64,000 nt of DNA, from assembly GCF_002080045.1 (NCBI RefSeq), contig NZ_MUIN01000002.1, positions 125,251-189,250 of the forward strand, given 5' to 3'. Of this stretch, positions 1 through 64,000 are shown piece after piece; position 1 is the first letter of the stretch; the number at the start of each line of letters is the position of its first letter. The notes below the pieces were generated by a model. It was not told the origin of the DNA and did not search any database. It saw nothing but the letters and a program-made list of their open reading frames with translations. The DNA is from Pseudomonas sp. Bc-h (GTDB taxonomy: Bacteria; Pseudomonadota; Gammaproteobacteria; Pseudomonadales; Pseudomonadaceae). A program made the position numbers and the translations under genes.

Positions 1-434
1 CCACTGTAAAGCCCGGCATATATCACCAGCCCGGTGAGCGCCAATGTGAAGGCGAGCAGGTTACTGGCGGTCCATAGCAGAGCGAATCCGGCGATGCCCA
101 GCACAATCGCGTAGCACACCGCGGCCTTCAACGAGATCGCCCGAATGGCCAGTGCCCTATGACAGGTGCGGACCATGCGGCGATCGATGTCTCGGTCGAT
201 GCAGTTGTTCAGCACACATCCGCAACCGATCACCAGCGCGGTGCCGACGAGGACCGCCAGCAGATTGGAGGGCGACTCCAGGCTTGCATCGCTCGCCAAG
301 AAGTATCCGCCTGACAACGAAGCGAGATTGCCGAAAATAATGCCCGGCTTCGTCAATTGAACAATGATGTTCAGCGGCGCAGCGTGATGCTTCAGTGCGC
401 CAGCATATTGTGGTGAATGCTGTCCATGATCCAT
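1..434 (-). CDS. cyoE: Protoheme IX farnesyltransferase (heme O synthase), N-terminal part
   Basis: This inner-membrane prenyltransferase converts heme B to heme O for the bo3 oxidase encoded beside it. The gene runs off the left edge. The reading frame contains TKPGIIFGN near residue 28 and the prenyl-diphosphate-binding region NNCIDRDIDRRM, followed by hydrophobic segments typical of UbiA-family proteins. The first in-frame ATG is at 434, which overlaps the end of cyoD by 43 bp and gives an N-terminus (MDHGQHSPQ) longer than in E. coli CyoE. A later non-ATG start nearer the cyoD stop is possible. The frame and family are clear; the exact start is not. Confidence 0.85.
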   Translation of the reverse strand, partial: MDHGQHSPQYAGALKHHAAPLNIIVQLTKPGIIFGNLASLSGGYFLASDASLESPSNLLAVLVGTALVIGCGCVLNNCIDRDIDRRMVRTCHRALAIRAISLKAAVCYAIVLGIAGFALLWTASNLLAFTLALTGLVIYAGLYS

Positions 435-730
435 AGCGAAAGTCCAACCAGCAAAAGAATGATAACGGCGGAAAAAATCAGTGCGATCAGGTTCCAGCGT
501 TGTTCCGCCGCCGTATCCAGGTGCAGGAAGTATTTGAGGTGGGCGAAGATCTGAATGGCGCCGATGACCACCACCAGCCATGCCGTGATGTTGCGCGGCA
601 GGGAGGGGTACATCACCAGTGCGAACGGAATGATCGTCAGCACCACGGAAAGAATGAAGCCGATCAGGTAGGAGCGATTGCTCCCATGGCTGGTCCCGGC
701 GCTGCTGTGTACGGGGCTTTGGTGATACAT
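392..730 (-). CDS. cyoD: Cytochrome o ubiquinol oxidase subunit IV
   Basis: This is the small accessory subunit of the bo3-type quinol oxidase (112 aa, three predicted membrane helices). It is thought to help assembly of the CuB site. The middle of the protein carries YLIGFILSVVLT and later helices as in family members, and the C-terminal helix ends in SLWIMDSIHHNMLAH. I chose the ATG at 730 because it follows the cyoC stop by one base and gives the usual length; extension upstream would run into cyoC. It overlaps the 5' end of cyoE, which suggests translational coupling. Confidence 0.93.
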   Translation of the reverse strand: MYHQSPVHSSAGTSHGSNRSYLIGFILSVVLTIIPFALVMYPSLPRNITAWLVVVIGAIQIFAHLKYFLHLDTAAEQRWNLIALIFSAVIILLLVGLSLWIMDSIHHNMLAH

Positions 731-731
731 G

Positions 732-1346
732 TCAGACCACTCCCAATAGATAAACAACGGTGAACACACAGATCCACACCACATCCAGGAAATGCCAGAA
801 GAGGCTCAGGCAACTGAGCCGCGTCGATGTGCTGTCGGTAATGCCGCTGCTGCGAACCTGCACCATCAGTACGGCCATCCAGATCAGACCGGTGGCGACG
901 TGAGCACCGTGAGTGCCAACGAGCGTAAAGAAGCCCGTCAGGAATGCGCTGCGGTCGGGCCCATAACCTTCCTGAATCAGGTGATGGAATTCGTTGATCT
1001 CCATCCCGATAAACCCTAACCCCAGCAGGAATGTCAGCCCGAGCCAGCGAATCACATACTTGGGTTCGTTCCTGTTCATCGCCAGCATCGCGTAGCCATA
1101 GGTGATGCTGCTGAACAGCAGCAGCATCGTTTCGGTCAGGACGTAAGGCAGTTCGAAGATGTCTACGGTCGAGGGCCCCCCCGCGACGCTGTCGCGCAGC
1201 ACGGCATAGCCAGCGAACAACGTCGCGAAGAGAATGCAGTCGGTCATCAGATAGATCCAGAAGCCGAAGATTCTCAGCGAGCCAGCATCCTCATGACCCT
1301 GCTCATGGGTGTGAGCAATATCCTTTTCCAGAATGGTGTTAGTCAT
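732..1346 (-). CDS. cyoC: Cytochrome o ubiquinol oxidase subunit III
   Basis: This is the heme-copper oxidase subunit III homologue (204 aa, five predicted membrane helices). The sequence has [18 protein letters not shown] at the first helix and [13 protein letters not shown], the family-typical helix, near the middle. The start ATG lies at 1346, two bases after the cyoB stop. A TTG two codons upstream is in frame but would overlap cyoB. It is the third gene of a tightly packed cyoABCDE operon. Confidence 0.95.
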
Positions 1347-1348
1347 GC

Positions 1349-3322
1349 TCAAGCCTCCGCCATGTCTTTCAAACGTGCTTTTTCGATCCGCGCAACCTCG
1401 CTGGCGGAGATGAAGTAGTCGGTGTCTTCGTCATAACTTCGAACGATCAGGGTGATGACGGATGCCACCAGGCCGAAGATCGCCATCCACCAGATGTGCC
1501 ACACCAAAGCAAAGCTGCTGACGAGTGCGAAAAGGCTGATGATCAGACCCGCCGAGGTATTGCGGGGCATATGGATGCGTCGGTAATCGGTGTGACTGAG
1601 GGTGCTGACACCGCGCTCTTTCATGCCCCAGTACGCGTCGAGGTCGTCGACCTTGGGCTGCTCGGCAAAGTTGTAGACGGGAGGAGGGGAGGCGGTTGCC
1701 CATTCGAGGGTCCGGCCGTCCCATGGATCGCCCGTCAGGTCTCGGTATTTGTCACGGTTGCGAATACTGGTAAACAGCTGCAGTGCCTGGCAGGCCACGC
1801 CACACAGGATGATTGCTACGCCGACCAGTTCAAGTAACAGCCATGGCCGCCACGCAGGGTTATCGAAATGGTTCAGGCGTCGCGTCATGCCCATGAAGCC
1901 CAGCACGTATGAAGGCATGAACGCGAAGTAGAAGCCTGTCAGCCAGCACCAGAAAGCGATGCGCCCCAGTTTGTCGTTGAGCCTGAAACCAAAGGCTTTC
2001 GGGAACCAGTAGGTCAGGCCGGCCATGTACCCGAACACTGCCCCACCAATGATGACGTTGTGGAAGTGGGCGATCAGGAAAAGGCTGTTGTGCAGCATGA
2101 AGTCAGCGCCGGGAACCGCCAACAGAACGCCGGTCATGCCACCGATACTGAAAGTCACGATGAAGCCCAGCGTCCACAACATCGGTGTTTCGAAGCGCAC
2201 TCGCCCGCGGTACATGGTGAACAGCCAGGTGAAAATCTTCACGCCGGTCGGTACCGCGATGATCATCGTCATGATGCCGAAGAAGGCGTTGACGTTACCT
2301 CCAGCACCCATGGTGAAGAAGTGGTGGAGCCAGACGATGAACGAAAGGACGGTGATCGCGATGGTGGCCCATACCAGCGAAACATAACCAAACAGGCGCT
2401 TGCTGCTGAACGTTGCCGCGATTTCCGAGAAAACGCCGAACGCGGGCAGAATCAGGATGTACACCTCCGGATGACCCCAGGCCCAGATGAGGTTGACGTA
2501 CATCATCGGGTTCCCGCCCGCTTCGTTGGTGAAGAAATGCATGCCCAGGTAGCGATCCACGGTCAGCATCAGCAATGTGGCGGTCAAGATCGGAAATGCT
2601 GCGAGGATCAATATCGAGGTGCACAGCGAATTCCAGGTGAAGACCGGCATCTTGAAAAGCGTCATCCCTTCGGTGCGCATCTTTAGAATCGTCACGAAGA
2701 AGTTCACGCCCGTGAGCAGGGTGCCGATGCCGGAGATCTGTAACGACCAGATGTAATAGTCGACCCCCACGCCTGGGCTGTAGGCCAGCTCCGACAGCGG
2801 CGGATAGGCAACCCATCCTGTGCGGGCAAACTCGCCAACTCCCAGTGAAATGTTGACCAACGCAGCGCCGACGACAAACAGCCAGAAACTCAAGGCATTG
2901 AGGAAGGGGTAGGCCACATCGCGCGCGCCGATCTGCAACGGCACAACGATGTTCATCAGGCCGACGACAAACGGCATGGCCATGAAGAAAATCATGATCA
3001 CGCCGTGGGCGGTGAAGATCTGGTCGTAATGCTCTGGAGGCAGGTAACCCGGGCCACCGCTGGACGCCGCCGCCTGCTGGGTGCGCATCATGATGGCATC
3101 GGAGAAACCTCTAAGCAGCATTACCAGCGCAACGATGATGTACATGCAGCCAATCTTCTTGTGATCCACCGACGTGAACCATTCACGCCACATATAGCCC
3201 CACTGGCGTTTCCAGGTAATCGAACCGACCAGTGCGATGCCGATCAGCCCGACAATCGCCAGCGTGTACATGACGATGGGTTCGTTGGTGGGGATGGCAT
3301 CCCACGACAGTTTTCCAAACAT
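1349..3322 (-). CDS. cyoB: Cytochrome o ubiquinol oxidase subunit I
   Basis: This is the catalytic subunit (657 aa). It binds low-spin heme b, high-spin heme o3 and CuB, reduces oxygen to water and pumps protons. The N-terminus [17 protein letters not shown] matches the E. coli protein closely, which fixes the start at 3322 rather than the upstream TTG. Landmark motifs are [17 protein letters not shown], containing the CuB histidine and the cross-linked Tyr, then the [11 protein letters not shown] His pair, and HFHNVIIGG with heme ligands further on. Length and helix pattern are normal for the family. Confidence 0.97.
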
Positions 3323-3324
3323 GC

Positions 3325-4251
3325 TCAATGCTCCTCAGCCAGCAAACCCGGATGGCGGGCAGCGCGATCAACACGTGGCATCGCTGCCTGCTCATGCTGC
3401 GCTCCAGTTCTTTTGTTCATGCCTTCGTATTTGTCCACGATGTTGAGGAATAACCGGTCCTGAACGCTGGAAAAATAAGTGACGGGATGAGCGATCGTCG
3501 GCTTGGCCAGCTCCGCGTACGCGTTTTGGTCAAGCTGTTGGGGCGAGCGTTTGACTTTCGCCACCCATGCATCGAACTCAGCCGGCGTCGTGGATAGCGT
3601 CTTGAAATGCATGTCGGAGAAGCCCGGCCCGTTGTAATTCGCGGCAATGCCACGAAATTCGCCGGTTTCGTTGGCAATCAGGTGCAACTTGGTTTGCATG
3701 CCTGCCATGGCGTAAATCTGGCCACCCAGTGCAGGGATGAAAAACGACGTCATTGCAGCGTCAGAGGTAATCGTAAAACTCACCGGTGTGTGAACCGGTA
3801 GAGACAGTTCGTTGACCGTTGCAATGCCCAGGTCCGGATAGATGAACAACCATTTCCAGTCAGTGGCGACCACTTGTACGTTCAGGGGGGGCGTGTCTGA
3901 ATCGAGCGGGCGGTAGGGGTCCAGCGCATGGGTGGTTTCCCAGGTAACCCATCCCAACACGACGATGATCAGAAACGGTATGCCCCAGACCACCGCTTCG
4001 ATCTTGTGGGAACTGGCCCAGCGCGGCGAATATCTGGCTTGCTTGTTGGTGGCCCGATAGCGATAGGCAAATACAAACGTCATGATGATCACCGGCACCA
4101 CCACCAGTAACATCAATGCCGTGGACAGAATAATGAGGTCGCGTTCATCCAGTGCAACCTGACCTTTGGGATTAAAAACAATCAAGTTGCAACCGGACAA
4201 TAATAAACACGCAGCCACCCAACCTGGACACTGTAAAACTAGCCGTCTCAT
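3325..4251 (-). CDS. cyoA: Cytochrome o ubiquinol oxidase subunit II
   Basis: This is a membrane-anchored lipoprotein subunit (308 aa) with a periplasmic cupredoxin-like domain lacking CuA. The N-terminus has a basic start, a hydrophobic core and the lipobox LLSGC near residue 20. A second helix follows, then the cupredoxin fold ([17 protein letters not shown]) and a CyoA C-terminal domain. I selected the ATG at 4251 because a purine-rich GGGAGG lies upstream and the signal peptide then begins correctly; a longer in-frame extension to 4344 lacks signal-peptide features. It is the promoter-proximal gene of cyoABCDE. Confidence 0.95.
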
Positions 4252-4374
4252 GGCCTGCCTCCCTGAAACCACGCCGCGCTCTGAATAAGCCGCGCCGTGC
4301 AAGTCATTAATGATCCTGTGTATACGGGTGCGATCGTACTGCAACGACCGAAGCGTTCTATTCGCTTCGCTTGT

Positions 4375-4632
4375 TTATGGAGAAATAGGATCGCTGGCCG
4401 GAAACGTTTCTTCTACCGCTTCGTCAAGTTGCGAGTCGCTGATCGTTCGCCCTGTCACTTGAGTACTTTGCTCGCAATGGCAATTATTGTCAGGGCAGGG
4501 TGTTCCGTTGGGATGTAAGTCCGCACACGCGTCGCTGCACCACAGTTTGCCGTTGCGTTTAATCGGGTTCTGCACATCAACGGAACATGTACATTCCGGG
4601 CAGGCGCATTGTGAGTCAGGGGTTGCGTTCAT
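4375..4632 (-). CDS. Bacterial metallothionein (SmtA/BmtA type)
   Basis: This is a small cytosolic metal-binding protein (85 aa) that sequesters zinc, cadmium or copper. Nine cysteines fall at positions 9, 11, 14, 16, 32, 36, 46, 51 and 53, in the order CxCxxCxC, CxxxC and CxxxxCxC, with His40 and His52 nearby. This is the Cys/His content expected of SmtA-type proteins. The C-terminal tail is acidic and ends in EETFPASDPISP, a tail also seen on other small pseudomonad proteins. It stands alone on the minus strand, upstream of and in the same direction as the cyo operon, 123 bp before cyoA. Confidence 0.9.
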   Translation of the reverse strand: MNATPDSQCACPECTCSVDVQNPIKRNGKLWCSDACADLHPNGTPCPDNNCHCEQSTQVTGRTISDSQLDEAVEETFPASDPISP

Positions 4633-4882
4633 AATGTGCGTTCTCTTTTATGGGTCAGTGATTCCAGCGACAAGCGGGGCAGAGATGTCGCCGCGAGTAT
4701 GAATGTTGAAACAGCCTCGCGGGGTTGGTTTAGTGTCAGTTAATCGCGGGGTGACGAACGGTTAAACAACCGAAACGGTGGTGACCACTCATCGTCACAA
4801 TCACGCTGTTGCGCCCGTCCATCGAATCATTGTGGCTACACTGTCTCCCAAGAGTACTGCCCTTAGACGTCAGGAGAACATT

Positions 4883-5197
4883 ATGTTTAATTACGGCGAT
4901 ACGTATAAGAAGTGGGCCGCTCAAGGTGGGCAGGACGAGTGCTATACCCAGGTCGTTGAAAACGGCTGTCACGTGGAAGTTCGTGCGCGTGAAAACAAAC
5001 AGGGCGATATCGAGATGCTTGTCAGCGTCTATGGAACCGACGGCAACCCTGTTATTGAGCGTCTCCAGAGACTGCCGGGCGCAGAATGGACGGTTCAGGA
5101 TGCGTTGAAGCGTGGGGTGGATCAAGCAGAACGCATAGCAGGCGGGGAGTCCGGAAGATTGCCATGTGCCGATGCCCATAAGCATGCTGACGAGTGA
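4883..5197 (+). CDS. Small uncharacterised soluble protein
   Basis: A 104-aa predicted cytosolic protein of unknown function. I chose the ATG at 4883 because AGGAG sits at 4872-4876 with ideal spacing; the frame is open further upstream but has no ribosome-binding site there. The sequence (MFNYGDTYKKWAAQGG at the start, a mixed alpha/beta pattern afterwards, a His/Asp-rich C-terminus ADAHKHADE) has no signal peptide or membrane segment. I do not recognise a domain. It is convergent with the DUF2795 gene. Confidence 0.7.
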   Translation: MFNYGDTYKKWAAQGGQDECYTQVVENGCHVEVRARENKQGDIEMLVSVYGTDGNPVIERLQRLPGAEWTVQDALKRGVDQAERIAGGESGRLPCADAHKHADE

Positions 5198-5256
5198 TAG
5201 TCGAAACGACGCTGGCAGTGCCCATCCAGACAACGAACGGTGTGCGGGTATCACAC

Positions 5257-5484
5257 CTACCAGAGGCTGTCAGCGTACCCATCGATCAGATCCGTGACGT
5301 TGATGTACTGACGACTGGGCAGTCTGCCTAGCATGGCCTGCATCTGTGCCGTGGCGCCATGGCTGGCGGCATGGCGCAGAACATCCTCGCGGGACGCGGG
5401 ATAGACGAGCCCCTGAAGGTATGCCGCAATAGGCAACCGGCCAAGGCTGGCGCTGTCTTGCGGCACGTTCAGGGTATTCATCAT
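5257..5484 (-). CDS. DUF2795 protein
   Basis: A 75-aa protein of the DUF2795 family, whose function is unknown and which is frequent in stress-related neighbourhoods. The core reads LPIAAYLQGLVYPASREDVL, then HAASHGA, then MLGRLPSRQYINVTDLIDGY, which is the family pattern (a helix, a PAS-REDV turn, then LxRLPxRxY). Two consecutive ATGs (5484 and 5481) could start it, and the ribosome-binding site is weak. It lies just downstream of the KGG-repeat gene in the same direction, so they may be cotranscribed. Confidence 0.8.
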   Translation of the reverse strand: MMNTLNVPQDSASLGRLPIAAYLQGLVYPASREDVLRHAASHGATAQMQAMLGRLPSRQYINVTDLIDGYADSLW

Positions 5485-5517
5485 GGTGCAACGGAGCCCG
5501 GCTCCCTTGCGTGCGAA

Positions 5518-5868
5518 TCAAGATTCACTGCGTCCACCGCCATGACTGTTCTGTCCGCCTTTACGGCCGGCCTCGGAAGCTTTTTCGCGATCATTGGCAA
5601 AGTTGCCTCCGCTGTTTTGACCGCCCTTGCTTCCCGCTTCTGCGGCGCGTTCAGGATCGTTCTTGAAATTGCCACCGCTGTTCTGGCCCCCTTTGCTGCC
5701 CGCTTCTGCGGCGCGTTCAGGGTCATTCTTGAAGTTGCCGCCACTGTTCTGACCGCCTTTACTGCCAATCTCCTGATAGAACTCTTTGTCGTGGCTTGCG
5801 GACGTGGCTTCGCCGCCTTTTTTTCCCGCTTCGTTGACGGACATACCGCCTTGTTTGTCTTGTGCCAT
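5518..5868 (-). CDS. KGG-repeat stress-induced protein, long form
   Basis: A 116-aa hydrophilic Gly/Lys/Asn-rich protein of the YciG/Con-10-like KGG family, linked to stress and desiccation responses. The sequence shows an N-terminal GKKGGEATSASHD unit with KEFYQEIGSKGG, then three near-identical units of the form KGGQNSGGNFxNDxExAxEAG, and an HGGGRSES tail. The DNA of these units is itself a set of direct repeats about 60 bp long. I start it at MAQDKQGG (5868) rather than two codons earlier. It is likely disordered. A shorter paralogue lies 370 bp upstream. Confidence 0.88.
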   Translation of the reverse strand: MAQDKQGGMSVNEAGKKGGEATSASHDKEFYQEIGSKGGQNSGGNFKNDPERAAEAGSKGGQNSGGNFKNDPERAAEAGSKGGQNSGGNFANDREKASEAGRKGGQNSHGGGRSES

Positions 5869-6240
5869 TTTCAAACTACCTCAATTCCAGTTGATATCGC
5901 ATTGGGCCCCAATGACTCCCAACACACGAACTAGCGACTCCGTTCACAGTGAGGGGGAGTGCGACTACCGTACGCGTGGCAGTCATGTTCCAGGTGAGCA
6001 CGACTGCACCGTCCCTCTGTTTCTCCTTTTAACGAGCGCTTTTCATACACTTGCCTGTCGGCTCCACAGGCGTAGATCACGCCGCGCTCCCTGAGCAGTG
6101 ACGTTTCGACTGTTTCAAAACGACTGCTCAAATGGCCATTCGACACTTCCGCTGTTATTGCCATGCTCCGATTATTTACACTGTAATGATCCATCCTGTG
6201 GAACCTCGAGGAGTTATAAGTAAAAGCGCTGTTGTGTTAA
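5869..6240. other. Intergenic region between the two KGG-repeat genes
   Basis: About 370 bp with no gene I can support. An open frame on the minus strand (about 5931-6194) has no convincing ribosome-binding site and a composition unlike a protein. The stretch probably holds the promoter of the long KGG gene and the 3' untranslated region of the short one. I see no strong hairpin. Confidence 0.4.
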
Positions 6241-6417
6241 TCAGGAGTTACGTCCACCGCCATGGCTGTGTTGGCCGCCCCTCTTACCGGCTTCTGACGC
6301 CTTTTCGCGATCGTTGGCAAAGTTACCGCCGGACGCTTGTCCACCTTTTTTACCGGCCTCGGATGCCTTCTCACGATCGTTTGCGAAGTTACCTGGGTTC
6401 TTGTTTCCTGTAGTCAT
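6241..6417 (-). CDS. KGG-repeat stress-induced protein, short form (58 aa)
   Basis: A 58-aa KGG-family protein that small-gene length cut-offs would miss. It reads MTTGNKNPGNFANDREKASE, then AGKKGGQASGG, NFANDREKASEAGKRGGQ and HSHGGGRNS. It therefore has two NFANDREKASEAGKxGGQ units matching the last unit of the long paralogue, with the same HGGGR tail. The start ATG at 6417 follows GGAGAG on the minus strand. It is most likely a duplicate of its downstream neighbour with fewer repeats. Confidence 0.87.
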   Translation of the reverse strand: MTTGNKNPGNFANDREKASEAGKKGGQASGGNFANDREKASEAGKRGGQHSHGGGRNS

Positions 6418-6658
6418 GATAGCTCTCCAATATCAATGAGTTCTTGCAGTTATATCCATCGTCAGCGACGGATACATTCTCCGATATCGTCCCTGCGTAA
6501 AATGCTTTCTGAAATTTCGCCCGTCCCGATGAACGGTGATGTTTGAAAAAAAGTTGTACAAATGCTCCATTCAATTGACCGCTCCGTATAAGTTTCTTCA
6601 ACCCGGCTTAATGGCGTTAGTCAGTGACTTAATGCATCCGCGCTTCATTTCAAGCCCG

Positions 6659-7558
6659 TCACGGTAGTGGGTTGCCTCCCGTCACCCCGAACACCTCGCC
6701 GGTAATGTAGCTGGACTCCTGGGTCGCCAGCAGTACATACATGGGCGCGCATTCGGCGGGTTGTCCCGGTCGCCCCATAGGCGTTTCGGAGCCAAAGGAC
6801 GGAATCTTTTCCTGCGGTTGGCCGCCACTGGGCTGTAAAGGTGTCCAAAACGGACCGGGGGCTACTGCATTGACGCGTATGCCTTTACCAATGACCTGCT
6901 TGGCCAGTGCTTTGGTAAAAGCCACGATTGCGGATTTGGTCGGCGCGTAATCAAGTAAGGTTTCCGAGGGCTGATAGGCTTGTATCGACGCGGTATTGAT
7001 GATTGTTGACCCCGGCTTAAGCAGCGGTATTGCGGCCTTGCACAGCCAGAACATTGCATAAACGTTGGTCTTGAAGGTGGCATCGAACTGCTCTGTACTC
7101 AGTTCCATAATACTTTTCTGGGCCGTCTGTTTACCCGCGACGTTGACCAGTAGGTCCAGGCCGTCCAGTTGTTCGGCAGCGCGCGCGACCAGTTTTTTGC
7201 AGAACGCCTCGCTGGTGAGATCGCCCGGAAGGCAGACCGCCTTGTGTCCTTCTGCCTGGACCAGTTCGGCGACTTCGCGCGCATCCGCTTCCTCCTCCGG
7301 CAGATAGGTGAGCACCAGATCGGCACCCTCTCGGGCATAGGCGATCGCTACTGCACGTCCAATCCCTGAGTCCGCACCGGTGATTAGCGCTTTACGGCCC
7401 CGCAATCGGCCAAAGCCCTGATAGCTGGTCTCGCCATGATCGGCAGGCGGTTGCAGTTTATGCACGGTGCCAGGCGCCGCCTGTGGCTGTTTGGGAAACT
7501 CAGGCGTTGGATACTGAGTCCGAGGGTCTTGCATCGAATACTGATTTTGGGTAGGCAT
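6659..7558 (-). CDS. SDR family oxidoreductase, YghA/GSP39 type
   Basis: A 299-aa short-chain dehydrogenase/reductase of the YghA / general-stress-protein-39 subgroup, which has an N-terminal Pro/Gln-rich extension of about 45 residues before the Rossmann fold. The dinucleotide motif is TGADSGIG near residue 59. The catalytic region has [21 protein letters not shown], with Ser, Tyr and Lys in place. The C-terminus [17 protein letters not shown] is typical. The ATG at 7558 follows AGGA. Substrate unknown; the subgroup is usually stress-regulated. Confidence 0.9.
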
Positions 7559-7801
7559 CGCAGCGTTCCTTTATGTACTTGTTCCGTTTAGTCAGCCTGC
7601 GTTTCAAACGACAAGCCTCGTTTAAGTCGGAGGAATTCGCTGCGGCAAACGTTCCGCCGATTTTGCAGTGAATCGACCATAGGTTTGGCCACAGAACAGT
7701 GCTCCCGGTTGCTCATCGACTGTCGACGATAGAGTCCCTTGGAGCGCGGAAGGCTGATTTGCGGGGGCGTCTGCTGGCGTGGAGATCGAAGCAGGGGAGG
7801 C

Positions 7802-7829
7802 GCCCGGTACGTAACGACGCGTACCGGGC
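7802..7829. terminator. Strong stem-loop after the zinc dehydrogenase gene
   Basis: Perfect 10-bp inverted repeat, GCCCGGTACG with CGTACCGGGC, around an 8-nt loop, ten bases beyond the stop of the minus-strand dehydrogenase gene. There is no clear T-run on the minus strand, so it may act as a 3' stabiliser or a weak terminator. Confidence 0.5.
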
Positions 7830-7838
7830 AGCTTGACG

Positions 7839-9008
7839 TTACGGCTTGAACACGGCGCGCAGGCAGTGCTCCGATTTCTCCTTGAACATCCTGTAGCCTT
7901 GCGGCGAATCCTCAAGGCTCATGGGATGAGTGAGCAGATAGGAGGGATCGAGTTCGCCATTCTGGATGTGTTCGAACAGGGTGTTGGCATACCGCTGCCC
8001 AGGCTGCTGTCCGGATTTAAGGGTCAGTGCCTTATTGACGATCGCACCCATCGGGAACTTGTCCAGCAGCCCGCCATAAACCCCAACCACAGACACCGTC
8101 CCGCCTTTGCGGCAGGCGCGTATGGCTTGCCTCAGGACAGTCCCGCGTTCGGTATGCAGGCGCAGCATCTGCTTGGCTTTGTCGTAGGCGTAATCAATTT
8201 CAGTGCCATGCGCTTCCATGCCGACGCAGTCAATGCATCTATCCGGGCCGCGCCCACCGGTCAGCTCCAGCAACGCCTCGTGCACGTTGGCCTCTTCATA
8301 ATTGATGGTGATTGCCTTGCCGCGCTCCCGTGCGAGCCTGAGACGGTCGGGATAGCGGTCGATGGCAATCACACGCTCGGCGCCTAGAAGATATGCGCTG
8401 CAGATCGCCATTTGGCCAACGCCACCGCACCCCCAGACCGCGACCGTGTCTCCTGGTTGAATATCGGCATTGTCAGCGGCGAAGTAGCCGGTTGGCGCAG
8501 CGTCCGAGACGAAGACAGCCTGTTCGTCGCTGACGCCTTCGGGCACTTTGAAAAGATTGACGTCGGCATAAGGGACCCTGATGTAAGTCGCATGGCTACC
8601 AGGGTATCCGCCGAACGCGTGGCTGTAGCCAATGATGCCGCAGCACGGTTGGCCATAAGCGAGATCGGTAGCCGTGGGGTTGGGATTGGAGTTGTCACAG
8701 CAGGAAAAATCGTCGCGCTGGCAGTGCTCACAATGCCCGCAACCGATGATGGAAATGGTGATGACTTTATCGCCCTTCGCCAGGCCGCTCACGCCAGGGC
8801 CGACGTCGACAACCTCGCCCATGAATTCGTGACCGATGATGTCGCCAGGTTTCATGGCCGGAACGTATCCGCCCAACAGGTGCAGATCGGAGCCACATAC
8901 GGACGACAGCGTGACGCGAATGATAGCGTCTCGTGGATTGAGTATTGACGGGTCCGGGACATTATCGACCTGAAGATGATTGGGGCCTTGCCAGGTAAGT
9001 GCACGCAT
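7839..9008 (-). CDS. Zinc-dependent alcohol/formaldehyde dehydrogenase (FdhA-like)
   Basis: A 389-aa medium-chain zinc dehydrogenase resembling the glutathione-independent formaldehyde dehydrogenase group. The catalytic zinc site is SSVCGSDLHLLGG with GHEFMGEV. The structural zinc site is the cysteine cluster CGHCEHCQRDDFSCCDN. The NAD-binding motif is VWGCGGVGQMAI near residue 185. The start ATG at 9008 overlaps the stop of the upstream SRPBCC gene (TGATG), indicating translational coupling. The true substrate cannot be told from sequence. Confidence 0.88.
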   Translation of the reverse strand: MRALTWQGPNHLQVDNVPDPSILNPRDAIIRVTLSSVCGSDLHLLGGYVPAMKPGDIIGHEFMGEVVDVGPGVSGLAKGDKVITISIIGCGHCEHCQRDDFSCCDNSNPNPTATDLAYGQPCCGIIGYSHAFGGYPGSHATYIRVPYADVNLFKVPEGVSDEQAVFVSDAAPTGYFAADNADIQPGDTVAVWGCGGVGQMAICSAYLLGAERVIAIDRYPDRLRLARERGKAITINYEEANVHEALLELTGGRGPDRCIDCVGMEAHGTEIDYAYDKAKQMLRLHTERGTVLRQAIRACRKGGTVSVVGVYGGLLDKFPMGAIVNKALTLKSGQQPGQRYANTLFEHIQNGELDPSYLLTHPMSLEDSPQGYRMFKEKSEHCLRAVFKP

Positions 9009-9862
9009 CACACCACCCCCCGCTCAACAGACACGCCTGTCTTTACCGTTGAAGACTGATTGGCGGGCGCATCGCTTTCAGTTCGCACATCGTGGGTTTG
9101 AGCGTGCAGGTAAAAGAAGTCCTGGTCGTCATCTGGATGCAACCGATTGGTGGCCACCTCACCTGTTTCCAGTTTCTGTTTGACCGCCTGCAATGCATTG
9201 AGCAAGGCCTTGTCCGAGAACACACTGATCGCGCGCGCCAGGCCGTAGCCGATTTTGCCAAGAGACGGCTTGCAAACGACGACGGCTTTGACCTGCGTGC
9301 CGCGCCCGGCCGGTGCCTCGCTCATTTGCACCGAAACATCGTGCTGCCAGCGTGATTGATCGGGGGTGCGCCAGTGCAGTATGTTTTCGTCCTGCGACTG
9401 GACACGTATCAGCGTCCAGTGCAACGTGCGCCCGGCAGGCGCGCGCACCGTCCAGCACGTTGTATCACTACCCATGTCTTTCACACTGTCCACCCAGCGC
9501 AGCAGCGGCCCGATATTCTGAGGTTCGGCAATAAAGGATCTAACGTCCTCCAGTGGCCGATTGATGGTGACGCTGCGCGTTATCGTCTCGCTGATCGGCC
9601 AGTCATGTTCTGCACTGAAACGCTCTTCGAAGGGCGTTGGCGAAAGGGCACGTTTCAACGCGCATTGCCCCGTGGTTCCGCGGAACAGGCCATAAGCGCC
9701 TATCACGGCTTGCAAGGCGCCCGTGATGCCTCCGCGACGCAGGCCATTGAGGATCAACACCGCCGCGGCGGTCAGCGAGACGCCGCGCTCGAGCGGGGTC
9801 ATGGCCGCCGACGCGTTGCGCCCGCGACCTTTGTGTAGTGCGATCAAAGGTTGTTCAGACAT
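9008..9862 (-). CDS. Membrane-anchored SRPBCC (polyketide cyclase/START-like) protein
   Basis: A 284-aa protein in two parts. Residues about 20-75 form a YgaP/DUF2892-like hydrophobic hairpin (TPLERGVSLTAAAVLILNG, then GGITGALQAVIGAYGLFRG). Residues about 95-245 form an SRPBCC lipid-binding-type domain (SVTINRPLEDVRSFIAEPQN, with WVDSVKDMG later). The C-terminal tail is hydrophilic. I chose MSEQPLIALHKGR at 9862 as start; an in-frame upstream ATG at 9919 lacks a better site. It is coupled to the dehydrogenase that follows. It probably senses or stabilises the membrane under stress. Confidence 0.8.
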   Translation of the reverse strand: MSEQPLIALHKGRGRNASAAMTPLERGVSLTAAAVLILNGLRRGGITGALQAVIGAYGLFRGTTGQCALKRALSPTPFEERFSAEHDWPISETITRSVTINRPLEDVRSFIAEPQNIGPLLRWVDSVKDMGSDTTCWTVRAPAGRTLHWTLIRVQSQDENILHWRTPDQSRWQHDVSVQMSEAPAGRGTQVKAVVVCKPSLGKIGYGLARAISVFSDKALLNALQAVKQKLETGEVATNRLHPDDDQDFFYLHAQTHDVRTESDAPANQSSTVKTGVSVERGVV

Positions 9863-9950
9863 TTTAAAACTCCTTGATTCCCTGCGTAGCGCTGAAGGCG
9901 CGGGCGGCACGTGGGCCAATCTGAAAGCGCCTTTTCTCTCTACGCGTACG

Positions 9951-10460
9951 TTATCGTTTGGCCTGCACGTCAGGATTTGCCGAGCGCTGCAGGAATGCGG
10001 CGGTTATTTGTGGCAAATGTTCTTTCAACCAGTCGGCCATTGCGATCTCCTGGGGCAGGATCTGTTCGCAGACCTGTTGTGTTTCACTGTCTCCGGCAAG
10101 ACGCGCGGTTTCGGTCAGCACGGTGTACATTGCGATTTCCACGTTTTCGAAGACGTAACCGCTCATGGCACCTTTCACGACTTCATCGCTCATGGTCATG
10201 CCGCCCACCGCCTGACCGAACGCCATAAGCTTGCCGCCAATGTCCTTTAGCGTGGACGGGCTGCTGCCGAGCCGGCTGATGCAGGTCTCGAGCAGCTTTT
10301 GCTGCCCGAGCGTTTCTTCAAGATGTTGTTCAATACGGCGCTTGAGATCAGGATAATTTTCAAGACGCTCGGCTTGTGCCTTGAGCATGTTTTCCGCCTG
10401 CTGTTCCATCGCATGTGCGTCACGCAGCCAGTCGAGCAGATTTTCCTGGACCGTTGCCAT
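9951..10460 (-). CDS. DUF892 ferritin-like protein (YciE/YciF type)
   Basis: A 169-aa helical protein of the DUF892 family, a ferritin-like four-helix bundle with putative di-iron ligands. The pattern DWLRDAHAMEQQAENMLKAQ, EQHLEETLGQQKLLE, FENVEIAMYTVLTETARLAG and EQILPQEIAMADWLKEHLP places Glu/His residues at the usual metal-ligand positions of each helix. The start follows AGAGGG. It lies 89 bp upstream of the SRPBCC gene in the same direction, consistent with a stress operon. Confidence 0.9.
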   Translation of the reverse strand: MATVQENLLDWLRDAHAMEQQAENMLKAQAERLENYPDLKRRIEQHLEETLGQQKLLETCISRLGSSPSTLKDIGGKLMAFGQAVGGMTMSDEVVKGAMSGYVFENVEIAMYTVLTETARLAGDSETQQVCEQILPQEIAMADWLKEHLPQITAAFLQRSANPDVQAKR

Positions 10461-10603
10461 GGCAAGACCCTCTGTCAGTGAATGTTTTCGATAGAAAAAG
10501 CCTCACCGCTTGAGGTTCCACTTCGAAAAGATCTGGTCGGATGAACGGCGAACCGATTCTGCAAAGCGGATTGATTGAAACCAGCACACTGCAAACAAAA
10601 AAG

Positions 10604-10629
10604 CCCGCCTTGATGAATCAAGGCGGGCA
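10604..10629 (-). terminator. Rho-independent terminator for minus-strand transcription
   Basis: Perfect 12-bp inverted repeat, GCCCGCCTTGAT and ATCAAGGCGGGC, around a 2-base centre. On the minus strand it is followed by a run of T (A-run at 10598-10603 on the plus strand). It must serve a leftward transcript beginning somewhere in 10.63-11.2 kb, where no gene is certain. Confidence 0.8.
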
Positions 10630-10731
10630 ATGCTGACTACCGGAACCGAAGAGTCAAATCCCTTCGTGATCCAAGATAATCCGTGCATGAAATTCTTCCA
10701 GCGGGTTCTGGACGCAAGCGCTTGATGCAAC

Positions 10732-11079
10732 TCATTGCCTGATCGCTTGATGGCGGTTAACTGCCGTTCGTTGGATGCTTGTTGGCGATTGATCCGGCAA
10801 TCTTCCGTTCGTCGCGAGGCACTGCCCCTCTGAACAACCCACTTCAACGGGCTTTCGTTGTATTGCCGTTTCGTTAGTTGCGAGTACGTTCATAGGCATG
10901 AACCGCTCAACAGTGTTGCGCAAGAAGAGATGAGGTCCATCCACGGCATACCCCAACCAACGAGGTGCTGGCGCTTGGTCTGGCTGCGAGAAATCCCCAG
11001 GTACAAACCATTCATTCGACTCTGTAAGCCAGACAAGCGCGCTGACTACCATGAGCGCCCGAACGACGTGTGCAGGCAT
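10732..11079 (-). CDS. Possible small exported protein
   Basis: A 115-aa frame beginning MPAHVVRALMVVSALVWLTE, which looks like a signal peptide or membrane anchor, followed by a hydrophilic region with aromatic residues (WFVPGDFSQPDQAP, LFLRNTVERFMPM). I recognise no family. It points toward the strong terminator at 10604, which supports a real leftward transcript. The C-terminal third looks low in conservation-type signal and could be out of frame. The rest of 10461-11271 holds nothing else I can support. Confidence 0.3.
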   Translation of the reverse strand: MPAHVVRALMVVSALVWLTESNEWFVPGDFSQPDQAPAPRWLGYAVDGPHLFLRNTVERFMPMNVLATNETAIQRKPVEVGCSEGQCLATNGRLPDQSPTSIQRTAVNRHQAIRQ

Positions 11080-11271
11080 GTGAAGAAGCCTCGTTCAACA
11101 AGTTGTTGCCGTTGCTATTCAAACGAGTGGGGGCGGCCAGACGGCATACGGCCAAATCGTCAACGTTCGGCCTAGACGCGGTCCGGTATTCCTACCACTA
11201 TGTCCATTCAAAAGAATTATCTGGTATTCCTTCGCAAGCCAGCCGAGGGGATTTATCGTAAGGACGCACCG

Positions 11272-14200
11272 ATGTCTCATACCTCCGCCCCCCAGCCCCG
11301 CCCGTCAAAAGCCGCGAGTAAGGAACCAAGCCATTTGTCGTTCCCCGTGGTGGGCATAGGCGCTTCGGCTGGCGGCCTGGATGCCGTCAAACGCTTTTTT
11401 GAACACATGCCGAGCGACAACGGCATGGCATTCGTAGTGATTTTTCATCTGTCCCCGGATCATCAGAGCAGTGCCGGAAAGTTGATTGCGCAAACCACCA
11501 AGATGGCGGTCACCCAAGTAACCTCAGCAACCGCCATCGAGAAAAACCACGTCTATGTGATTTCCCCGGCTCAGTACCTGTCCATGAACGATGGTTATCT
11601 GCGGGTACTGCCCCAAGGGCCGCGTCGGGGAGGCCATGTGACCATCGATCATTTTTTTCGCGACCTGGCGGATGTGCACAAAGAAAAGGCGTTTTGTCTT
11701 GTGTTGTCCGGAACCGGGGCCGATGGAGCCGTCGGACTATCCCGAATCAAGGAACAAGGCGGCGTGACGCTGGTTCAGTCTCCGGCCGATGCCGAGTATG
11801 AGGGTATGCCTCAGGCCGCAATCAAGACGCAGATGGTTGACTTCGTACTCCCGGCGGTGGAGCTGCCACAGAAGCTCCTCGAACTGTGGGAAAACGCTCG
11901 GCACATTCAGATACCTGCTTCAAACGATCTGGGAGCCTATGCGGTGACGCAGAACGATGAGCGCTCTATCGCCATGGTCGAGCAAGTGGTACACGATATC
12001 CTCGTCAAACTGCGCAACGGAACCGGGCACGATTTCAAACATTACAAGCGAGCAACCGTTCTGCGCCGGATTGAAAGACGCATGCAGGTCACCGCTCAGT
12101 CGGACTTGATGGGGTATTACAATTACCTCAATGAACATCCCTCCGAGACCAAAGCATTGCTGGACGACATGCTGATTGGCGTCACCAATTTCTTTAGAGA
12201 CCGTGAATCCTTCGACGCCCTTGAAAGAGACGTCGCGCCGCAGTTGTTCTCGCGTTACGCAGACGGGGCAGTCGGCGGGCAAGATTTGAGAATATGGTCT
12301 GCGGGCACGTCGACGGGAGAGGAGGCTTATTCCCTGGTCATGCTGATGGCTGATTACAAGGAAAGCATAAGTTCTGATATCGGGATTCAGGTGTTTGCCA
12401 GCGATATCGATGACCGCGCAGTGTCGGCGGGCCGCGCAGGTCTGTACTCTCAAGCGATCGTGACGGACGTGTCGCCAACGCGGTTACGACAATATTTCAT
12501 CAAGGAAGATGATCGTTACCGTGTCCGTAAAGAAGTGCGCGATTGCGTCCTGTTCGCCAAGCACAGCTTATTGACGGACCCCCCGTTCTCGCAGATTGAT
12601 TTGATCGTTTGCCGTAACTTGCTGATCTACCTCGACCGCGAGGTGCAGCGAGAAATACTGCAAATGTTCCATTTTGCGTTGAACCCGGGTGGCTTCCTGT
12701 TTCTCGGGAGTTCGGAATCCGCAGATCTTTGTCATGAGCTGTTCATCGTCGTCGATAAGAAAAACAGAATATTCCGAGCGCGAACAGGCGTGGTGCCAAC
12801 CCATCGAATGCCCACGCTGCCTCGTGGCGGCTATACCAAGGTCTCGACTGCAGCCCGACCGCCCTTCATAGAGCCGGCACAAAAACCGGCAGTGGCGTCG
12901 ATACACCAACGTGCGCTGCAACAGTTTCTGGTCACGCCCAGTATTCTCGTGAGCACGGCTGCTGACATCCTGCATATCAGCGATGGCGCTGGCCGGTACC
13001 TGCATCATGTCACCGGCGAGGTCACGCGCAATCTGCTATCGCTGATCATTCCGGAATTAAGACTGGAAATCAGGACGGCAGTGTTTCAGGCCCAGCAAAT
13101 TTCACAGTCGGTCAAAACCCGCCCGGTCACGTTTAGTCGGGACGGTCGTCATTTCCAGGTGGCAGTGACGGCCTATCCGTTCACGGACGAGCAAAGTGAC
13201 ACGGAGTGCATCCTGATTGTCTTCGCAGAGGACGAGATTGACGCGAAGAATATAAGCGCCAATCCCAAGACCCAATCTGAAAATCAAATGCTTTCCAATC
13301 TGGAGCGCGAATTGCAACGTACCAAAATACAGTTGCAAGACACCATAGAACATTCGGAAATCTCCAGTGAAGAGCTCAAGGCGTCCAACGAAGAGATGCA
13401 GGCCGTCAACGAGGAGCTTCGATCCGCCACCGAGGAGCTTGAGACCAGTAAAGAAGAGTTGCAGTCCATTAATGAAGAGCTGTTGACCGTCAATTATGAA
13501 TTGAAGAACAAGGTGGAAGAAACGGACCAGGTCAACGACTACCTCCGCAACCTGATTTCATCGACGGACATTGCCACTGTCTTCGTTGACAGAAACTGTT
13601 GCATCAAGTGGTTCACGCCGCGCGCCACCGATATTTTCAGCATGCTCACCGTCGATACCGGACGCCCCCTGATGGACATCACCCATCGCCTGGATTACGA
13701 CGGGATGATGGATGACGCGCTGAAAGTCTTCGAAACGCTGGCCGTCATTGAGCGTGAGATACAGGGAAAAAATGGTCGTTGGTATATCGCACGCCTGCTC
13801 CCTTACCGCTCAGGGTCTGACCAGATCGACGGTATTGTTTTGACATTCATCGATATCACCAGCCGGCGTGAAGCGGAAGAAGAGCTGAGGCTTGGGGAGG
13901 AGCGGTTCCGGCTGGTTGCTGAGAATACCCGCGATTACGCCATCATCGTAATTGATGAGCACCAGAATATTTCAAGCTGGAACAGCGGCGCAGAGTTGGT
14001 ATTCGGTTATTCCAAGGCTGAGGCACTCAGCCAGCCTTTTTCATTTATTTTTACCGATGAAGACAAGCGCGCGGGTATCCCGGAACAGGAACTCAGCGTC
14101 GCTCAAGAGCAGGGGCGAAGTGAAGATGAACGCTGGCATGTCCGTAAGGACGGCAGCCGCTTTTACTGCAGTGGTGAAGTGACGCTGCTCAAAGGGGAAG

Positions 14201-15420
14201 GATTTCAAGGCTTCGTCAAGATCGCGAGGGATTTGACCCAACATATGCTTCTGCAAGAAGAGCAACTGCAGTCGCTGAGGGACACCCGGCAGACGAGCCA
14301 GATGAAGGACGAGTTTTTTGCCGTCATGTCTCATGAGCTCAAGCACCCTCTGAATCTCATTCAGCTCAACGCGCACCTCCTGCGTCGCTTGCCGGTCGTC
14401 AAGGGCGAGGCGGCTGCGTTGAAAGCAGTGACATCCATTAACGACGCGGTCAACAGCCAGGCGCGCATCATTGACGATTTGATGGACGTGGCACGCATTC
14501 GCACCGGCAAACTCAAGCTTGAAACAAAGGTATTGGATTTTCTCGCGTTGCTCAAAGAGATCCAGGATGTGGTCGAGCACAGCGATCACCAGCGCCACAT
14601 TACGTTCAAGATGCCTGCCGACGATCAGGGGATTTTCATCGAGGCAGATGCAACTCGTATGGAGCAGATCGTCTGGAACCTGATCAATAACGCGATCAAA
14701 TTTACCCCGGTGGGTGGATCAGTGACGGTGACTGTCGGCGCTGCCGAAGGGTTGGCAAGATTAGAAGTCAGTGATACGGGACCTGGTATTGCCAAGTCCG
14801 AGCTTGAACATATTTTCCAGATGTTCGGACAAGCAAATCATCGTCCGAGCAGGGGACACAAGAGAGGGCTGGGAATCGGATTATCTCTGGTCAAGCAGCT
14901 CGTAGAGGAGCATGACGGATCGATCAACGCCTATTCCGAGGGGATGGGTAAAGGCGCGATGTTTAGGGTCGAATTTCCGCTTACCTGTTCTCAGGTCACC
15001 TCAGACGCGGCAACAGCAGCGGATGACAAAGGGCTGCTTGTCGGTGTGAGCATACTGCTGGTGGACGATTCTCCTGATGTTCTTGAAACGATGACACTTC
15101 TACTTCAAATGGAGCACGCAGAAGTCGTCGCCATCTCGGATGCAAGGCAGGCGCTGGAGGTTGCAAAGCGGCAAACATTTGATGTCGTGGTGTCGGATGT
15201 CAACATGCCCGGCATGGACGGGCACCAATTCATCAAGTTGCTCAGGGAGATTGATCCCTACGGTCAGACGCCCTGCGTGGCGCTGACAGGCTATGGTGCG
15301 GATCAGGTCAGCGCTGGGAGGAATGCCCGTGGCTTCGATCAATCCGTTGGAAAACCTGTGGACTATGACGGTTTTGTCGATTTGCTCTGTCGCTTGGCAT
15401 CTAAGCAGTCCGGGACGTAG
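11272..15420 (+). CDS. CheB-CheR-PAS hybrid sensor histidine kinase with receiver domain
   Basis: A 1382-aa multidomain signalling protein. In order: a CheB methylesterase domain (GIGASAGGLDA, nucleophile Ser32, and SGTGADGAVG); a CheR methyltransferase domain (YKRATVLRRIERRMQV, SAM-binding SAGTSTGEEAYSL, CRNLLIYLD) to about 485; a linker; a coiled coil of ELxxxNEEL repeats (about 665-760); two PAS domains (about 765-1000); HisKA with phospho-acceptor His1021 in MSHELKHPLN; an HATPase (NLINNAIKF, DTGPGI, GLGIGLSL); and a receiver with Asp1309 in SDVNMPGMDG. The ATG at 11272 has AAGGA 8 nt upstream; an ATG at 11200 has no ribosome-binding site. No chemoreceptor gene is nearby. Confidence 0.93.
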   Translation: MSHTSAPQPRPSKAASKEPSHLSFPVVGIGASAGGLDAVKRFFEHMPSDNGMAFVVIFHLSPDHQSSAGKLIAQTTKMAVTQVTSATAIEKNHVYVISPAQYLSMNDGYLRVLPQGPRRGGHVTIDHFFRDLADVHKEKAFCLVLSGTGADGAVGLSRIKEQGGVTLVQSPADAEYEGMPQAAIKTQMVDFVLPAVELPQKLLELWENARHIQIPASNDLGAYAVTQNDERSIAMVEQVVHDILVKLRNGTGHDFKHYKRATVLRRIERRMQVTAQSDLMGYYNYLNEHPSETKALLDDMLIGVTNFFRDRESFDALERDVAPQLFSRYADGAVGGQDLRIWSAGTSTGEEAYSLVMLMADYKESISSDIGIQVFASDIDDRAVSAGRAGLYSQAIVTDVSPTRLRQYFIKEDDRYRVRKEVRDCVLFAKHSLLTDPPFSQIDLIVCRNLLIYLDREVQREILQMFHFALNPGGFLFLGSSESADLCHELFIVVDKKNRIFRARTGVVPTHRMPTLPRGGYTKVSTAARPPFIEPAQKPAVASIHQRALQQFLVTPSILVSTAADILHISDGAGRYLHHVTGEVTRNLLSLIIPELRLEIRTAVFQAQQISQSVKTRPVTFSRDGRHFQVAVTAYPFTDEQSDTECILIVFAEDEIDAKNISANPKTQSENQMLSNLERELQRTKIQLQDTIEHSEISSEELKASNEEMQAVNEELRSATEELETSKEELQSINEELLTVNYELKNKVEETDQVNDYLRNLISSTDIATVFVDRNCCIKWFTPRATDIFSMLTVDTGRPLMDITHRLDYDGMMDDALKVFETLAVIEREIQGKNGRWYIARLLPYRSGSDQIDGIVLTFIDITSRREAEEELRLGEERFRLVAENTRDYAIIVIDEHQNISSWNSGAELVFGYSKAEALSQPFSFIFTDEDKRAGIPEQELSVAQEQGRSEDERWHVRKDGSRFYCSGEVTLLKGEGFQGFVKIARDLTQHMLLQEEQLQSLRDTRQTSQMKDEFFAVMSHELKHPLNLIQLNAHLLRRLPVVKGEAAALKAVTSINDAVNSQARIIDDLMDVARIRTGKLKLETKVLDFLALLKEIQDVVEHSDHQRHITFKMPADDQGIFIEADATRMEQIVWNLINNAIKFTPVGGSVTVTVGAAEGLARLEVSDTGPGIAKSELEHIFQMFGQANHRPSRGHKRGLGIGLSLVKQLVEEHDGSINAYSEGMGKGAMFRVEFPLTCSQVTSDAATAADDKGLLVGVSILLVDDSPDVLETMTLLLQMEHAEVVAISDARQALEVAKRQTFDVVVSDVNMPGMDGHQFIKLLREIDPYGQTPCVALTGYGADQVSAGRNARGFDQSVGKPVDYDGFVDLLCRLASKQSGT

Positions 15421-15604
15421 GGAGCACAAGCCAACACGGAATCTCCAGCACCGCCACCGCGTTGTTTGAGATGAGCAGGTGGCATTCAATCCTCGTTTGC
15501 TGGTCGAAACGGCCAGCGCGGTTCATGGGCGAAAGACTGAACGCTGCTTGGAGAGGGCTCTCTAACACTCAAGTGTTTAAACCGTTACCACCCAGGAGCT
15601 CACC

Positions 15605-15787
15605 ATGACCAAGCCATTACCGGTGACCGGAACGTCGCCGTCGAAAGCTGACACCAAAGACGCGCCTGTCGTCGTTGACGGACAAGAAGTCGGATTGACC
15701 GATGATCAGCGGGTGCGACGTGAAGAAGACGCTCCAGGCACAGGCGCACGCGTGCAGCCGGGCCCGGCCGATGAAGAGCGATCCTGA
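15605..15787 (+). CDS. Small hydrophilic protein of unknown function
   Basis: A 60-aa charged, Pro/Asp/Arg-rich and probably disordered protein (MTKPLPVTGTSPSKADTKDA at the start). The ATG is preceded by AGGAG at 15594-15598, a strong ribosome-binding site. It follows the hybrid kinase gene in the same direction by 184 bp. Two short palindromes lie just upstream (GAGAGGGCTCTC at 15551-15562 and AACACTCAAGTGTT at 15564-15577) and could be regulatory. No family recognised. Confidence 0.6.
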   Translation: MTKPLPVTGTSPSKADTKDAPVVVDGQEVGLTDDQRVRREEDAPGTGARVQPGPADEERS

Positions 15788-15873
15788 ACTCGTACAGAAA
15801 TCAAGCGCAGGCGTGCAAAGGCCGATACGTACCGGACCAAGCGCCGTTCAAATGCTTGCAATAGGGGAAGTAA

Positions 15874-16071
15874 ATGAACGATTTCAAAGAGCAGCCACAA
15901 CCCCAACAAAACCCTCATTCGACCGATCCCATTGAGCCTGGACGATCTGATGTGATGCCGGTCCGCAAACCTGTCGAAAAAAGCCCCCGGGGGCGGGGCC
16001 TCACCCCTCCTGATTACGATGAGTATGGAAGCGAACCAGAGCAGGAGGAGGGGGGGCAGGGAACACCGTAA
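15874..16071 (+). CDS. Small Pro/Glu-rich protein of unknown function
   Basis: A 65-aa hydrophilic, probably disordered protein (MNDFKEQPQPQQNPHSTDPI, acidic C-terminus EPEQEEGGQGTP). The ATG has GGGGAAG directly upstream. It follows the previous small gene and is convergent with the CigR-like gene. No family recognised; the ribosome-binding site and composition are the only support. Confidence 0.5.
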   Translation: MNDFKEQPQPQQNPHSTDPIEPGRSDVMPVRKPVEKSPRGRGLTPPDYDEYGSEPEQEEGGQGTP

Positions 16072-16127
16072 GCTTGAGATATTCGGCGTCTTTGACGGCT
16101 CGCATTGGATAATCTTCACGGCCGTTG

Positions 16128-16583
16128 TCAGTCGAAAGCACCGTTCAACACCTCGTAGATGAGGCCGGTTGCCAATGCAACCAGGATCAAGTCAGTGCCA
16201 GCCTGCTGCCACTCGTATCCATCGTAGCGAGGCAGTTGGCCGAGTAATCGACCGTCTAGCTTTTTCGCGATGCCCGGTGGAAGAGGTTTGCCTCTAGCGA
16301 GGTTCTTCTGAATACCTGGAGGCAGAGCAGGGCCGGGCGCCCAGTAATCTCTTGCTCCACCCACGATCCCCAGAACACTCCCTCGATTGACGCTGGGGCC
16401 TTGGCCCCAACCATCATTACCGGTATTTTTGCCTTTGTTGCCCTGATTTCCCTGTTTGCCATTGCCTTGGCTGTGTCCTTTGCCTTGACCATTACCGTTG
16501 CCAGGATCAGCCAGCACTATTGCTGGGCTGCTCAGCAACGCCAGACATACGGTAACTGCAGTCAGTGAGCGAGAAATGCACAT
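16128..16583 (-). CDS. CigR/RcnB-like secreted Gly/Asn-rich protein
   Basis: A 151-aa exported protein. An N-terminal signal peptide (SLTAVTVCLALLSSPAIVLA, cleaved after ALA-type residues about 25) is followed by a Gly/Asn/Lys/Gln-rich low-complexity stretch and then a domain with LPPGIQKNLARGKPLPPGIA and a C-terminal hydrophobic segment (LILVALATGLIYEVLNGA). The LPPGIxKxLxRGxPLPPGIxKK repeat is characteristic of the CigR/RcnB-related family, which acts in the periplasm or inner membrane. AAGGT precedes the ATG at 16583. Function here unknown. Confidence 0.78.
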   Translation of the reverse strand: MCISRSLTAVTVCLALLSSPAIVLADPGNGNGQGKGHSQGNGKQGNQGNKGKNTGNDGWGQGPSVNRGSVLGIVGGARDYWAPGPALPPGIQKNLARGKPLPPGIAKKLDGRLLGQLPRYDGYEWQQAGTDLILVALATGLIYEVLNGAFD

Positions 16584-17551
16584 TAGTCTTACCTTATGGA
16601 GGGGGGCAACTCTGAAGCTTAGCTTTATTCATATGGCAGGCAAACACGCAGAGTTCGCCGGTGCGCTCAACGCTCAACGCTGAGCGCAAGGCCGCGATTT
16701 TGGTTAGTGATGTCCCGCGGTGCAATATCCGGGTCTGGGGATTATCGGATATTACATTTATCCTTCCTGGATGCTCATCTGAACAAATATGGTATTTGGT
16801 GGGTTCAGGCTTTCATCGGTGTTTGTTCCATTTTCTTGCACGCAGGGTCGAGCACTTCATTCATTGATCTTTGCGCTTTTTGGCGCTTCCCAGTCAGCCT
16901 TGCTAGCGGCTGTATCCCAAGTCAGTCGATATCTGGTCAGTCAACGTCCGTTTTGCCGCTCTGGTAATGAATCATTCCTGGTGCGGCATCTTCAGCGATG
17001 GCGTTTGAGAAAGTTAATCTATTGATGGATCCGTTGACGAATTTGCCTGCAGCATCGGCGACGACATTCAATTAGCCACGTCAGATCCAGTTGGTGTTGG
17101 CACGCGCAGCCTGGTGAGTGAGAACCCACGTGAACTGAGCGTGAGGTGTGGCGAATCCTGACGAACATTGCGCACGAGTGACTATGACTGGCGTCATCGA
17201 CTGAGTTGACCCCAGTGGTAATCGTGGCTTGGTACCCAGCGACAAATGCGCAGAAGGTTGAGAGCGATATGGACGGTTAGAAAGCAAAGGATCGATGCAC
17301 GCGTGGTCGAAGCCAAAATCAGAGTCATGGGCGTCAGAATTGAATCTGGAGCCAAGGGAGCTTGAGTTGACCAGGAACGCAGCCTGCAATCCAAGAGGTG
17401 TCGAGATTTATGATTGCTGCGACTCTTTTAACCTACTGAAAAGCCTAGATAAAAACAAAGTGGATTGATTTTACCAACCCCTGGCTGGAGATTTTCGCAG
17501 ATTTTGCTACGGTGAATAGTCATATTCGCATCAATATTTGCGAGGGCGCCA
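16584..17551. other. Non-coding stretch upstream of the transposition genes
   Basis: Nearly 970 bp without a gene I can support; open frames have poor composition and no ribosome-binding sites. The right half probably contains the left end of the tni element. It holds a perfect inverted repeat ATGAC-TGGC-GTCAT (17184-17197) and two copies of TGAGTTGACC (about 17212 and 17363), which could be transposase-binding repeats. I could not identify the terminal inverted repeat or a target duplication by eye. Confidence 0.4.
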
Positions 17552-19393
17552 ATGAGATCGATTGATTTGAAGCCAGGCATATGGGTGATGGCGGGAGCGA
17601 GGAGGCTCGAGCTGCTTTCGTCGAAGAGCGCCTCGCTATTGATGGCCAGGGATATAGCTACCGGAGAAGTCATTTCGATTAGGGCAGGTGAGATCGATTT
17701 CGAAATAGACCGGCGCATGGCAGAACCCGAGCCCGATTATAAGGCGTCGCGGAAGAACACATCACTAGACGGCGTCAACCAGTCAGAGATCGACCTTGCA
17801 GTCCGTCGTTATGATGTACTGTCGCCTCTGATTGATAAAAAGCTCACGAAGCAAGAAGTCCAGACAGCAGCTGAGCGATTAGGAGTAAGTAAGTCACAGA
17901 TATACAGGCTGATTGCACAGCTTGATCCTGAATCAGGATTTGTGAGCTTAATTCCCCAGAAAAGAGGCAGGTTGAAGGGCGAACACATAATTGCCGCAAG
18001 TGCGGAAGACGTAATAAGCGAAATCATACGTACCAAGTACAGAGGCAAAGGCGCCACCATTCAATCAGTGATACTTGAGGTGCGTGAGCGTTGCAGCGAA
18101 CTTGCCATTCCGGTGCCTAGTGATAGCACGATTTCAAACAGAATTAAAAGTCATGATCCAAAAATTCTTGTACAGCAAACTGAGGGCGCGGAAGCGGCTT
18201 CGCAGCTATATGATGTCCGCGGAGGCAAAATTCTTCTGTCGGCTCCGCTTCAGCTTGTCCAGATCGATCATGCTCTGGTGGACTGCATAATCGTAGACAG
18301 TGATAAGCGTTTACCGCTATGTCGGCCCTGGGCAACATTAGCGATTGACGTATTCACGCGATCAATGGTCGGGATGCACCTGTCCCTGGCCTATCCATCA
18401 TCAATGTCAGTGGCTCTATGTATTTCAAATGGGTTATTGCCAAAAGATTGGTGGTTAAATAGATATGGTCTGGAGATGATAGAGTATCCCTTCTACGGCG
18501 TTCCGAAAAGAATTCATGTCGACAACGCCAAAGAATTTCGGTCGCAAAATCTTCAAAACAGTTGCCGGTTGTACAACACCAGTCTGACTTACAGGCCCCG
18601 CGGAAAACCATATAATGGAGCTCATATAGAACGATTGATTGGTACGTTCATGAGAAAAGTCCATATGCTCCCCGGAGCAACAATGTCTTCAGTAGAAGAC
18701 CGAAAAAACTATGATAGCGAAAAGCATGCAGCTCTGACATTTCCTGAATTCCGTGAGTGGTTTATTCGGGAAGCTGAAATCTACCACAAGAAAGAGCATT
18801 CTGAATTGGGCTGTTCGCCATTGTTTAAATGGGAAAAGCACTATACTGATTCTCACGGAGTTGTTTCTCACCCGCCCATCGTGGAGGATAGGCTTAGGCT
18901 GCTGATCGATTTCATGCCGTTCAAACGCAGGGTGATAGGGAGGCGTGGTATCAGGCTTAATAACCTTGACTACTATTCAGCCGCATTGAAACGACTGAAT
19001 ATTAGAACTCGGTGCAAGGTGCGTTTTGATCCTGAGTCCATGAGCAAAATCTGGATATTACCAGATGGTGAAATTAATTACATCGAGCTAGGCTATGCAG
19101 ACGTGCGCCTTCCGGATATTTCATTGGCTGAATTCAGGCACGCTCGAAAACAGCTCTCATTTGAAAGCAGTAGGCGGGTCACGCCAGAGCAGGTTTTTGC
19201 GTTAATCAAACGAAACGAAGCGTTGGTACAGAGCTCGATAAAGCAGACAAAGTTAGCTCGGAAGCATCACGAGCGTAATAAAATGCGACGCACAGATAGA
19301 GGGCATCCTTTAAATGGAATCAAAGGAGACGACAAAAAAATGGTGTCGGTTGATTACAGTCGCAAGCCCAGGCCTTTTATCGTCGAGGAGTAA
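17552..19393 (+). CDS. tniA: TniA/TnsB-type DDE transposase
   Basis: A 613-aa transposase of the Mu/TnsB/TniA group that cuts and joins transposon ends. A helix-turn-helix lies at about 95-125 (TAAERLGVSKSQIYRLIAQL). The retroviral-integrase catalytic core has Asp239 (LVQIDHAL), Asp324 (IHVDNAKEF) and Glu360 (NGAHIERLIG), all three present. A Mu-transposase C-terminal beta domain follows (GIRLNNLDYYSAAL, then KVRFDPESMSKIWI). It is the first of three co-directional genes (tniA-tniB-tniQ) with short spacing. Length is typical. Base composition is lower in GC than the flanking chromosome, which fits acquisition. Confidence 0.93.
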   Translation: MRSIDLKPGIWVMAGARRLELLSSKSASLLMARDIATGEVISIRAGEIDFEIDRRMAEPEPDYKASRKNTSLDGVNQSEIDLAVRRYDVLSPLIDKKLTKQEVQTAAERLGVSKSQIYRLIAQLDPESGFVSLIPQKRGRLKGEHIIAASAEDVISEIIRTKYRGKGATIQSVILEVRERCSELAIPVPSDSTISNRIKSHDPKILVQQTEGAEAASQLYDVRGGKILLSAPLQLVQIDHALVDCIIVDSDKRLPLCRPWATLAIDVFTRSMVGMHLSLAYPSSMSVALCISNGLLPKDWWLNRYGLEMIEYPFYGVPKRIHVDNAKEFRSQNLQNSCRLYNTSLTYRPRGKPYNGAHIERLIGTFMRKVHMLPGATMSSVEDRKNYDSEKHAALTFPEFREWFIREAEIYHKKEHSELGCSPLFKWEKHYTDSHGVVSHPPIVEDRLRLLIDFMPFKRRVIGRRGIRLNNLDYYSAALKRLNIRTRCKVRFDPESMSKIWILPDGEINYIELGYADVRLPDISLAEFRHARKQLSFESSRRVTPEQVFALIKRNEALVQSSIKQTKLARKHHERNKMRRTDRGHPLNGIKGDDKKMVSVDYSRKPRPFIVEE

Positions 19394-19412
19394 TTGCTAA
19401 TGGTGGTGTGCC

Positions 19413-20312
19413 GTGGCTAGAAAATCTACTCAAGACTTGGAGCATATGCTCCCTGCACGAAGGCACATTGCCCAGCAAAGTGACAAATTAAGATTCGACT
19501 GCATTTGGAGAGACTGCTGGGTAAACCATCCTAGCGTAGACTCAATCCGATCTGCTGTTAGAGCTGTCTATGCAATGCCCCCAATTTCAAGAGCTCAGTG
19601 TATCGTAGTGTCGGGGGTCACTGGGATGGGCAAGACCAGCCTCTTTGAAAAAATTGAGTCTGACCTTAGCTCCCTTCGCAAGCGCCACCCTGAGTCTCGG
19701 GGTTACGTATCATTCCCATTGGCGCCTGACCCTACCTTAAAGTCTTTCGAGCAGGCAATGGGGGAAGCGCTCGGGGTTCCTATTGGTAGTATTCAAAATG
19801 GACTCATTCCTCGTTCGTTCAGTCGGTTGATGCACTTGCGAACCATGAGAATAATCATGATTGATGAAATTCATGATTTGCTCAATGCTAATAAAATAGA
19901 GCAGCGTAAGTTTCTATCGTTCTGCAGAGCCATGACTGGCCCGCCTTTATCATTGTCAATCGTCGCCTTTGGAACCCAAGAGGCTAAACACGCGCTAGTG
20001 AGCGACGAACAGCTGAACAGCCGCTTTGAGTCTTATGACTTGAAACCGTGGCAGGAAAACGAAGATTTCAGATCCTTTCTAGCTGCGTACGAAAGCTATT
20101 TACCGTTGAAGAAGCCGTCGGAACTCTGGCAACAGGAGAAAGTTAAATTTCTGCTCGGTGCCACGGCGGGCGTGACCGATGGGATTGTAAAGAGAATTAA
20201 GCGCGCCGCCGTATGGTCAATTATGAGCGGCAAGGAATCGATTGATCTAGAGAGCTTACAAAAAGCTGCTCACATCCCTCCGTTTTATGATTGGAAAGCT
20301 GATGAGAAGTAG
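19413..20312 (+). CDS. tniB: TniB/TnsC-type AAA+ ATPase
   Basis: A 299-aa ATP-binding regulator of transposition that links target selection to the transposase. Walker A is GVTGMGKTSLFEK (about 68-80) and Walker B is RIIMIDEIHDLL (Asp151, Glu152), followed by a sensor region and a winged-helix-like C-terminus. The start is a GTG at 19413, 19 bases after tniA. The C-terminal end overlaps the start of tniQ by a few codons, so the three genes are probably translated as one operon. Confidence 0.92.
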   Translation: MARKSTQDLEHMLPARRHIAQQSDKLRFDCIWRDCWVNHPSVDSIRSAVRAVYAMPPISRAQCIVVSGVTGMGKTSLFEKIESDLSSLRKRHPESRGYVSFPLAPDPTLKSFEQAMGEALGVPIGSIQNGLIPRSFSRLMHLRTMRIIMIDEIHDLLNANKIEQRKFLSFCRAMTGPPLSLSIVAFGTQEAKHALVSDEQLNSRFESYDLKPWQENEDFRSFLAAYESYLPLKKPSELWQQEKVKFLLGATAGVTDGIVKRIKRAAVWSIMSGKESIDLESLQKAAHIPPFYDWKADEK

Positions 20313-21369
20313 GAGCATTTTCTATGGCTTAATTAAGCCGCTGCCAAACGAATCATTTTCGTCTTGGCTAATCCGGGGAGAGCAGAGTCGAAATAAATTA
20401 CCTTTCATTCGTGCTCGTGAGCAGATGCTGCATTATGAAGCGTTTGATGCCTGCCAAGTGATACCTCCTCTTTACCTCGATACTGTTTCGAGGTCTCTGG
20501 GCTCCTCGCCGGAACTATTGGCGCGCACGTTTCAGCGCTCCGGTAACTGGCTGCTTCTGCCGCCCAAGCAACGAAATATGATGTGTGAGCACTGTTTAAT
20601 CGAGGACTTTAGAATGAATCGGCAGCCAACCCTAAGAGGCGAATGGGCTCATCTATGGTTTAATGTATGCCCCGAACATGGTTGGGTACTGCATGAGACG
20701 CACAGTACTGATCCGGCAGAAAGTCTATCCAAAACGCTAGGTGACCCGCTATTGGACTTGGGGTTCATCCCAGTTTGGCGAAAGCAAACGGCTTACATGG
20801 TGTGGCAAATGACCAAGCTCGGAACGCCTGCATACAAAATGCTGAACTTAATGGCGTGTGATTTTCAACGATGGTATCTTAACGCGGTACGTTCTAATCG
20901 CTTCGTCATAGGGGGCGAAACAATCGATGCAACTCCTGAGCAGTTTGAAGCTTTCATGGATGACCTTTTGGCAGTGATTGGGAAAAAGCGACGCTACCCG
21001 TATGATGAGCGCTCTTATATTGCACGATTGCTTGACATAAAGTCTTGGTCAAGTTTTAGCGCTGACGATTCACCATCTGCTGGATATGAAAACCTGTTGT
21101 GTTTTGATCCTAGAGAACATCCACCGCCGGTGCGGATGGCCATGTTTGCATTGCTCGGTCTTCTCCTGAAACTACCTAAATGTTTACATGTCTGGAGAGT
21201 GAACACTCGGAGTAAGGTTGACGGAGAGGGTATTGAGAGGTTTTGGTGGGGAATGCACAGTGATTTGGGCCGAAATAAAGCTTTTTATGACTGGTTACAA
21301 GTCCGATCAGCTGCGTGGGCCCCGGCGATTCAAAAAGTCTTTGGGTATTTGTTAGCGTATCGATATTGA
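20302..21369 (+). CDS. tniQ: TniQ/TnsD-family target-selection protein
   Basis: A 355-aa TniQ-family DNA-binding protein. The family signature LPNESFSSWLIRGEQ is at residues about 13-27. A zinc-finger-like CEHC with a later CPEHGW lies at about 95-130. Family members select the insertion site and recruit TniB. I prefer the ATG at 20302 because GGAAAG precedes it; an ATG at 20287 is in frame but has no ribosome-binding site. Both overlap the end of tniB. No resolvase (tniR) follows, unlike Tn5053/Tn402. Confidence 0.9.
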   Translation: MRSRSIFYGLIKPLPNESFSSWLIRGEQSRNKLPFIRAREQMLHYEAFDACQVIPPLYLDTVSRSLGSSPELLARTFQRSGNWLLLPPKQRNMMCEHCLIEDFRMNRQPTLRGEWAHLWFNVCPEHGWVLHETHSTDPAESLSKTLGDPLLDLGFIPVWRKQTAYMVWQMTKLGTPAYKMLNLMACDFQRWYLNAVRSNRFVIGGETIDATPEQFEAFMDDLLAVIGKKRRYPYDERSYIARLLDIKSWSSFSADDSPSAGYENLLCFDPREHPPPVRMAMFALLGLLLKLPKCLHVWRVNTRSKVDGEGIERFWWGMHSDLGRNKAFYDWLQVRSAAWAPAIQKVFGYLLAYRY

Positions 21370-21742
21370 ACCGACCCGCGCCCATCACGGGGAGGGCGTA
21401 TTTGATATTTTTCTCCAAGTTTTACGAATGGCAGTTGGAGATCACCGGGACGAGTTAGGCTTATGGATCGCTGGTCAACACGGGTTTATTGAGGCCTACA
21501 TGAGGTAAAATCGCTTGAGCTCCATCGTCAATGAGTCAGCCGCTTTGAGAGCTCCCTAGTACGAGCGCGAATCTTAAGCCGGGCGATCCTCCGCAGGACC
21601 GCCCTCCGAATTGTCGTGTAGGGATCCGTTACTTGAGCCTCGTCGTGCGTGATCGGGATCAAACTTAGGAATAGGCACGAAGATCCCTCTGCGTATGACA
21701 TGTAGGACTCCAACGATCGTCTTAGGGTGTTAGAAAGCACAT
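21370..21742. other. Stretch downstream of tniQ, no confident gene
   Basis: A minus-strand frame (21528-21746, 72 aa) starts at a TTG that overlaps the stop of the neighbouring 170-aa frame. Its sequence is rich in Arg (RRAVLRRIARLKIRARTREL) and could be a small coupled DNA-binding protein, but nothing else supports it. The remaining bases may contain transposon-end sequences. Confidence 0.25.
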
Positions 21743-22255
21743 TCAAGCTGAGGTGTAAATCGTTTCGGAAGCCATCAGCGATGAAGCAGGCAGCTCAACA
21801 GCCCCACGCTCAGTGACGACAAGGTAGCGTCCTCGTTCAGATCCGGCCTTGTAATCTGCATCAATGCTGAGCACTTGCAACAGCTGCCAGAGATTGGATC
21901 CGTTTATCTTTGGCGAAGTCATCATCATGACGGCGTTGACTCGCGTGGATGCGGGTCGCGAATCCAGTATTTGGGCAAGATGTTCGATATTAGCGATCAG
22001 CATTGTGCGCGAGATATCCATTCCACCCTCACGCAACGTCAGGGAAAGCTGGAACCACCTATCCTCCAATTCGTGCTCAATCACTGCCCATCGTTTAATT
22101 TCCAAATCAAATGGAAGCGGTGGGCGAAATTCGGCAGCTGGCTGTGTGAAAAACATTCTGTAAGTCTCAATTCCAATGAACCCTATAGATTGTAGCCCTA
22201 AAGTGTTCAAAAAGGCTTCATCGTTCTTTTTGAGAACGACGGAAAATGGACACAA
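21743..22255 (-). CDS. Uncharacterised protein in the mobile region
   Basis: A predicted soluble protein of up to 170 aa with no domain I recognise. Segments such as RWAVIEHELEDRWFQLSL, MLIANIEHLAQIL and RVNAVMMMTSPKING have a normal globular pattern. The open frame reaches a TTG at 22255, which would overlap the start of the divergent Xre gene, so the true start is probably further in; the first ATG is at 22156 (MFFTQPAAEFRPP, 137 aa). Divergent pairing with an Xre regulator suggests that regulator controls it. Confidence 0.5.
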   Translation of the reverse strand: MCPFSVVLKKNDEAFLNTLGLQSIGFIGIETYRMFFTQPAAEFRPPLPFDLEIKRWAVIEHELEDRWFQLSLTLREGGMDISRTMLIANIEHLAQILDSRPASTRVNAVMMMTSPKINGSNLWQLLQVLSIDADYKAGSERGRYLVVTERGAVELPASSLMASETIYTSA

Positions 22256-22524
22256 GAAAAGCTTTCGGTATCGCGTTACGACACCGCCGCCTGCATCAAC
22301 GCCTAACTCAAGAAGACTTCTCGGAGCTGAGCAGCAGAACGTATTTGAGCAGTCTCGAGCGGGGTATCAAGTGCCCTACTCTGGACAAAGTGGTCGAGCT
22401 TGCATCGGTCCTAGGTATTCACCCCTTAACGCTGATCGCAGAGACATTCCTTACGTCCGAGCCTGATCAGACCGTCGACACACTGCTAAAGCGGGTGCAT
22501 GCAGAAATTTCGGAAGGGAGCTAG
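22246..22524 (+). CDS. Xre-family helix-turn-helix regulator
   Basis: A 92-aa Cro/CI-type DNA-binding protein. Helices run from FGIALRHRRLHQRLTQEDF through the recognition region SSRTYLSSLERGIKCPTLDKV to ELASVLGIHPLTLI, the complete HTH_3 fold, with a short C-terminal extension. The ATG is at 22246. It probably represses itself and the divergent neighbour. It lies between the tni genes and the recombinase pair, so it may regulate either. Confidence 0.85.
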   Translation: MDTRKAFGIALRHRRLHQRLTQEDFSELSSRTYLSSLERGIKCPTLDKVVELASVLGIHPLTLIAETFLTSEPDQTVDTLLKRVHAEISEGS

Positions 22525-22607
22525 CTTTCAACGTAATTCTTCGGAGTTCTCTAAGCTCAAGTAGGGCAGGTGAGTGGTGCGTCGTCTCGGGCAGTGAACT
22601 GGAAGTC

Positions 22608-23747
22608 TTACCTCGCTTTGGCCTCTGTCGAATATGGATGGACCTCTAGATTGGCACCGGTCTCTTCAGCTTTAGTATTTTCCAGCAACCTGGATGCGCG
22701 ACTACCTAGCAGGGATCCCGCTTGGAAATAGCCCATGACTGTGCCCACACTGCGGTGTTCAGTCATGGCCATCACTTCACCCAGCGGTACACCCTGCCGT
22801 CCTGCCTCAGTAACGAAGCCGGAGCGCAGGCTATGCGCCGACCAGTCACCTTCCAATCCGGCCAGTTTGGCGCGACGCTGAACGATTCGTGCCACCTGAT
22901 CACCGGAAAGCCCTCTACCGCTGACCCTACCGCCTTTGTACAGTCGTCTGAACAGTGGGCCAGACGTGGCGGCTGCGACTTCGATCCAGGCAGCCAATGC
23001 CTGGGCAGCAGGTCCACGCAGGGGCATTTCCCGGCGCACGCCACTGTTGTCCGTCTTGGTCGCACCCAAGGTGTAAATCCAAGTCTCGGCATCCAGTTGC
23101 CGCACATCATTGACTGAAAGACCGACTACTTCGGACCGTCGCCGACCGCCACCGCTCCAGGCTAGCAGCAGCAGGGCGCGATCGCGAATACCGCGCACCC
23201 CGTCGGTACAGGTGGCCAATAACGCCTGCAGAGGTTCCAGAACAGCCGCGGTTTTCTTGCGTACCTGCACACCCTGCCGACTTTGCGCCTTGCGAGCCTC
23301 GCGCAGCAAGGTTCTGACTCCGACGGCCTCAGTGGGGCTCGGCCACTGATTGGCCTGGTGCCATTTGCTCAACACTGCCAATCGGTGACTGACTGTGTTG
23401 AAGGCCAGTGCACCCGTTTTGCTCTTCACCTTGGCTGCGACCAATGCGGCGTCAATCCCCGGCGGCAGGAGATGAGACCAGTCGTCATTATCCAACGGCC
23501 TCGCCAGGTGATCGAGAATGAACTGCAGGGCCACGGTGTCGGGCAATGGACCGTCACCCAGAGCCCGGCCGTAACGCAGTTGCAGCCAGGCCGACCAGTA
23601 GGTGAGGGCGCTGCGGTAGCTGCGGACAGTATTGGCGGCCGTGCCCGCAGCGATGAAGGCCCGGGCAGCTTCTTCAGCATTATTCGCCAGTCGATCCAAC
23701 TCCAGCGGGATCTCGACCACAGTTTTCAGCTCATCTGTGTTATTCAT
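22608..23747 (-). CDS. tnpS: Tyrosine recombinase, TnpS-like cointegrate resolvase
   Basis: A 379-aa tyrosine recombinase. An N-terminal SAM-like core-binding domain (ANTVRSYRSALTYWSAWLQ) is followed by the catalytic domain with Arg in GGGRRRSEVVGLSV, a beta-hairpin Lys region (LGATKTDNSG), the HxxR box HSLRSGFVTEAG, and His with nucleophile Tyr in TEHRSVGTVMGYFQAG. All catalytic positions are present. I place the start at the ATG at 23747 (MNNTDELK), because the open frame upstream runs through the intergenic site. Divergent pairing with a KfrA-type gene matches tnpS-tnpT of Tn4651-group transposons, where TnpS resolves cointegrates at rst. Confidence 0.8.
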   Translation of the reverse strand: MNNTDELKTVVEIPLELDRLANNAEEAARAFIAAGTAANTVRSYRSALTYWSAWLQLRYGRALGDGPLPDTVALQFILDHLARPLDNDDWSHLLPPGIDAALVAAKVKSKTGALAFNTVSHRLAVLSKWHQANQWPSPTEAVGVRTLLREARKAQSRQGVQVRKKTAAVLEPLQALLATCTDGVRGIRDRALLLLAWSGGGRRRSEVVGLSVNDVRQLDAETWIYTLGATKTDNSGVRREMPLRGPAAQALAAWIEVAAATSGPLFRRLYKGGRVSGRGLSGDQVARIVQRRAKLAGLEGDWSAHSLRSGFVTEAGRQGVPLGEVMAMTEHRSVGTVMGYFQAGSLLGSRASRLLENTKAEETGANLEVHPYSTEAKAR

Positions 23748-23782
23748 TACGTTCAACGTAGTAAAATATTCGTTTGTTAATA

Positions 23783-23820
23783 ATAGGATCGGATAACATC
23801 TATTTATCAGACCTAATATA
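23783..23820. promoter_or_regulatory. Candidate rst recombination core between the divergent recombinase genes
   Basis: An inverted repeat GATAA (23792-23796), 7-bp centre CATCTAT, TTATC (23804-23808). The arms extend imperfectly outward (TAGGATCGGATAA against TTAGGTCTGATAA, 9 of 13 matching). Two 13-bp arms round a 6-8-bp spacer is the usual layout of a tyrosine-recombinase crossover site, and its position between tnpS and tnpT matches rst of Tn4651. The promoters of both genes must overlap it. Confidence 0.5.
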
Positions 23821-23834
23821 GCCTGAGGTGCCCT

Positions 23835-24800
23835 GTGGCGGTAGGAGTTCCAGAAAATGAGGTGTTTGCTGCTGCGGATGCTGTGCTGGCCAGAGGCGAA
23901 CGGCCCACGGTCGAGCGAGTGCGTCTGGAGCTGGGGCGGGGGAGTCCTGCGCGGGTCGGTAGTCTCCTGGACCAATGGTGGGATCGGTTGGCGCAGCGCC
24001 TGCGCGGCGAAACTAGGCTTCCCTCGCTACCGTCTGAGGTGTCGCAGGCGTTTGTGACAGTCTGGCAAGAAGCGATGCACTACGCTCAAGGTGTGGCCGA
24101 AGCAGGGCTGGTCGAGCAACGTGCAGTGGTGATTGAAGAACGCGCGGCAGTTTCCGCTGCGGAAACTGCGGCACGACAAGGTGTGGCCCAGTATCGCCAA
24201 CAGGCCGCCGCTGCCTTGGCGGCTCAACAGAACGCGGAGCGCCGGTTTTCAGATCTAGAGCGGTTGCTCGATCAAAGTCAGGGACAAGTAATCGACCTGA
24301 CGCAGCAACGCGACGCGCTCAAGTCTGAGCGCAATTCCGTTCGCGAGCGCGTCCAGGAAATGGAGAATCTCTTGCTGGCGTCCAGACATGAGGCCGAACA
24401 GGCGCGCAAAGCTCACGATATCTATGTGCGGGGAGTTGAAGATCGCGCTTATCGTGAAGTTGATCGAGCACGCGAAGAGAACAAATCAATGCAGCTGCAG
24501 TTGAAGCAGCTCGCTAAACAGACGGATCAGCTGCGTCAACGTTGGGAGATAGCGGTCGCACAGGTGACTGAGCTCCAAATTCAGAGTGCAACATCGCAGG
24601 CGCTGGCGGAGCAGAGCGAGCAGCAGCGGCAGCATACATTGGAAAAATTGGAGGCGGTGCAAACTGAACTATCTCAAGCACTGACCGGGGAGGTGGCACA
24701 ACAGGCAAGGGCGGACACTTTAGAGCTGCAGGTTGTGCACTTGCGCTCGCTGCTGAAGCCAGCGCGTAAGAAAACTAGCCCTAAATTAGCTGCTCCCTAG
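23835..24800 (+). CDS. tnpT: KfrA-N-domain coiled-coil protein, TnpT-like
   Basis: A 321-aa DNA-binding protein. Residues about 5-50 match the KfrA N-terminal domain (VFAAADAVLARGERPTVERV, then RLELGRGSPARVGSLLDQWW). Nearly all the rest is a long coiled coil rich in Gln, Glu and Arg (LIDLTQQRDALKSERNSVRE-type heptads), ending in a basic tail (PARKKTSPK). The start is a GTG at 23835 with TGAGG upstream. In Tn4651-group elements the divergent partner TnpT is required with TnpS for rst recombination; this protein fits that role by position, length and architecture. Confidence 0.78.
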   Translation: MAVGVPENEVFAAADAVLARGERPTVERVRLELGRGSPARVGSLLDQWWDRLAQRLRGETRLPSLPSEVSQAFVTVWQEAMHYAQGVAEAGLVEQRAVVIEERAAVSAAETAARQGVAQYRQQAAAALAAQQNAERRFSDLERLLDQSQGQVIDLTQQRDALKSERNSVRERVQEMENLLLASRHEAEQARKAHDIYVRGVEDRAYREVDRAREENKSMQLQLKQLAKQTDQLRQRWEIAVAQVTELQIQSATSQALAEQSEQQRQHTLEKLEAVQTELSQALTGEVAQQARADTLELQVVHLRSLLKPARKKTSPKLAAP

Positions 24801-24985
24801 CATCTGACGCCTCCGATCATAGCCAGATCAGACCTGCGCGCTGGACCATACCATCGATGTCCTCATCTCTCTGGATGCAGTTCGATAATAATTCTGATCG
24901 TGTGATCGTAGTCGCCGTTCCTTCCGATCGTTCTGCCTGTGGGGAGAACAGTCGTGCTTGCGGCTGTAGTGACTCCGCGCGGCGC

Positions 24986-25393
24986 TTAGCGTAGCGAAAG
25001 GATGTTGCGGAGCGCTGCATTGGGCTCTGGAGGATCGTCGAGCAAACGACAGGCAACATCTGCATCAAGCACTGTCAGGCCCTCCACATCGAAAGGAGAA
25101 TGCTGCCGCTCGTGAGCGATTGAGCGCACGGCCAGTGCCTCGATAATCATTTTCAATTCTCCGAGTTCCTGCTCGATCGCTGGCAGGCGTGGTACACGAG
25201 CCGCACGGGCTCTCACAGAAGGGCGGCGGCATACATTGCCAGAAAGGACTTTGGCAACTACTAGGTGAACGACAAGATCAGCATGAATGACAGCCTTGAC
25301 GTTTTCATCTGCGGGCTTGGATGGTTTCGCTTGAGGCTGCTTGATCACCACGTCTCCCTGTACGCCAGATTCGATGTTGCGTGTTCCATCCAT
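24986..25393 (-). CDS. Uncharacterised protein with DUF1778-antitoxin-like C-terminal end
   Basis: A 135-aa frame (MDGTRNIESGVQGDVVIKQP at the start). The last part, VLDADVACRLLDDPPEPNAA plus a short tail, resembles the C-terminal end of DUF1778 (TacA-type) antitoxins, where DNPPEPNxAL is usual. The N-terminal two thirds do not show the ribbon-helix-helix motif of those antitoxins, and no acetyltransferase toxin gene follows. It may be a hypothetical protein with a chance match or a fusion left by recombination. Bases 25394-25759 contain no gene I can support. Confidence 0.4.
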   Translation of the reverse strand: MDGTRNIESGVQGDVVIKQPQAKPSKPADENVKAVIHADLVVHLVVAKVLSGNVCRRPSVRARAARVPRLPAIEQELGELKMIIEALAVRSIAHERQHSPFDVEGLTVLDADVACRLLDDPPEPNAALRNILSLR

Positions 25394-25759
25394 GCTCCCG
25401 TCCCATCACTGCAAAGAGGTCCCTCTATTGTACGGAGAGTTTTCAGAAGTCCGGGACGATGCCGCCGGCATGGATAGAGTCGCCCATAGGTCACTTTTAC
25501 AATCATCTCTGCTCGATTTTAGTCCGAACAACGCGTTGCTACACAACAATAAAAGCCTACCGCCGACCGACGCTAAGCTTAACCTACCGGCGAGTGGCAA
25601 TCGCGTGAGCGCCACCTATCAACCTTGACGGACTCCACCAGTCAGAATCAAGGGACTGGGTTAACTTGTGGCTTCGCCGACGGGCATCGGTTTTTTCCTT
25701 CTTGTGGTGTGCATCAGCAGGGGGCGGCAGCTTTTGGTCGATGGCTGCCTTTCAGGCGC

Positions 25760-25993
25760 CTACCAGTCATTAGTAGAGGAGCAAAAAACGGGGCCGAATG
25801 TACCTATCCCCAGTTTCTTCGCTTGTTCTTCAATACGGCCTGCCTGCAGGACATCCTGCTTAGTAGGAAAGTGGCGCAAAAGGAAATAGGCGTTTTGTCT
25901 CACGCGTTCGGGCACCTCCGTATCGCGCGCAAGCTCAAATAGAAAAGTGTGAGTTTGTGCGACGGATCTGGTCCGTTCAAATGGCATTGTCAT
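25760..25993 (-). CDS. BPSL0761-family protein
   Basis: A 77-aa protein. The pattern MTMPFERTRSVAQTHTFLFE, LARDTEVPERVRQNAYFLLR, HFPTKQDVLQAGRIEEQ is that of the small BPSL0761 family of unknown function, common in proteobacteria. The ATG at 25993 follows GAGGAGG in perfect position, so I exclude the open extension upstream to 26218. It stands alone between transposon remnants. Confidence 0.78.
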   Translation of the reverse strand: MTMPFERTRSVAQTHTFLFELARDTEVPERVRQNAYFLLRHFPTKQDVLQAGRIEEQAKKLGIGTFGPVFCSSTNDW

Positions 25994-26822
25994 TTGGGCC
26001 TCCTCGTGTGGGATCGTCGTCCAAAGGCAGGCAACCAGGATCGGTTGCCAATTTTCGTAGGTGCAGCCCAGGATATCGGACACTAGACCAATTATAACGT
26101 CCGGCGCCTTGACCGTCCTGATGGGTTTGGCCTCTTGCTGCCGCTCGGGGCTGGCGGAAATTGGCTGCTCGCTGCCTGTCACGAGGGGCGGGATTCGGTC
26201 CAGAGTGTGTAAAAACACTTTCGTGCCCGCGAAAGCGCCGTTGGCTCAGGGTGGGAGACGGTTTATAGGGAATTATAGAGCGATTATAGGATGCAGTGCT
26301 GATGGCCATTTCTGGCAGTTTTCCGCCTTTGGCGATCGGCTGAAATCGACCGATCCTGTTGAAAAAAAATCGGTCTTAGTTTCCACGGCAGAAAAGTACG
26401 CACCTGAGACTGAAATCTTTAATTTCGGCTGAGGCTTCCAAGCTCGGACTTGACGGAGCACCGTGCAAAAAACGGCGTTTTCCCGGCTCAATTTCCGGGC
26501 AGTTTAAGTGGAGCAACGTTTTCAACACTATCGACCCATAGCGGTCGATGATGACCGGAAAAAGCCGGCCATTAGCAGTCGGTGGGCAGAGTCTGGTGCC
26601 CTAAAACGCCAAAAAGAAGGAAAAAATAGCGAAAGCTACCGATGTATAGCGAATTTCACTAGTCATCGCTAGTTATGCATATTGGTCGATCACTGCTATG
26701 ACCTTGTATTTACACAGATGACGCACAGTCCACAGTTTTATCGCGAACGGAAAGACTTCGTAGTAGAGGACAGCCCGCCTCCACAGATACCTATCGACCC
26801 AAAGCAGCCGCTCGAACCTTAG
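25994..26822. other. Non-coding stretch with transposon-end-like repeat
   Basis: About 830 bp without a supported gene. It contains the dispersed repeat at 26345-26440, an A/T-rich part near 26600-26700, and a short hairpin-forming sequence around ATCGACCCATAGCGGTCGAT (about 26530-26549). It looks like old insertion-sequence debris. Confidence 0.4.
26345..26440 (+). repeat. Dispersed repeat, copy 1 (insertion-element end)
   Basis: The order CCGATCCTGTTGAAAAA, then GTTTCCACGGCAGAAAAGT, then GAGACTGAAATCTTTAATTT reappears in inverted orientation at 33690-33782 (GGCCGATTTTGTTGAAAAAG, GTTTCCACGGCAGAAAAGT, CAGACTCAGATTT on the minus strand). The shared block is the likely terminal part of one kind of transposable element. 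Family not identified; TGTTGAAAAA-type ends occur in several IS families. Confidence 0.5.
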
Positions 26823-26933
26823 TCACTGTTGCCTCGTCGCCTCTTTCCGCGTGCGTTTATTGGCGCCTCCTGAAAGATCTGGCGTCGCGTCGAATTCCGG
26901 TTTCTTGTTGGATTCGTCGAGTGCATCGGTCAT
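26823..26933 (-). CDS. Very small hydrophilic protein (36 aa)
   Basis: A 36-aa frame (MTDALDESNKKPEFDATPDL, then SGGANKRTRKEATRQQ) with TGAGGA seven bases ahead of the ATG. The charged, disordered composition resembles the small stress-related proteins elsewhere in this window. A longer in-frame extension upstream has no ribosome-binding site. Without a known family this stays tentative. Confidence 0.4.
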   Translation of the reverse strand: MTDALDESNKKPEFDATPDLSGGANKRTRKEATRQQ

Positions 26934-27195
26934 TACGAAGTCCTCAGGATCCCGGGGTTGAGAGGAAGCCTGAGGATGGGTAGTTCCGTGTGAAGCCTGC
27001 AGCCATATGGCGCTTAGCGTCATCTTTTGGTGAGTCCTTCCGTAAACAGCAGAAAAACCAGAATGCCGGGGCTAGCACCGGCATACATTACTCAAATATC
27101 TAAGGAACTACAGGCATGAACATCTAGAGCGCATGTTGCATCTCGAATTGAACAGCGTTGAGCACCGCCGATATGCATGGCTGCCTCTAAGCACG

Positions 27196-27474
27196 TCATC
27201 CAAGAGTGTAGTTTTCAGGGGCATCTGTCTCAGAATGTGTCTCCACAATCCCGCTGCTGATCATCCAACGGATGATGTGCAGCACCGGCACGCGGTGATG
27301 ACGAACAACGCACCATGCGGCTTCAGTATCGCCAAATCGTTCGACGTAACGGCTGAGCGTCACGTAGCGGCCATCGTCGCTCAGGCGCAGCTCGGTTTCC
27401 CGACTGTGAAGTGTGGCCGGAGCGGGTCTTCGGATTATTCGGTGCAGAACCAACGCTTGCGCTCTACTGGTCAT
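27196..27474 (-). CDS. Uncharacterised protein coupled to the MlaA-like gene
   Basis: A 92-aa protein (MTSRAQALVLHRIIRRPAPA at the start, central RLSDDGRYVTLSRYVERFGD, VVRHHRVPVLHIIRWMISSG). The ATG at 27474 overlaps the last codons of the MlaA-like gene, with GGGAG upstream, so it is probably translationally coupled. No domain recognised. Confidence 0.5.
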   Translation of the reverse strand: MTSRAQALVLHRIIRRPAPATLHSRETELRLSDDGRYVTLSRYVERFGDTEAAWCVVRHHRVPVLHIIRWMISSGIVETHSETDAPENYTLG

Positions 27475-28252
27475 CACGCTCACTCCCGGGACACGTTGAA
27501 TGCGCTGAGTTGACCGCGCCTGCCTTTCCTTCCGATACAAGGCGCGCGCGTTTGCTGGCCACCATGTCTCGCAGTGCGACGTAATAATCCGGCTTTGTGC
27601 GCAACCGGTCGGTGACGGGCAGCAGCACAGCACGGCCGTCAACGATGCCACCTACCGTGTTGAGGGTGCCCAAGGTCTGAACTGTATCGCTGTTGCTGCC
27701 TAGCGGGTCGACCATGAAGCTCAGGACTTTGCCGGTGGCGTCGCGCAGGTTGCCTGTGCCTAGCAATGGCAGTTCCACGGTGGGCCCATTGGCGATGTTC
27801 CAAACGCCAAATGTCTGACCAAAGTCTGACTTGTGGCGCTCAATCCCCATCCTGCCAGAGACGTCGATCAGGCCGACGATACCCACGGTGGAGTTGATAA
27901 TGAAGCGGCCAAGGGTGGCTACGGAGCGGTTGCCATTGCCTTGTAGCACGTCGTTGATGAAAACCTTAGGTTCGCCAAAGTTGGCGACGAAGTTATGAAC
28001 GCCTACTTGGAAGAACCCAGGCAAGTGGCGGTAACCCCGGGCGACAGGCGCTAAGGCGTAATCGTCGACGCTGCGGTTGAAGGCGAAGATGCCACGGTTG
28101 ACCGACTCCGCCGGGTCATGAACGGTGTAACGGACATCGTCGCAAAGCCCAATCGGCACAGAGGGCGTTCTGGCGCAACCGACGACGAGCGCGACAACGC
28201 AACCGGCGAAGGCAGTTCGAATAATGGCTGAAGCGTGTGTGGGAGTGGGCAT
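27464..28252 (-). CDS. mlaA: MlaA/VacJ-family outer-membrane lipoprotein
   Basis: A 262-aa lipoprotein homologous to MlaA (VacJ), which removes misplaced phospholipids from the outer leaflet of the outer membrane and passes them to the Mla pathway. The signal peptide ends in a lipobox-like ALVVGC (Cys26). The family motif DPAESVNRGIFAFNRSVDDY is followed by LPGFFQVGVHNFVANFGEP, FIINSTVGIVGLIDVSGRMG and FGQTFGVWNIANGPTVELP. Length is normal. No other mla genes are nearby. It is divergent from the two-component system at 28.4 kb, which may control it. Confidence 0.92.
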   Translation of the reverse strand: MPTPTHASAIIRTAFAGCVVALVVGCARTPSVPIGLCDDVRYTVHDPAESVNRGIFAFNRSVDDYALAPVARGYRHLPGFFQVGVHNFVANFGEPKVFINDVLQGNGNRSVATLGRFIINSTVGIVGLIDVSGRMGIERHKSDFGQTFGVWNIANGPTVELPLLGTGNLRDATGKVLSFMVDPLGSNSDTVQTLGTLNTVGGIVDGRAVLLPVTDRLRTKPDYYVALRDMVASKRARLVSEGKAGAVNSAHSTCPGSERDDQ

Positions 28253-28384
28253 GCAAGAGGATCTCGGCTAGGACTGAGCGAGATCCTGCCTGCGGTTTCT
28301 TGCCTGAAAATTTCCGCTTTATTGCGTGCACGTCGCTTTATTGCCGAATTGAAATATATGACTCGGCGCGCGGAATGATTTTAG

Positions 28385-29134
28385 ATGGGCGCAACGAATC
28401 CACACCCCGCAGCGAGCCCCACAGTGAGCCACTTATTACTGGTCGATGACGACGTTGAAGTCCTAGCCCTCCTACAGAAATTCCTCGAGCAACATGGCTA
28501 CAGCGTGGCCGTCGCCACCGGCGGGCCTTCGCTATGGCGGGCGGTTAAACGGCGGTTGCCTGACCTAGTGATTCTCGATGTCATGCTGCCTGGGGAAAGC
28601 GGCCTTGTACTCTGTCAGCAGCTGCGCGCTCGGCACTCGGTCGCCGTGATCATGCTGACAGCGATGGGCGAGTTGAGCGACCGTGTCGTGGGCCTGGAGC
28701 TCGGCGCTGACGATTATCTGACCAAACCCTTCGACGCTAGGGAGTTGCTGGCCCGGGTGCGCGCCGTGCTCAGGCGTGTGAGCGAGGCTGTGACAGGGTC
28801 GAACGATGCGGCGCGCGCGGTTCTCGAGTTCGCCAGTTGGCAACTGGATGTTACTCGCCGTGAGCTGCGATCGCCGGAGAAAGTCATGATCCCGCTATCC
28901 ACGGGCGAGTTCGAACTGCTGTTGGTATTTGCCGAACACCCGCGGCGCGTGCTCACCCGCCAGCAGTTGCTCGACATGGCGCGTGGCGAGGCTCATGACG
29001 CGTTTGATCGCAGCATTGACGTTCAGGTCAGCCGGTTGCGCCGCAAGCTGGAGGCGGACCTTCACAGTGAGCCGATGATTCGCACTATCCGTAACGGCGG
29101 TTATCTGTTCAGCCCGTCGGTGGTTAGGCGATGA
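28385..29134 (+). CDS. OmpR-family response regulator
   Basis: A 249-aa regulator with a receiver domain (acidic pocket LLVDDDVE, phospho-acceptor Asp65 in VILDVMLPG, conserved Thr and Lys in MLTAMGE and LTKPFDARE) and a winged-helix Trans_reg_C domain (FELLLVFAEHPRRVLTRQQL, SIDVQVSRLRRKLE, IRTIRNGGYLF). The stop overlaps the start of the kinase gene (ATGA). It is divergent from the MlaA-like lipoprotein across 132 bp. Confidence 0.93.
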   Translation: MGATNPHPAASPTVSHLLLVDDDVEVLALLQKFLEQHGYSVAVATGGPSLWRAVKRRLPDLVILDVMLPGESGLVLCQQLRARHSVAVIMLTAMGELSDRVVGLELGADDYLTKPFDARELLARVRAVLRRVSEAVTGSNDAARAVLEFASWQLDVTRRELRSPEKVMIPLSTGEFELLLVFAEHPRRVLTRQQLLDMARGEAHDAFDRSIDVQVSRLRRKLEADLHSEPMIRTIRNGGYLFSPSVVRR

Positions 29135-30486
29135 ATGTTATATCCGGCTGGTGCACTCGACTGAAACGCTCCCACGACACAGTGGCCGGCTGGATTGCCC
29201 TGACTACTTTGCTGGCGATGCTCACTTCCTTGGCACTAAACGGCGCCTTCACCCTTCTCGCGGGGGTGTGGGCCCGACCGCCCATTCTCGAAACCGGGCT
29301 AATGGAAAAAGTCGCGACCATCGGGCGCATCATCAATGCAGCGCCTTTGCCACAGCGGGTGAGCATCGCTAGCGCCGCCTCTGACAAGACTTTCAACGTG
29401 CAGTGGTTGCTGCGCCACGACGACGCATACCTGCCCGATGCCAACGATCCCGGCTTCAGCGCCGGACAACAGTTGCTGCGCGATTTACTGGAGATGCCTA
29501 ACGCCAGCATCGAAGCCTACGAGCCCGATGACTGGGGCGGCCAGCACGTCGAGCGGCCTTACGTGTTAATGCTGCAGTTGCTAGATGGTTCTTGGCTACA
29601 GTTTTCAGTGCCCACGCGCAAATGGGGTCTTAACCCGTTCAAACGCACTTTAGTCGTAGTTGTGCTGGCAATGTTGTCGACCTTGATGGTCGTGCTAATC
29701 GCGACACGTCATCTGGCCGCACCACTGGAGCGTTTTGCCGAAGGCGCCAGACGGTTCGGTAAAGATTTTCGCGCTCCGCCGATTGTCGTGGTTGGACCTC
29801 ACGAAATTCGCCAAGCGATCCTCGCGTTCAATGCCATGCAGGCGCAGATTCAGCATTTCCTCAACGACCGCACGCAGATGCTGGCCGCCATTTCCCACGA
29901 CCTGCGCGCCCCCCTGACCCGTATGCGCCTTCGGGGAGAGTTTATCGAGGACGTCGAGCAGCAATCCAAGCTGTTCCGGGATGTGGATGAGATGCAGAGC
30001 ATGGTCAATTCCGCGCTGGACTTCTTTCGCGATGACGCCCGACTGGAACCGGCCACCGCATTTGATCTGGCTGAGCTGTTGCTTACGGTGGTCGATGACT
30101 ACAAGGATGCAGGCATAGAAGTAGCGTTCGTCGGCGCCAGTCGTTTTGTTTATGTCGGGCGTCCGATTGGCATCAAGCGAGCCCTGGTCAACTTGATTGA
30201 TAACGCCCTCAAATATGGTCACGACGCCAGCCTAGAGTTCCATGCCAATGTTCATTTCGTGGAGATCCGGGTACAGGATCGCGGGCCGGGCATCGCCCCA
30301 GAGTTGCAGGATCAGGTGTTCGCACCCTTTTATCGTATCGAAGGTTCGCGCAACAAACACACTGGCGGTGTTGGCTTGGGGCTGTCAGCGGCACGGGCGA
30401 CAGTGCTGGAGCATGGAGGGTCGCTGACATTGCGCAACCGGCCCGGTGGTGGGCTTGAGGTCAAAGTCGCGTTGCCACTGGACTGA
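29131..30486 (+). CDS. EnvZ-type sensor histidine kinase
   Basis: A 451-aa membrane kinase. The first helix is at about 20-42 (WIALTTLLAMLTSLALNGAF), the periplasmic domain runs to about 170, and the second helix is VVVLAMLSTLMVVLIATRHL. A HAMP domain follows, then HisKA with His256 in ISHDLRAPLTRMRLR, and an HATPase with NLIDNALKYG, DRGPGIAPE and GVGLGLSAARA. It is cotranscribed with the response regulator through a 4-base overlap. The ligand is unknown; the neighbouring MlaA gene hints at envelope stress. Confidence 0.93.
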   Translation: MNVISGWCTRLKRSHDTVAGWIALTTLLAMLTSLALNGAFTLLAGVWARPPILETGLMEKVATIGRIINAAPLPQRVSIASAASDKTFNVQWLLRHDDAYLPDANDPGFSAGQQLLRDLLEMPNASIEAYEPDDWGGQHVERPYVLMLQLLDGSWLQFSVPTRKWGLNPFKRTLVVVVLAMLSTLMVVLIATRHLAAPLERFAEGARRFGKDFRAPPIVVVGPHEIRQAILAFNAMQAQIQHFLNDRTQMLAAISHDLRAPLTRMRLRGEFIEDVEQQSKLFRDVDEMQSMVNSALDFFRDDARLEPATAFDLAELLLTVVDDYKDAGIEVAFVGASRFVYVGRPIGIKRALVNLIDNALKYGHDASLEFHANVHFVEIRVQDRGPGIAPELQDQVFAPFYRIEGSRNKHTGGVGLGLSAARATVLEHGGSLTLRNRPGGGLEVKVALPLD

Positions 30487-30642
30487 AACAGCCTTCGATC
30501 AGGCAGGATTAGTTTGTAGAGGCGGCGAACACCCGACATTGATCGACTCAGATTGCGCAGCCGAGTGAACGAGACGTTCACCCAGGGACGAAGTGCTCCG
30601 GGCAGTCGAAGCATCATGTTAATGATGCAAGAAGAAAGTGAG

Positions 30643-31290
30643 TAAATTGGACGGTTCAAAGCACGCAGGCTGATGCGCGAACTGGAACTGGAACTGGTCA
30701 GCAAGCAGCCGGGATCCCACGCCTATAAAAAAGCAACAGTCGAGCGGCCTGATATACCAAATGTCTTGAACCGGGAGTTTGATGTCGAAACCCCTAACCA
30801 GGTATGGTGTGGCGACATCACCTACATCTGGGCACAGGGGAAATGGCACTACCTTGCGGTTGTCATCAATCTCTATGCTCGCCGGGTGGTGGGCTGGGCG
30901 TTATCGGAAAAGCCGGATTCAGGCCTGATGGTGAAGGCGCTGGACGTGGCTTACGAGCAGCGCGGCAAACCTCAAAGCCTGCTATTTCACTCCGACCAGG
31001 GATCGCACGATGGCAGCCGCAACTTTCGCCAATGGCTGTGGCGCCACCGCATGCGCCAGAGTATGAGTCGCCGAGGAAACTGCTGGGACAATGCGCCGAT
31101 GGAAAGGGTGTTTCGCAGCTTGAATACAGAATGGATCTCAACCACCGGTACATGACCGGCCAGCAGGCTCAGAGAGACATCAGCCAGTATCTGATGCATC
31201 ACTATAACTGGATCCGACCTCATCAATTTAATTAAGGGTTGGCCACGGCGAACACTGAAAAAAAACTTAAAACCGTGTCCGGGATCAGCT
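30643..31290 (+). pseudogene. IS3-family transposase OrfB fragment
   Basis: A decayed insertion-sequence transposase. The frame opens straight after a stop (FKARRLMRELELELVSKQPG) and so lacks the first part of OrfB and all of OrfA. The integrase core is present: WCGDITYIW (first Asp), HSDQGSHDGSRNF (second Asp) and GNCWDNAPMERVF (Glu). A single-base deletion near 31149 shifts the frame after TEWISTTG; the continuation YMTGQQAQRDISQYLMHHYN lies in another frame. A further stop interrupts it at PHQFN. It cannot encode an active transposase. Confidence 0.88.
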
Positions 31291-31382
31291 TACCACTGCA
31301 CAATCTTGAAATCGAATGGCCACGACACGCACGTGAGCTGTCTACCGTCCTTACGGCGACTACTGCGATCTTCACAACTACA

Positions 31383-31928
31383 TTAAAGAGTGACAATGCA
31401 CGGTCGATGCCCCAGGTAGGGCAGTAAAGTGTCGAGCAGAGCCTGAGTTTTGAATTTCAGGTAGCTGCTTGTCGTGCCATCGCTGCAGGCATACCACTGC
31501 TGAATAATCACATCGTTATCGAGTACCACGCGTACCACGCGTACCGCGTCATTATGTTTAAGCAACATGGAAAAAACAGTGGCTGCGCCTATTTTTACGC
31601 CCAAGCGGTGCTCCATGACTTTACGGTCGACGAAGGACACTCTGGAGGTTGACAGTGCCTGGCTGAAGCGTTTGGAGCTGAAGGGCTTCGACCCCTCAGT
31701 GATGAACAGAAAATATTCAGTCTTCTGGCTATTGCACAGGTATAGCGTCTTTACCATGCTAGCCTGGAATTTTGCGTTAACCAACGCGCAATCCTCCATC
31801 GTCACCAGGTCAGTGGTTTCTACTCGTTCGAAGGGAATGCCAAGGGTGTCGAGCGTCGCGTAGACCTCATTTTGCAAAGATGTAAGAAATGCAACAGGGG
31901 CCTTTTCGCTGATCTCGCTGATGTACAT
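31383..31928 (-). CDS. YbaK/EbsC/ProX-family prolyl-tRNA editing protein
   Basis: A 181-aa trans-editing domain protein of the YbaK/ProX (PrdX) family, whose members hydrolyse mischarged tRNAs such as Ala-tRNA(Pro). The pattern FERVETTDLVTMEDCALVNA, MVKTLYLCNSQKTEYFLFI, RVSFVDRKVMEHRLGVKIGA and VLDNDVIIQ follows the family core, with the conserved Lys in MVKTLYL. A tandem 9-bp duplication (GTACGCGTG twice on the minus strand) gives VRVVRVVLD, probably three added residues. It stands alone among decayed sequences but looks intact. Confidence 0.85.
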   Translation of the reverse strand: MYISEISEKAPVAFLTSLQNEVYATLDTLGIPFERVETTDLVTMEDCALVNAKFQASMVKTLYLCNSQKTEYFLFITEGSKPFSSKRFSQALSTSRVSFVDRKVMEHRLGVKIGAATVFSMLLKHNDAVRVVRVVLDNDVIIQQWYACSDGTTSSYLKFKTQALLDTLLPYLGHRPCIVTL

Positions 31929-32061
31929 CTAAGCTCCAGAAGACTCATTTACTGCAAATGACAGGGCGATTCTATCCACGATAGCTGTCACGATCTGACG
32001 AGCATCGCTCGTACGCCGTTCTGAGAGTGCATCAGCATCAACGACCCTGAATCGTCGTTCC

Positions 32062-32343
32062 TCACAAGTATTCGCACAGATACGCAGTATCCTGCTGTAT
32101 CACTACTTCAAAGTCAGTGCCTGCGGGCACGGTGAATTGTTGCCCTGAAGAGAATGTATTCCATGCAGGCGCGCCGACGGGCCTCGTCTTAATCAAACCT
32201 TCCACGACGTGCATGATTTCTTTTCGTCGGGCGGAAAAGGTGTATTGGCCTGGCGCCATTACCCCCACCGTTGCTTCTTTTCCTATAGGTTCAAATCCGA
32301 TGGATTTCACGCGGCCATCAAAATAATCATTCAGCTTAAACAT
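32062..32343 (-). CDS. ppnP: Pyrimidine/purine nucleoside phosphorylase
   Basis: A 93-aa cupin of the YaiE/PpnP family, which phosphorolyses a range of nucleosides. The whole protein aligns by eye with E. coli PpnP: YFDGRVKSIGFEP, ATVGVMAPGQYTFSARRKE, FSSGQQFTVPAGTDFEV and the terminal TAYLCEYL. Length is typical. It is a single gene, and no other nucleoside-metabolism genes are close. Confidence 0.93.
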   Translation of the reverse strand: MFKLNDYFDGRVKSIGFEPIGKEATVGVMAPGQYTFSARRKEIMHVVEGLIKTRPVGAPAWNTFSSGQQFTVPAGTDFEVVIQQDTAYLCEYL

Positions 32344-32558
32344 CCAGTTGCCTCGACACGAGCTTTGGGGATCGAACGGCGACGTCGATCTGTAGGAGGA
32401 CAGCCGCCAAGTTGAGTGACGTACAGAATAATCCTAAGTCTGGCGCATTTTATTGAACTAGATCCGCGATTCAATAAGGATTTCTGCATAGTCCCCGTAA
32501 TTTTGGTTAACATCTAAAACCTGTGCAGCCGCTGTAAAAATGCCTCCAACATTCGCTC

Positions 32559-32954
32559 GTGGTGGCTGCGGCGTTGGATACCACTGGTTTGCAGGAAGCC
32601 TGCTTGATCCACTCGACGAACCGAGCGGCAGACTGGCAAAAATGGTTCGATGCCCATCCGCACCATGGCATGCACAAAGCGCGCGCGCGGCAGCTGAGTT
32701 TCAGTAATTCGACACTGGCTTACGAAGCGGCCATCACCGGCAATGGCATTGCGCTTGCCGAGGTCATCGTCTCGGCGGCGGACATCGCCAACGACAAGTT
32801 GGTAGTGCCTTTCACGGCGCGCCTCGTTACAGGCCGCGGCCTGTACATGCTTGAGCCACAGCAATCACCGACCTTGCAGGCGGTTGGGTTGCTGCGGCAG
32901 TGGATCATCGAGGAGAGTGCACTGCATGATGTTCTGGCTCAGGCTTATAAATGA
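32559..32954 (+). pseudogene. LysR-family regulator, C-terminal fragment
   Basis: About 130 residues of a GcvA-like LysR effector-binding domain (CLIHSTNRAADWQKWFDAH, QLSFSNSTLAYEAAITGNGI, VVPFTARLVTGRGLYML, then LLRQWIIEESALHDVLAQ). The DNA-binding half and the first part of the effector domain are missing; no helix-turn-helix is encoded upstream. It is therefore a truncated gene. Confidence 0.7.
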
Positions 32955-33005
32955 CTGACGCGGTGGCGTGTAATTCCAAAGATTGAAACCATGTGCGCAA
33001 AATGC

Positions 33006-33393
33006 CTCTCAATTAACGATTTTGCTGGCCTGTCGTGGGAGCGCGCATGCCAGTGCCGGTTGACGCTCACTTCAGTCAGCCGCACTGGGTATCCGAGCAT
33101 CTGCAAGGCCGTACGCGCCAAAGTTGCGCAGATCCGGCGCGGGAGCGTAGCGGTCAGATCAGTTGCCGGAATGATGCCCCCAAGCCCCAGAAAGCACGGC
33201 AGTGTCAGCGACTTTGCGTCGTTCGCCTTGGTCCCTGAGTGCCTTGTCGATCTGAACGCCCGTCCCTGTGCCGATCGCTACATGGTTTTCAGCCACGTAT
33301 CCGTCCGGCGAAGGCACCGCTGCCAGCTGCGGATGCACCGGATTGACCAGGCAGAGCCATCCCTGGTAACACAGAGCTAAATTCAGCCGTTCT
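33006..33393 (-). pseudogene. LysR-family regulator, decayed effector-domain fragment
   Basis: On the minus strand, after an in-frame stop, comes NLALCYQGWLCLVNPVHPQL, then YVAENHVAIGTGTGVQIDKA, and ALRDQGERRKVA. The reading frame then shifts by one lost base and continues as LPCFLGLGGIIPATDLTATL, PRRICATLARTALQMLGYPV. This is the order expected of a LysR substrate-binding domain. The N-terminal half is absent. It is oriented opposite to the other LysR fragment, so the two are not one gene. Confidence 0.65.
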
Positions 33394-33610
33394 TACGGCA
33401 GACTGAACCAGATAAATTAATGGTCGTTTCCAATGTGTACCACCATCACCAACGACTTCAATCACTCGAGATCATCGAAGCCGTAATGCGTGAATTGAAT
33501 ATGTACGCATACTGAGACGCGACGTCAAAAGCCCAGCTGCCGTTTTGTTAATTCCGAACCAAAAAAATGTTCTGACCGATAGCTCATACCTGAAGCCAAC
33601 GGCTGCTCCT

Positions 33611-33782
33611 GGCCGATTCTGTTGAAAAAGTTGGTTTTCCCAAACGGCCAGAAGACTGATCGGTGAAAGCCCCTTTTTCGCGCACTGCTACGTGAAATCT
33701 GAGTCTGAATGCTTTTGCGGCGATTCACGCTCGCACTTTTCTGCCGTGGAAACCGCATTCGACTTTTTCAACAAAATCGGCC
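33611..33782. repeat. 172-bp element with 21-bp terminal inverted repeats (MITE-like)
   Basis: The left end GGCCGATTCTGTTGAAAAAG (33611 on) and the right end, read inward as GGCCGATTTTGTTGAAAAAG, match at 20 of 21 positions. The interior has no gene. The right half is homologous to the repeat at 26345-26440. I see no obvious target duplication. It may be a non-autonomous element mobilised by a transposase not present here, or the fused ends of a deleted insertion sequence. Confidence 0.6.
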
Positions 33783-33837
33783 GATATCTGCCGGTTGAAG
33801 AAAATTGGCTAGACCAGCATGCCTTCACCCTTGGTTA

Positions 33838-34170
33838 ACTTCGCGAAGCGGTCCACGCCCTACGAAACCCGCTTCGTGGAATTGGCTCAGAGACACCTAC
33901 CGACCTGAAGCTGCTCGTCTGCAGCGGCAAAAATAAGACAGAAGTGTATGCATTTAGGGTGGATACTCAATCCGCCTCATTACCTGCGTGGTGGTCGCGA
34001 ACGACCGCCATGGTGCCGAATGTATCCACTGCTAAACCTGCTCAGGAGAACAACGCGTGGCCTTCAGGCGACTGCACAGTTGCCAGTCGACGCGATGGTA
34101 ACGGTCATATCGGATCAAAAATTTAGCGCAGCCGTTACAAAGCTTGCGGACACCGTCAAACAGCATCAGG
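33838..34170 (-). pseudogene. DCC-family (DUF393) thiol-disulfide oxidoreductase-like pseudogene
   Basis: Minus-strand reading gives LMLFDGVRKLCNGCAKFLIR and YDRYHR, the start of a DCC-family protein. A one-base loss then shifts the frame to RLATVQSPEGHALFS, stop, GLAVDTFGTMAVVRDHHAG, another stop and a recognisable tail (PIPRSGFRRAWTASRS). The first Cys of the family's DGVCxxC motif is Arg here. With a frameshift and internal stops, it is dead. Confidence 0.7.
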
Positions 34171-34368
34171 GTTTTACCAAATGCCAGAAGCGGTGCGGGA
34201 GTAAACGAATCAGAGGGGCGGGCACTGCTGCGGCCTCTGCGCAGCGGCAATTGGGGGGCATCGTATGGCGGGATCGCTTTGCAACGAAATGATCATTATT
34301 GAATAGCCCTAACGCGAAGAGTGAGCGGCTGTAGAGCAGCGAATTATCTATAGATTCTGCCAGCGTGT

Positions 34369-34387
34369 ATTTGCCAGACTGGCATAT
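34369..34387. promoter_or_regulatory. Palindrome in the TetR gene promoter, candidate operator
   Basis: TGCCAG-A-CTGGCA (34372-34384) is a perfect inverted repeat, extended to 19 bp with one mismatch per arm (ATTTGCCAG-A-CTGGCATAT). It lies 31 bp ahead of the TetR ATG at 34415, a typical autoregulation position. Its right half continues as GGCATATTCAT, repeated ahead of the CoA-transferase operon at 35229. A second palindrome, ATCTATAGAT, lies at 34346-34355. Confidence 0.5.
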
Positions 34388-34414
34388 TCATACGGATCTT
34401 AATTGGAGCTGTAA

Positions 34415-35125
34415 ATGGCAAGACACAGACCGGCAAGCGAGGGGGGGTATCAGCGTGGTGAAGAGACCCGTGCTGCCATTCTCCTGGCCGCCGTCGCAGT
34501 GTTCGGAGAACGTGGGTACGAGGGAGCCTCCACCCGTGACATCGCCAAGGCTGCCGGGGTCAACGCGCCTTCCATTCAGTACTACTTCGATAGCAAGGAA
34601 GGCGTGTATCTCCAGTGCGTCGAGCATCTGATTACGCTGCTCTGGCAGAAGATGGGCGCGGCAGTTGACGCCGCCGAACGTGCGGTTGGCGACGGTACCT
34701 CGAGCGATCAGATGTTGATCGAGGGCGCTATCGGGATTCTGGGAGCGGTGCTCTCGACAACTAAAGACACTACACAGATTAGGGCGTGGCGCATTTTTTT
34801 CGATCGTCAGCAGGCGGGTTTGTGTCCTCCAAGCGCCACCGTGATTTTTGAGCGGAAATTCAAAGCCCGCATCGATTCCGTCATGCGGCTTCTAATTGCT
34901 CGTCTGTCTGGATTCGAGGTTGGAGACGAGCGCACGATCCTTCATTCCACGGCGTTGTTCACTCAAGGGTTAGCGTTTCGTGCTCACAAATCACGGCTGT
35001 TGTCAGCGCTGAACTGGAAAGAAGTCGATCATAAGGAAATGGAATTGATCAGAAGCATCGTGCTTACTCAGGCCCGATTTACGCTGGAAGGGCTGGCCCG
35101 ACAGAGTTTATCCCCGCCGCATTAA
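34415..35125 (+). CDS. TetR-family regulator with CerR-type C-terminal domain
   Basis: A 236-aa repressor-type protein. The N-terminal helix-turn-helix is complete (TRAAILLAAVAVFGERGYEG, STRDIAKAAGVNAPSIQYYF, DSKEGVY). The C-terminal ligand domain resembles the CerR/DUF1956 group. GGAG precedes the ATG. It stands 240 bp ahead of and in the same direction as the CoA-transferase operon, with a shared sequence element in both promoters, so it most likely controls that operon and itself. Confidence 0.9.
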   Translation: MARHRPASEGGYQRGEETRAAILLAAVAVFGERGYEGASTRDIAKAAGVNAPSIQYYFDSKEGVYLQCVEHLITLLWQKMGAAVDAAERAVGDGTSSDQMLIEGAIGILGAVLSTTKDTTQIRAWRIFFDRQQAGLCPPSATVIFERKFKARIDSVMRLLIARLSGFEVGDERTILHSTALFTQGLAFRAHKSRLLSALNWKEVDHKEMELIRSIVLTQARFTLEGLARQSLSPPH

Positions 35126-35228
35126 ATTGCCCCTGTCAATCTATGCGTCGCGTCTTCGGAATGCCCTTTGAACGAATGCTCTGGGCGTGATTCAGGCTTC
35201 CCTTTGTATACATGCCTTTCCTATACCG

Positions 35229-35239
35229 GGCATATTCAT
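35229..35239 (+). promoter_or_regulatory. GGCATATTCAT element shared with the TetR promoter
   Basis: The same 11-mer occurs at 34381-34391 in the TetR operator. Here it is part of a wider dyad, ATGCC at about 35213 and GGCAT at 35229, 130-155 bp ahead of the CoA-transferase start. Candidate second binding site of the same regulator. Confidence 0.4.
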
Positions 35240-35368
35240 GTGGTTTATTTCCTATTGAGAACCCTATTCCTACAGTGGAATCGTGCTATTCCTGAATCCC
35301 ATTGAGGCGCTCGCCACTCCGAGGCGGAGACGGGCCTCGCAGCGGAATCAAGGTTCGGGTACGAAAAG

Positions 35369-37588
35369 ATGAGAAATGGAGTACTGGATTCGTTACGCGT
35401 GATCGAGTTTTGCGAGGGCATCGCCGGTTCAGCGGCGGGGCTGCAACTCAGCGAAGCCGGTGCCGAGGTGATCAAGGTCGAACTGGCCGCGCGACCGTTC
35501 AGGCGTAAGGGCGCTCTGTTTTCCGTGCTCGACCGTGGCAAGCGCAAGGTATCGCTTTCGTCGTTCGAAGAGTTGTTGACGCTGTTGAACGGCGCAGATG
35601 TGTTCATTCACGAACTCACCCCCGCGCAGGCGAGCGCAAACGGGGTTGATGATGACTCGTTGAGGCGGCTGTTTCCGTCGCTGGTTGTCTCGGCGATTGG
35701 CGGCTGGCCACAGCGTCATGCACTGGCCGAGGCGGTGCCGAGGGAGACATTGGTGCTGGCGCGTCTGGGCTTGCTTGATGAGCAGCCGGGGCACCGCACC
35801 GGCCCAGTGTTCGTGCGCATGCCCTATGCGAATTGGATCGCCTGCTGGTTATGCGTGGTCGGCGTCATGGCGCGGCTGATTGCGCGGGACCGGGATGGCC
35901 GTGGCGGTGCCGCTCATACCAGCCTTGCGCAGGCGGCTCTGGTTCCCATGAGCATGCACTGGTCCAGAGCCGAGAGCCCAACGCCGGTTTTTGCCAAGGG
36001 ACTGGACAAGCACATTCCCATTCCGTTGCATCGCTGCAGTGATGGGCGCTGGCTGCATGTGCATTACTCGCCGGACAAGGCGCCGCTGATGGCGCAGGCG
36101 CTTGAGCGGTTGGGCCCCGATGAAGTGACGAGACTCAATGCAGCCTGCCCGGAGAGTCACGTAGCGCCCAACTTCGGCGCCAACCGGAACATTTTTGCCA
36201 CGCGCCCGGCTCAAGAATGGGTGGAGCACCTATGGCAGTCGGATGTGGCGGCGCAGATCGCCGCACCCTTTGGCGCCATTTATTTCGACGAGCAGGCAAA
36301 GGCTAACGGCTACGTCGTGCAAGTCGACGATCCGCTGCTGGGCAATACTCTGCAGCCCGGACCTTGTTATTCGGTGGAACCGGCTGCGAGGTTGCGCGGG
36401 CCGCTGAGTATTCAGAGCGAAGATATCGCCAGTATCGAAGTTCGTTCGCCGAAGCCCGCCGTGGCCGACACGCCCCCTTGTGATCTACCGCCGCTGCAAG
36501 GCCTGAAAGTGCTGGATCTGGGCGCCTATCTCGCCGGGCCGTTCGCCTGCATGCTGTTGGCCGATCTGGGCGCGGATGTGATCAAGGTCGAGCCCCCGAG
36601 CGGCGATGCCATGCGCCGCCTGGAGCGGACGTTCAGCGGCACCCAGCGCGGCAAGCGCGGCGTTGCAATGAAGCTCGGCGATCCAGCGACCCAGCCAGTG
36701 GTCGAGGCGCTGGTGCGCTGGGCCGATGTCGTCCATCACAACATGCGCCTGCCTGCCGCACACAAGCTCAAGATCGATTACGAACATCTCAAGGCGCTGA
36801 ATCCGACACTTCTCTACTGCCACGTCAGCGCCTACGGCCCCCAAGGACCTCGTGCGGACTGGCCGGGTTTCGACCAACTCATGCAAGCGTCCACCGGTTG
36901 GGAAACCGCCCAGGGAGGCGAGGGTAATCCACCCCAGTGGCTGCGTTTCGGGGTCGGCGATTTCTTTGCAGGTCTTTCATCGCTGTACGCGCTTTTGCTG
37001 GGGGTGTATGCCCGCAACCGTACAGGAAGAGGGCAGATGGTCGCCTCTTCGCTGTTGGGCGCGACGCTGTTGACGATGGCCGAAGCCGTGGCGCTGGACG
37101 ACGGTTCTATCAGCGCAGTGGAGGTGCTGGACAGCGCGCAGGCCGGGGTGAGCGTGACACATCGCCTCTATTTGTGTGGCGATAACGCCTGGCTGGCAGT
37201 GGCGGCACTAGAAGACGACGAGGCTCAGCGTTTGCTGACGTTGTTGGGCGCCAACCCCGGTGTCTGGTTTCTGACCCGTACGCGTAACCAGGCGATCACT
37301 CAACTCAAGCGCCACGGCATTGCGGTCGAAGCCGTGCGTGAAGCGCAACTGGATGCCTTCCTCGATGACCCGTTGAACGCAGCTGCTGGCCTGCACGCCC
37401 ATTATCCGCATCCCGTCTATGGGCACCTGCAGCAGGTCGGTGCGTTCTGGGACTTCGCCGACATGCCACTGGCGCTCGATCGCGCGCCGCCAGCGCTGGG
37501 TCAGCACAGTCGCGAGGTACTGATGCAAATGGGATTTCACGACGTCCAGCAGCAGCGTCTGATCGACGCCGGGTTGTTGCGCGTATGA
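35369..37588 (+). CDS. Double-domain class III CoA-transferase (CaiB/BaiF) homologue
   Basis: A 739-aa protein with two tandem CaiB/BaiF domains (about 1-355 and 375-739). The second half opens with the family signature LKVLDLGAYLAGPFACMLLA, DLGADVIKVEPPSG. The first half is more divergent (LRVIEFCEGIAGSAAGLQLS, EAGAEVIKVE). Class III enzymes use an Asp, in a VDVSLLDA-type motif, to form an acyl-anhydride. Here the aligned positions are His183 (AAHTSLAQA) and Ala559 (MVASSLLGA), so neither half seems to have the nucleophile. It may be an inactive or differently working homologue, or work as a CoA-binding partner. It heads an operon with the SDR, ACAD, kinase and second SDR. Confidence 0.88.
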   Translation: MRNGVLDSLRVIEFCEGIAGSAAGLQLSEAGAEVIKVELAARPFRRKGALFSVLDRGKRKVSLSSFEELLTLLNGADVFIHELTPAQASANGVDDDSLRRLFPSLVVSAIGGWPQRHALAEAVPRETLVLARLGLLDEQPGHRTGPVFVRMPYANWIACWLCVVGVMARLIARDRDGRGGAAHTSLAQAALVPMSMHWSRAESPTPVFAKGLDKHIPIPLHRCSDGRWLHVHYSPDKAPLMAQALERLGPDEVTRLNAACPESHVAPNFGANRNIFATRPAQEWVEHLWQSDVAAQIAAPFGAIYFDEQAKANGYVVQVDDPLLGNTLQPGPCYSVEPAARLRGPLSIQSEDIASIEVRSPKPAVADTPPCDLPPLQGLKVLDLGAYLAGPFACMLLADLGADVIKVEPPSGDAMRRLERTFSGTQRGKRGVAMKLGDPATQPVVEALVRWADVVHHNMRLPAAHKLKIDYEHLKALNPTLLYCHVSAYGPQGPRADWPGFDQLMQASTGWETAQGGEGNPPQWLRFGVGDFFAGLSSLYALLLGVYARNRTGRGQMVASSLLGATLLTMAEAVALDDGSISAVEVLDSAQAGVSVTHRLYLCGDNAWLAVAALEDDEAQRLLTLLGANPGVWFLTRTRNQAITQLKRHGIAVEAVREAQLDAFLDDPLNAAAGLHAHYPHPVYGHLQQVGAFWDFADMPLALDRAPPALGQHSREVLMQMGFHDVQQQRLIDAGLLRV

Positions 37589-37620
37589 ACACCGAGCGGG
37601 TCATCGAGAGGAAAAACATC

Positions 37621-38358
37621 ATGGGGGAACTGGATTTCAGCGGCAGGACTGTGCTGGTCATCGGCGGCTCCAGCGGTATTGGCAATGGCATCGCCCGCAG
37701 CTTTCTTGAGCGGGGTGCCCAGGTCCATGTGTGGGGCACACGTGGCTGCGCAGCCGACTATGCCACTTCCCAGGACTCCGATCTCGAGGGGTTGCATTAC
37801 CACCAGGTCGACGTGGCTCAGGCTTCGCAGATCGATGCCGCACCCGTGCCGTTCGAACGGCTGGATGTGCTGGTTCAGGCGCAGGGCACGGTGCTGTACG
37901 ACCGGCAGGAGTTCGAGCCCGAAGGCTTTCGCCGGGTACTCGACGTCAACCTCACCAGCCTGATGATCTGCGCGCAAAAATTTCATGCGCACCTCAAGGC
38001 AGCCAGGGGAGCAATGATCGTTATCAGTTCCGCGGCGGCTTTTCATTCCACGCGCGGCAATCCGGCCTACAACGCCTCAAAGACCGGAGCGTTCGGGCTG
38101 ACCCGAACCCTGGGCGAGGGATGGGCACGCGATGGCATCCGGGTCAACGGTATAGCGCCGGGCCTGGTGGAGACCAAGCTGACGCGAATCACCACCGACA
38201 ACCCCAAACGCCTTGAAGGCGCACTTCGCGCCATTCCGCTGGGGCGTCTTGGAACTCCGCAGGACATGGCCAATGTCGCGCTCTTTCTCGCATCGCCCTT
38301 GGCCGGTTACATGCTCGGCCAGACGTTGCTGGTCGACGGCGGAATGCTGCTGGCTTGA
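37621..38358 (+). CDS. SDR family oxidoreductase
   Basis: A 245-aa classical short-chain dehydrogenase. Cofactor motif GGSSGIGNGIA near residue 16; the catalytic residues Ser, Tyr and Lys lie in ISSAAAFHSTRGNPAYNASK; the C-terminus GYMLGQTLLVDGGM is typical. I chose the ATG at 37621 because AGAGGA lies before it; an in-frame ATG at 37585 overlaps the CoA-transferase stop. Probably oxidises a hydroxy group on a pathway intermediate; substrate unknown. Confidence 0.92.
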   Translation: MGELDFSGRTVLVIGGSSGIGNGIARSFLERGAQVHVWGTRGCAADYATSQDSDLEGLHYHQVDVAQASQIDAAPVPFERLDVLVQAQGTVLYDRQEFEPEGFRRVLDVNLTSLMICAQKFHAHLKAARGAMIVISSAAAFHSTRGNPAYNASKTGAFGLTRTLGEGWARDGIRVNGIAPGLVETKLTRITTDNPKRLEGALRAIPLGRLGTPQDMANVALFLASPLAGYMLGQTLLVDGGMLLA

Positions 38359-38388
38359 CTCACGGCTGCGAACAGACAAGGAGGGCCC

Positions 38389-39690
38389 ATGGCCTGGGAT
38401 TTTGAAACCGACGCCGATTTTCAGGCAGAACTGGACTGGATCGACCACTTCGTTCGCGAGGAAGTCGAGCCCCTGGAACATTTATTGGGCAGCCCTTGGA
38501 ATATCCACGATCCGCTGTTCAAGCGGCTGGTTCCTCCTCTCCAGGAGCAGGTACGCGAACGTCGCCTGTGGGCCTGTCATCTGGGGCCTGAACTGGGAGG
38601 GGCTGGCTACGGGCAGGTTCGCCTGGCATTGATCAACGAGATTCTCGGACGCGCATTGTTCGCGCCCATTGTGTTCGGCTGTCAGGCACCGGATTCCGGC
38701 AATGGCGAGATTCTCGCGCATTTCGGCAGTGCCGAACAGAAACGCCGCTATCTGCAACCGCTACTCGATGGCTCGATCGTCTCCTGTTTCGCCATGACCG
38801 AACCGCAGGGAGGCGCGGACCCGAATGTCTTCACTACGCGAGCCACCCGTGAGGGAGATCAATGGGTGCTCAACGGTGAAAAGTGGTTCGCATCCAATGC
38901 GCGTTACGCCGCTTTTCTGATCGTCATGGCCGTCACCGATCCCGAACTCGGCGCCCACGGTGGAATGTCGATGTTCATCGTGCCAGCCGATACGCCGGGA
39001 CTGATCATCGAGCGCAACGTGGGTATCGCCGACGACCCACAGGCGACCCATGCCTACCTGAAATTCGACGATGTGCGGCTTTCTGCCAACAGCATGCTCG
39101 GTGAGCCAGGCCAGGCCTTTGTGGTGGCGCAGGTCAGACTGGGTGGCGGCCGCGTGCACCATGCGATGCGCGTGATCGGCCAGGCCCAAAAAGCGCTCGA
39201 TGCCATGTGTCAGCGGGCCTTGTCGCGCAGCACGCAGGGCAGCCGGCTGGCAGACAAGCAAATGGTCCAGGAGAAAATCGCCGATTCCTGGATTGAGCTT
39301 GAACAATTTCGCCTGTTGGTCATGCGTACCGCATGGCGTATCGACAAGTATCAGGATTACCTCAAGGTCCGCAAAGACATTGCCGCCGTCAAAGCCGCGA
39401 TGCCCAAGGTCCTGCACGACATCGCCGCACGGGCGTTGCAGGTCCATGGATGCCTTGGGGTGAGCGACGAGATGCCTTTCGCCGGGTTGATCATTCGCTC
39501 CTTTCAAATGGGCCTGGCGGATGGCCCGACCGAGGTGCACAAAATTACCCTGGCAAAGCAGCTGCTACGCGACTACAGCCCCGAAACCGAGATGTTTCCA
39601 GCCTGTCACCGGCCTACTGCGGCCCGTGCCGCGCGCGCGAAATTTCACGAGGTGTTGCAGCCCCTGTCACGTGCGGAAGGTGATGCATGA
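38389..39690 (+). CDS. Acyl-CoA dehydrogenase, ACAD10/11-like
   Basis: A 433-aa FAD-dependent acyl-CoA dehydrogenase-fold enzyme. N-terminal helices are followed by the FAD-binding segment CFAMTEPQGGADPNVFTTRA and GEKWFASNARYA. Near the C-terminus is LADGPTEVHKITLAK, where Asp378 takes the place of the catalytic Glu of medium-chain enzymes. The DGPxEVH form is characteristic of the ACAD10/ACAD11 branch, whose members (with LvaC of P. putida) remove a phosphate from 4-phosphoacyl-CoA to give an enoyl-CoA. The start has GGAGGG. The stop overlaps the kinase start by 4 bases, as expected of an ACAD-kinase pair. Confidence 0.9.
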   Translation: MAWDFETDADFQAELDWIDHFVREEVEPLEHLLGSPWNIHDPLFKRLVPPLQEQVRERRLWACHLGPELGGAGYGQVRLALINEILGRALFAPIVFGCQAPDSGNGEILAHFGSAEQKRRYLQPLLDGSIVSCFAMTEPQGGADPNVFTTRATREGDQWVLNGEKWFASNARYAAFLIVMAVTDPELGAHGGMSMFIVPADTPGLIIERNVGIADDPQATHAYLKFDDVRLSANSMLGEPGQAFVVAQVRLGGGRVHHAMRVIGQAQKALDAMCQRALSRSTQGSRLADKQMVQEKIADSWIELEQFRLLVMRTAWRIDKYQDYLKVRKDIAAVKAAMPKVLHDIAARALQVHGCLGVSDEMPFAGLIIRSFQMGLADGPTEVHKITLAKQLLRDYSPETEMFPACHRPTAARAARAKFHEVLQPLSRAEGDA

Positions 39691-40739
39691 CCGGCACTGG
39701 CTGGGAGGCACTGGTCGATATCAACCGACTGGCTGGCTGGATGGATCGGCAAGGGTTGGGTAGCGGGGCGATCGAACACCCTCGGCGCCTGACCGGAGGC
39801 ACCCAGAACCTGTTGCTGCACTTTTTGCGCGAGGGACGGGAATACGTGCTGCGCCGCCCGCCAATGCATCCCCGTCAGGACGGCAGCAAGACGATTGCAC
39901 GCGAAGCGCGGGTGCTCGCCGCTCTGGCCGGCACGTCGGTGCCCCATGCGGGATTGATCGCTGCCTGTGACGACGTTTCGGTTCTGGGGGCCGGCTTTTA
40001 TCTCATGGAGCCTGTCGCGGGCTTCAATGCGTCTGCTGGGATGCCCGCGCTGCATGCCAACGACCCCGGCATTCGTCGACAAATGGGTTTTGCCATGGTT
40101 GACGCGTTGCTTAGACTGGGCGCGGTCGACTACCGGCAGGTGGGGCTCGATGGTTTCGGCAAACCCGAAGGCTTTCTGCAGCGTCAGGTTGAGCGCTGGT
40201 TGTCGCAACTGCAGGGCTATCAGGATTACCAAGGCTGGCCCGGAACCGAAGGTCTGCCGGGGCTGAACATCATCGCCCAATGGCTGGAACAGCACTGTCC
40301 GGCGCAGTTTGCTCCGGGAATCCTGCATGGCGACTATCACCTCAACAACGTGATGTTCAGCGATACCACCGCCCAAGTCGTTGCAATTGTCGATTGGGAA
40401 CTGGCGACCATCGGCGATCCGTTGCTGGACCTCGGCTGGCTGCTGGTCACCTGGCCTGGCGCAGATGGGCGGGGGGCGGGAACCATTCATGTACAGCCAT
40501 GGGAAGGCTTTGCCACTGCGCAAGAGTTGGTCGAGCGCTATCGCATCGGCACTGCACGCAACCTGGACAACCTGGACTGGTACATCGTGCTCGCCGGTTT
40601 CAAGCTCGGTATCTTGCTCGAAGGCAGTTATGCGCGGGCCTCTGCCGGGAAATCCACAATGGACACCGCATTGACCCATCACGCCAGCGCCGTGCGCCTT
40701 TTCGAACAGGCCCGGATGCGCATCGCGAAGGAATCATGA
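39687..40739 (+). CDS. Aminoglycoside-phosphotransferase-fold kinase, ACAD10/LvaA-like
   Basis: A 350-aa APH-family kinase. It has the nucleotide-binding start (LTGGTQNLLLHFLREGREYV, LRRPP), the Brenner motif HGDYHLNNVMF with catalytic Asp, and the metal-binding IVDWELATIGDPLLDLGW, the form seen in ACAD10 and LvaA. Relatives phosphorylate the 4-hydroxy group of acyl-CoAs. The ATG overlaps the stop of the ACAD10/11-like dehydrogenase (ATGA). Together I infer conversion of a 4-hydroxyacyl-CoA to an enoyl-CoA. Confidence 0.9.
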   Translation: MTGTGWEALVDINRLAGWMDRQGLGSGAIEHPRRLTGGTQNLLLHFLREGREYVLRRPPMHPRQDGSKTIAREARVLAALAGTSVPHAGLIAACDDVSVLGAGFYLMEPVAGFNASAGMPALHANDPGIRRQMGFAMVDALLRLGAVDYRQVGLDGFGKPEGFLQRQVERWLSQLQGYQDYQGWPGTEGLPGLNIIAQWLEQHCPAQFAPGILHGDYHLNNVMFSDTTAQVVAIVDWELATIGDPLLDLGWLLVTWPGADGRGAGTIHVQPWEGFATAQELVERYRIGTARNLDNLDWYIVLAGFKLGILLEGSYARASAGKSTMDTALTHHASAVRLFEQARMRIAKES

Positions 40740-40762
40740 AGGCTTTGACCGGAGGCAGGTAA

Positions 40763-41533
40763 ATGGCAACTGACAGGCAACTCGTCGGCAAGAAAATCAT
40801 CGTCACCGGCGGTGCACGGGGTATCGGCGCAGCGGTGGTCAGCGCCTATGTGGAGCAGGGGGCTCACGTCATCAGCCTGGACATTGGTAACCGCATCGAC
40901 GTCGAGGACGAGCAAGGGCCGGGATGGGCTTTTCACCGTCATTGCGATATCGCCCAAAGCCGGTCGGTCGACGAGGCGTTTGCCTGGGCTGCCGAGCGAC
41001 TGGGCGGTCTGGACGTGCTCGTGCATGCAGCCGGCATTGCACCGAACGCCATGGCGCAGGATATCGAACTGGATCAGTGGGAGCAGGTGTTCGCGGTGAA
41101 TGCCAGGGGTACGTTCCTGACCAATCGGGCAGCGCACGCGCTGATGAAAGAATCGGGCGGCCGCATCATCAATTTCGCCTCTGCCGCCGGTGTCATCGGT
41201 CAGCCGGGGAAGGCGCACTACGCCGCGAGCAAAGGTGCCGTGCTGGCCTGGACTCGGACCGTTGCCCGTGAGTGGGGGCCGCTGGGCATTACCGTAAATG
41301 CCATTGCCCCGGCCATGTGGACACCCATGTACGACGCTACGAGAGCGAGCATGAACCCGGAGCAGCTTCAGCATCACGACGCCTTCATGGCAACGCACAT
41401 TCCTCTGGGTGGGCGGCTCGGTGATGCGCGTAAGGACCTTGCGCCCATGCTGGTGTTTCTCGCGGGCGACGGATCACGTTTCATCACCGGGCAAACCCTG
41501 CCCGTGGACGGCGGTATGCTAATGCTGAGCTGA
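40763..41533 (+). CDS. SDR family oxidoreductase
   Basis: A 256-aa classical SDR. TGGARGIGAAVVSAYVEQGA is the cofactor site; the catalytic segment is INFASAAGVIGQPGKAHYAASK with Ser, Tyr and Lys; the C-terminus is GSRFITGQTLPVDGGMLM. GGAGG lies ahead of the ATG. The end overlaps the convergent TetR gene by 15 bases. By position it could act like LvaD, the SDR of the levulinate pathway, but sequence alone does not show the substrate. Confidence 0.92.
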   Translation: MATDRQLVGKKIIVTGGARGIGAAVVSAYVEQGAHVISLDIGNRIDVEDEQGPGWAFHRHCDIAQSRSVDEAFAWAAERLGGLDVLVHAAGIAPNAMAQDIELDQWEQVFAVNARGTFLTNRAAHALMKESGGRIINFASAAGVIGQPGKAHYAASKGAVLAWTRTVAREWGPLGITVNAIAPAMWTPMYDATRASMNPEQLQHHDAFMATHIPLGGRLGDARKDLAPMLVFLAGDGSRFITGQTLPVDGGMLMLS

Positions 41534-42163
41534 GTCTGCGAAGGGTTCGACCGATGTGGGCAGCAGCACACCGTGGATCATCTTGGTGTGCAATCCCACG
41601 GTGGCGGTCAGGGAAGGGGTGTGGCCGGGGCTGTGCCAGCTGCTGATCTCGTTGAGCATCGCCAGCATGCACGGGACCATTGTCTTGATGGGCACTTTCA
41701 TGAAGCGCTCCTGGTCCATGCCAGCCTGCAGGATAGCGCCGAGGCGCTCGGCGGTTTCATCGCGCAAGGCTTGAACACTTTTCTGCTGGCAGGCCGTCAG
41801 GCAGCGGTACTCCAGACGCGCGAGCAACCAGCGTTGGCGATGTTCGACGGTGAACGCGACGTGGCTCTTGATGAACGCGTTCAGCGCCTTGAGCGGGTCA
41901 CACAGGATCAGCAGCTTTCCTGGCAGGACCTGCAGCATGTTGGTCTCATACTCCTCGATCAACTCGAAAAGCAGCGCAGCCTTGCTCTCGATGTGGTTAT
42001 AAAGCGAGCCCGCCTGCATGCCGACAGCGGTCGCCAGCTGACGAAGGCTGACAGACTGAAACCCGTACTCGACGAACAACTGCAGGGCTGTGGTGCGGAT
42101 CTGTTCGTGGGGCGAAAGTGGCGCATCGGTTGGCATCACGTCTTGCGTTGCGAGAGCCTGCAT
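41519..42163 (-). CDS. TetR-family regulator
   Basis: A 214-aa regulator with an N-terminal helix-turn-helix (IRTTALQLFVEYGFQSVSLR, QLATAVGMQAGSLYNHIESK) and a FadR/KstR2-like all-helical C-terminal domain. I chose the ATG at 42163 because GAGGTG precedes it; a GTG at 42205 would add 14 residues without a better site. It lies downstream of the large ferredoxin oxidoreductase gene in the same direction (34 bp apart) and converges on the SDR operon. Confidence 0.88.
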   Translation of the reverse strand: MQALATQDVMPTDAPLSPHEQIRTTALQLFVEYGFQSVSLRQLATAVGMQAGSLYNHIESKAALLFELIEEYETNMLQVLPGKLLILCDPLKALNAFIKSHVAFTVEHRQRWLLARLEYRCLTACQQKSVQALRDETAERLGAILQAGMDQERFMKVPIKTMVPCMLAMLNEISSWHSPGHTPSLTATVGLHTKMIHGVLLPTSVEPFADSAQH

Positions 42164-42239
42164 GAATTGCACCTCGGAAAAGAACTGTGGACTGTGAATA
42201 GACACCAGACGGCCTGCTGACCGCCTGGCGCAGCTTGGC

Positions 42240-45200
42240 TTACAACTGGGTCACGCGAATCCGTGCCGGCTGCACTTCGATCACCGCGCCCGCACCTGCG
42301 GTTTGCGCGTCACCGCCATGCCATTGCTCCAGCAATACGGCAAGACGCTGCCGCGCATGGGTCAGATAGCGCTCTCGTACGGGGCCAAAGCCACGCACTG
42401 CGTCAGGCAGGCTTGCGAGTGAAACGGCGAGTTCCAGATTGTCATTGCTCAGCTGGTCAAGTAGCTCGTCGAGGACGGACTCGTAATCGGCCAGCCATTG
42501 CAGTTCGACTTTGCGTTCGTGGGTACGAGCAAAAGGGTCGAGCCAGGTGTTGCGCAGAAACTTGAGTCCGGCCAGCACCTTGAAGCCCGTCATCATCCAG
42601 GGCCCGTAACTGCTTTTTTTCGGTGCCAGACCATCGACCACCTTGTGCAGCAGTGGTGGGGCGAGGTGAAACCGCAGACTGTAATCACCTTCGAAACCCG
42701 CTTGAACCTTCTTCAGGAAATCGCCGTTGCTATACAACCGCGCGACTTCATATTCGTCCTTGATCGCCAAGACCTTGAAGTAATCACGAGCCACTGCTTC
42801 GGTCAGTACGCCGGGTTTGCCCGTCAGCGCAGTTTCGGCCTGAATGAAGCGCTCCACGCCCTTACGATAGCGGCTGGCGTAAGCGCCATTCTGATAGTTC
42901 GTGAGGTAATCGACGCGACGCTCGATGCGTTGTTCGAGGGTTTGCACCACTTCACGATCGGTTCCCTGCACCTTGAGTTTTTCCAGCCGTGAAACCAGGC
43001 GCGGCATATCCACTGCAGCGCGCCGGCCCCAGAGAAAAGCCATGCGATTGAATTCCACCGCCGTGCCGTTGAGTTCGATGGCTTGCATCAACGCCGGCTC
43101 TCCCACAGGAAGCCAGCCTTTCTGATAGGCGAAGCCGAGCATGAAGGTATTGGTCGCGATGGAGTCGCCCAGCAAGGCGGTGGCCAGCTCACTGGCATCG
43201 ATGAACACCGTGCCCTGTGCGCCCACGGCCTCGCTGATTTGCCGGGACATGTCGGATGTACGAAACACCGGGTCGGGATGGCTGAGCAGGTCGCCGCTTT
43301 CAGCCTGCCTGGCGAAGCTTCGCACGAATGCGCTGGTCACGCTCTGTTCGGAGTTGATCAGCGCATGGGTCACTCCCTGACGCAGTTTGACCAGCGTTTC
43401 GGCATTGGCGCTTACCACCAGATCGCAGCCGAGCAGCAAGTCTGCTTCGCCCTCGGCAATCCGCGGCGCATAGAGTTGCTCCTGACGTTCGGCAATGCGG
43501 ATGTGCGACCAGACTGCGCCACCTTTCTGCGCCATGCCTGCCATGTCCAGATTCAGCACGCCTTTGCCCTCGATGAACGCCGCCATCCCCAGCAAAGCGC
43601 CGATGGTGACGACACCTGTGCCGCCAACCCCCGTCACCAGAATGCTGTAGGGCTGATCGAGCGGCTGAGTCAGCGGGGCAGGCAGTGCCCACTGCTCTTC
43701 CGCGCTGCTGGCCAGAGCCTTGGGTTTGCGCGGCTTTGCGCCTTCCACGGTGACGAAGCTCGGGCAAAAGCCCGAAAGGCAGGTGAAATCCTTGTTGCAA
43801 GACGATTGGTCTATTTCCCGCTTGCGTCCGAACTCGGTCTCCACCGGTACTACCGACATGCAATTGGATTGACTGCTGCAGTCGCCGCAGCCTTCGCATA
43901 CTGATTCGTTGATGATCACTCGACGCGCCGGATCGGCGAACTTGCCGCGCTTGCGCCGACGACGTTTTTCGGCAGCGCAGGTCTGGTCGTAGATCAGGGC
44001 GGACACGCCAGGGTATTCACGAAGCTGTTGCTGGATTTCATCCATGCGTTCGCGGTGGTAGACGGGCACATCCGCGGCGAGGTCGGTAATGTCCTCGTAG
44101 CGCTCGATCTCGTCGGTCACGACGACGATTCGCTGCACACCCTCGGCGGCGAGTTGACGGCTGATCCGGGAGACACTCAAGGTGCCGTCGACAGGCTGCC
44201 CGCCGGTCATGGCCACTGCGTCGTTATAGAGAATCTTGTAGGTAATCGGCACTTTCGCCGCGACGGCTGCACGAATCGCCAGCAATCCCGAATGGAAATA
44301 GGTGCCGTCGCCCAGGTTGGCGAATACATGAGGCGTACGGGTGAACGGCGCCTGGCCGATCCACGCGGCACCTTCGCCGCCCATCTGGCTGAAGGTCTGG
44401 GTCTGCGGATAGATCCACGCCGCCATGTAATGACAGCCGATGCCAGCCAGCGCGCGGCTGCCGTCGGGGACCTTGGTCGAGGTGTTATGCGGGCAGCCAG
44501 AGCAGTAATGGGGCACACGCTCCATCAGGTTGGCGGGGGCGCTGCAATTTGCCAGTTGCGCATCCAGTACCGCCAGCCGCACCTGCAGCGGGCCGCTCTG
44601 GTGAACGCGCAATATGCGTCGCGCCAGGGCGCGAGCGATCTGCGACGGCGTGAGCTCGCCCACGGCGGGAAGCAACCAACCGGTATGGGGCAGGCTCCAT
44701 TCGCCTTTGTCGTCGAATTTGCCAACGATGCGCGGCCGAACGTCTTCGCGCCAGTTGTAGAGTTCTTCCTTGAGCTGATACTCCAGCAAGTGGCGCTTTT
44801 CCTCCACCACGATGATCTCTTCCAGTCCTTCGGCGAAGTGCCGCACACCCTCGGCGTCCAGCGGCCAGATCATCCCTACCTTGTAGACCCGTAGCCCGAT
44901 CTGTTGGGCGAGGGCATCGTCGATACCCAACATCTTCAGCGCCTGACACACGTCCAGATAGGACTTGCCGGAGGTGATGATGCCGATCCTGGGTTTCTCG
45001 GCGTCCATGACCACCTGGTCGAGCCGGTTGGCACGCGCGTAGGCCAGCGCTGCATACAGCTTGTGTTCCAGCAGGCGTTTTTCCTGAGCCAGTGGCGGGT
45101 CGGGCCAGCGAATGTTCAAACCGCCCTCGGGCAGGGGAATGTCCGGAATGACCGGCTGCACCCGGTCCGGGTCAAGGTCGACAATGGCGGCGCTTTCTAC

Positions 45201-45812
45201 GGTATCGGCTACCGCCTTCAACGCCACCCAGCAACCGGAGTAGCGCGACATGGCCCAGCCGTGAAGTCCGTAGTCCAGATACTCCTGCACGCCGGAAGGC
45301 GCCAGCACCGGCATCATCACCGCCTTGAATACGTGCTCGGTCTGATGAGGCAGGGAGGAGCTGCGCGCTCCATGATCGTCGCCAGCCACCGCGAGCACCC
45401 CGCCGAATCGGGAGGTCCCTGCAGCGTTGGCATGGCGGAACACATCGCCGCAGCGATCCACTCCCGGCCCCTTGCCGTACCACATGCCGAACACACCATC
45501 GTAGGTCGCGCCTTCGAAAATGCTCACCTGCTGGGTGCCCCAGACCGAGGTCGCCGCCAGGTCTTCGTTGACGCCCGGATTGAAGACAGTGTGGTGGGCC
45601 TTCAGGTGATCGCGAGCCTTCCATAATGCCTGATCGAAGCCACCCAGAGGGGAGCCACGGTAACCGGAAATGAAGCCGGCGGTGTTCAGGCCATTGGCGA
45701 GATCGCGCTGGCGCTGCATCAAGGGCAAGCGGACCAGCGCCTGAACGCCCGTCAACAGAACCTTGCCGGTGAGCTGGACGTATTTGTCTTCCAGGGACGG
45801 TGTTGCGGACAT
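42240..45812 (-). CDS. Indolepyruvate ferredoxin oxidoreductase family protein (fused)
   Basis: A 1190-aa fusion of the alpha and gamma parts of 2-oxoacid:ferredoxin oxidoreductases. The first 600 residues have the TPP-enzyme layout, with VPHYCSGCPHNTSTKVPDGS and the TPP-binding ANLGDGTYFHSGLLAI. Two ferredoxin-like iron-sulfur segments follow (CEGCGDCSSQSNC and SCNKDFTCLSGFCP). The gamma domain starts at ILVTGVGGTGVVTIGALLGM, and a C-terminal DUF6537-like region ends the protein. Relatives oxidatively decarboxylate aryl-pyruvates or branched 2-oxoacids to acyl-CoA. Its place here suggests a 2-oxoacid intermediate. Confidence 0.93.
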   Translation of the reverse strand: MSATPSLEDKYVQLTGKVLLTGVQALVRLPLMQRQRDLANGLNTAGFISGYRGSPLGGFDQALWKARDHLKAHHTVFNPGVNEDLAATSVWGTQQVSIFEGATYDGVFGMWYGKGPGVDRCGDVFRHANAAGTSRFGGVLAVAGDDHGARSSSLPHQTEHVFKAVMMPVLAPSGVQEYLDYGLHGWAMSRYSGCWVALKAVADTVESAAIVDLDPDRVQPVIPDIPLPEGGLNIRWPDPPLAQEKRLLEHKLYAALAYARANRLDQVVMDAEKPRIGIITSGKSYLDVCQALKMLGIDDALAQQIGLRVYKVGMIWPLDAEGVRHFAEGLEEIIVVEEKRHLLEYQLKEELYNWREDVRPRIVGKFDDKGEWSLPHTGWLLPAVGELTPSQIARALARRILRVHQSGPLQVRLAVLDAQLANCSAPANLMERVPHYCSGCPHNTSTKVPDGSRALAGIGCHYMAAWIYPQTQTFSQMGGEGAAWIGQAPFTRTPHVFANLGDGTYFHSGLLAIRAAVAAKVPITYKILYNDAVAMTGGQPVDGTLSVSRISRQLAAEGVQRIVVVTDEIERYEDITDLAADVPVYHRERMDEIQQQLREYPGVSALIYDQTCAAEKRRRRKRGKFADPARRVIINESVCEGCGDCSSQSNCMSVVPVETEFGRKREIDQSSCNKDFTCLSGFCPSFVTVEGAKPRKPKALASSAEEQWALPAPLTQPLDQPYSILVTGVGGTGVVTIGALLGMAAFIEGKGVLNLDMAGMAQKGGAVWSHIRIAERQEQLYAPRIAEGEADLLLGCDLVVSANAETLVKLRQGVTHALINSEQSVTSAFVRSFARQAESGDLLSHPDPVFRTSDMSRQISEAVGAQGTVFIDASELATALLGDSIATNTFMLGFAYQKGWLPVGEPALMQAIELNGTAVEFNRMAFLWGRRAAVDMPRLVSRLEKLKVQGTDREVVQTLEQRIERRVDYLTNYQNGAYASRYRKGVERFIQAETALTGKPGVLTEAVARDYFKVLAIKDEYEVARLYSNGDFLKKVQAGFEGDYSLRFHLAPPLLHKVVDGLAPKKSSYGPWMMTGFKVLAGLKFLRNTWLDPFARTHERKVELQWLADYESVLDELLDQLSNDNLELAVSLASLPDAVRGFGPVRERYLTHARQRLAVLLEQWHGGDAQTAGAGAVIEVQPARIRVTQL

Positions 45813-45934
45813 GGCGTTCTCCGGTCTTGTTATCTGCCTGCCTTCGAGGGCAGAGCTGTTGTGGCGCCGAGTCTGGCAACGGGGGCGCGGATCGTAAAAT
45901 CACAAAATTGCACCGGCGCTATTTGAAAAACCGA

Positions 45935-45950
45935 TACCTGAAGCCAGGTA
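45935..45950. promoter_or_regulatory. Palindrome between divergent operons, candidate operator
   Basis: TACCTG-AAGC-CAGGTA is a perfect 6+6 inverted repeat in the 238-bp divergent region between the ferredoxin oxidoreductase gene and the quinone oxidoreductase gene, about midway between both starts. It could bind the LysR regulator encoded at 46981 or one of the TetR proteins. Confidence 0.45.
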
Positions 45951-46050
45951 CCTAACGTAACGCATTAAAATATGAGACACAATCACGAAATCTGTTCTAC
46001 TATTTCGTTCGAATCGATTGCTGACTACAACAACAAGAGGAGTCCGATCC

Positions 46051-46977
46051 ATGCGAGCTGCTGTCATTCACGAACGCAATGCCCCACCTGTCGTCGAGGA
46101 TTTTCCCGAGCCACAACCCCAGGACGGTTGCGTGCTGATCGATATAGACACTGCCGGGCTGGGTGGCTGGGATGTCCTTGGCGCCTACCGGCTGGGCGTC
46201 AGCTATCCCTGTGCCATTCGAGGCGAAGGCGTCGGTTGCACGGTAGATGGCAAGCGCGTGTACTTCGGAGAACGTTCGGTGCAGCCATTCGGCGCCTGGG
46301 CAGAACGCACCCTGGTGCCGATCGAAGAGGTCTGGAACGTACCGGACGACGTGGATGACAAGACTGCGATCAGCATGGGCATTGCAGCGACAGGTGCGGT
46401 CGTGCCTCTGGAGCTGGCGAACATTCAGAAAGGCGAAAAAGTATTGATCCTGGGCGCGACCGGAACCCTGGGGTTGATTGCCTTGCAACTGGCACGGCTT
46501 CTGGGTGCCGGGCGCGTCGTGGGTGCTGCCCGGTCCGCTGAAGCCTTGGCGGGGCTCAAGTCCCGAGGGTTCGCCGATGAAGTCGTACGCCTTGGAGGGG
46601 ACGATGACAGTGCTGCCTTGAAAGACGCGGCGGACGGCGGCTTCGACGTGGTCCTGGATCTGGTGTGCGGTCAACCGCTGCTGTCGTCGCTGAAAGCCAC
46701 CAACCGTGGCGCGCGGATCATGACGATCGGCACCGGTGCCGGACGCAAGATCGAACTGGACATCGCCGACCTGCTGTTTCGCAACCTTTCCTGTATCGGC
46801 ACCGGTCAACGACCTCCGGCGGACCGTCAGCAGATCTGGGAGCGTCTGCTGCGCACTGCGCGGGAACAGCAGATTCACGTCGATTACGCTGACTACACCC
46901 TGGAGCAGGCAGATCAGGCCTGGGCCGATCAGGTCTCAGGTCCGCACGCCAAGATCACTGCGCGGATTCGCGGTTGA
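46051..46977 (+). CDS. MDR-superfamily oxidoreductase (quinone oxidoreductase type)
   Basis: A 308-aa medium-chain reductase without zinc ligands. The N-terminal GroES-like fold (MRAAVIHERNAPPVVEDFPE) is followed by the NADPH site VLILGATGTLGLIALQLARL near residue 130. AAGAGGAG precedes the ATG at 46051; an earlier in-frame ATG at 46018 lacks a site. It probably reduces an enone or a quinone, and the LysR gene follows after 3 bases. Confidence 0.88.
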   Translation: MRAAVIHERNAPPVVEDFPEPQPQDGCVLIDIDTAGLGGWDVLGAYRLGVSYPCAIRGEGVGCTVDGKRVYFGERSVQPFGAWAERTLVPIEEVWNVPDDVDDKTAISMGIAATGAVVPLELANIQKGEKVLILGATGTLGLIALQLARLLGAGRVVGAARSAEALAGLKSRGFADEVVRLGGDDDSAALKDAADGGFDVVLDLVCGQPLLSSLKATNRGARIMTIGTGAGRKIELDIADLLFRNLSCIGTGQRPPADRQQIWERLLRTAREQQIHVDYADYTLEQADQAWADQVSGPHAKITARIRG

Positions 46978-46980
46978 CGG

Positions 46981-47892
46981 ATGGCGCGAACCAGCGACGT
47001 CTCCCTGCGTCAGTTGCGCTACTTCGTGGCCGCAGCCGACGCGGGTCAGTTCTCTCAGGCAGCATTGAGGGTTCACGTGTCGCAATCGGCGGTGACCGCC
47101 GCGGTGCTGCAACTCGAAGAGGTTCTGGGGGTAAGTCTGTTCGATCGGCTGCCTCATGGCGTCGCGCTGACAGCCGAAGGGCACAAGTTCGTGCAGCATT
47201 CGCGGCATATTCTGGAGACGCTGCAAGACGCCTTGAGTGAACCGCTGTTCCTGAGCCATGCCATCGCCGGGAGCCTGCGGGTCGGAGCGTCGTATACGGT
47301 GCTCGGCTATTTTCTGCCGTCGTTGCTGGCAAGGTTCAAGCGCAGCTATCCGCAGATTGAAGTCGATCTGCTGGACCTTGACCGCGTGAACATTGAAAGC
47401 GCTGTCGCCCAGGGCGACCTCGATCTGGGATTGACCATCGTCTCCAACACCCAGCACCTGCACGTTTTCGAACACCGCGTGCTGATCCGTTCACCCAGGC
47501 GTCTTTGGCTTTCGAACCAGCACCCCTTGGCGAGCGAGCCCTTACCCCGTTTGGACGATGTCGCGGAGCATGCGTACATCCTCGCCACGGTGGATGAGGG
47601 GGAGGTGTCCACCGAGCGTTACTGGCAGGAAAAAGGCCTGACGCCCCGGGTCGCGTTTCGCACCTCATCCATGGAAGCGCTGCGCGGGTTGGTGGCCCAT
47701 GGATTCGGGGTGACGATTCTATCCGACATGCTCTACCGGGCCTGGTCGCTGGAGGGCAAGAAAATCGATATCCGCCCGCTGGCCGACGCGGTTCCGCCCA
47801 TGGAGCTCGGGTTGATCTGGCACCCCCATAAAAGCCTGAGCGAGCCGGCGCAGGCCTTCCGGCAATTTTTGATCATGGCCTGCACCGGTTGA
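46981..47892 (+). CDS. LysR-family transcriptional regulator
   Basis: A 303-aa regulator with an N-terminal winged helix-turn-helix (LRQLRYFVAAADAGQFSQAA, VSQSAVTAAVLQLEEVLGVS) and a full effector domain (GSLRVGASYTVLGYFLPSLL and later GFGVTILSDMLYRAW). It is intact, unlike the LysR fragments at 33 kb. It follows the quinone oxidoreductase gene almost immediately and precedes the amidohydrolase gene by 89 bp, where a CCCGGC/GCCGGG hairpin (47918-47937) may separate transcripts. Confidence 0.93.
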   Translation: MARTSDVSLRQLRYFVAAADAGQFSQAALRVHVSQSAVTAAVLQLEEVLGVSLFDRLPHGVALTAEGHKFVQHSRHILETLQDALSEPLFLSHAIAGSLRVGASYTVLGYFLPSLLARFKRSYPQIEVDLLDLDRVNIESAVAQGDLDLGLTIVSNTQHLHVFEHRVLIRSPRRLWLSNQHPLASEPLPRLDDVAEHAYILATVDEGEVSTERYWQEKGLTPRVAFRTSSMEALRGLVAHGFGVTILSDMLYRAWSLEGKKIDIRPLADAVPPMELGLIWHPHKSLSEPAQAFRQFLIMACTG

Positions 47893-47981
47893 CCTTGACG
47901 TCCTTGTTCGGTAACTGCCCGGCGCTGCAATGCCGGGTATCAACCGTGAGCCTGGATCATTACAACAAGAAGGAGAAGACG

Positions 47982-49010
47982 ATGCTCATTGATGTCCATG
48001 CACATTTGCTCACCAAGGGAATGCTCAACCAGCACGAATTCTGGGGGCCATTCATGAAGACTCAGGGCCTGACCGTGGGGCATTTCTCACTGGGCACCAA
48101 ACAGCCCGCCAAGGCCGCCACGGACGAAGAAGCGGAGGCCAATCTGCTTGCCAGGATGACCCATGCCAGCCGGCGGGCACTCATGGCCGAGCGGGGCGTC
48201 GACAAGCTGGTGTTGTCGACGCCTTCCCACGCGTTCATGTATTGGGCTGGCGAGTTCGGCTCCGAATACGCGCGAATCTGCAATGACGAGATCGCAGCGT
48301 TCTGTCGCGCCGATCCAGAGCATTTCGATTTCTGGTGCCACGCCAACATCGCCGAGCCCGAGACCGCAGCTCGGGAAATCGACCGTGCGGTCAGGGTCCT
48401 GGGTGCCAAGGGCGTCTGCGTGGGAGGCGCCAATTTCAACGGGCTTGAAGCCCACGACGAGAAACTGTTTCCAGTCTGGGAAAAACTGTCCGAGCTTGAT
48501 GTGCCGATCATGGTCCACGGATACAACCAGTCGATCTGGCTGGGCGAGCGTCATACGCAGGACAAGTTCGAGACCAGTTCGATCGTCGGCGATTGCGTGG
48601 ATGAGACCCTGTTCTTCTGGTACTTGATCAATGGCGGTGCGCTGGACGTGTTCCCCAAGCTCAAAACCTACATCACTCACGCGGGCGGTATGGCGGTGTT
48701 TCAACTGGGGCGGCTGAGCGAGCTGAATCGGGCCATGGCACCGGACTCAAGGAATAAACGTCCGCTGATGGACTACATGGATAACTTCTACTTTGACCTG
48801 GACGTCCATGCCCCGGCGCTGCGTCGCGCCGTGGCAGAAGTGGTGGGCAGCCACCGACTGCTTTACGGCACCAACTTCGGCGGCGCATACGATCATGGCG
48901 ACCTGACAGAAGGCCTTGGGCTGAGCCAGGAAGAGCGTGAACGCATTCGCAGCAGCAACGCGATAGAGCTACTGAAATTGGGCGTGCCCGCCCCGGTGAT
49001 CCAGGCATAA
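47982..49010 (+). CDS. Amidohydrolase-family protein, ACMSD type
   Basis: A 342-aa metal-dependent hydrolase or decarboxylase of the ACMSD (amidohydrolase-2) family. Metal ligands are visible: DVHAHLL (His6, His8), PIMVHGYN and THAGGMAVFQLGR. The usual C-terminal Asp of a GSD motif is Asn in YGTNFGG. The family includes decarboxylases of aromatic and muconate-type acids and hydrolases of lactones or ring-cleavage products. AAGGAG precedes the ATG at 47982. Substrate unknown; the Asn may change metal use or reaction. Confidence 0.87.
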   Translation: MLIDVHAHLLTKGMLNQHEFWGPFMKTQGLTVGHFSLGTKQPAKAATDEEAEANLLARMTHASRRALMAERGVDKLVLSTPSHAFMYWAGEFGSEYARICNDEIAAFCRADPEHFDFWCHANIAEPETAAREIDRAVRVLGAKGVCVGGANFNGLEAHDEKLFPVWEKLSELDVPIMVHGYNQSIWLGERHTQDKFETSSIVGDCVDETLFFWYLINGGALDVFPKLKTYITHAGGMAVFQLGRLSELNRAMAPDSRNKRPLMDYMDNFYFDLDVHAPALRRAVAEVVGSHRLLYGTNFGGAYDHGDLTEGLGLSQEERERIRSSNAIELLKLGVPAPVIQA

Positions 49011-49022
49011 ATGCGCCATTGC

Positions 49023-49042
49023 GAGCCGCGCCGACGCGGCTC
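49023..49042. terminator. Bidirectional hairpin between convergent genes
   Basis: GAGCCGCG-CCGA-CGCGGCTC is a perfect 8-bp stem with a 4-base loop, between the ends of the amidohydrolase gene and the convergent SDR gene. There is no long T-run on either side. Confidence 0.55.
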
Positions 49043-49057
49043 GTTCCCCATCAGGGC

Positions 49058-49903
49058 TTATTGCCGATCGGCATTGCGTGCCTTGATCATGGCGGCGAAG
49101 TCACGCTTGAGCTGAGGGAAGTAGGCTATCTGTCCGCCCATCCCCCCGGCGATATCGATCGAGGCCGCACTGATGAAACTCGCGTACTCGCTGGCCAGAA
49201 ACAACGCCATTCCGGCGACATCCTCAGGCTTGCCATAGCGTCCGAGAGGGACGACTTTCATTACCATTGCGTCGAATTCCTCGCGGCTCACGCCCGGGCC
49301 CATTTCCTTGTAGTGACGGTCCCATTGGCCGGTGTCGATCCAGCCCATGTTCAGGCTGTTCACCAGAATGTTGTCCTTGGGCAGCGACATGCCGAGGGTT
49401 TTCGACAGCGCGATGCAGGACGCCCGGTTGATCACCGACGGGATGCCGTCCGGTGTCGGGATCGCGCCGGCCAGCGCATTGATTTCGATGATTCGTCCCC
49501 ATCGCTGTTCACGCATATGCGGGACGACCGCCTGGACGAAACGAAAATGGCCCATCTGCAGCACATTGGCGTGCTCGAGAATGGCTTCCGGTGTGAGGGT
49601 GTCCAGATTGCCGCCGCGTCCCTGGCCGGCGTTATTCACCAGCACATCGACCCCACCCCACGCCTGCACCACCTCTGAGACGAATGCCTGGACTGCAGCT
49701 GTATCGGTGACATCCACGGCCCTTGCGATAACGCCTTGCGCCTGCGCCGCCAGAACCTGGCCCGCTTCATTGACCGCTTGTTCGCTGCGGGCGCAGATCG
49801 CAACACGGGCCCCCTCGGCGGCGAAGGCTTTAGCGATTGCCACGCCGATGCCTCTTGAACCACCGGTGACGATGACGCGTTTGGCGCTTAGGTCGATATT
49901 CAT
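49058..49903 (-). CDS. SDR-fold protein lacking the catalytic YxxxK
   Basis: A 281-aa SDR-fold protein. The dinucleotide motif TGGSRGIGVAIAKAFA and NNAGQGRGG are normal. The region that should carry Ser and YxxxK reads IEINALAGAIPTPDGIPSVI, then NRASC; alignment on the following SKTLG helix puts Ser and Arg where Tyr and Lys belong. The C-terminus has ASIDIAGGMGGQIAYFPQLK instead of the usual tail. It may be a non-oxidoreductase or act on an unusual substrate. It is the only minus-strand gene between the amidohydrolase and the envelope module. Confidence 0.87.
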   Translation of the reverse strand: MNIDLSAKRVIVTGGSRGIGVAIAKAFAAEGARVAICARSEQAVNEAGQVLAAQAQGVIARAVDVTDTAAVQAFVSEVVQAWGGVDVLVNNAGQGRGGNLDTLTPEAILEHANVLQMGHFRFVQAVVPHMREQRWGRIIEINALAGAIPTPDGIPSVINRASCIALSKTLGMSLPKDNILVNSLNMGWIDTGQWDRHYKEMGPGVSREEFDAMVMKVVPLGRYGKPEDVAGMALFLASEYASFISAASIDIAGGMGGQIAYFPQLKRDFAAMIKARNADRQ

Positions 49904-50337
49904 CAAATTCTCTCTTTTTGTAGTGGTGTGTCGAATTTCGCCTCGAAGGGCAGGCTAGAGCTTGTCTGGCTGAAGCGATTAACTGTCCTTGCAGCGGAAA
50001 TGCCTGGATACATCCGCATCAAAACTTTAATTGAACATTAATAACTATTGTGTGCAGTATTGCGTCTGCAGCGGCACTGTGCAAGGTAGGGAAGGGGGAA
50101 GCTGAACGATTCCTCTTATTCTGTATATAGAACGTGAATCTTTATGTGGAATTTCAGGATCAGATCATTTACCTTGAGTTTCAGCTGACGAGGTAGCGGT
50201 AAACAGAGGTGATGCAAACCTCAGTAGCCAATCGTCCGGCCTGAGATGGAAAAGCGATCTATCCTCCGGAGCAGAGCGCGAAGCAGCAGGCCTGGACGCA
50301 CATAAACGACTGAAAATAAAAATAAAAGGTAGTTTGT
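49904..50337. promoter_or_regulatory. Divergent promoter region ahead of the envelope module
   Basis: About 430 bp without genes, between the divergent SDR and DUF1302 genes. It has A/T-rich parts (about 50010-50060 and 50120-50150, around CTGTATATAGAAC) that could be promoters, and a short dyad GAGGT-GATGCAA-ACCTC (about 50206-50222). The DUF1302 gene has AAAGG at its start. Confidence 0.4.
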
Positions 50338-51999
50338 ATGAAAGAGATGACCAACCGGGGTCGCTGCGCGCTGACCCATGGTGCTATCACGCTGTTGGTG
50401 CTGGGATGCGGACAGTCTGCGTTGGCCGCTTCCTTTGACCTGCCGAACCCTGACTACCGCCTGCGCTGGGACAATACGCTGCGCTATAACCTGGGCATGC
50501 GTACCGATGGGCAGAACGGTCGCATCATGAACACCCCCAACTACGATGAGTCCGACGGCAAGTTTGATCGGGGCGATGTTGTGACAAATCGCCTGGATGT
50601 GTTAACCGAAATCGACTTCTCTTACCTGAACGACTGGGGCGCGCGTCTCAGCGCGGCCGGTTGGTACGACCAGGCTTATCACGACGACGACGTCAAAAGT
50701 AACGTCGCCGGCTACGCCACCAGCTATCAAAACGATCATTACAGCGGCGAAGTGAAGCGCTATGTGCGCGGGCCGTCCGGCGAGATCCTCGACGCCTTTG
50801 TCTGGCGCAACTTCAACATTGGCGACACCCCGGTCAACGTAAAGGCAGGCCGTCACACCAACTACTGGGGTGAAGGCCTGTTGTTCGGTGCTCATGCGGT
50901 TTCCTATTCCCAGGCGCCGAGCGACGGCGTGAAGGCCGCGACCAGTCCAGGTATCGAAACCAAGGAAGTGTTCCTGCCGGTCGGCCAGGTTTCCGCCAAG
51001 GCCCAGGTCTCGGATCGGTTGTCTGTGGCGGGGCAGTACTTCTATGAGTGGGAGCCGACCCGCATCCCATACGGCGGCACCTACTTCGGTGGGGCAGACC
51101 CCCTGTTCGAAGGGCCTGACCGCCTGCCTCTGGCAGCCAATGGCGCGGTGTTTCAGCGTCAGAATTCGCGCTTCGGGCGTGACGGGCACAACTGGGGTGT
51201 GATGGCCAAGCTCAACGTAGAAGAGCTGGAATCTACGTTCGGCGCTTACTACCGTGAGTTCGACGACTACCAGCCGTGGCTCGCTCCGCAGGTTAAAGCA
51301 GCCTCAGGTCTGTACCGGGTGGTTTATCCACGCGGGGTCAAACTGGCCGGTCTGAGCTTCTCCCGGGTGATCGATACAGTGGCAGTCGGCAGTGAACTGT
51401 CCTACCGCATGAATGGCGCACTCAATGCCACTGGCGTAAGCGCCGTGGACAACGAAGGCCCACGCGGCGACACCTTGCACTTCATCGCTAACGCCGTGTA
51501 TGGCGTGCCGCGTAACTTCATTTCCGATAACGGCACGCTGGTAGGCGAATTCGCTTACAGCCATCTGCTGCGCGTGACCGAACACGATGAGTTGTACAAA
51601 GGTGTCGGCAACGCCGCCTGTACCAATGCCCGCACGCCGACCATCGCAGGTTCGGGTAGTGAATCGGACGGTTGCTCGTCGAAGAACTACTACGCCGTAG
51701 CTGTCAACTACACCCCGCAATACCTCTCTATCTTCCCGTCGTGGGACCTGGATGTGCCGCTGACCGTCAACTACGGCTTGCATGGCAACGCCCCGACAGC
51801 AGGTGGTGGTAACGAAGGCGCGCTGTCCTATTCGGTCGGCGTGAAATTCACCTACGCGCAACTGTATGAGTTTGGCCTGCGTTATGCAGACACCGACGCG
51901 CGCTCGAAAAACCTGGCCAATGGCACGGTCGCCGGTAACGGTAACGTCGGCGGCACCGACCGCGGCTGGCTCGCTTTCACGTTCAAGACCTCATTCTGA
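50338..51999 (+). CDS. DUF1302 outer-membrane protein
   Basis: A 553-aa exported protein. The signal peptide is at about 1-31 (GAITLLVLGCGQSALAA). The mature part starts DLPNPDYRLRWDNTLRYNLG, typical of DUF1302, and shows alternating aromatic/polar strands ending in GWLAFTFKTSF with a C-terminal Phe, as in outer-membrane beta-barrels. Family members are regularly encoded with DUF1329 proteins in clusters for hydrophobic carbon sources and may form a channel or a lipid-handling barrel. It begins a row of four co-directional envelope genes. Confidence 0.88.
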   Translation: MKEMTNRGRCALTHGAITLLVLGCGQSALAASFDLPNPDYRLRWDNTLRYNLGMRTDGQNGRIMNTPNYDESDGKFDRGDVVTNRLDVLTEIDFSYLNDWGARLSAAGWYDQAYHDDDVKSNVAGYATSYQNDHYSGEVKRYVRGPSGEILDAFVWRNFNIGDTPVNVKAGRHTNYWGEGLLFGAHAVSYSQAPSDGVKAATSPGIETKEVFLPVGQVSAKAQVSDRLSVAGQYFYEWEPTRIPYGGTYFGGADPLFEGPDRLPLAANGAVFQRQNSRFGRDGHNWGVMAKLNVEELESTFGAYYREFDDYQPWLAPQVKAASGLYRVVYPRGVKLAGLSFSRVIDTVAVGSELSYRMNGALNATGVSAVDNEGPRGDTLHFIANAVYGVPRNFISDNGTLVGEFAYSHLLRVTEHDELYKGVGNAACTNARTPTIAGSGSESDGCSSKNYYAVAVNYTPQYLSIFPSWDLDVPLTVNYGLHGNAPTAGGGNEGALSYSVGVKFTYAQLYEFGLRYADTDARSKNLANGTVAGNGNVGGTDRGWLAFTFKTSF

Positions 52000-52029
52000 C
52001 AAGTCCAATAAGAATCGGAGTAAGTGTGT

Positions 52030-53394
52030 ATGAAACGACAACTTGCCTTATCCCTTGTGCTGACGGGATTCGCCACATGCAGCATGGCTGCGGTTCCCGC
52101 CAATGAAGCCGCGGAAATCGGTAAGACCCTGACGCCGTTCGGTGCCATTGCGGCGGGCAACGCCGATGGCAGCATTCCGGCCTATACCGGTGGTTTGACC
52201 AGCATTCCGGCAGGTTTCAAACCGGACAGTGGCTTCTGGGTAGATCCATTCAAGGACGAGAAGCCACTGTTTCGAATCGACTCGAAAAACGTCGACAAGT
52301 ACGCCGACAAACTCAGCGAAGGTCAAAAGACGCTGCTGAAGAAATACCCCGATTACTATCTGGATATCTACCCGACTCACCGCACCACTGCCTATCCAAA
52401 AGCGGTGCTGGACGCCACTGCGCGCAATGCCACTGCTTGTCAGATCCAGAAGGACGGCCTGGCGGTCGATCCCGCGTGCCGTGGCGGTCTTCCGTTCCCC
52501 ATTCCCAAGACCGGCAACGAAGTCATGTGGAACCAGCAGGTTCGCTACAAGATCGGCACGGGTTACTCGACCACGTCTTCATCCAACAGCTGGGTGGTCG
52601 ACGCCAACGGCTCCATCACCAAGACCGCAGAGCAGGCCACGTTCGAGGAAACGCCGTACTACCAAGTCAACCAGGCGGACCGCGACCCGTTGATGTATGC
52701 CCGGGTGTTCTCGCGAAACGACTACCCGGCTCGCCGCTCCGGGGAAGTGGTGATGCTTCAGGACTTCCTCGATCCGGGGTCCAAGGCCCGCCGTTCCTAT
52801 AGCTATTCGCCAGGCCAGCGTCGGGTAAAACTGGCCCCGGAATTCAACTTCGACACACCGGTAGCCAGCCAGGGCGGCGTTACCCTGTTCGACGAACTGC
52901 AGATGTTCTCCGGCAGCCAGGACCGCTTCGATTACAAGCTGGTCGGCCGCAAGGAAATGTACATCCCGTACAACGCTTACAAGTTCTACTTCACGGCAAA
53001 ACAGGACGATCAATTCAAGCCGCATTTTGCCAATCCGGAGAATGAGCGCTGGGAGCTGCATCGGGTCTGGGTGGTCGAAGCCACGCTCAAGCCAGGCATG
53101 CGCCATGTCTATGGCAAGCGCACTTACTACCTCGATGAAGACACTTATGGCGTAGGTCTGTACGACGCGTGGGACAAGAGCGGAAGCCTGTATCGCGCGA
53201 TCTTCCTCAGTGGCGTTCAGCTCTACGACAAGACCATCCCGTACAACGTCAAGAACGTCGTCTATGACTTCAACAAAGGCATGTACGCATTGCTCAACGA
53301 CGGTCTGAAAGGCGGTTACAAGTTCGTCGACAAGCCGCTGAACGAGCGCGACATGAACATGGAAGCCGTGGTTGCTCGGGTTACGCAGCGCTGA
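52030..53394 (+). CDS. DUF1329 exported protein
   Basis: A 454-aa exported protein of the DUF1329 family, related in fold to LolB/LppX-like lipid-binding proteins. The signal peptide is at about 1-21 (LALSLVLTGFATCSMAAVPA). Characteristic segments are TPFGAIAAGNADGSIPAYTG, LPFPIPKTGNEVMWN, YYLDEDTYGVGLYDAWDKSG and a late YAL/NDGLKGG-type tail. CGGAG precedes the ATG at 52030. It is the partner of the DUF1302 barrel 30 bp upstream; I infer a periplasmic carrier for the hydrophobic substrate. Confidence 0.9.
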   Translation: MKRQLALSLVLTGFATCSMAAVPANEAAEIGKTLTPFGAIAAGNADGSIPAYTGGLTSIPAGFKPDSGFWVDPFKDEKPLFRIDSKNVDKYADKLSEGQKTLLKKYPDYYLDIYPTHRTTAYPKAVLDATARNATACQIQKDGLAVDPACRGGLPFPIPKTGNEVMWNQQVRYKIGTGYSTTSSSNSWVVDANGSITKTAEQATFEETPYYQVNQADRDPLMYARVFSRNDYPARRSGEVVMLQDFLDPGSKARRSYSYSPGQRRVKLAPEFNFDTPVASQGGVTLFDELQMFSGSQDRFDYKLVGRKEMYIPYNAYKFYFTAKQDDQFKPHFANPENERWELHRVWVVEATLKPGMRHVYGKRTYYLDEDTYGVGLYDAWDKSGSLYRAIFLSGVQLYDKTIPYNVKNVVYDFNKGMYALLNDGLKGGYKFVDKPLNERDMNMEAVVARVTQR

Positions 53395-53518
53395 GAAACA
53401 GACGGTTCTGCCATGAAAGCCAGCCCGGGTGCGTTTCACTCTCCCGGGTCTTTCGATCGAGCCGTTGAGCAATGCCATCGGGCGACCATTCAAGGTCGTC
53501 CGCATGAGGACAATAATA

Positions 53519-54679
53519 ATGATCAGCCGTGAACCTCTTAACCATCGCAACCTGTCGCGGGCCGGAGCAAAACCGGCGCTTGCGTGTTTCACCGCTGTTC
53601 GAACTTGCCTGATGACAGCCTGTTTGATGGCGGCCACGCACTCGGTACTTGCGGCTTCGACCAGCACGGTCAGCGAGGTGCTGGATGCTGCGGCACAGTC
53701 GGTCGACGAGCGTTTGTCGGTGCCAGTGCTGTCAGTGGCCAGAGTTGGCGATGCGCTCATTGCAGTTGGTCCCCATGGAGTCATACAGCGCTCCATCGAC
53801 GGTGGCCAGAGCTGGAAGCAAATGCCGAGTCCTGTCTCCAGCGATCTGGTGCAAGTGCGCTTCGTCGATGATCGCAATGGCTGGATCGTTGGTCATGATT
53901 CGCTGGTGATGCACAGCAGTGATGGCGGCCAGAACTGGAAGGTCCAGCTGGACGGCCGTAGTTTGCTCAAGCTGTTGAACGACTACTACCAACCGCTTGC
54001 CGACAAAGGCGATGACGAAGCCGCCAGGGTGCTCAACGAAACCGCTACCGCCAGTAGCAGTAGCGCAACGCCGGGAGTCCTCGCAGCACCTTTGCTCGAT
54101 GTACTGTTCGATGACCACGGCAATGGCTTCGTGGTCGGTGCTTTCGGCATGGTGCTGCACAGCACTGACAATGGCGCTCATTGGCAACCCTGGGTGGAGC
54201 GAAGCGACAACGACCCGCGCATGCACCTCTATGGCCTCGCGCAACGCAACGGCGTTTTTTACATCAGCGGTGAACAGGGTCTGCTGCTCAAGCAAGACGT
54301 CGCCGCAGAGCGATTCACCCATGTCGAGCTGCCGTATGCCGGCACTCTGTTCGGCGTGGCTGCGCTGGACGACCTGCTTCTGGTTCATGGTTTGCGCGGC
54401 AACTTGTACGCCAGTCGTGACGACGGCCAGCAATGGCAGAAGATCGAGACCGGTATCACCTCAAGCCTGGTGAGCATCGTCAAGCAGGGCGATCGATGGC
54501 TGGTGGTCGGGCAGGGCGGTGAACTCGCGAGCCTCGATCGCAAGGCACTCACAACTGGCAAGTTGCGCGCCGCCAAGGGCGGTGAGGTCTACGGCGCCAG
54601 CGACAGCGGCAAACCGGGGGCGCTGGTGGTGTCGCGCTTTTCGGGCGCCAGGGTCGTGGAAATCGCTACGGCAGAGTGA
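53519..54679 (+). CDS. YCF48-like/BNR-repeat exported protein
   Basis: A 386-aa protein with a signal peptide (CLMTACLMAATHSVLAAST) and a beta-propeller of the YCF48/HCF136 type. Four Asp-box motifs are visible: SIDGGQSWKQM, SSDGGQNWKV, STDNGAHWQPW and SRDDGQQWQKI. The ATG at 53519 has AGGA upstream. Members of this group sit with MMPL proteins and DUF1302/DUF1329 genes and are thought to act as assembly or accessory factors. It lies between the DUF1329 and MMPL genes in one direction. Confidence 0.88.
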   Translation: MISREPLNHRNLSRAGAKPALACFTAVRTCLMTACLMAATHSVLAASTSTVSEVLDAAAQSVDERLSVPVLSVARVGDALIAVGPHGVIQRSIDGGQSWKQMPSPVSSDLVQVRFVDDRNGWIVGHDSLVMHSSDGGQNWKVQLDGRSLLKLLNDYYQPLADKGDDEAARVLNETATASSSSATPGVLAAPLLDVLFDDHGNGFVVGAFGMVLHSTDNGAHWQPWVERSDNDPRMHLYGLAQRNGVFYISGEQGLLLKQDVAAERFTHVELPYAGTLFGVAALDDLLLVHGLRGNLYASRDDGQQWQKIETGITSSLVSIVKQGDRWLVVGQGGELASLDRKALTTGKLRAAKGGEVYGASDSGKPGALVVSRFSGARVVEIATAE

Positions 54680-54748
54680 GTCTGGCAACGCATTGCAATT
54701 GCAACGACAGCTGTCTGGCTGGCAAGCATCTTCAACGGGAACGCAGCG

Positions 54749-57256
54749 ATGGTAGAGCAAAAGTACAACAGCGGAATGCCGGTGATCGCAGATCTCAAGG
54801 ACTTCGACATGAAGTCCGGCGGGCTGCTGGAACGGGTCATCTTCAATAACCGTATTCCGGTCATCATCGCCTGCGTGCTGGCGACACTGATTCTCGGGTT
54901 CTTTGCGACCCGACTGCAGGTCAACGCCAGCTTTGAAAAAATGATTCCCAGCGCCAGCCCCTATATCAAGAACTACCTGACCTATAAGAGCGAACTCCCA
55001 GGCCTTGGCAACACGATCCGGATCGTCGTCGAGAACAAGACCGGCGACATCTACGACCCTGAGTATCTCCAGGCGCTGCAGAAGGTCAACGACACGCTGT
55101 TCCTGATTCCCGGCGTCGATCGTTCATGGATGAAATCCCTGTGGATGCCCATCGTTCGCTGGAAAGAAGTCACCGAGGAAGGCATCGAAGGCGGTGCCGT
55201 GATGCCGGCCGACTACAATGGCAGCGCGGCCTCCATCGACAAGCTGCGCCAGAACATTGCGCGGGCGAACATCATTGGCAACCTGGTGGCCAACAACAGC
55301 CAGTCGAGCATGATCGTCGCCCCTTTGCTCGAGACCAACCCGCAGACTGGCGGGCCGTTGAATTACGGCGAATTCTCGACGCAGCTTGAGAGCCAGATCC
55401 GCTCGCTGCAAAGCGACAAGATCGGCATTCACATCGTCGGGTTCAGCAAGCTGGTCGGTGACCTGATCGATGGCCTGTACGCGGTGATGATGTTCTTTGG
55501 TGTGTCGGTGGTCATCGCTGCACTGTTTGTCTATCTCTACACCCGCTGCCTGCGCAGTACGCTGTTGCTGGTGGGCGTAGCGATCGCCGGGGTGATCTGG
55601 CTGCTGGGCCTGATGGAATTGCTGGGGTATTCGCTGGACCCGTATTCGATTCTGGTGCCATTCCTGATCTTCGCCATCGGCCTGTCACACGGCACGCAGA
55701 AGATGAACGGCATTCTTCAGGACATCGGTCGTGGCACCCACAAATACATCGCCGCGCGTTATACCTTCCGCCGCCTGTTCCTGACCGGCCTGACCGCGCT
55801 GTTGACCAACATCGTCGGCTTTGCAGTGCTGGTCATCATCGATATTCCGGTGATTCGTGACCTGGCGCTGACCACCAGCATCGGCGTCGCGGTGCTGATC
55901 TTCACCAAATTGCTGCTGATCCCCGTTGCGCTGTCCTACCTGGGCGTCAGCCAACGCGCCGCGCGCATCGCCATTGAGAAAGACCGCGCCGGTGAAGCGA
56001 ACAAAGGTGTGTTGGGCAGAATCTGGCGCGGGCTCGACCGCTTCACCGAGCGTCGCTGGGCGACCCTGGTCATCGCGGTATCGCTGCTGGTCACGGCAGG
56101 TGGCAGCGCGGTGATGATGCATCTGAAGGTGGGTGACCTCGACCCGGGGGCGCCGGAGCTGCGACCGGATTCACGCTACAACCAGGACAGCGCCTTCATT
56201 TCGAAAAACTATGGGCTCTCCAACGACCAGTTCGTGGTGATCATGACCACGCCCGAGGACAGTTGTCGCCTTTACCCGGCCCTGCAGGCCATGGATCGCC
56301 TGGCCTGGCGTTTGCGGCAGACTCCAGGAGTGCAAACCACAAGCTCGTTGCCTGAGGCCGTGCGCTTCATCACCTCGGGCATGGCCGAAGGCAGTGGCAA
56401 ATGGCTCACCATCAGCCGTGACCAGGCGATTACCAACGCCTCTGTGGACGCGGCGATGATTTCGCAGCCTGGCATCACCAACCAGAAGTGCTCGGTAACG
56501 CCGCTGATTGCCTATCTGGCGGATCACAAGGCAGACACCCTCAACCGGGTGCTCACCGTGGCGCAGGAATTCGCCGATCAGAGCAAAGCGTCCGGCGTTG
56601 GCGATCAGCCGCTGTTTCTGCTGGCGGCGGGCAATGCGGGCATCGAGGCAGCGACCAATATCGAAGTCGAGAAAGGCATCGTCACCATGTATTTCGCGGT
56701 GTATGGCGCCACGGCGCTGCTGTGCCTTCTGACCTTCCGCAGTTGGCGGGCAACGCTGGTGGCGCTGATTCCGCTGGTGATGACCACGATCATCTGCAAG
56801 GCCCTGATGGTCTGGCTGGGCATCGGCCTGAAAGTCGCGACGTTGCCGGTGATCGCCGTCGGAGTAGGGGTCGGTGTCGACTACGCGCTGTATCTGTTGA
56901 GCGTTCAACTGGCGGTTCAACAGCGCGGTGGTTCGCTGGCCACGGCCTATCGCCGTTCGCTTGACTTCACCGGCCGCGTGGTCGCGTTGATCGGCCTGAC
57001 CATGGCGGCGGGCGTCATTACCTGGGCCTGGTCGCCGATCAAGTTCCAGGCGGACATGGGCATCCTTCTGACCTTCATGTTCCTGTGGAACATGCTGGGT
57101 GCGCTGGTCCTGATTCCAGCACTGTCCCATTACCTGCTCAATCCCGGAGCCGGCAACGACGCCGAGCTCCAGCAGAGCGATGCCTTCGACGCTGCACAGC
57201 CGCTATTGCCCAAGGACCGTCCCAGGGCATCTTCAACCGCTGTCGTCGCTCACTGA
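54749..57256 (+). CDS. RND/MMPL-family transporter
   Basis: An 835-aa membrane protein with an MMPL/RND layout: one N-terminal helix (IPVIIACVLATLILGFFA), a large periplasmic loop, five helices with a sterol-sensing-like core (VVIAALFVYLYT to LLLIPVALSYLG), a second helix-loop half (WATLVIAVSLLVTAGGSAVM), and a final set with GVGVGVDYALYLLSVQLAVQ. No TolC-type or membrane-fusion partner is present. HpnN/MmpL relatives move lipids and hydrophobic compounds. Fourth gene of the envelope module. Confidence 0.92.
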   Translation: MVEQKYNSGMPVIADLKDFDMKSGGLLERVIFNNRIPVIIACVLATLILGFFATRLQVNASFEKMIPSASPYIKNYLTYKSELPGLGNTIRIVVENKTGDIYDPEYLQALQKVNDTLFLIPGVDRSWMKSLWMPIVRWKEVTEEGIEGGAVMPADYNGSAASIDKLRQNIARANIIGNLVANNSQSSMIVAPLLETNPQTGGPLNYGEFSTQLESQIRSLQSDKIGIHIVGFSKLVGDLIDGLYAVMMFFGVSVVIAALFVYLYTRCLRSTLLLVGVAIAGVIWLLGLMELLGYSLDPYSILVPFLIFAIGLSHGTQKMNGILQDIGRGTHKYIAARYTFRRLFLTGLTALLTNIVGFAVLVIIDIPVIRDLALTTSIGVAVLIFTKLLLIPVALSYLGVSQRAARIAIEKDRAGEANKGVLGRIWRGLDRFTERRWATLVIAVSLLVTAGGSAVMMHLKVGDLDPGAPELRPDSRYNQDSAFISKNYGLSNDQFVVIMTTPEDSCRLYPALQAMDRLAWRLRQTPGVQTTSSLPEAVRFITSGMAEGSGKWLTISRDQAITNASVDAAMISQPGITNQKCSVTPLIAYLADHKADTLNRVLTVAQEFADQSKASGVGDQPLFLLAAGNAGIEAATNIEVEKGIVTMYFAVYGATALLCLLTFRSWRATLVALIPLVMTTIICKALMVWLGIGLKVATLPVIAVGVGVGVDYALYLLSVQLAVQQRGGSLATAYRRSLDFTGRVVALIGLTMAAGVITWAWSPIKFQADMGILLTFMFLWNMLGALVLIPALSHYLLNPGAGNDAELQQSDAFDAAQPLLPKDRPRASSTAVVAH

Positions 57257-57302
57257 GGCACCGTTGCCGCCACGAGGCTGACGCAGCCAATCCATAAAAA
57301 AA

Positions 57303-57320
57303 CCGCTGCATGGCCAGCGG
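57303..57320 (-). terminator. Hairpin with A-run after the MMPL gene
   Basis: CCGCTG-CATGGC-CAGCGG preceded by seven A on the plus strand. As an intrinsic terminator it would act on minus-strand transcripts, although no minus gene ends here. It may slow plus-strand transcription into the VOC gene. Confidence 0.3.
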
Positions 57321-57349
57321 GTACAGCAAGAAGCACAAGGGGAAAGGGT

Positions 57350-58315
57350 ATGTTTGAGTTGTTGATGAGTGCCGACATGATGGTGCCGGACCCGGATGCC
57401 ATGACCGAAAAACTGGTCGACAAGCTGGGTATCTACAAGCACGAGCGCTGGCGTCAGGCGTTCGACAACCATCCTTACATTGCGCACTTTCTGCGGGTGC
57501 ACAAGTCGCTGGCGGTGTCACCGACCCGTGTCGAGCCGCAATGGCACTTGGACAAGCCAAACCCCGGCGACCCGCTGTTCCATGATTTTCTGGAAAGCCT
57601 GAAAGAGTTTCAGGGCCATCATCGACCGATGATCACCCACTCCATTGTCCTGGCGACCCACGGCGACAAGTTCAATGCGCTGGTGGAGAAGCTGATGCGC
57701 AGGCGCTTGCCGTTTCGCATGGCCCAGCGTACCGACGAGATGCCGTTCGACCGTTTGTGGCTGGGTGTCACGCCGGAAAGACCGTACTACGAGCCGTCGG
57801 TGGACGGTGGCCTGTGCATTGAAATCATGCCCATGGAACCCTTGCAGATGCCACCCGAGACCTTCGCCGAGCCGCCTGTGCAGCCACGGGATCTCAAACC
57901 GGGCGACATGGTGCGGGTCACTGCGCGAGGCTATCTGGTACGCGATCTGGATGACACTCTGCGTCGCTGTTCCGCCAATCTGGACTGGGAGCCGAGTGGC
58001 CCGATCCAGACCCTGCATGACGAAGGTTACCGCCGCGCCCGCATGGGCTTCACGCTCGCCAACAGTGCGACCCTAGACATCATCGAGGCGACCCGTTGGG
58101 ACGGTGAGGCCGGGCTGTATCTCAACAGTTGGGGACCAGGTCCGTATTACATTCGCATCGGCGTAAACGGTCTGGAAGCCAAGGCTGAAGACCTGCGCGC
58201 TCGGGGAACGGCGTTCAAGTGGATCGAGTCCAGCGAAGCGGTCGGTGGCAAGCCGCTGATCCGCATCGATCCGAAGGAACTGGACGGCCAGTTGTTCGAG
58301 TTCGAGGAGTGCTGA
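57350..58315 (+). CDS. VOC-fold (glyoxalase-like) protein
   Basis: A 321-aa protein that appears to have two vicinal-oxygen-chelate half-domains, about 1-155 (FELLMSADMMVPDPDAMTEK) and 185-315 (VRVTARGYLVRDLDDTLRRC, ATRWDGEAGLYLNSWGPGPY). The second half ends with IRIDPKELDGQLFEFEE as in many VOC proteins, where the Glu is a metal ligand. AAGGGGAAAGG precedes the ATG. VOC enzymes include ring-cleavage dioxygenases, hydratases and isomerases; the role here is unknown. One base separates its stop from the hydratase gene. Confidence 0.75.
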   Translation: MFELLMSADMMVPDPDAMTEKLVDKLGIYKHERWRQAFDNHPYIAHFLRVHKSLAVSPTRVEPQWHLDKPNPGDPLFHDFLESLKEFQGHHRPMITHSIVLATHGDKFNALVEKLMRRRLPFRMAQRTDEMPFDRLWLGVTPERPYYEPSVDGGLCIEIMPMEPLQMPPETFAEPPVQPRDLKPGDMVRVTARGYLVRDLDDTLRRCSANLDWEPSGPIQTLHDEGYRRARMGFTLANSATLDIIEATRWDGEAGLYLNSWGPGPYYIRIGVNGLEAKAEDLRARGTAFKWIESSEAVGGKPLIRIDPKELDGQLFEFEEC

Positions 58316-58316
58316 G

Positions 58317-59138
58317 ATGACCGCCGAGCCTTCGCAGCAAGCAGTCAGGACTGTCATCAACGAAGCGGTATCGATCGAGCGGGAGGGGGCGGTGGGTTGG
58401 CTGGTGCTGACCCGGCCCGGACAAATCAACGCGATCAACGATCAGATTCGTCAGGGCGCCCCTCAAGGCCTCCGCCAACTTGAGGCCGACCCGCAGATCC
58501 GCGTCATCGTGATTCGTGGTGAAGGCGCACGCGGGTTCTGTGCCGGCGCCGATATCAAGGAAAGGCGTGGTGAGGAAACCGCGCTGCAAGTGCGCCAACG
58601 CCTGGAAGGCTCGCGCTGGATCGGTAGCCTGGACGGCATAGCCAAGCCGGTCATCGCCGCAATCCATGGATACTGCATGGGGGGTGGACTGGAATTGGCA
58701 CTGGCCTGCGACATCCGTTTCGCCGCGCCCGACGCTGTGTTTGCGTTGCCTGAAACCGGGTTGGGGCTGATACCCGGTGGCGGCGGCACACAGCGTCTTT
58801 CACGGGTCGTCGCGCCGGGCAGGGCTCTGGACATGCTGCTGACTGGCGACCGCATGAGCGCCCAGGAAGCCCGGGAGATCGGGCTGGTCAGTCGTCTTGC
58901 CGGTGACTCGGCGACTTTGCATGCCGAAGTGCTCGCTTTCGCTCAACGTATTGCCGCCAAGCCGCCCGCAGCGTCGGCCTCGGTCAAGCGCGCGGCGCGG
59001 GCGGCCCTCGAACTGGACCTCAAGCAAGGGCTGGATCTGGAGCTGGACCTGTTCGCACTGCTGGCGCCGAGCAAGGATGCCCGGGAAGCGGCAATGGCGT
59101 TCGCCGAACGCCGGGAACCGCGTTTTACCGGTGAATGA
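58317..59138 (+). CDS. Enoyl-CoA hydratase/isomerase family protein
   Basis: A 273-aa crotonase. Oxyanion-hole segments are GARGFCAGADIKER and GYCMGGGLELALACDI. Both hydratase glutamates are present, in GGGLELA and in LPETGLGLIPGGGGTQ, so it should be a true hydratase. Length is normal. It is coupled to the VOC gene. It probably hydrates the enoyl-CoA produced by the ACAD-type enzymes. Confidence 0.93.
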   Translation: MTAEPSQQAVRTVINEAVSIEREGAVGWLVLTRPGQINAINDQIRQGAPQGLRQLEADPQIRVIVIRGEGARGFCAGADIKERRGEETALQVRQRLEGSRWIGSLDGIAKPVIAAIHGYCMGGGLELALACDIRFAAPDAVFALPETGLGLIPGGGGTQRLSRVVAPGRALDMLLTGDRMSAQEAREIGLVSRLAGDSATLHAEVLAFAQRIAAKPPAASASVKRAARAALELDLKQGLDLELDLFALLAPSKDAREAAMAFAERREPRFTGE

Positions 59139-59167
59139 AAAGCTGATCAATGACAGGAAAGAAGATC

Positions 59168-59998
59168 ATGAGCACAGCAAGACTGGCAGAGCGGGTCGCC
59201 ATCGTTACCGGTGGTGGCAACGGATTGGGCGCTGAATGCGCGCGGGTATTGGCCAGCCAGGGCGCCCATGTGGTGGTCGTGGATATCGACAGCGATGCCG
59301 CACGCGAGGTCGCCGTTTCGGTGACCGCATCGGGCGTGCAGTCGTTGGCCGTCGCTTGCGATGTCTCCTCGGAGGAGCAAGTCAAGGACATGGTCGAGCA
59401 GGTCAAGTCGCGCTTCGGCCGCATCGACATTCTGCATAACAACGCAGCAGTGCTCAGCGTGGATCAGCGCCAGCGCGACCGCGACATCTGCAATCTCGAT
59501 ATGCAGGCTTGGGATCGTGCCATTGCCGTCAATCTGCGAGGCGCGGTGCTGTGCTCCAAGTACGCAATCGCGGTGATGCTGGAGCGTAAGGCCGGTTCGG
59601 TGATCTTCGCCACTTCGGGGCTGGGGATGCAGGGCGACATGTCCCTGACCGGCTATGCCTGTTCCAAGGCTGCGCTGATGATGCTGCCGCGCAGCATTGC
59701 CGCGCAGTACGGCAAGCAGGGCATCCGTGCCAACGCCGTGCAGATAGGCCTGGCCCCGGCAGACAACGCCCACGGCTCGATGCCGCCCGAACTGCTGGAC
59801 ATCATTCGCGACAACCACCTGACCCCGGAGCTGGGTACGCCTCGTCAGATCGCCGATGTGGTGGCGTTCCTGGCCAGCGATGAATCGTCGTTCATCACCG
59901 GCACCACGCTGGTGGCCGACGGTGGCTTCAGCAGCCATACCCCGTCATTGGTGGCGATGCGTGCGCTGTTCGAAAAAATGGGCCGTTCGGGGATGTAA
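59168..59998 (+). CDS. SDR family oxidoreductase
   Basis: A 276-aa classical SDR: TGGGNGLGAECARVLASQGA as cofactor site, NNAAVLS, and the catalytic TSGLGMQGDMSLTGYACSK with Ser, Tyr and Lys. The C-terminal FITGTTLVADGGFSSHTPSL is typical. I chose the ATG at 59168, with AGGAAAG ahead; another in-frame ATG lies at 59150. It lies 29 bp after the hydratase gene and would oxidise a hydroxy intermediate. Confidence 0.92.
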   Translation: MSTARLAERVAIVTGGGNGLGAECARVLASQGAHVVVVDIDSDAAREVAVSVTASGVQSLAVACDVSSEEQVKDMVEQVKSRFGRIDILHNNAAVLSVDQRQRDRDICNLDMQAWDRAIAVNLRGAVLCSKYAIAVMLERKAGSVIFATSGLGMQGDMSLTGYACSKAALMMLPRSIAAQYGKQGIRANAVQIGLAPADNAHGSMPPELLDIIRDNHLTPELGTPRQIADVVAFLASDESSFITGTTLVADGGFSSHTPSLVAMRALFEKMGRSGM

Positions 59999-60096
59999 CG
60001 CCCGCTCCACTCTTCTTGCCTTCCTGCCCACGCACCGGCACGACCCGGTGCGGTGTCGGCGTGTGGGCCACTGATGCAGGTTGAAAAGGATTCGAG

Positions 60097-61680
60097 ATGA
60101 ATAGTGCAGCGCAGAAATCCGAATACGATGTGGTGATTGTCGGTGGTGGCCATAACGGTCTGTCGGCGGGTTGTTATCTGGCGGGTGAAGGCAAGTCGGT
60201 GCTGGTGCTCGAGGCACTGGACAAAGTCGGTGGCATGGCGTCCTCCGGTTACCTGATTCCCGAAGCGCCGAACCATCTGGTGCACCCATGCGCCGCCGAC
60301 CTGCTGTCGCTGCGGGCCCATTCAGTGGTCGAGGAATTGCAGCTGGAGCGCCACGGTTTCAAACAGGTAGAGCTCAAACCCGCTTATGTCTATCTGCACC
60401 CGGACGGCACCTCGCTGGTGTTCTGGCGTGATCCGAAGAAGACCGCAGAAGAAATTCGCAAATTCTCCCCGCAGGACGCCGATGCCTACGTCAAGTTCGT
60501 CGAAGTGATCTTCGCCTTGCTGGACGTGGTCCACCCCATGATGCGAGTCGACCCGGCGCAAAAGAATCTTGGCGTGAAATTCAAGGCATTCCGCACGCTG
60601 CGCAAACACAAGGCAATCAAGCCGGACATCGTCGCACTCGCCACTGGCTCGGCCTACGGAGCAGCTGTCGAGCGCTTCGTGCATCCGGTCACGATTTCTG
60701 CGCTGACCTGTCTGACCGGTGCCGCAGGGCCGGTGAAAGCCGATGGCAGCGGTTTGTACTTCGCGGTATTGGGCTTCCTTCATCGCTTCGGCATCGGGCG
60801 GCCGATCGGCGGCATGCAGACGATCCCGAACGCGATGCTGTCGCGTTTCAAGGAGCTGGGTGGCGAGGTGCGCACAGAGGCTCCAGTGGCCGAGATCATC
60901 TCCCGTGAAGGCAAGGCAACTGGCGTGCGTCTGCAAAGCGGCGAGGTGATCAAGGCACGTGCCGTGGTCGCCAGTTGTCATCCCAAGGTGGCACTGGACA
61001 TGGTCACGGCCGGTGAGCTGGAAAGGAAATGGCTGACGCGCATAGCCATGGCGCCCGCCAACGCCCACGGCGGTTCACCCTTGAAAGTCGACATCGCCCT
61101 GAGCGGGCAAATCAGCGTGCCGCTGCACCAGTCCAGACGGGCTGACGGGCTCAACCTGCGCGGCCCTGTGCTGTTGGTGGGAACGGCAGAAGCGGTGATC
61201 GAAAACTTCGAGTCCGCTGCCCGCGGTGAAGTCCCCAAACTGCCGTGGATGTGGATCGCGACGCCAAGCGCTATCGATGAATCACAGACGCCGCAAGGGC
61301 AGGACATCGTTTATCTCTATCCGCCGGCCATGCCAGTCAATCCACGTGAGGGCTGGGATGCCATTCGCGAACAGGCGGTGCGCCAGACCATCGAGTTCGC
61401 CAGCCAGTACGTTCCCGAAATCGCCAGTATGGAAATAGGTCGTCGAGTGGAAACCGCTCCTGAATTGGCGAAACGGCTCAACGCTCACAATGGCTGCGTA
61501 CTGCACATCGACACTTCGATTTTCCGTTCCAGCACCATGCGGCCCGCGGCCGGGTTGGGCGGCGAGACGCTGCCCATCGCAGGACTGTTTTTCGGGGGGG
61601 CGGGCATCCATCCAGGCGGCGGCGTGACCGGCATGCCGGGCAAGATCGCCGCCGGAAGGGTCAAGCGCTTTCTCAAGTGA
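60097..61680 (+). CDS. Phytoene-desaturase-like NAD(P)/FAD oxidoreductase
   Basis: A 527-aa flavoprotein of the COG1233 (phytoene dehydrogenase/amine oxidase-like) family. N-terminal FAD site DVVIVGGGHNGLSAGCYLAG, then VLVLEALDKVGGMASSGYL. The C-terminus has GLFFGGAGIHPGGGVTGMPG, the conserved last FAD-contact motif. Relatives desaturate or isomerise lipids such as carotenoids and retinoids, which fits a terpenoid- or steroid-like substrate. Same direction as the SDR, 98 bp apart, convergent with the TetR gene. Confidence 0.9.
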   Translation: MNSAAQKSEYDVVIVGGGHNGLSAGCYLAGEGKSVLVLEALDKVGGMASSGYLIPEAPNHLVHPCAADLLSLRAHSVVEELQLERHGFKQVELKPAYVYLHPDGTSLVFWRDPKKTAEEIRKFSPQDADAYVKFVEVIFALLDVVHPMMRVDPAQKNLGVKFKAFRTLRKHKAIKPDIVALATGSAYGAAVERFVHPVTISALTCLTGAAGPVKADGSGLYFAVLGFLHRFGIGRPIGGMQTIPNAMLSRFKELGGEVRTEAPVAEIISREGKATGVRLQSGEVIKARAVVASCHPKVALDMVTAGELERKWLTRIAMAPANAHGGSPLKVDIALSGQISVPLHQSRRADGLNLRGPVLLVGTAEAVIENFESAARGEVPKLPWMWIATPSAIDESQTPQGQDIVYLYPPAMPVNPREGWDAIREQAVRQTIEFASQYVPEIASMEIGRRVETAPELAKRLNAHNGCVLHIDTSIFRSSTMRPAAGLGGETLPIAGLFFGGAGIHPGGGVTGMPGKIAAGRVKRFLK

Positions 61681-61688
61681 GGTATGCG

Positions 61689-62339
61689 TCAGGCGCCTGG
61701 CTGGCCGGGCGCCGCGATGCTCGCCAGTACGAAGTCGGCCGAATGCTGGCGCCACACTCGCAGGCCTTCTTCTGAGTAGGTATCAAGCCCCGTCAAGGCT
61801 GATGTGGAATAACGATTGGTGAACCAGCCCGTGGTCACCAGTGCGGCGGTGGCCAGGAACAGACGGGCGTCGATACCTTTCCTGAAAACGCCGCTTTGCG
61901 AACCGCGCAGCAGGAGGGCATCAAGCTTGTGCACCAATCGCGGCGCCTGTTCCAGAAAGTGATTGCGCGGGGTGTGGTGCGCATCATGGTAGCGGATGCC
62001 TTCCAGCGCCAGTGAACCCATCAGCGGGTCCAGCGCGTACTGATCGAAGAAGTGATTCAGCACCCTTCGTAGCCCTTGGGCGGGTGCCAGATGCTCGACT
62101 TCCAGCCCCAAAAGTTCCGACATGATGCTGTCAGAGGCTTCGTCGAGCACGGCGACGAACAGGCCTTCCTTGGTGCCGTAGTAGTGATGGATCAGCTGTT
62201 TGGTCACGCCCGCTTCCTGGGCGATGTCCTCGATACGTGCGCCCGCCAGCCCGCTGTCCGAAAACGCCTGACGGGCCGAGGCCAGAATCCGCTTCAAGGT
62301 ATTGAGTTTGCCGACCTCGGGCTGTTCGGGGCTTTTCAC
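61689..62339 (-). CDS. TetR-family regulator
   Basis: A 216-aa regulator. Helix-turn-helix: LKRILASARQAFSDSGLAGA, RIEDIAQEAGVTKQLIHHYY, GTKEGLF. The C-terminal domain is of the TetR_C_41-like or RutR-like kind. The start is a GTG at 62339 with AAGGAGA upstream. It is divergent from the P450 gene across 236 bp and probably controls it. Confidence 0.9.
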   Translation of the reverse strand: MKSPEQPEVGKLNTLKRILASARQAFSDSGLAGARIEDIAQEAGVTKQLIHHYYGTKEGLFVAVLDEASDSIMSELLGLEVEHLAPAQGLRRVLNHFFDQYALDPLMGSLALEGIRYHDAHHTPRNHFLEQAPRLVHKLDALLLRGSQSGVFRKGIDARLFLATAALVTTGWFTNRYSTSALTGLDTYSEEGLRVWRQHSADFVLASIAAPGQPGA

Positions 62340-62575
62340 CGGTGTCTCCTTGTGTGCTGTTTTTTATTGCGCAGCAGGCCATTGCAACGCTGAGGGACAC
62401 ACTGCCGCCGTACCGCGAAACAAGCAATCCCTGTACGCGTCTTCTGCACCACGACGTTTCGTTTTACCCCACGTACAACGAATTGAACACGCCCGGAACA
62501 GCTCTGTGGATACCATCCATGGAGCGCGACATTCACTCGATACCCCCTACAAGAACGACAATAAAAAGGTGAAGC

Positions 62576-63874
62576 ATGAGCAGCGAAAATACCGTCCTTG
62601 AAGCCGACAGTACCGTTCTGAACCTCGAATCCGCTTACTCGGCCGTCTCCGACATGTACAAGGGAGCGGACCTGGACATCCACGCGCTGTGTCGGGAAAT
62701 GCGCCACCAGTCGCCCGTCCATGAAGGCGACTTCGTTGCCCGCTTCGGCGTACCTACCAATGCTGGCATGCAGGCCGGAACCCGGCCGACGTTCGCCTTG
62801 TTCAAGTATCAGGATGTGATGGCGGTGCTGCGCGACGGCGCCAGTTTCACCAGCGGTTTCATCGCCGAAGGTCTGGGGGCTTTTTTCGACGGTCTGATCA
62901 TTCTGGCAATGGACGGCGAGCAGCACCGCAAGGTACGCGCGTTGCTTCAACCGGCGTTCATGCCGGAAACCGTGAACAAATGGCGCGGCAAGATCGATCG
63001 GGTGATCCGCGAGGATTTCCTGATCCCAATGATTGGCGACAAGCGCGCCGACCTGATGGACTTCGGGCTGAATTTCCCGATCCGCGAAATGTACGCGTTG
63101 ATGGGCTTCCCCGAGGACGACCCGCAAACCTATCGACAATACGCGGCCTGGGCGCTGGCAATGGTGGGGGGCAATCAGATCGACCCGGCCAAGGCGCCCG
63201 AGGCGCGGCGTCTGGCGGGGATTGCGGTCAAATCCCTGTATGACGAGATCCTCAAGGTGGTGATCCAGCGCCGCGCCACCGGCAGTGACGGCGACGACCT
63301 GATTGGCCGCTTGCTGCGTGCCGAGCACGAAGGGCGTCAGCTTGACAATCACGAGGTCACGACGTTCGTCAGATCGCTGTTGCCAGCGGCTGGCGAAACC
63401 ACCTCACGCACGTTCAGCTCCGTGCTCACCTTGCTGCTGACCACCGAGGGCCTGCTGGACCGGGTGCGCAACGACCGCACCCTGATCGGCAAGCTGATCG
63501 ACGAAACCGTGCGCTATGAACCCGTTGCCACCTTCAAGGTGCGCGAAGCCGCCAAGGATGTGGAAATCCGTGGCGTGAAGATTCCCAAGGGCGCATTTGT
63601 GCAATGCATGGTCGTGTCGGCCAACCGCGACGAAGAGGCATTCGAGAACCCGGATGCATTCGACATCGATCGCAAACCCAAGCCGTCTTTCGGGTTCGGC
63701 TTCGGCCCGCACATGTGCATCGGACAGTTCGTCGCCAAGGTCGAGCTCAACTGCGCGATCAACGCGATCCTCGATCTTTTTCCCAACGTACGTCTGGACC
63801 CTTCCAAACCCGCTCCGGTGATCAGTGGCGCACAACTGCGTGGGGCGTCGAGCCTGCCGGTGATCTGGGACTGA
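62576..63874 (+). CDS. Cytochrome P450
   Basis: A 432-aa soluble bacterial P450 that hydroxylates a hydrophobic substrate. Motifs: I-helix PAAGETTSRTF (the usual acid-Thr pair appears as Glu-Thr-Thr), ExxR in DETVRYEP, and the heme-binding loop FGFGPHMCIG with Cys381 as the iron ligand. AAAAGG precedes the ATG. No ferredoxin or ferredoxin reductase gene is seen in the window; the gene beginning at 63941 could be one only if its continuation shows it. Divergent TetR control is likely. Confidence 0.95.
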   Translation: MSSENTVLEADSTVLNLESAYSAVSDMYKGADLDIHALCREMRHQSPVHEGDFVARFGVPTNAGMQAGTRPTFALFKYQDVMAVLRDGASFTSGFIAEGLGAFFDGLIILAMDGEQHRKVRALLQPAFMPETVNKWRGKIDRVIREDFLIPMIGDKRADLMDFGLNFPIREMYALMGFPEDDPQTYRQYAAWALAMVGGNQIDPAKAPEARRLAGIAVKSLYDEILKVVIQRRATGSDGDDLIGRLLRAEHEGRQLDNHEVTTFVRSLLPAAGETTSRTFSSVLTLLLTTEGLLDRVRNDRTLIGKLIDETVRYEPVATFKVREAAKDVEIRGVKIPKGAFVQCMVVSANRDEEAFENPDAFDIDRKPKPSFGFGFGPHMCIGQFVAKVELNCAINAILDLFPNVRLDPSKPAPVISGAQLRGASSLPVIWD

Positions 63875-63940
63875 TACGGCCAGGTCATCGGTTTGCCTTT
63901 CAGCAAAGAATTTCAACAACAAAAAGAGGGATCACACAGC

Positions 63941-64000
63941 ATGAAAACCTTCAAGACCATCCCTGAACGCGGCGATTTCGGCTTCCAGCAACTGGTAGGC
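63941..64000 (+). CDS. Start of an unidentified gene, cut by the window edge
   Basis: Twenty codons are visible (MKTFKTIPERGDFGFQQLVG), beginning 66 bp after the P450 stop with AGAGGG ahead of the ATG. Probably in the P450 operon. Too short to name. Confidence 0.5.
   Translation, partial: MKTFKTIPERGDFGFQQLVG

Follow-up and report, generated by a model that had tools for sequence, protein, structure and literature searches.

An acyl-CoA dehydrogenase (ACAD) gene and the APH-fold kinase gene that overlaps it form the core of a five-gene cassette in Pseudomonas sp. Bc-h, and the pair appears to be a deep variant of the known phosphorylate-and-eliminate systems, in a diterpenoid-island setting. 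We consider it probable, from the analysis as a whole, that the pair and its cassette convert a 4-oxo or 4-hydroxy acid to an ordinary β-oxidation intermediate inside the resin-acid (dit) island of a P. abietaniphila-like bacterium. In the proposed route, (i) the fused CoA transferase of the cassette would form the thioester, (ii) one of its two SDRs would reduce the 4-oxo group to 4-hydroxy (the role of LvaD), (iii) the APH-fold kinase would phosphorylate the 4-hydroxyl of the acyl-CoA and (iv) Asp378 of the ACAD would take the α proton, FAD being used with no net electron acceptor, and phosphate would be expelled to leave a 2-enoyl-CoA. We infer every one of these chemical steps, and likewise that the substrate is a breakdown product of a resin acid. 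The order of steps in the lva system, where 4-hydroxyvaleryl-CoA arises through the action of a ligase and an SDR, is phosphorylated by LvaA with LvaB and loses its phosphate through LvaC (PMC6692424), suggests by analogy that the cassette would carry out activation, reduction, phosphorylation and elimination. According to PMC13063091, the steps of dehydroabietic acid degradation after the dihydrodiol are not established; the cassette offers candidate genes and a mechanism.

The gene pair in its cassette

The window, i.e. the whole stretch of 64 000 nucleotides that was analysed, contains an ACAD11-like ACAD of 433 amino acids at 38389-39690 (+) and an APH-fold kinase of 350 amino acids at 39687-40739 (+). 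A preliminary description had placed two such genes with an ATGA overlap at 38389-40739; both ORFs were found there, the ATG of the kinase lying inside the ATGA at 39687-39690 and so overlapping the stop codon of the ACAD. The identification of the ACAD draws on Pfam (Acyl-CoA_dh_1, 1.6e-29; dh_M, 5.4e-24; dh_N, 5.4e-10), PDB sequence and fold matches, diagnostic residues and trees, and that of the kinase on Pfam (APH, 1.1e-38), the PDB and residues; all NCBIfam matches of the two proteins fell well under the curated cut-offs. Elimination of phosphate from a 4-phosphoacyl-CoA is the putative function of the former, 4-hydroxyacyl-CoA kinase activity that of the latter. Around the 80 relatives of the ACAD that were fetched (the best 80 among the matches listed), a kinase that shares 40% or more identity with the window kinase lies at most 6 kb from the ACAD in 43, and 37 loci, some of them at contig ends, have no close kinase within that distance. 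A stop/start overlap of 4 bases was found in 23 of the 80 (19 ATGA, 3 GTGA and 1 TTGA). With linkage and overlap at these frequencies, the pairing of ACAD and kinase is not due to chance.

The order of the cassette is fused CoA transferase, SDR1, ACAD, APH kinase, SDR2. Its first gene (35369-37588, +) encodes a fused double-domain family III CoA transferase of 739 amino acids, in which Pfam CoA_transf_3 matches three stretches and which would provide the activation step. SDR1 (37585-38358, +; 257 amino acids, YNASK) adjoins the ACAD and is a candidate 4-oxo reductase, and SDR2 (40763-41533, +; 256 amino acids, YAASK), the last gene, is separated from the kinase by a gap of 23 bases. Of the two, SDR2 gives the slightly closer match to the SDR genes that stand beside two canonical kinase genes, at an identity of only 34%, and SDR4, which lies outside the cassette, outscores both SDR1 and SDR2 against one of those two genes. 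TetR-type regulators, recognised with Pfam, are found upstream of the cassette (34415-35125, +) and at its end on the opposite strand (41519-42205, -). The CoA transferase and the kinase both occur at most 6 kb from the ACAD in 24 of the 80 loci, and all four partners (CoA transferase, SDR1, kinase and SDR2) do so in 23. In relatives located on plasmids the pair sits in other catabolic clusters; no substrate is named in their records, and those opened annotate the members of the pair merely as acyl-CoA dehydrogenase and phosphotransferase family protein.

Linkage to the resin-acid island

A cytochrome P450 gene (62576-63874, +), 21-27 kb downstream of the cassette, ties the window to a dit cluster that follows it. 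This gene is recognised with Pfam, and its relatives beside a ring-hydroxylating dioxygenase, together with co-occurrence, point to a CYP226/DitQ-like enzyme. On the host contig (C2) the P450s are located at 187826 and 217679, the dioxygenase subunits at 206163 and 207623 and the BphC type at 198189. Downstream of the window this contig encodes Rieske dioxygenase α and β subunits, a BphC-type extradiol dioxygenase, a FAH-family protein, a CoA ligase, a 3-hydroxyacyl-CoA dehydrogenase, a thiolase and the second P450, a gene content that fits the dit cluster. A dit island was recognised by two putatively CYP226-like P450s together with Rieske and extradiol dioxygenases on one contig, and the host contig has all of these; the dit names are putative and were assigned by comparison with P. 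abietaniphila ATCC 700689 and LB400. The host DNA is 96.9% identical over 15.9 kb to that of P. abietaniphila ATCC 700689, which we take to be strain BKME-9. On chromosome 3 of LB400, a dioxygenase is found at 604744, and the ACAD, at about 640998, falls in the interval bounded by the P450s at 616615 and 653929; no CoA transferase homologue was present within the 21 kb fetched around this ACAD. LB400 is known for its dit cluster (PMC10710418) and is credited with two CYP226 P450s in a title cited in PMC6891630.

It could be that the chemistry is as proposed and that the cassette is a passenger of dit islands which serves another terpenoid or a simple 4-oxo acid. We regard this as rather unlikely, and the co-occurrence data bear on it from both sides. 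Among 348 Pseudomonas genomes, for each of which the five best candidates were scored, the ACAD was found at an E-value of 1e-130 or better in 17 (12 at an identity of at least 79% and 5 at 58-60%) and the P450 pair in 18. All 12 genomes with the closer ACAD possess the P450 pair, the window-type P450 lying 24-46 kb from the ACAD on one contig, which argues against a mere passenger (Fisher P ~3e-18, or 2e-14 when all 17 are counted; both values are rough, since the genomes are related and not independent). The same is true of LB400 and a Massilia plasmid, where an SDR, the ACAD and the kinase stand amid similar P450, SDR and IOR genes, although in LB400 the CoA transferase is missing there. 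On the other side, the five genomes with an ACAD of 58-60% identity have no P450 pair, and sets of SDR1, ACAD and kinase occur in two genomes that have no close CYP226-like P450 (locus L035 in G008 and L058 in G009). Furthermore, the ACAD (at E 1e-130) is absent from 6 of the 18 genomes with the P450 pair, so that dit carriers do not seem to need this step. Three of these six were opened over 40 kb and no cassette gene was seen in any of them. G299 and G341 still have the IOR gene found next to the cassette in other genomes, and the 8.6 and 10.6 kb of sequence that follow it contain no cassette gene, which makes the absence telling; the G269 stretch contains no IOR, and the expected place of the cassette lies outside its view. 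All three have the other genes of the island (DUF1302 to FAD oxidase); in G341 the P450 lies just beyond the stretch. The cassette thus looks accessory to dit, and it is apparently gained or lost as a whole. The earlier suggestion of a degradation route by way of a 4-hydroxyacyl-CoA, which the pocket and kinase residues described below favour, can now be attached to a context not named at the time, an abietane (dit) island, though, given the six absences, probably not as a step that every carrier of the island requires.

Dit clusters have been described with 24 genes (PMC10710418) or 19 (PMC13063091). The words 'kinase', 'phosphotransferase' and 'acyl-CoA dehydrogenase' do not occur in the main text of the former, nor does 'acyl-CoA dehydrogenase' in that of the latter. 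Among the matches listed in literature searches, no title or abstract connects resin acids with a kinase-ACAD pair; the original dit papers may mention one.

Active-site residues and descent of the two proteins

Mouse ACAD11 residues R626, H634 and R637 and the catalytic D753 are common to ACAD10/11 and LvaC and absent from other ACADs (PMC12440821), and a helix-breaking proline of ACAD10/11 corresponds to human ACAD11 Pro463 (PMC11342911). Alignment to mouse ACAD11 and Mycobacterium abscessus 4hr3 as reference chains was used to map these residues. Their equivalents in the window ACAD are Arg250, His258 and Arg261 (codons within 39136-39171, +), which would bind phosphate as R626, H634 and R637 do (roles from PMC12440821); Asp378 (39520-39522, +), the catalytic Asp that replaces Glu and is equivalent to D753; and Pro93 (38665-38667, +), equivalent to Pro463 (role from PMC11342911). 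To these we added Pro101 of a QAPD motif (38689-38691, +), a marker of both clades that was chosen here and is unnamed in the papers. The window ACAD therefore has the features of the broad ACAD10/11-LvaC type (catalytic Asp, R626/H634/R637 equivalents and helix-breaking Pro), and the LADGPTEVH motif quoted in the preliminary description is present as residues 376-384.

The conservation of these positions was analysed in 140 related rows, picked by a score of more than 200 bits to the window ACAD or to that of locus L004 and comprising the query, two PDB chains and 137 keyed ORFs (120 unique ORFs, 104 distinct sequences). R250, H258, R261 and D378 are all present in 140 of 140, whereas they occur together in none of 11 rows of ordinary ACADs. 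Pro101 is likewise kept in 140 of 140, and the Pro93 equivalent in 128, with Ser or Ala in the other 12; in an alignment of 24 sequences of the clade, the six columns are invariant. A cleaner control, made without the ordinary ACADs of loci L008 and L009 (its row L092_18578 equals L010), showed the full set in all 4 rows of ACAD11 type, including the window ACAD, and in none of the 6 ordinary ones.

These counts are the first objection to reading the gene as an ordinary oxidative ACAD beside a functionally unrelated kinase, with a superficial resemblance to ACAD11. In favour of that reading, short-chain ACADs are the next best matches of the window ACAD after 4hr3 and ACAD11, both in the PDB sequence search and in the fold search made with its AlphaFold model (mean pLDDT 85; identity to ACAD11 35-36%), and its loop PQGGADP is unlike the DVASSDAT of the ACAD11 group. 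In the model, the pLDDT of loop 379-384, directly after Asp378, is below 50, so that the model is uninformative on the geometry there. We nevertheless hold an ordinary ACAD to be improbable: the replacement of Glu by Asp and the residues R250/H258/R261 are invariant in the clade and never found together in ordinary ACADs, the latter branch outside in the trees described below and, in the 43 loci with a linked kinase, this kinase has residues of the ACAD11 type.

The ACAD trees contained three groups, namely ordinary ACADs, a group with ACAD11 and 4hr3, and a separate group around the window ACAD; this was seen with 58 rows, where long ordinary branches call for caution, and again with 25 rows, other outgroups and ord_L092_15473 omitted. 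Support in the 25-row tree was 100/100 for the window-ACAD clade and 99/97 for the ACAD11/4hr3 clade, with the ordinary ACADs outside at 100/100. In neither tree did the window ACAD fall within the clade that ACAD11 forms with the bacterial proteins close to it; a long branch separates the two clades, and the ACAD11/4hr3 group also contains the host's own second ACAD. In these trees, where mouse ACAD11 and 4hr3 stood for the ACAD10/11-LvaC type, the window-ACAD clade appears as a deep sister of the ACAD11/4hr3 clade; in the 58-row tree it spans Pseudomonadota, Actinomycetota, Myxococcota and Acidobacteriota. Thus, the label 'ACAD10/11-type' first given to the dehydrogenase holds for its active site (R250, H258, R261 and D378) and not for its clade (a sister of ACAD11, 35-36% identical to it). 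Similarly, of the phylogenetic expectation, the part that stood is the separation from ordinary ACADs, grouping with which had been named as grounds for rejection and was not seen in the tree; a position within the ACAD11 clade was not obtained. The kinase tree divides likewise with weaker support (SH-aLRT 92 and 93). A few loci cross the division: L104 and L106 combine a window-type ACAD with a kinase of the other type, and in L133 a window-type kinase is near an ACAD of the other type. Such cross-pairings at single loci suggest that both groups share their chemistry.

In the kinase, the catalytic loop HGDYHLNN (40326-40349, +; kinase residues 214-221, with Asp216 and Asn221) and the motif IVDWELATIGDP are present as first quoted. 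The catalytic Asp and Asn of HGD..N, the D of DWE, the αC Glu and the equivalent of Arg176 are all kept, and the pattern RRERHDND is found in 77 of 78 kinase rows (65 different), window kinase included; for R86, the other Arg that contacts CoA in the ACAD11 kinase model, no position could be assigned on the printed sequence, and the Arg that precedes the αC Glu was examined instead. The window kinase therefore has the residues expected of LvaA and of the ACAD10/11 kinases, and the original assignment to the ACAD10/11 kind is borne out by the catalytic residues and the Arg176 equivalent. It is highly improbable, in our view, that this kinase acts on a free (non-CoA) terpenoid alcohol in the manner of 25-hydroxy steroid kinase (25-HSK), with the ACAD as a separate matter. 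25-HSK adds phosphate to a tertiary alcohol so that this can be dehydrated in an ATP-dependent way (PMC8449060), and in the fold search with the kinase model (mean pLDDT 91), which 3dxp heads, its structures occupy ranks 3-5. By sequence, however, the nearest PDB entries are 9o56, 3dxp and ACAD11, the match to 25-HSK (3.4e-9) being far weaker than those to the ACAD11 kinase (2.7e-32), 3dxp or 9o56; moreover, Arg176, whose equivalent is kept, contacts CoA in the modelled ACAD11 kinase complex (PMC12440821), and the kinase gene overlaps that of an ACAD with a phosphate pocket. Aminoglycoside resistance was ruled out, the APH(3') model scoring 25 bits where its cut-off is 205 and the kinase grouping with ACAD11-type kinases.

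Possible substrates and relation to known systems

In resin acids the C-18 carboxyl is attached to C-4, a quaternary carbon (abietane numbering). The phosphorylate-and-eliminate mechanism would require a hydrogen on the α carbon, so that the resin acid's own carboxyl is excluded as the thioester because its α carbon bears none, and the thioester would have to involve a carboxyl that ring cleavage produces at a later stage. The proposal thereby sets a structural limit on the intermediate, which should be a thioester with an α-carbon hydrogen and an oxygen on the γ carbon. Chemically possible, though purely speculative, substrates would be a remnant of rings A/B or an isopropyl-bearing piece of ring C, of the 5-methyl-4-oxohexanoate type. 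As stated in PMC13063091, no products past compound 4 are identified and most dit genes are without tested function. Earlier detection of 2-isopropylmalic acid and of a C-3-oxidised, decarboxylated product is cited in the review PMC6891630; neither of these is a 4-hydroxy acid that points to the cassette. A further-reaching version of our proposal, which we offer tentatively, as possible though short of probable, is that in cassette strains abietane breakdown past ring cleavage would proceed via a phosphorylated, ring-derived 4-hydroxyacyl-CoA, that this would be the first such step for a terpenoid and that the pair would represent a new kinase-ACAD clade sister to ACAD10/11. The phosphorylate-and-eliminate route of levulinate and 4-hydroxy fatty acids appears to have a second deep bacterial branch.

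Mammalian ACAD11/ACAD10, for which ACAD11 alone was compared, resemble the window pair in the combination of kinase and ACAD, in the R/H/R/D pocket residues and the proline and in the catalytic residues of the kinase, and ACAD11 is the first PDB match of the window ACAD after 4hr3 by both sequence and fold. In contrast to these single fused chains, the window has two proteins, in a separate sister clade and with 35-36% identity between its ACAD and ACAD11, and the pair is linked to a CoA transferase, SDRs and a diterpenoid island.

The LvaA-LvaC system (lva operon, Pseudomonas putida KT2440), compared here by its description, shares the kinase-ACAD-SDR logic with CoA activation, LvaD being an SDR (PMC6692424). 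It differs in that LvaC is 56-62% identical to ACAD11/10 (PMC11342911), in using the ligase LvaE where the cassette has a family III CoA transferase and in the partner LvaB, which is found beside LvaA in KT2440. No LvaB-like ORF is present in the cassette: the kinase gene starts within the end of the ACAD gene and is followed after 23 bases by SDR2; P. citronellolis also has no lvaB in the region analysed in PMC6692424. The cassette is not a levulinate operon, since it has neither an AMP ligase nor an LvaB ORF and its gene order is different. Among the matches listed in a search of Pseudomonas for LvaC, three candidate loci (L108, L109 and L112) proved not to be lva operons, and four further Pseudomonas loci yielded canonical kinase-ACAD pairs in three and lva order in none.

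The host genome also has a canonical pair of its own (ACAD at 499566-500795 of contig C2, kinase on contig C22) with the same residue signature as the window pair, its ACAD being 39% identical to the window ACAD and its kinase 33% to the window kinase. Unlike the window pair, it is assigned to the ACAD11 group by the trees and its two genes are unlinked; its ACAD was matched in 58 of 59 Pseudomonas genomes and therefore looks like a housekeeping enzyme. Finally, the setting of the cassette resembles the dit clusters of P. abietaniphila BKME-9 and P. xenovorans LB400 in the P450 pair and the Rieske and extradiol dioxygenase types that share a contig with it.

The fused CoA transferase and the gene beside the cassette

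The fused CoA transferase of the cassette (35369-37588) is a single polypeptide with two CoA transferase III domains. On visual inspection, a typical PGFD-like motif was seen in the C-terminal half only, and the other, N-terminal half may therefore be inactive. The cassette is adjoined in many relative loci by a gene of the indolepyruvate ferredoxin oxidoreductase family, found here on the minus strand at 42240-45812 (NF009588, 1720 bits). A probable 2-oxoacid oxidising enzyme is placed within an aerobic diterpenoid cluster.

Other genes and an apparent left edge of the island

Consecutive genes for DUF1302, DUF1329, BNR/YCF48-like and MMPL transporter proteins occupy 50338-57256; this row is conserved whether or not a genome carries the cassette, and it perhaps serves envelope transport of the hydrophobic substrate. 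A 338-aa ORF on the minus strand (62336-63352), antisense to the P450, gave no Pfam match and is probably not a gene. On the left, similarity to the P. abietaniphila ATCC 700689 locus covers 33779-49684, and the sequence of that locus extends 5.4 kb to the left of the match start; position 33779 looks like an edge of the island. An ORF resembling an IS transposase was noted by eye at 30673-31155. Further upstream, the island is preceded by mobile-element genes (a Mu/TniA-type transposase, TniQ and a tyrosine integrase; 17552-23975). The dit cluster is described as possibly belonging to a catabolic transposon (PMC13063091).

Related kinase and dehydrogenase loci

In Pseudomonas capeferrum (locus L133, 731-5030), an SDR1-like gene (65%) and a kinase of the same clade as that of the window (58%) lie near a canonical ACAD11-type dehydrogenase; here partners appear to have been swapped between the two clades. 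One Pseudomonas genome (G160) holds, besides the island copy, a second dehydrogenase copy that is 66% identical (contig C12, 32292-33569). The canonical kinase gene of the Bc-h genome itself (L002, contig C22) is adjoined by an SDR gene and, by eye, by an ORF resembling a histidine phosphatase. This arrangement resembles the levulinate cluster of P. citronellolis, where lvaB is absent from the region analysed (PMC6692424); the likely dehydrogenase partner (L004) lies on another contig (C2).
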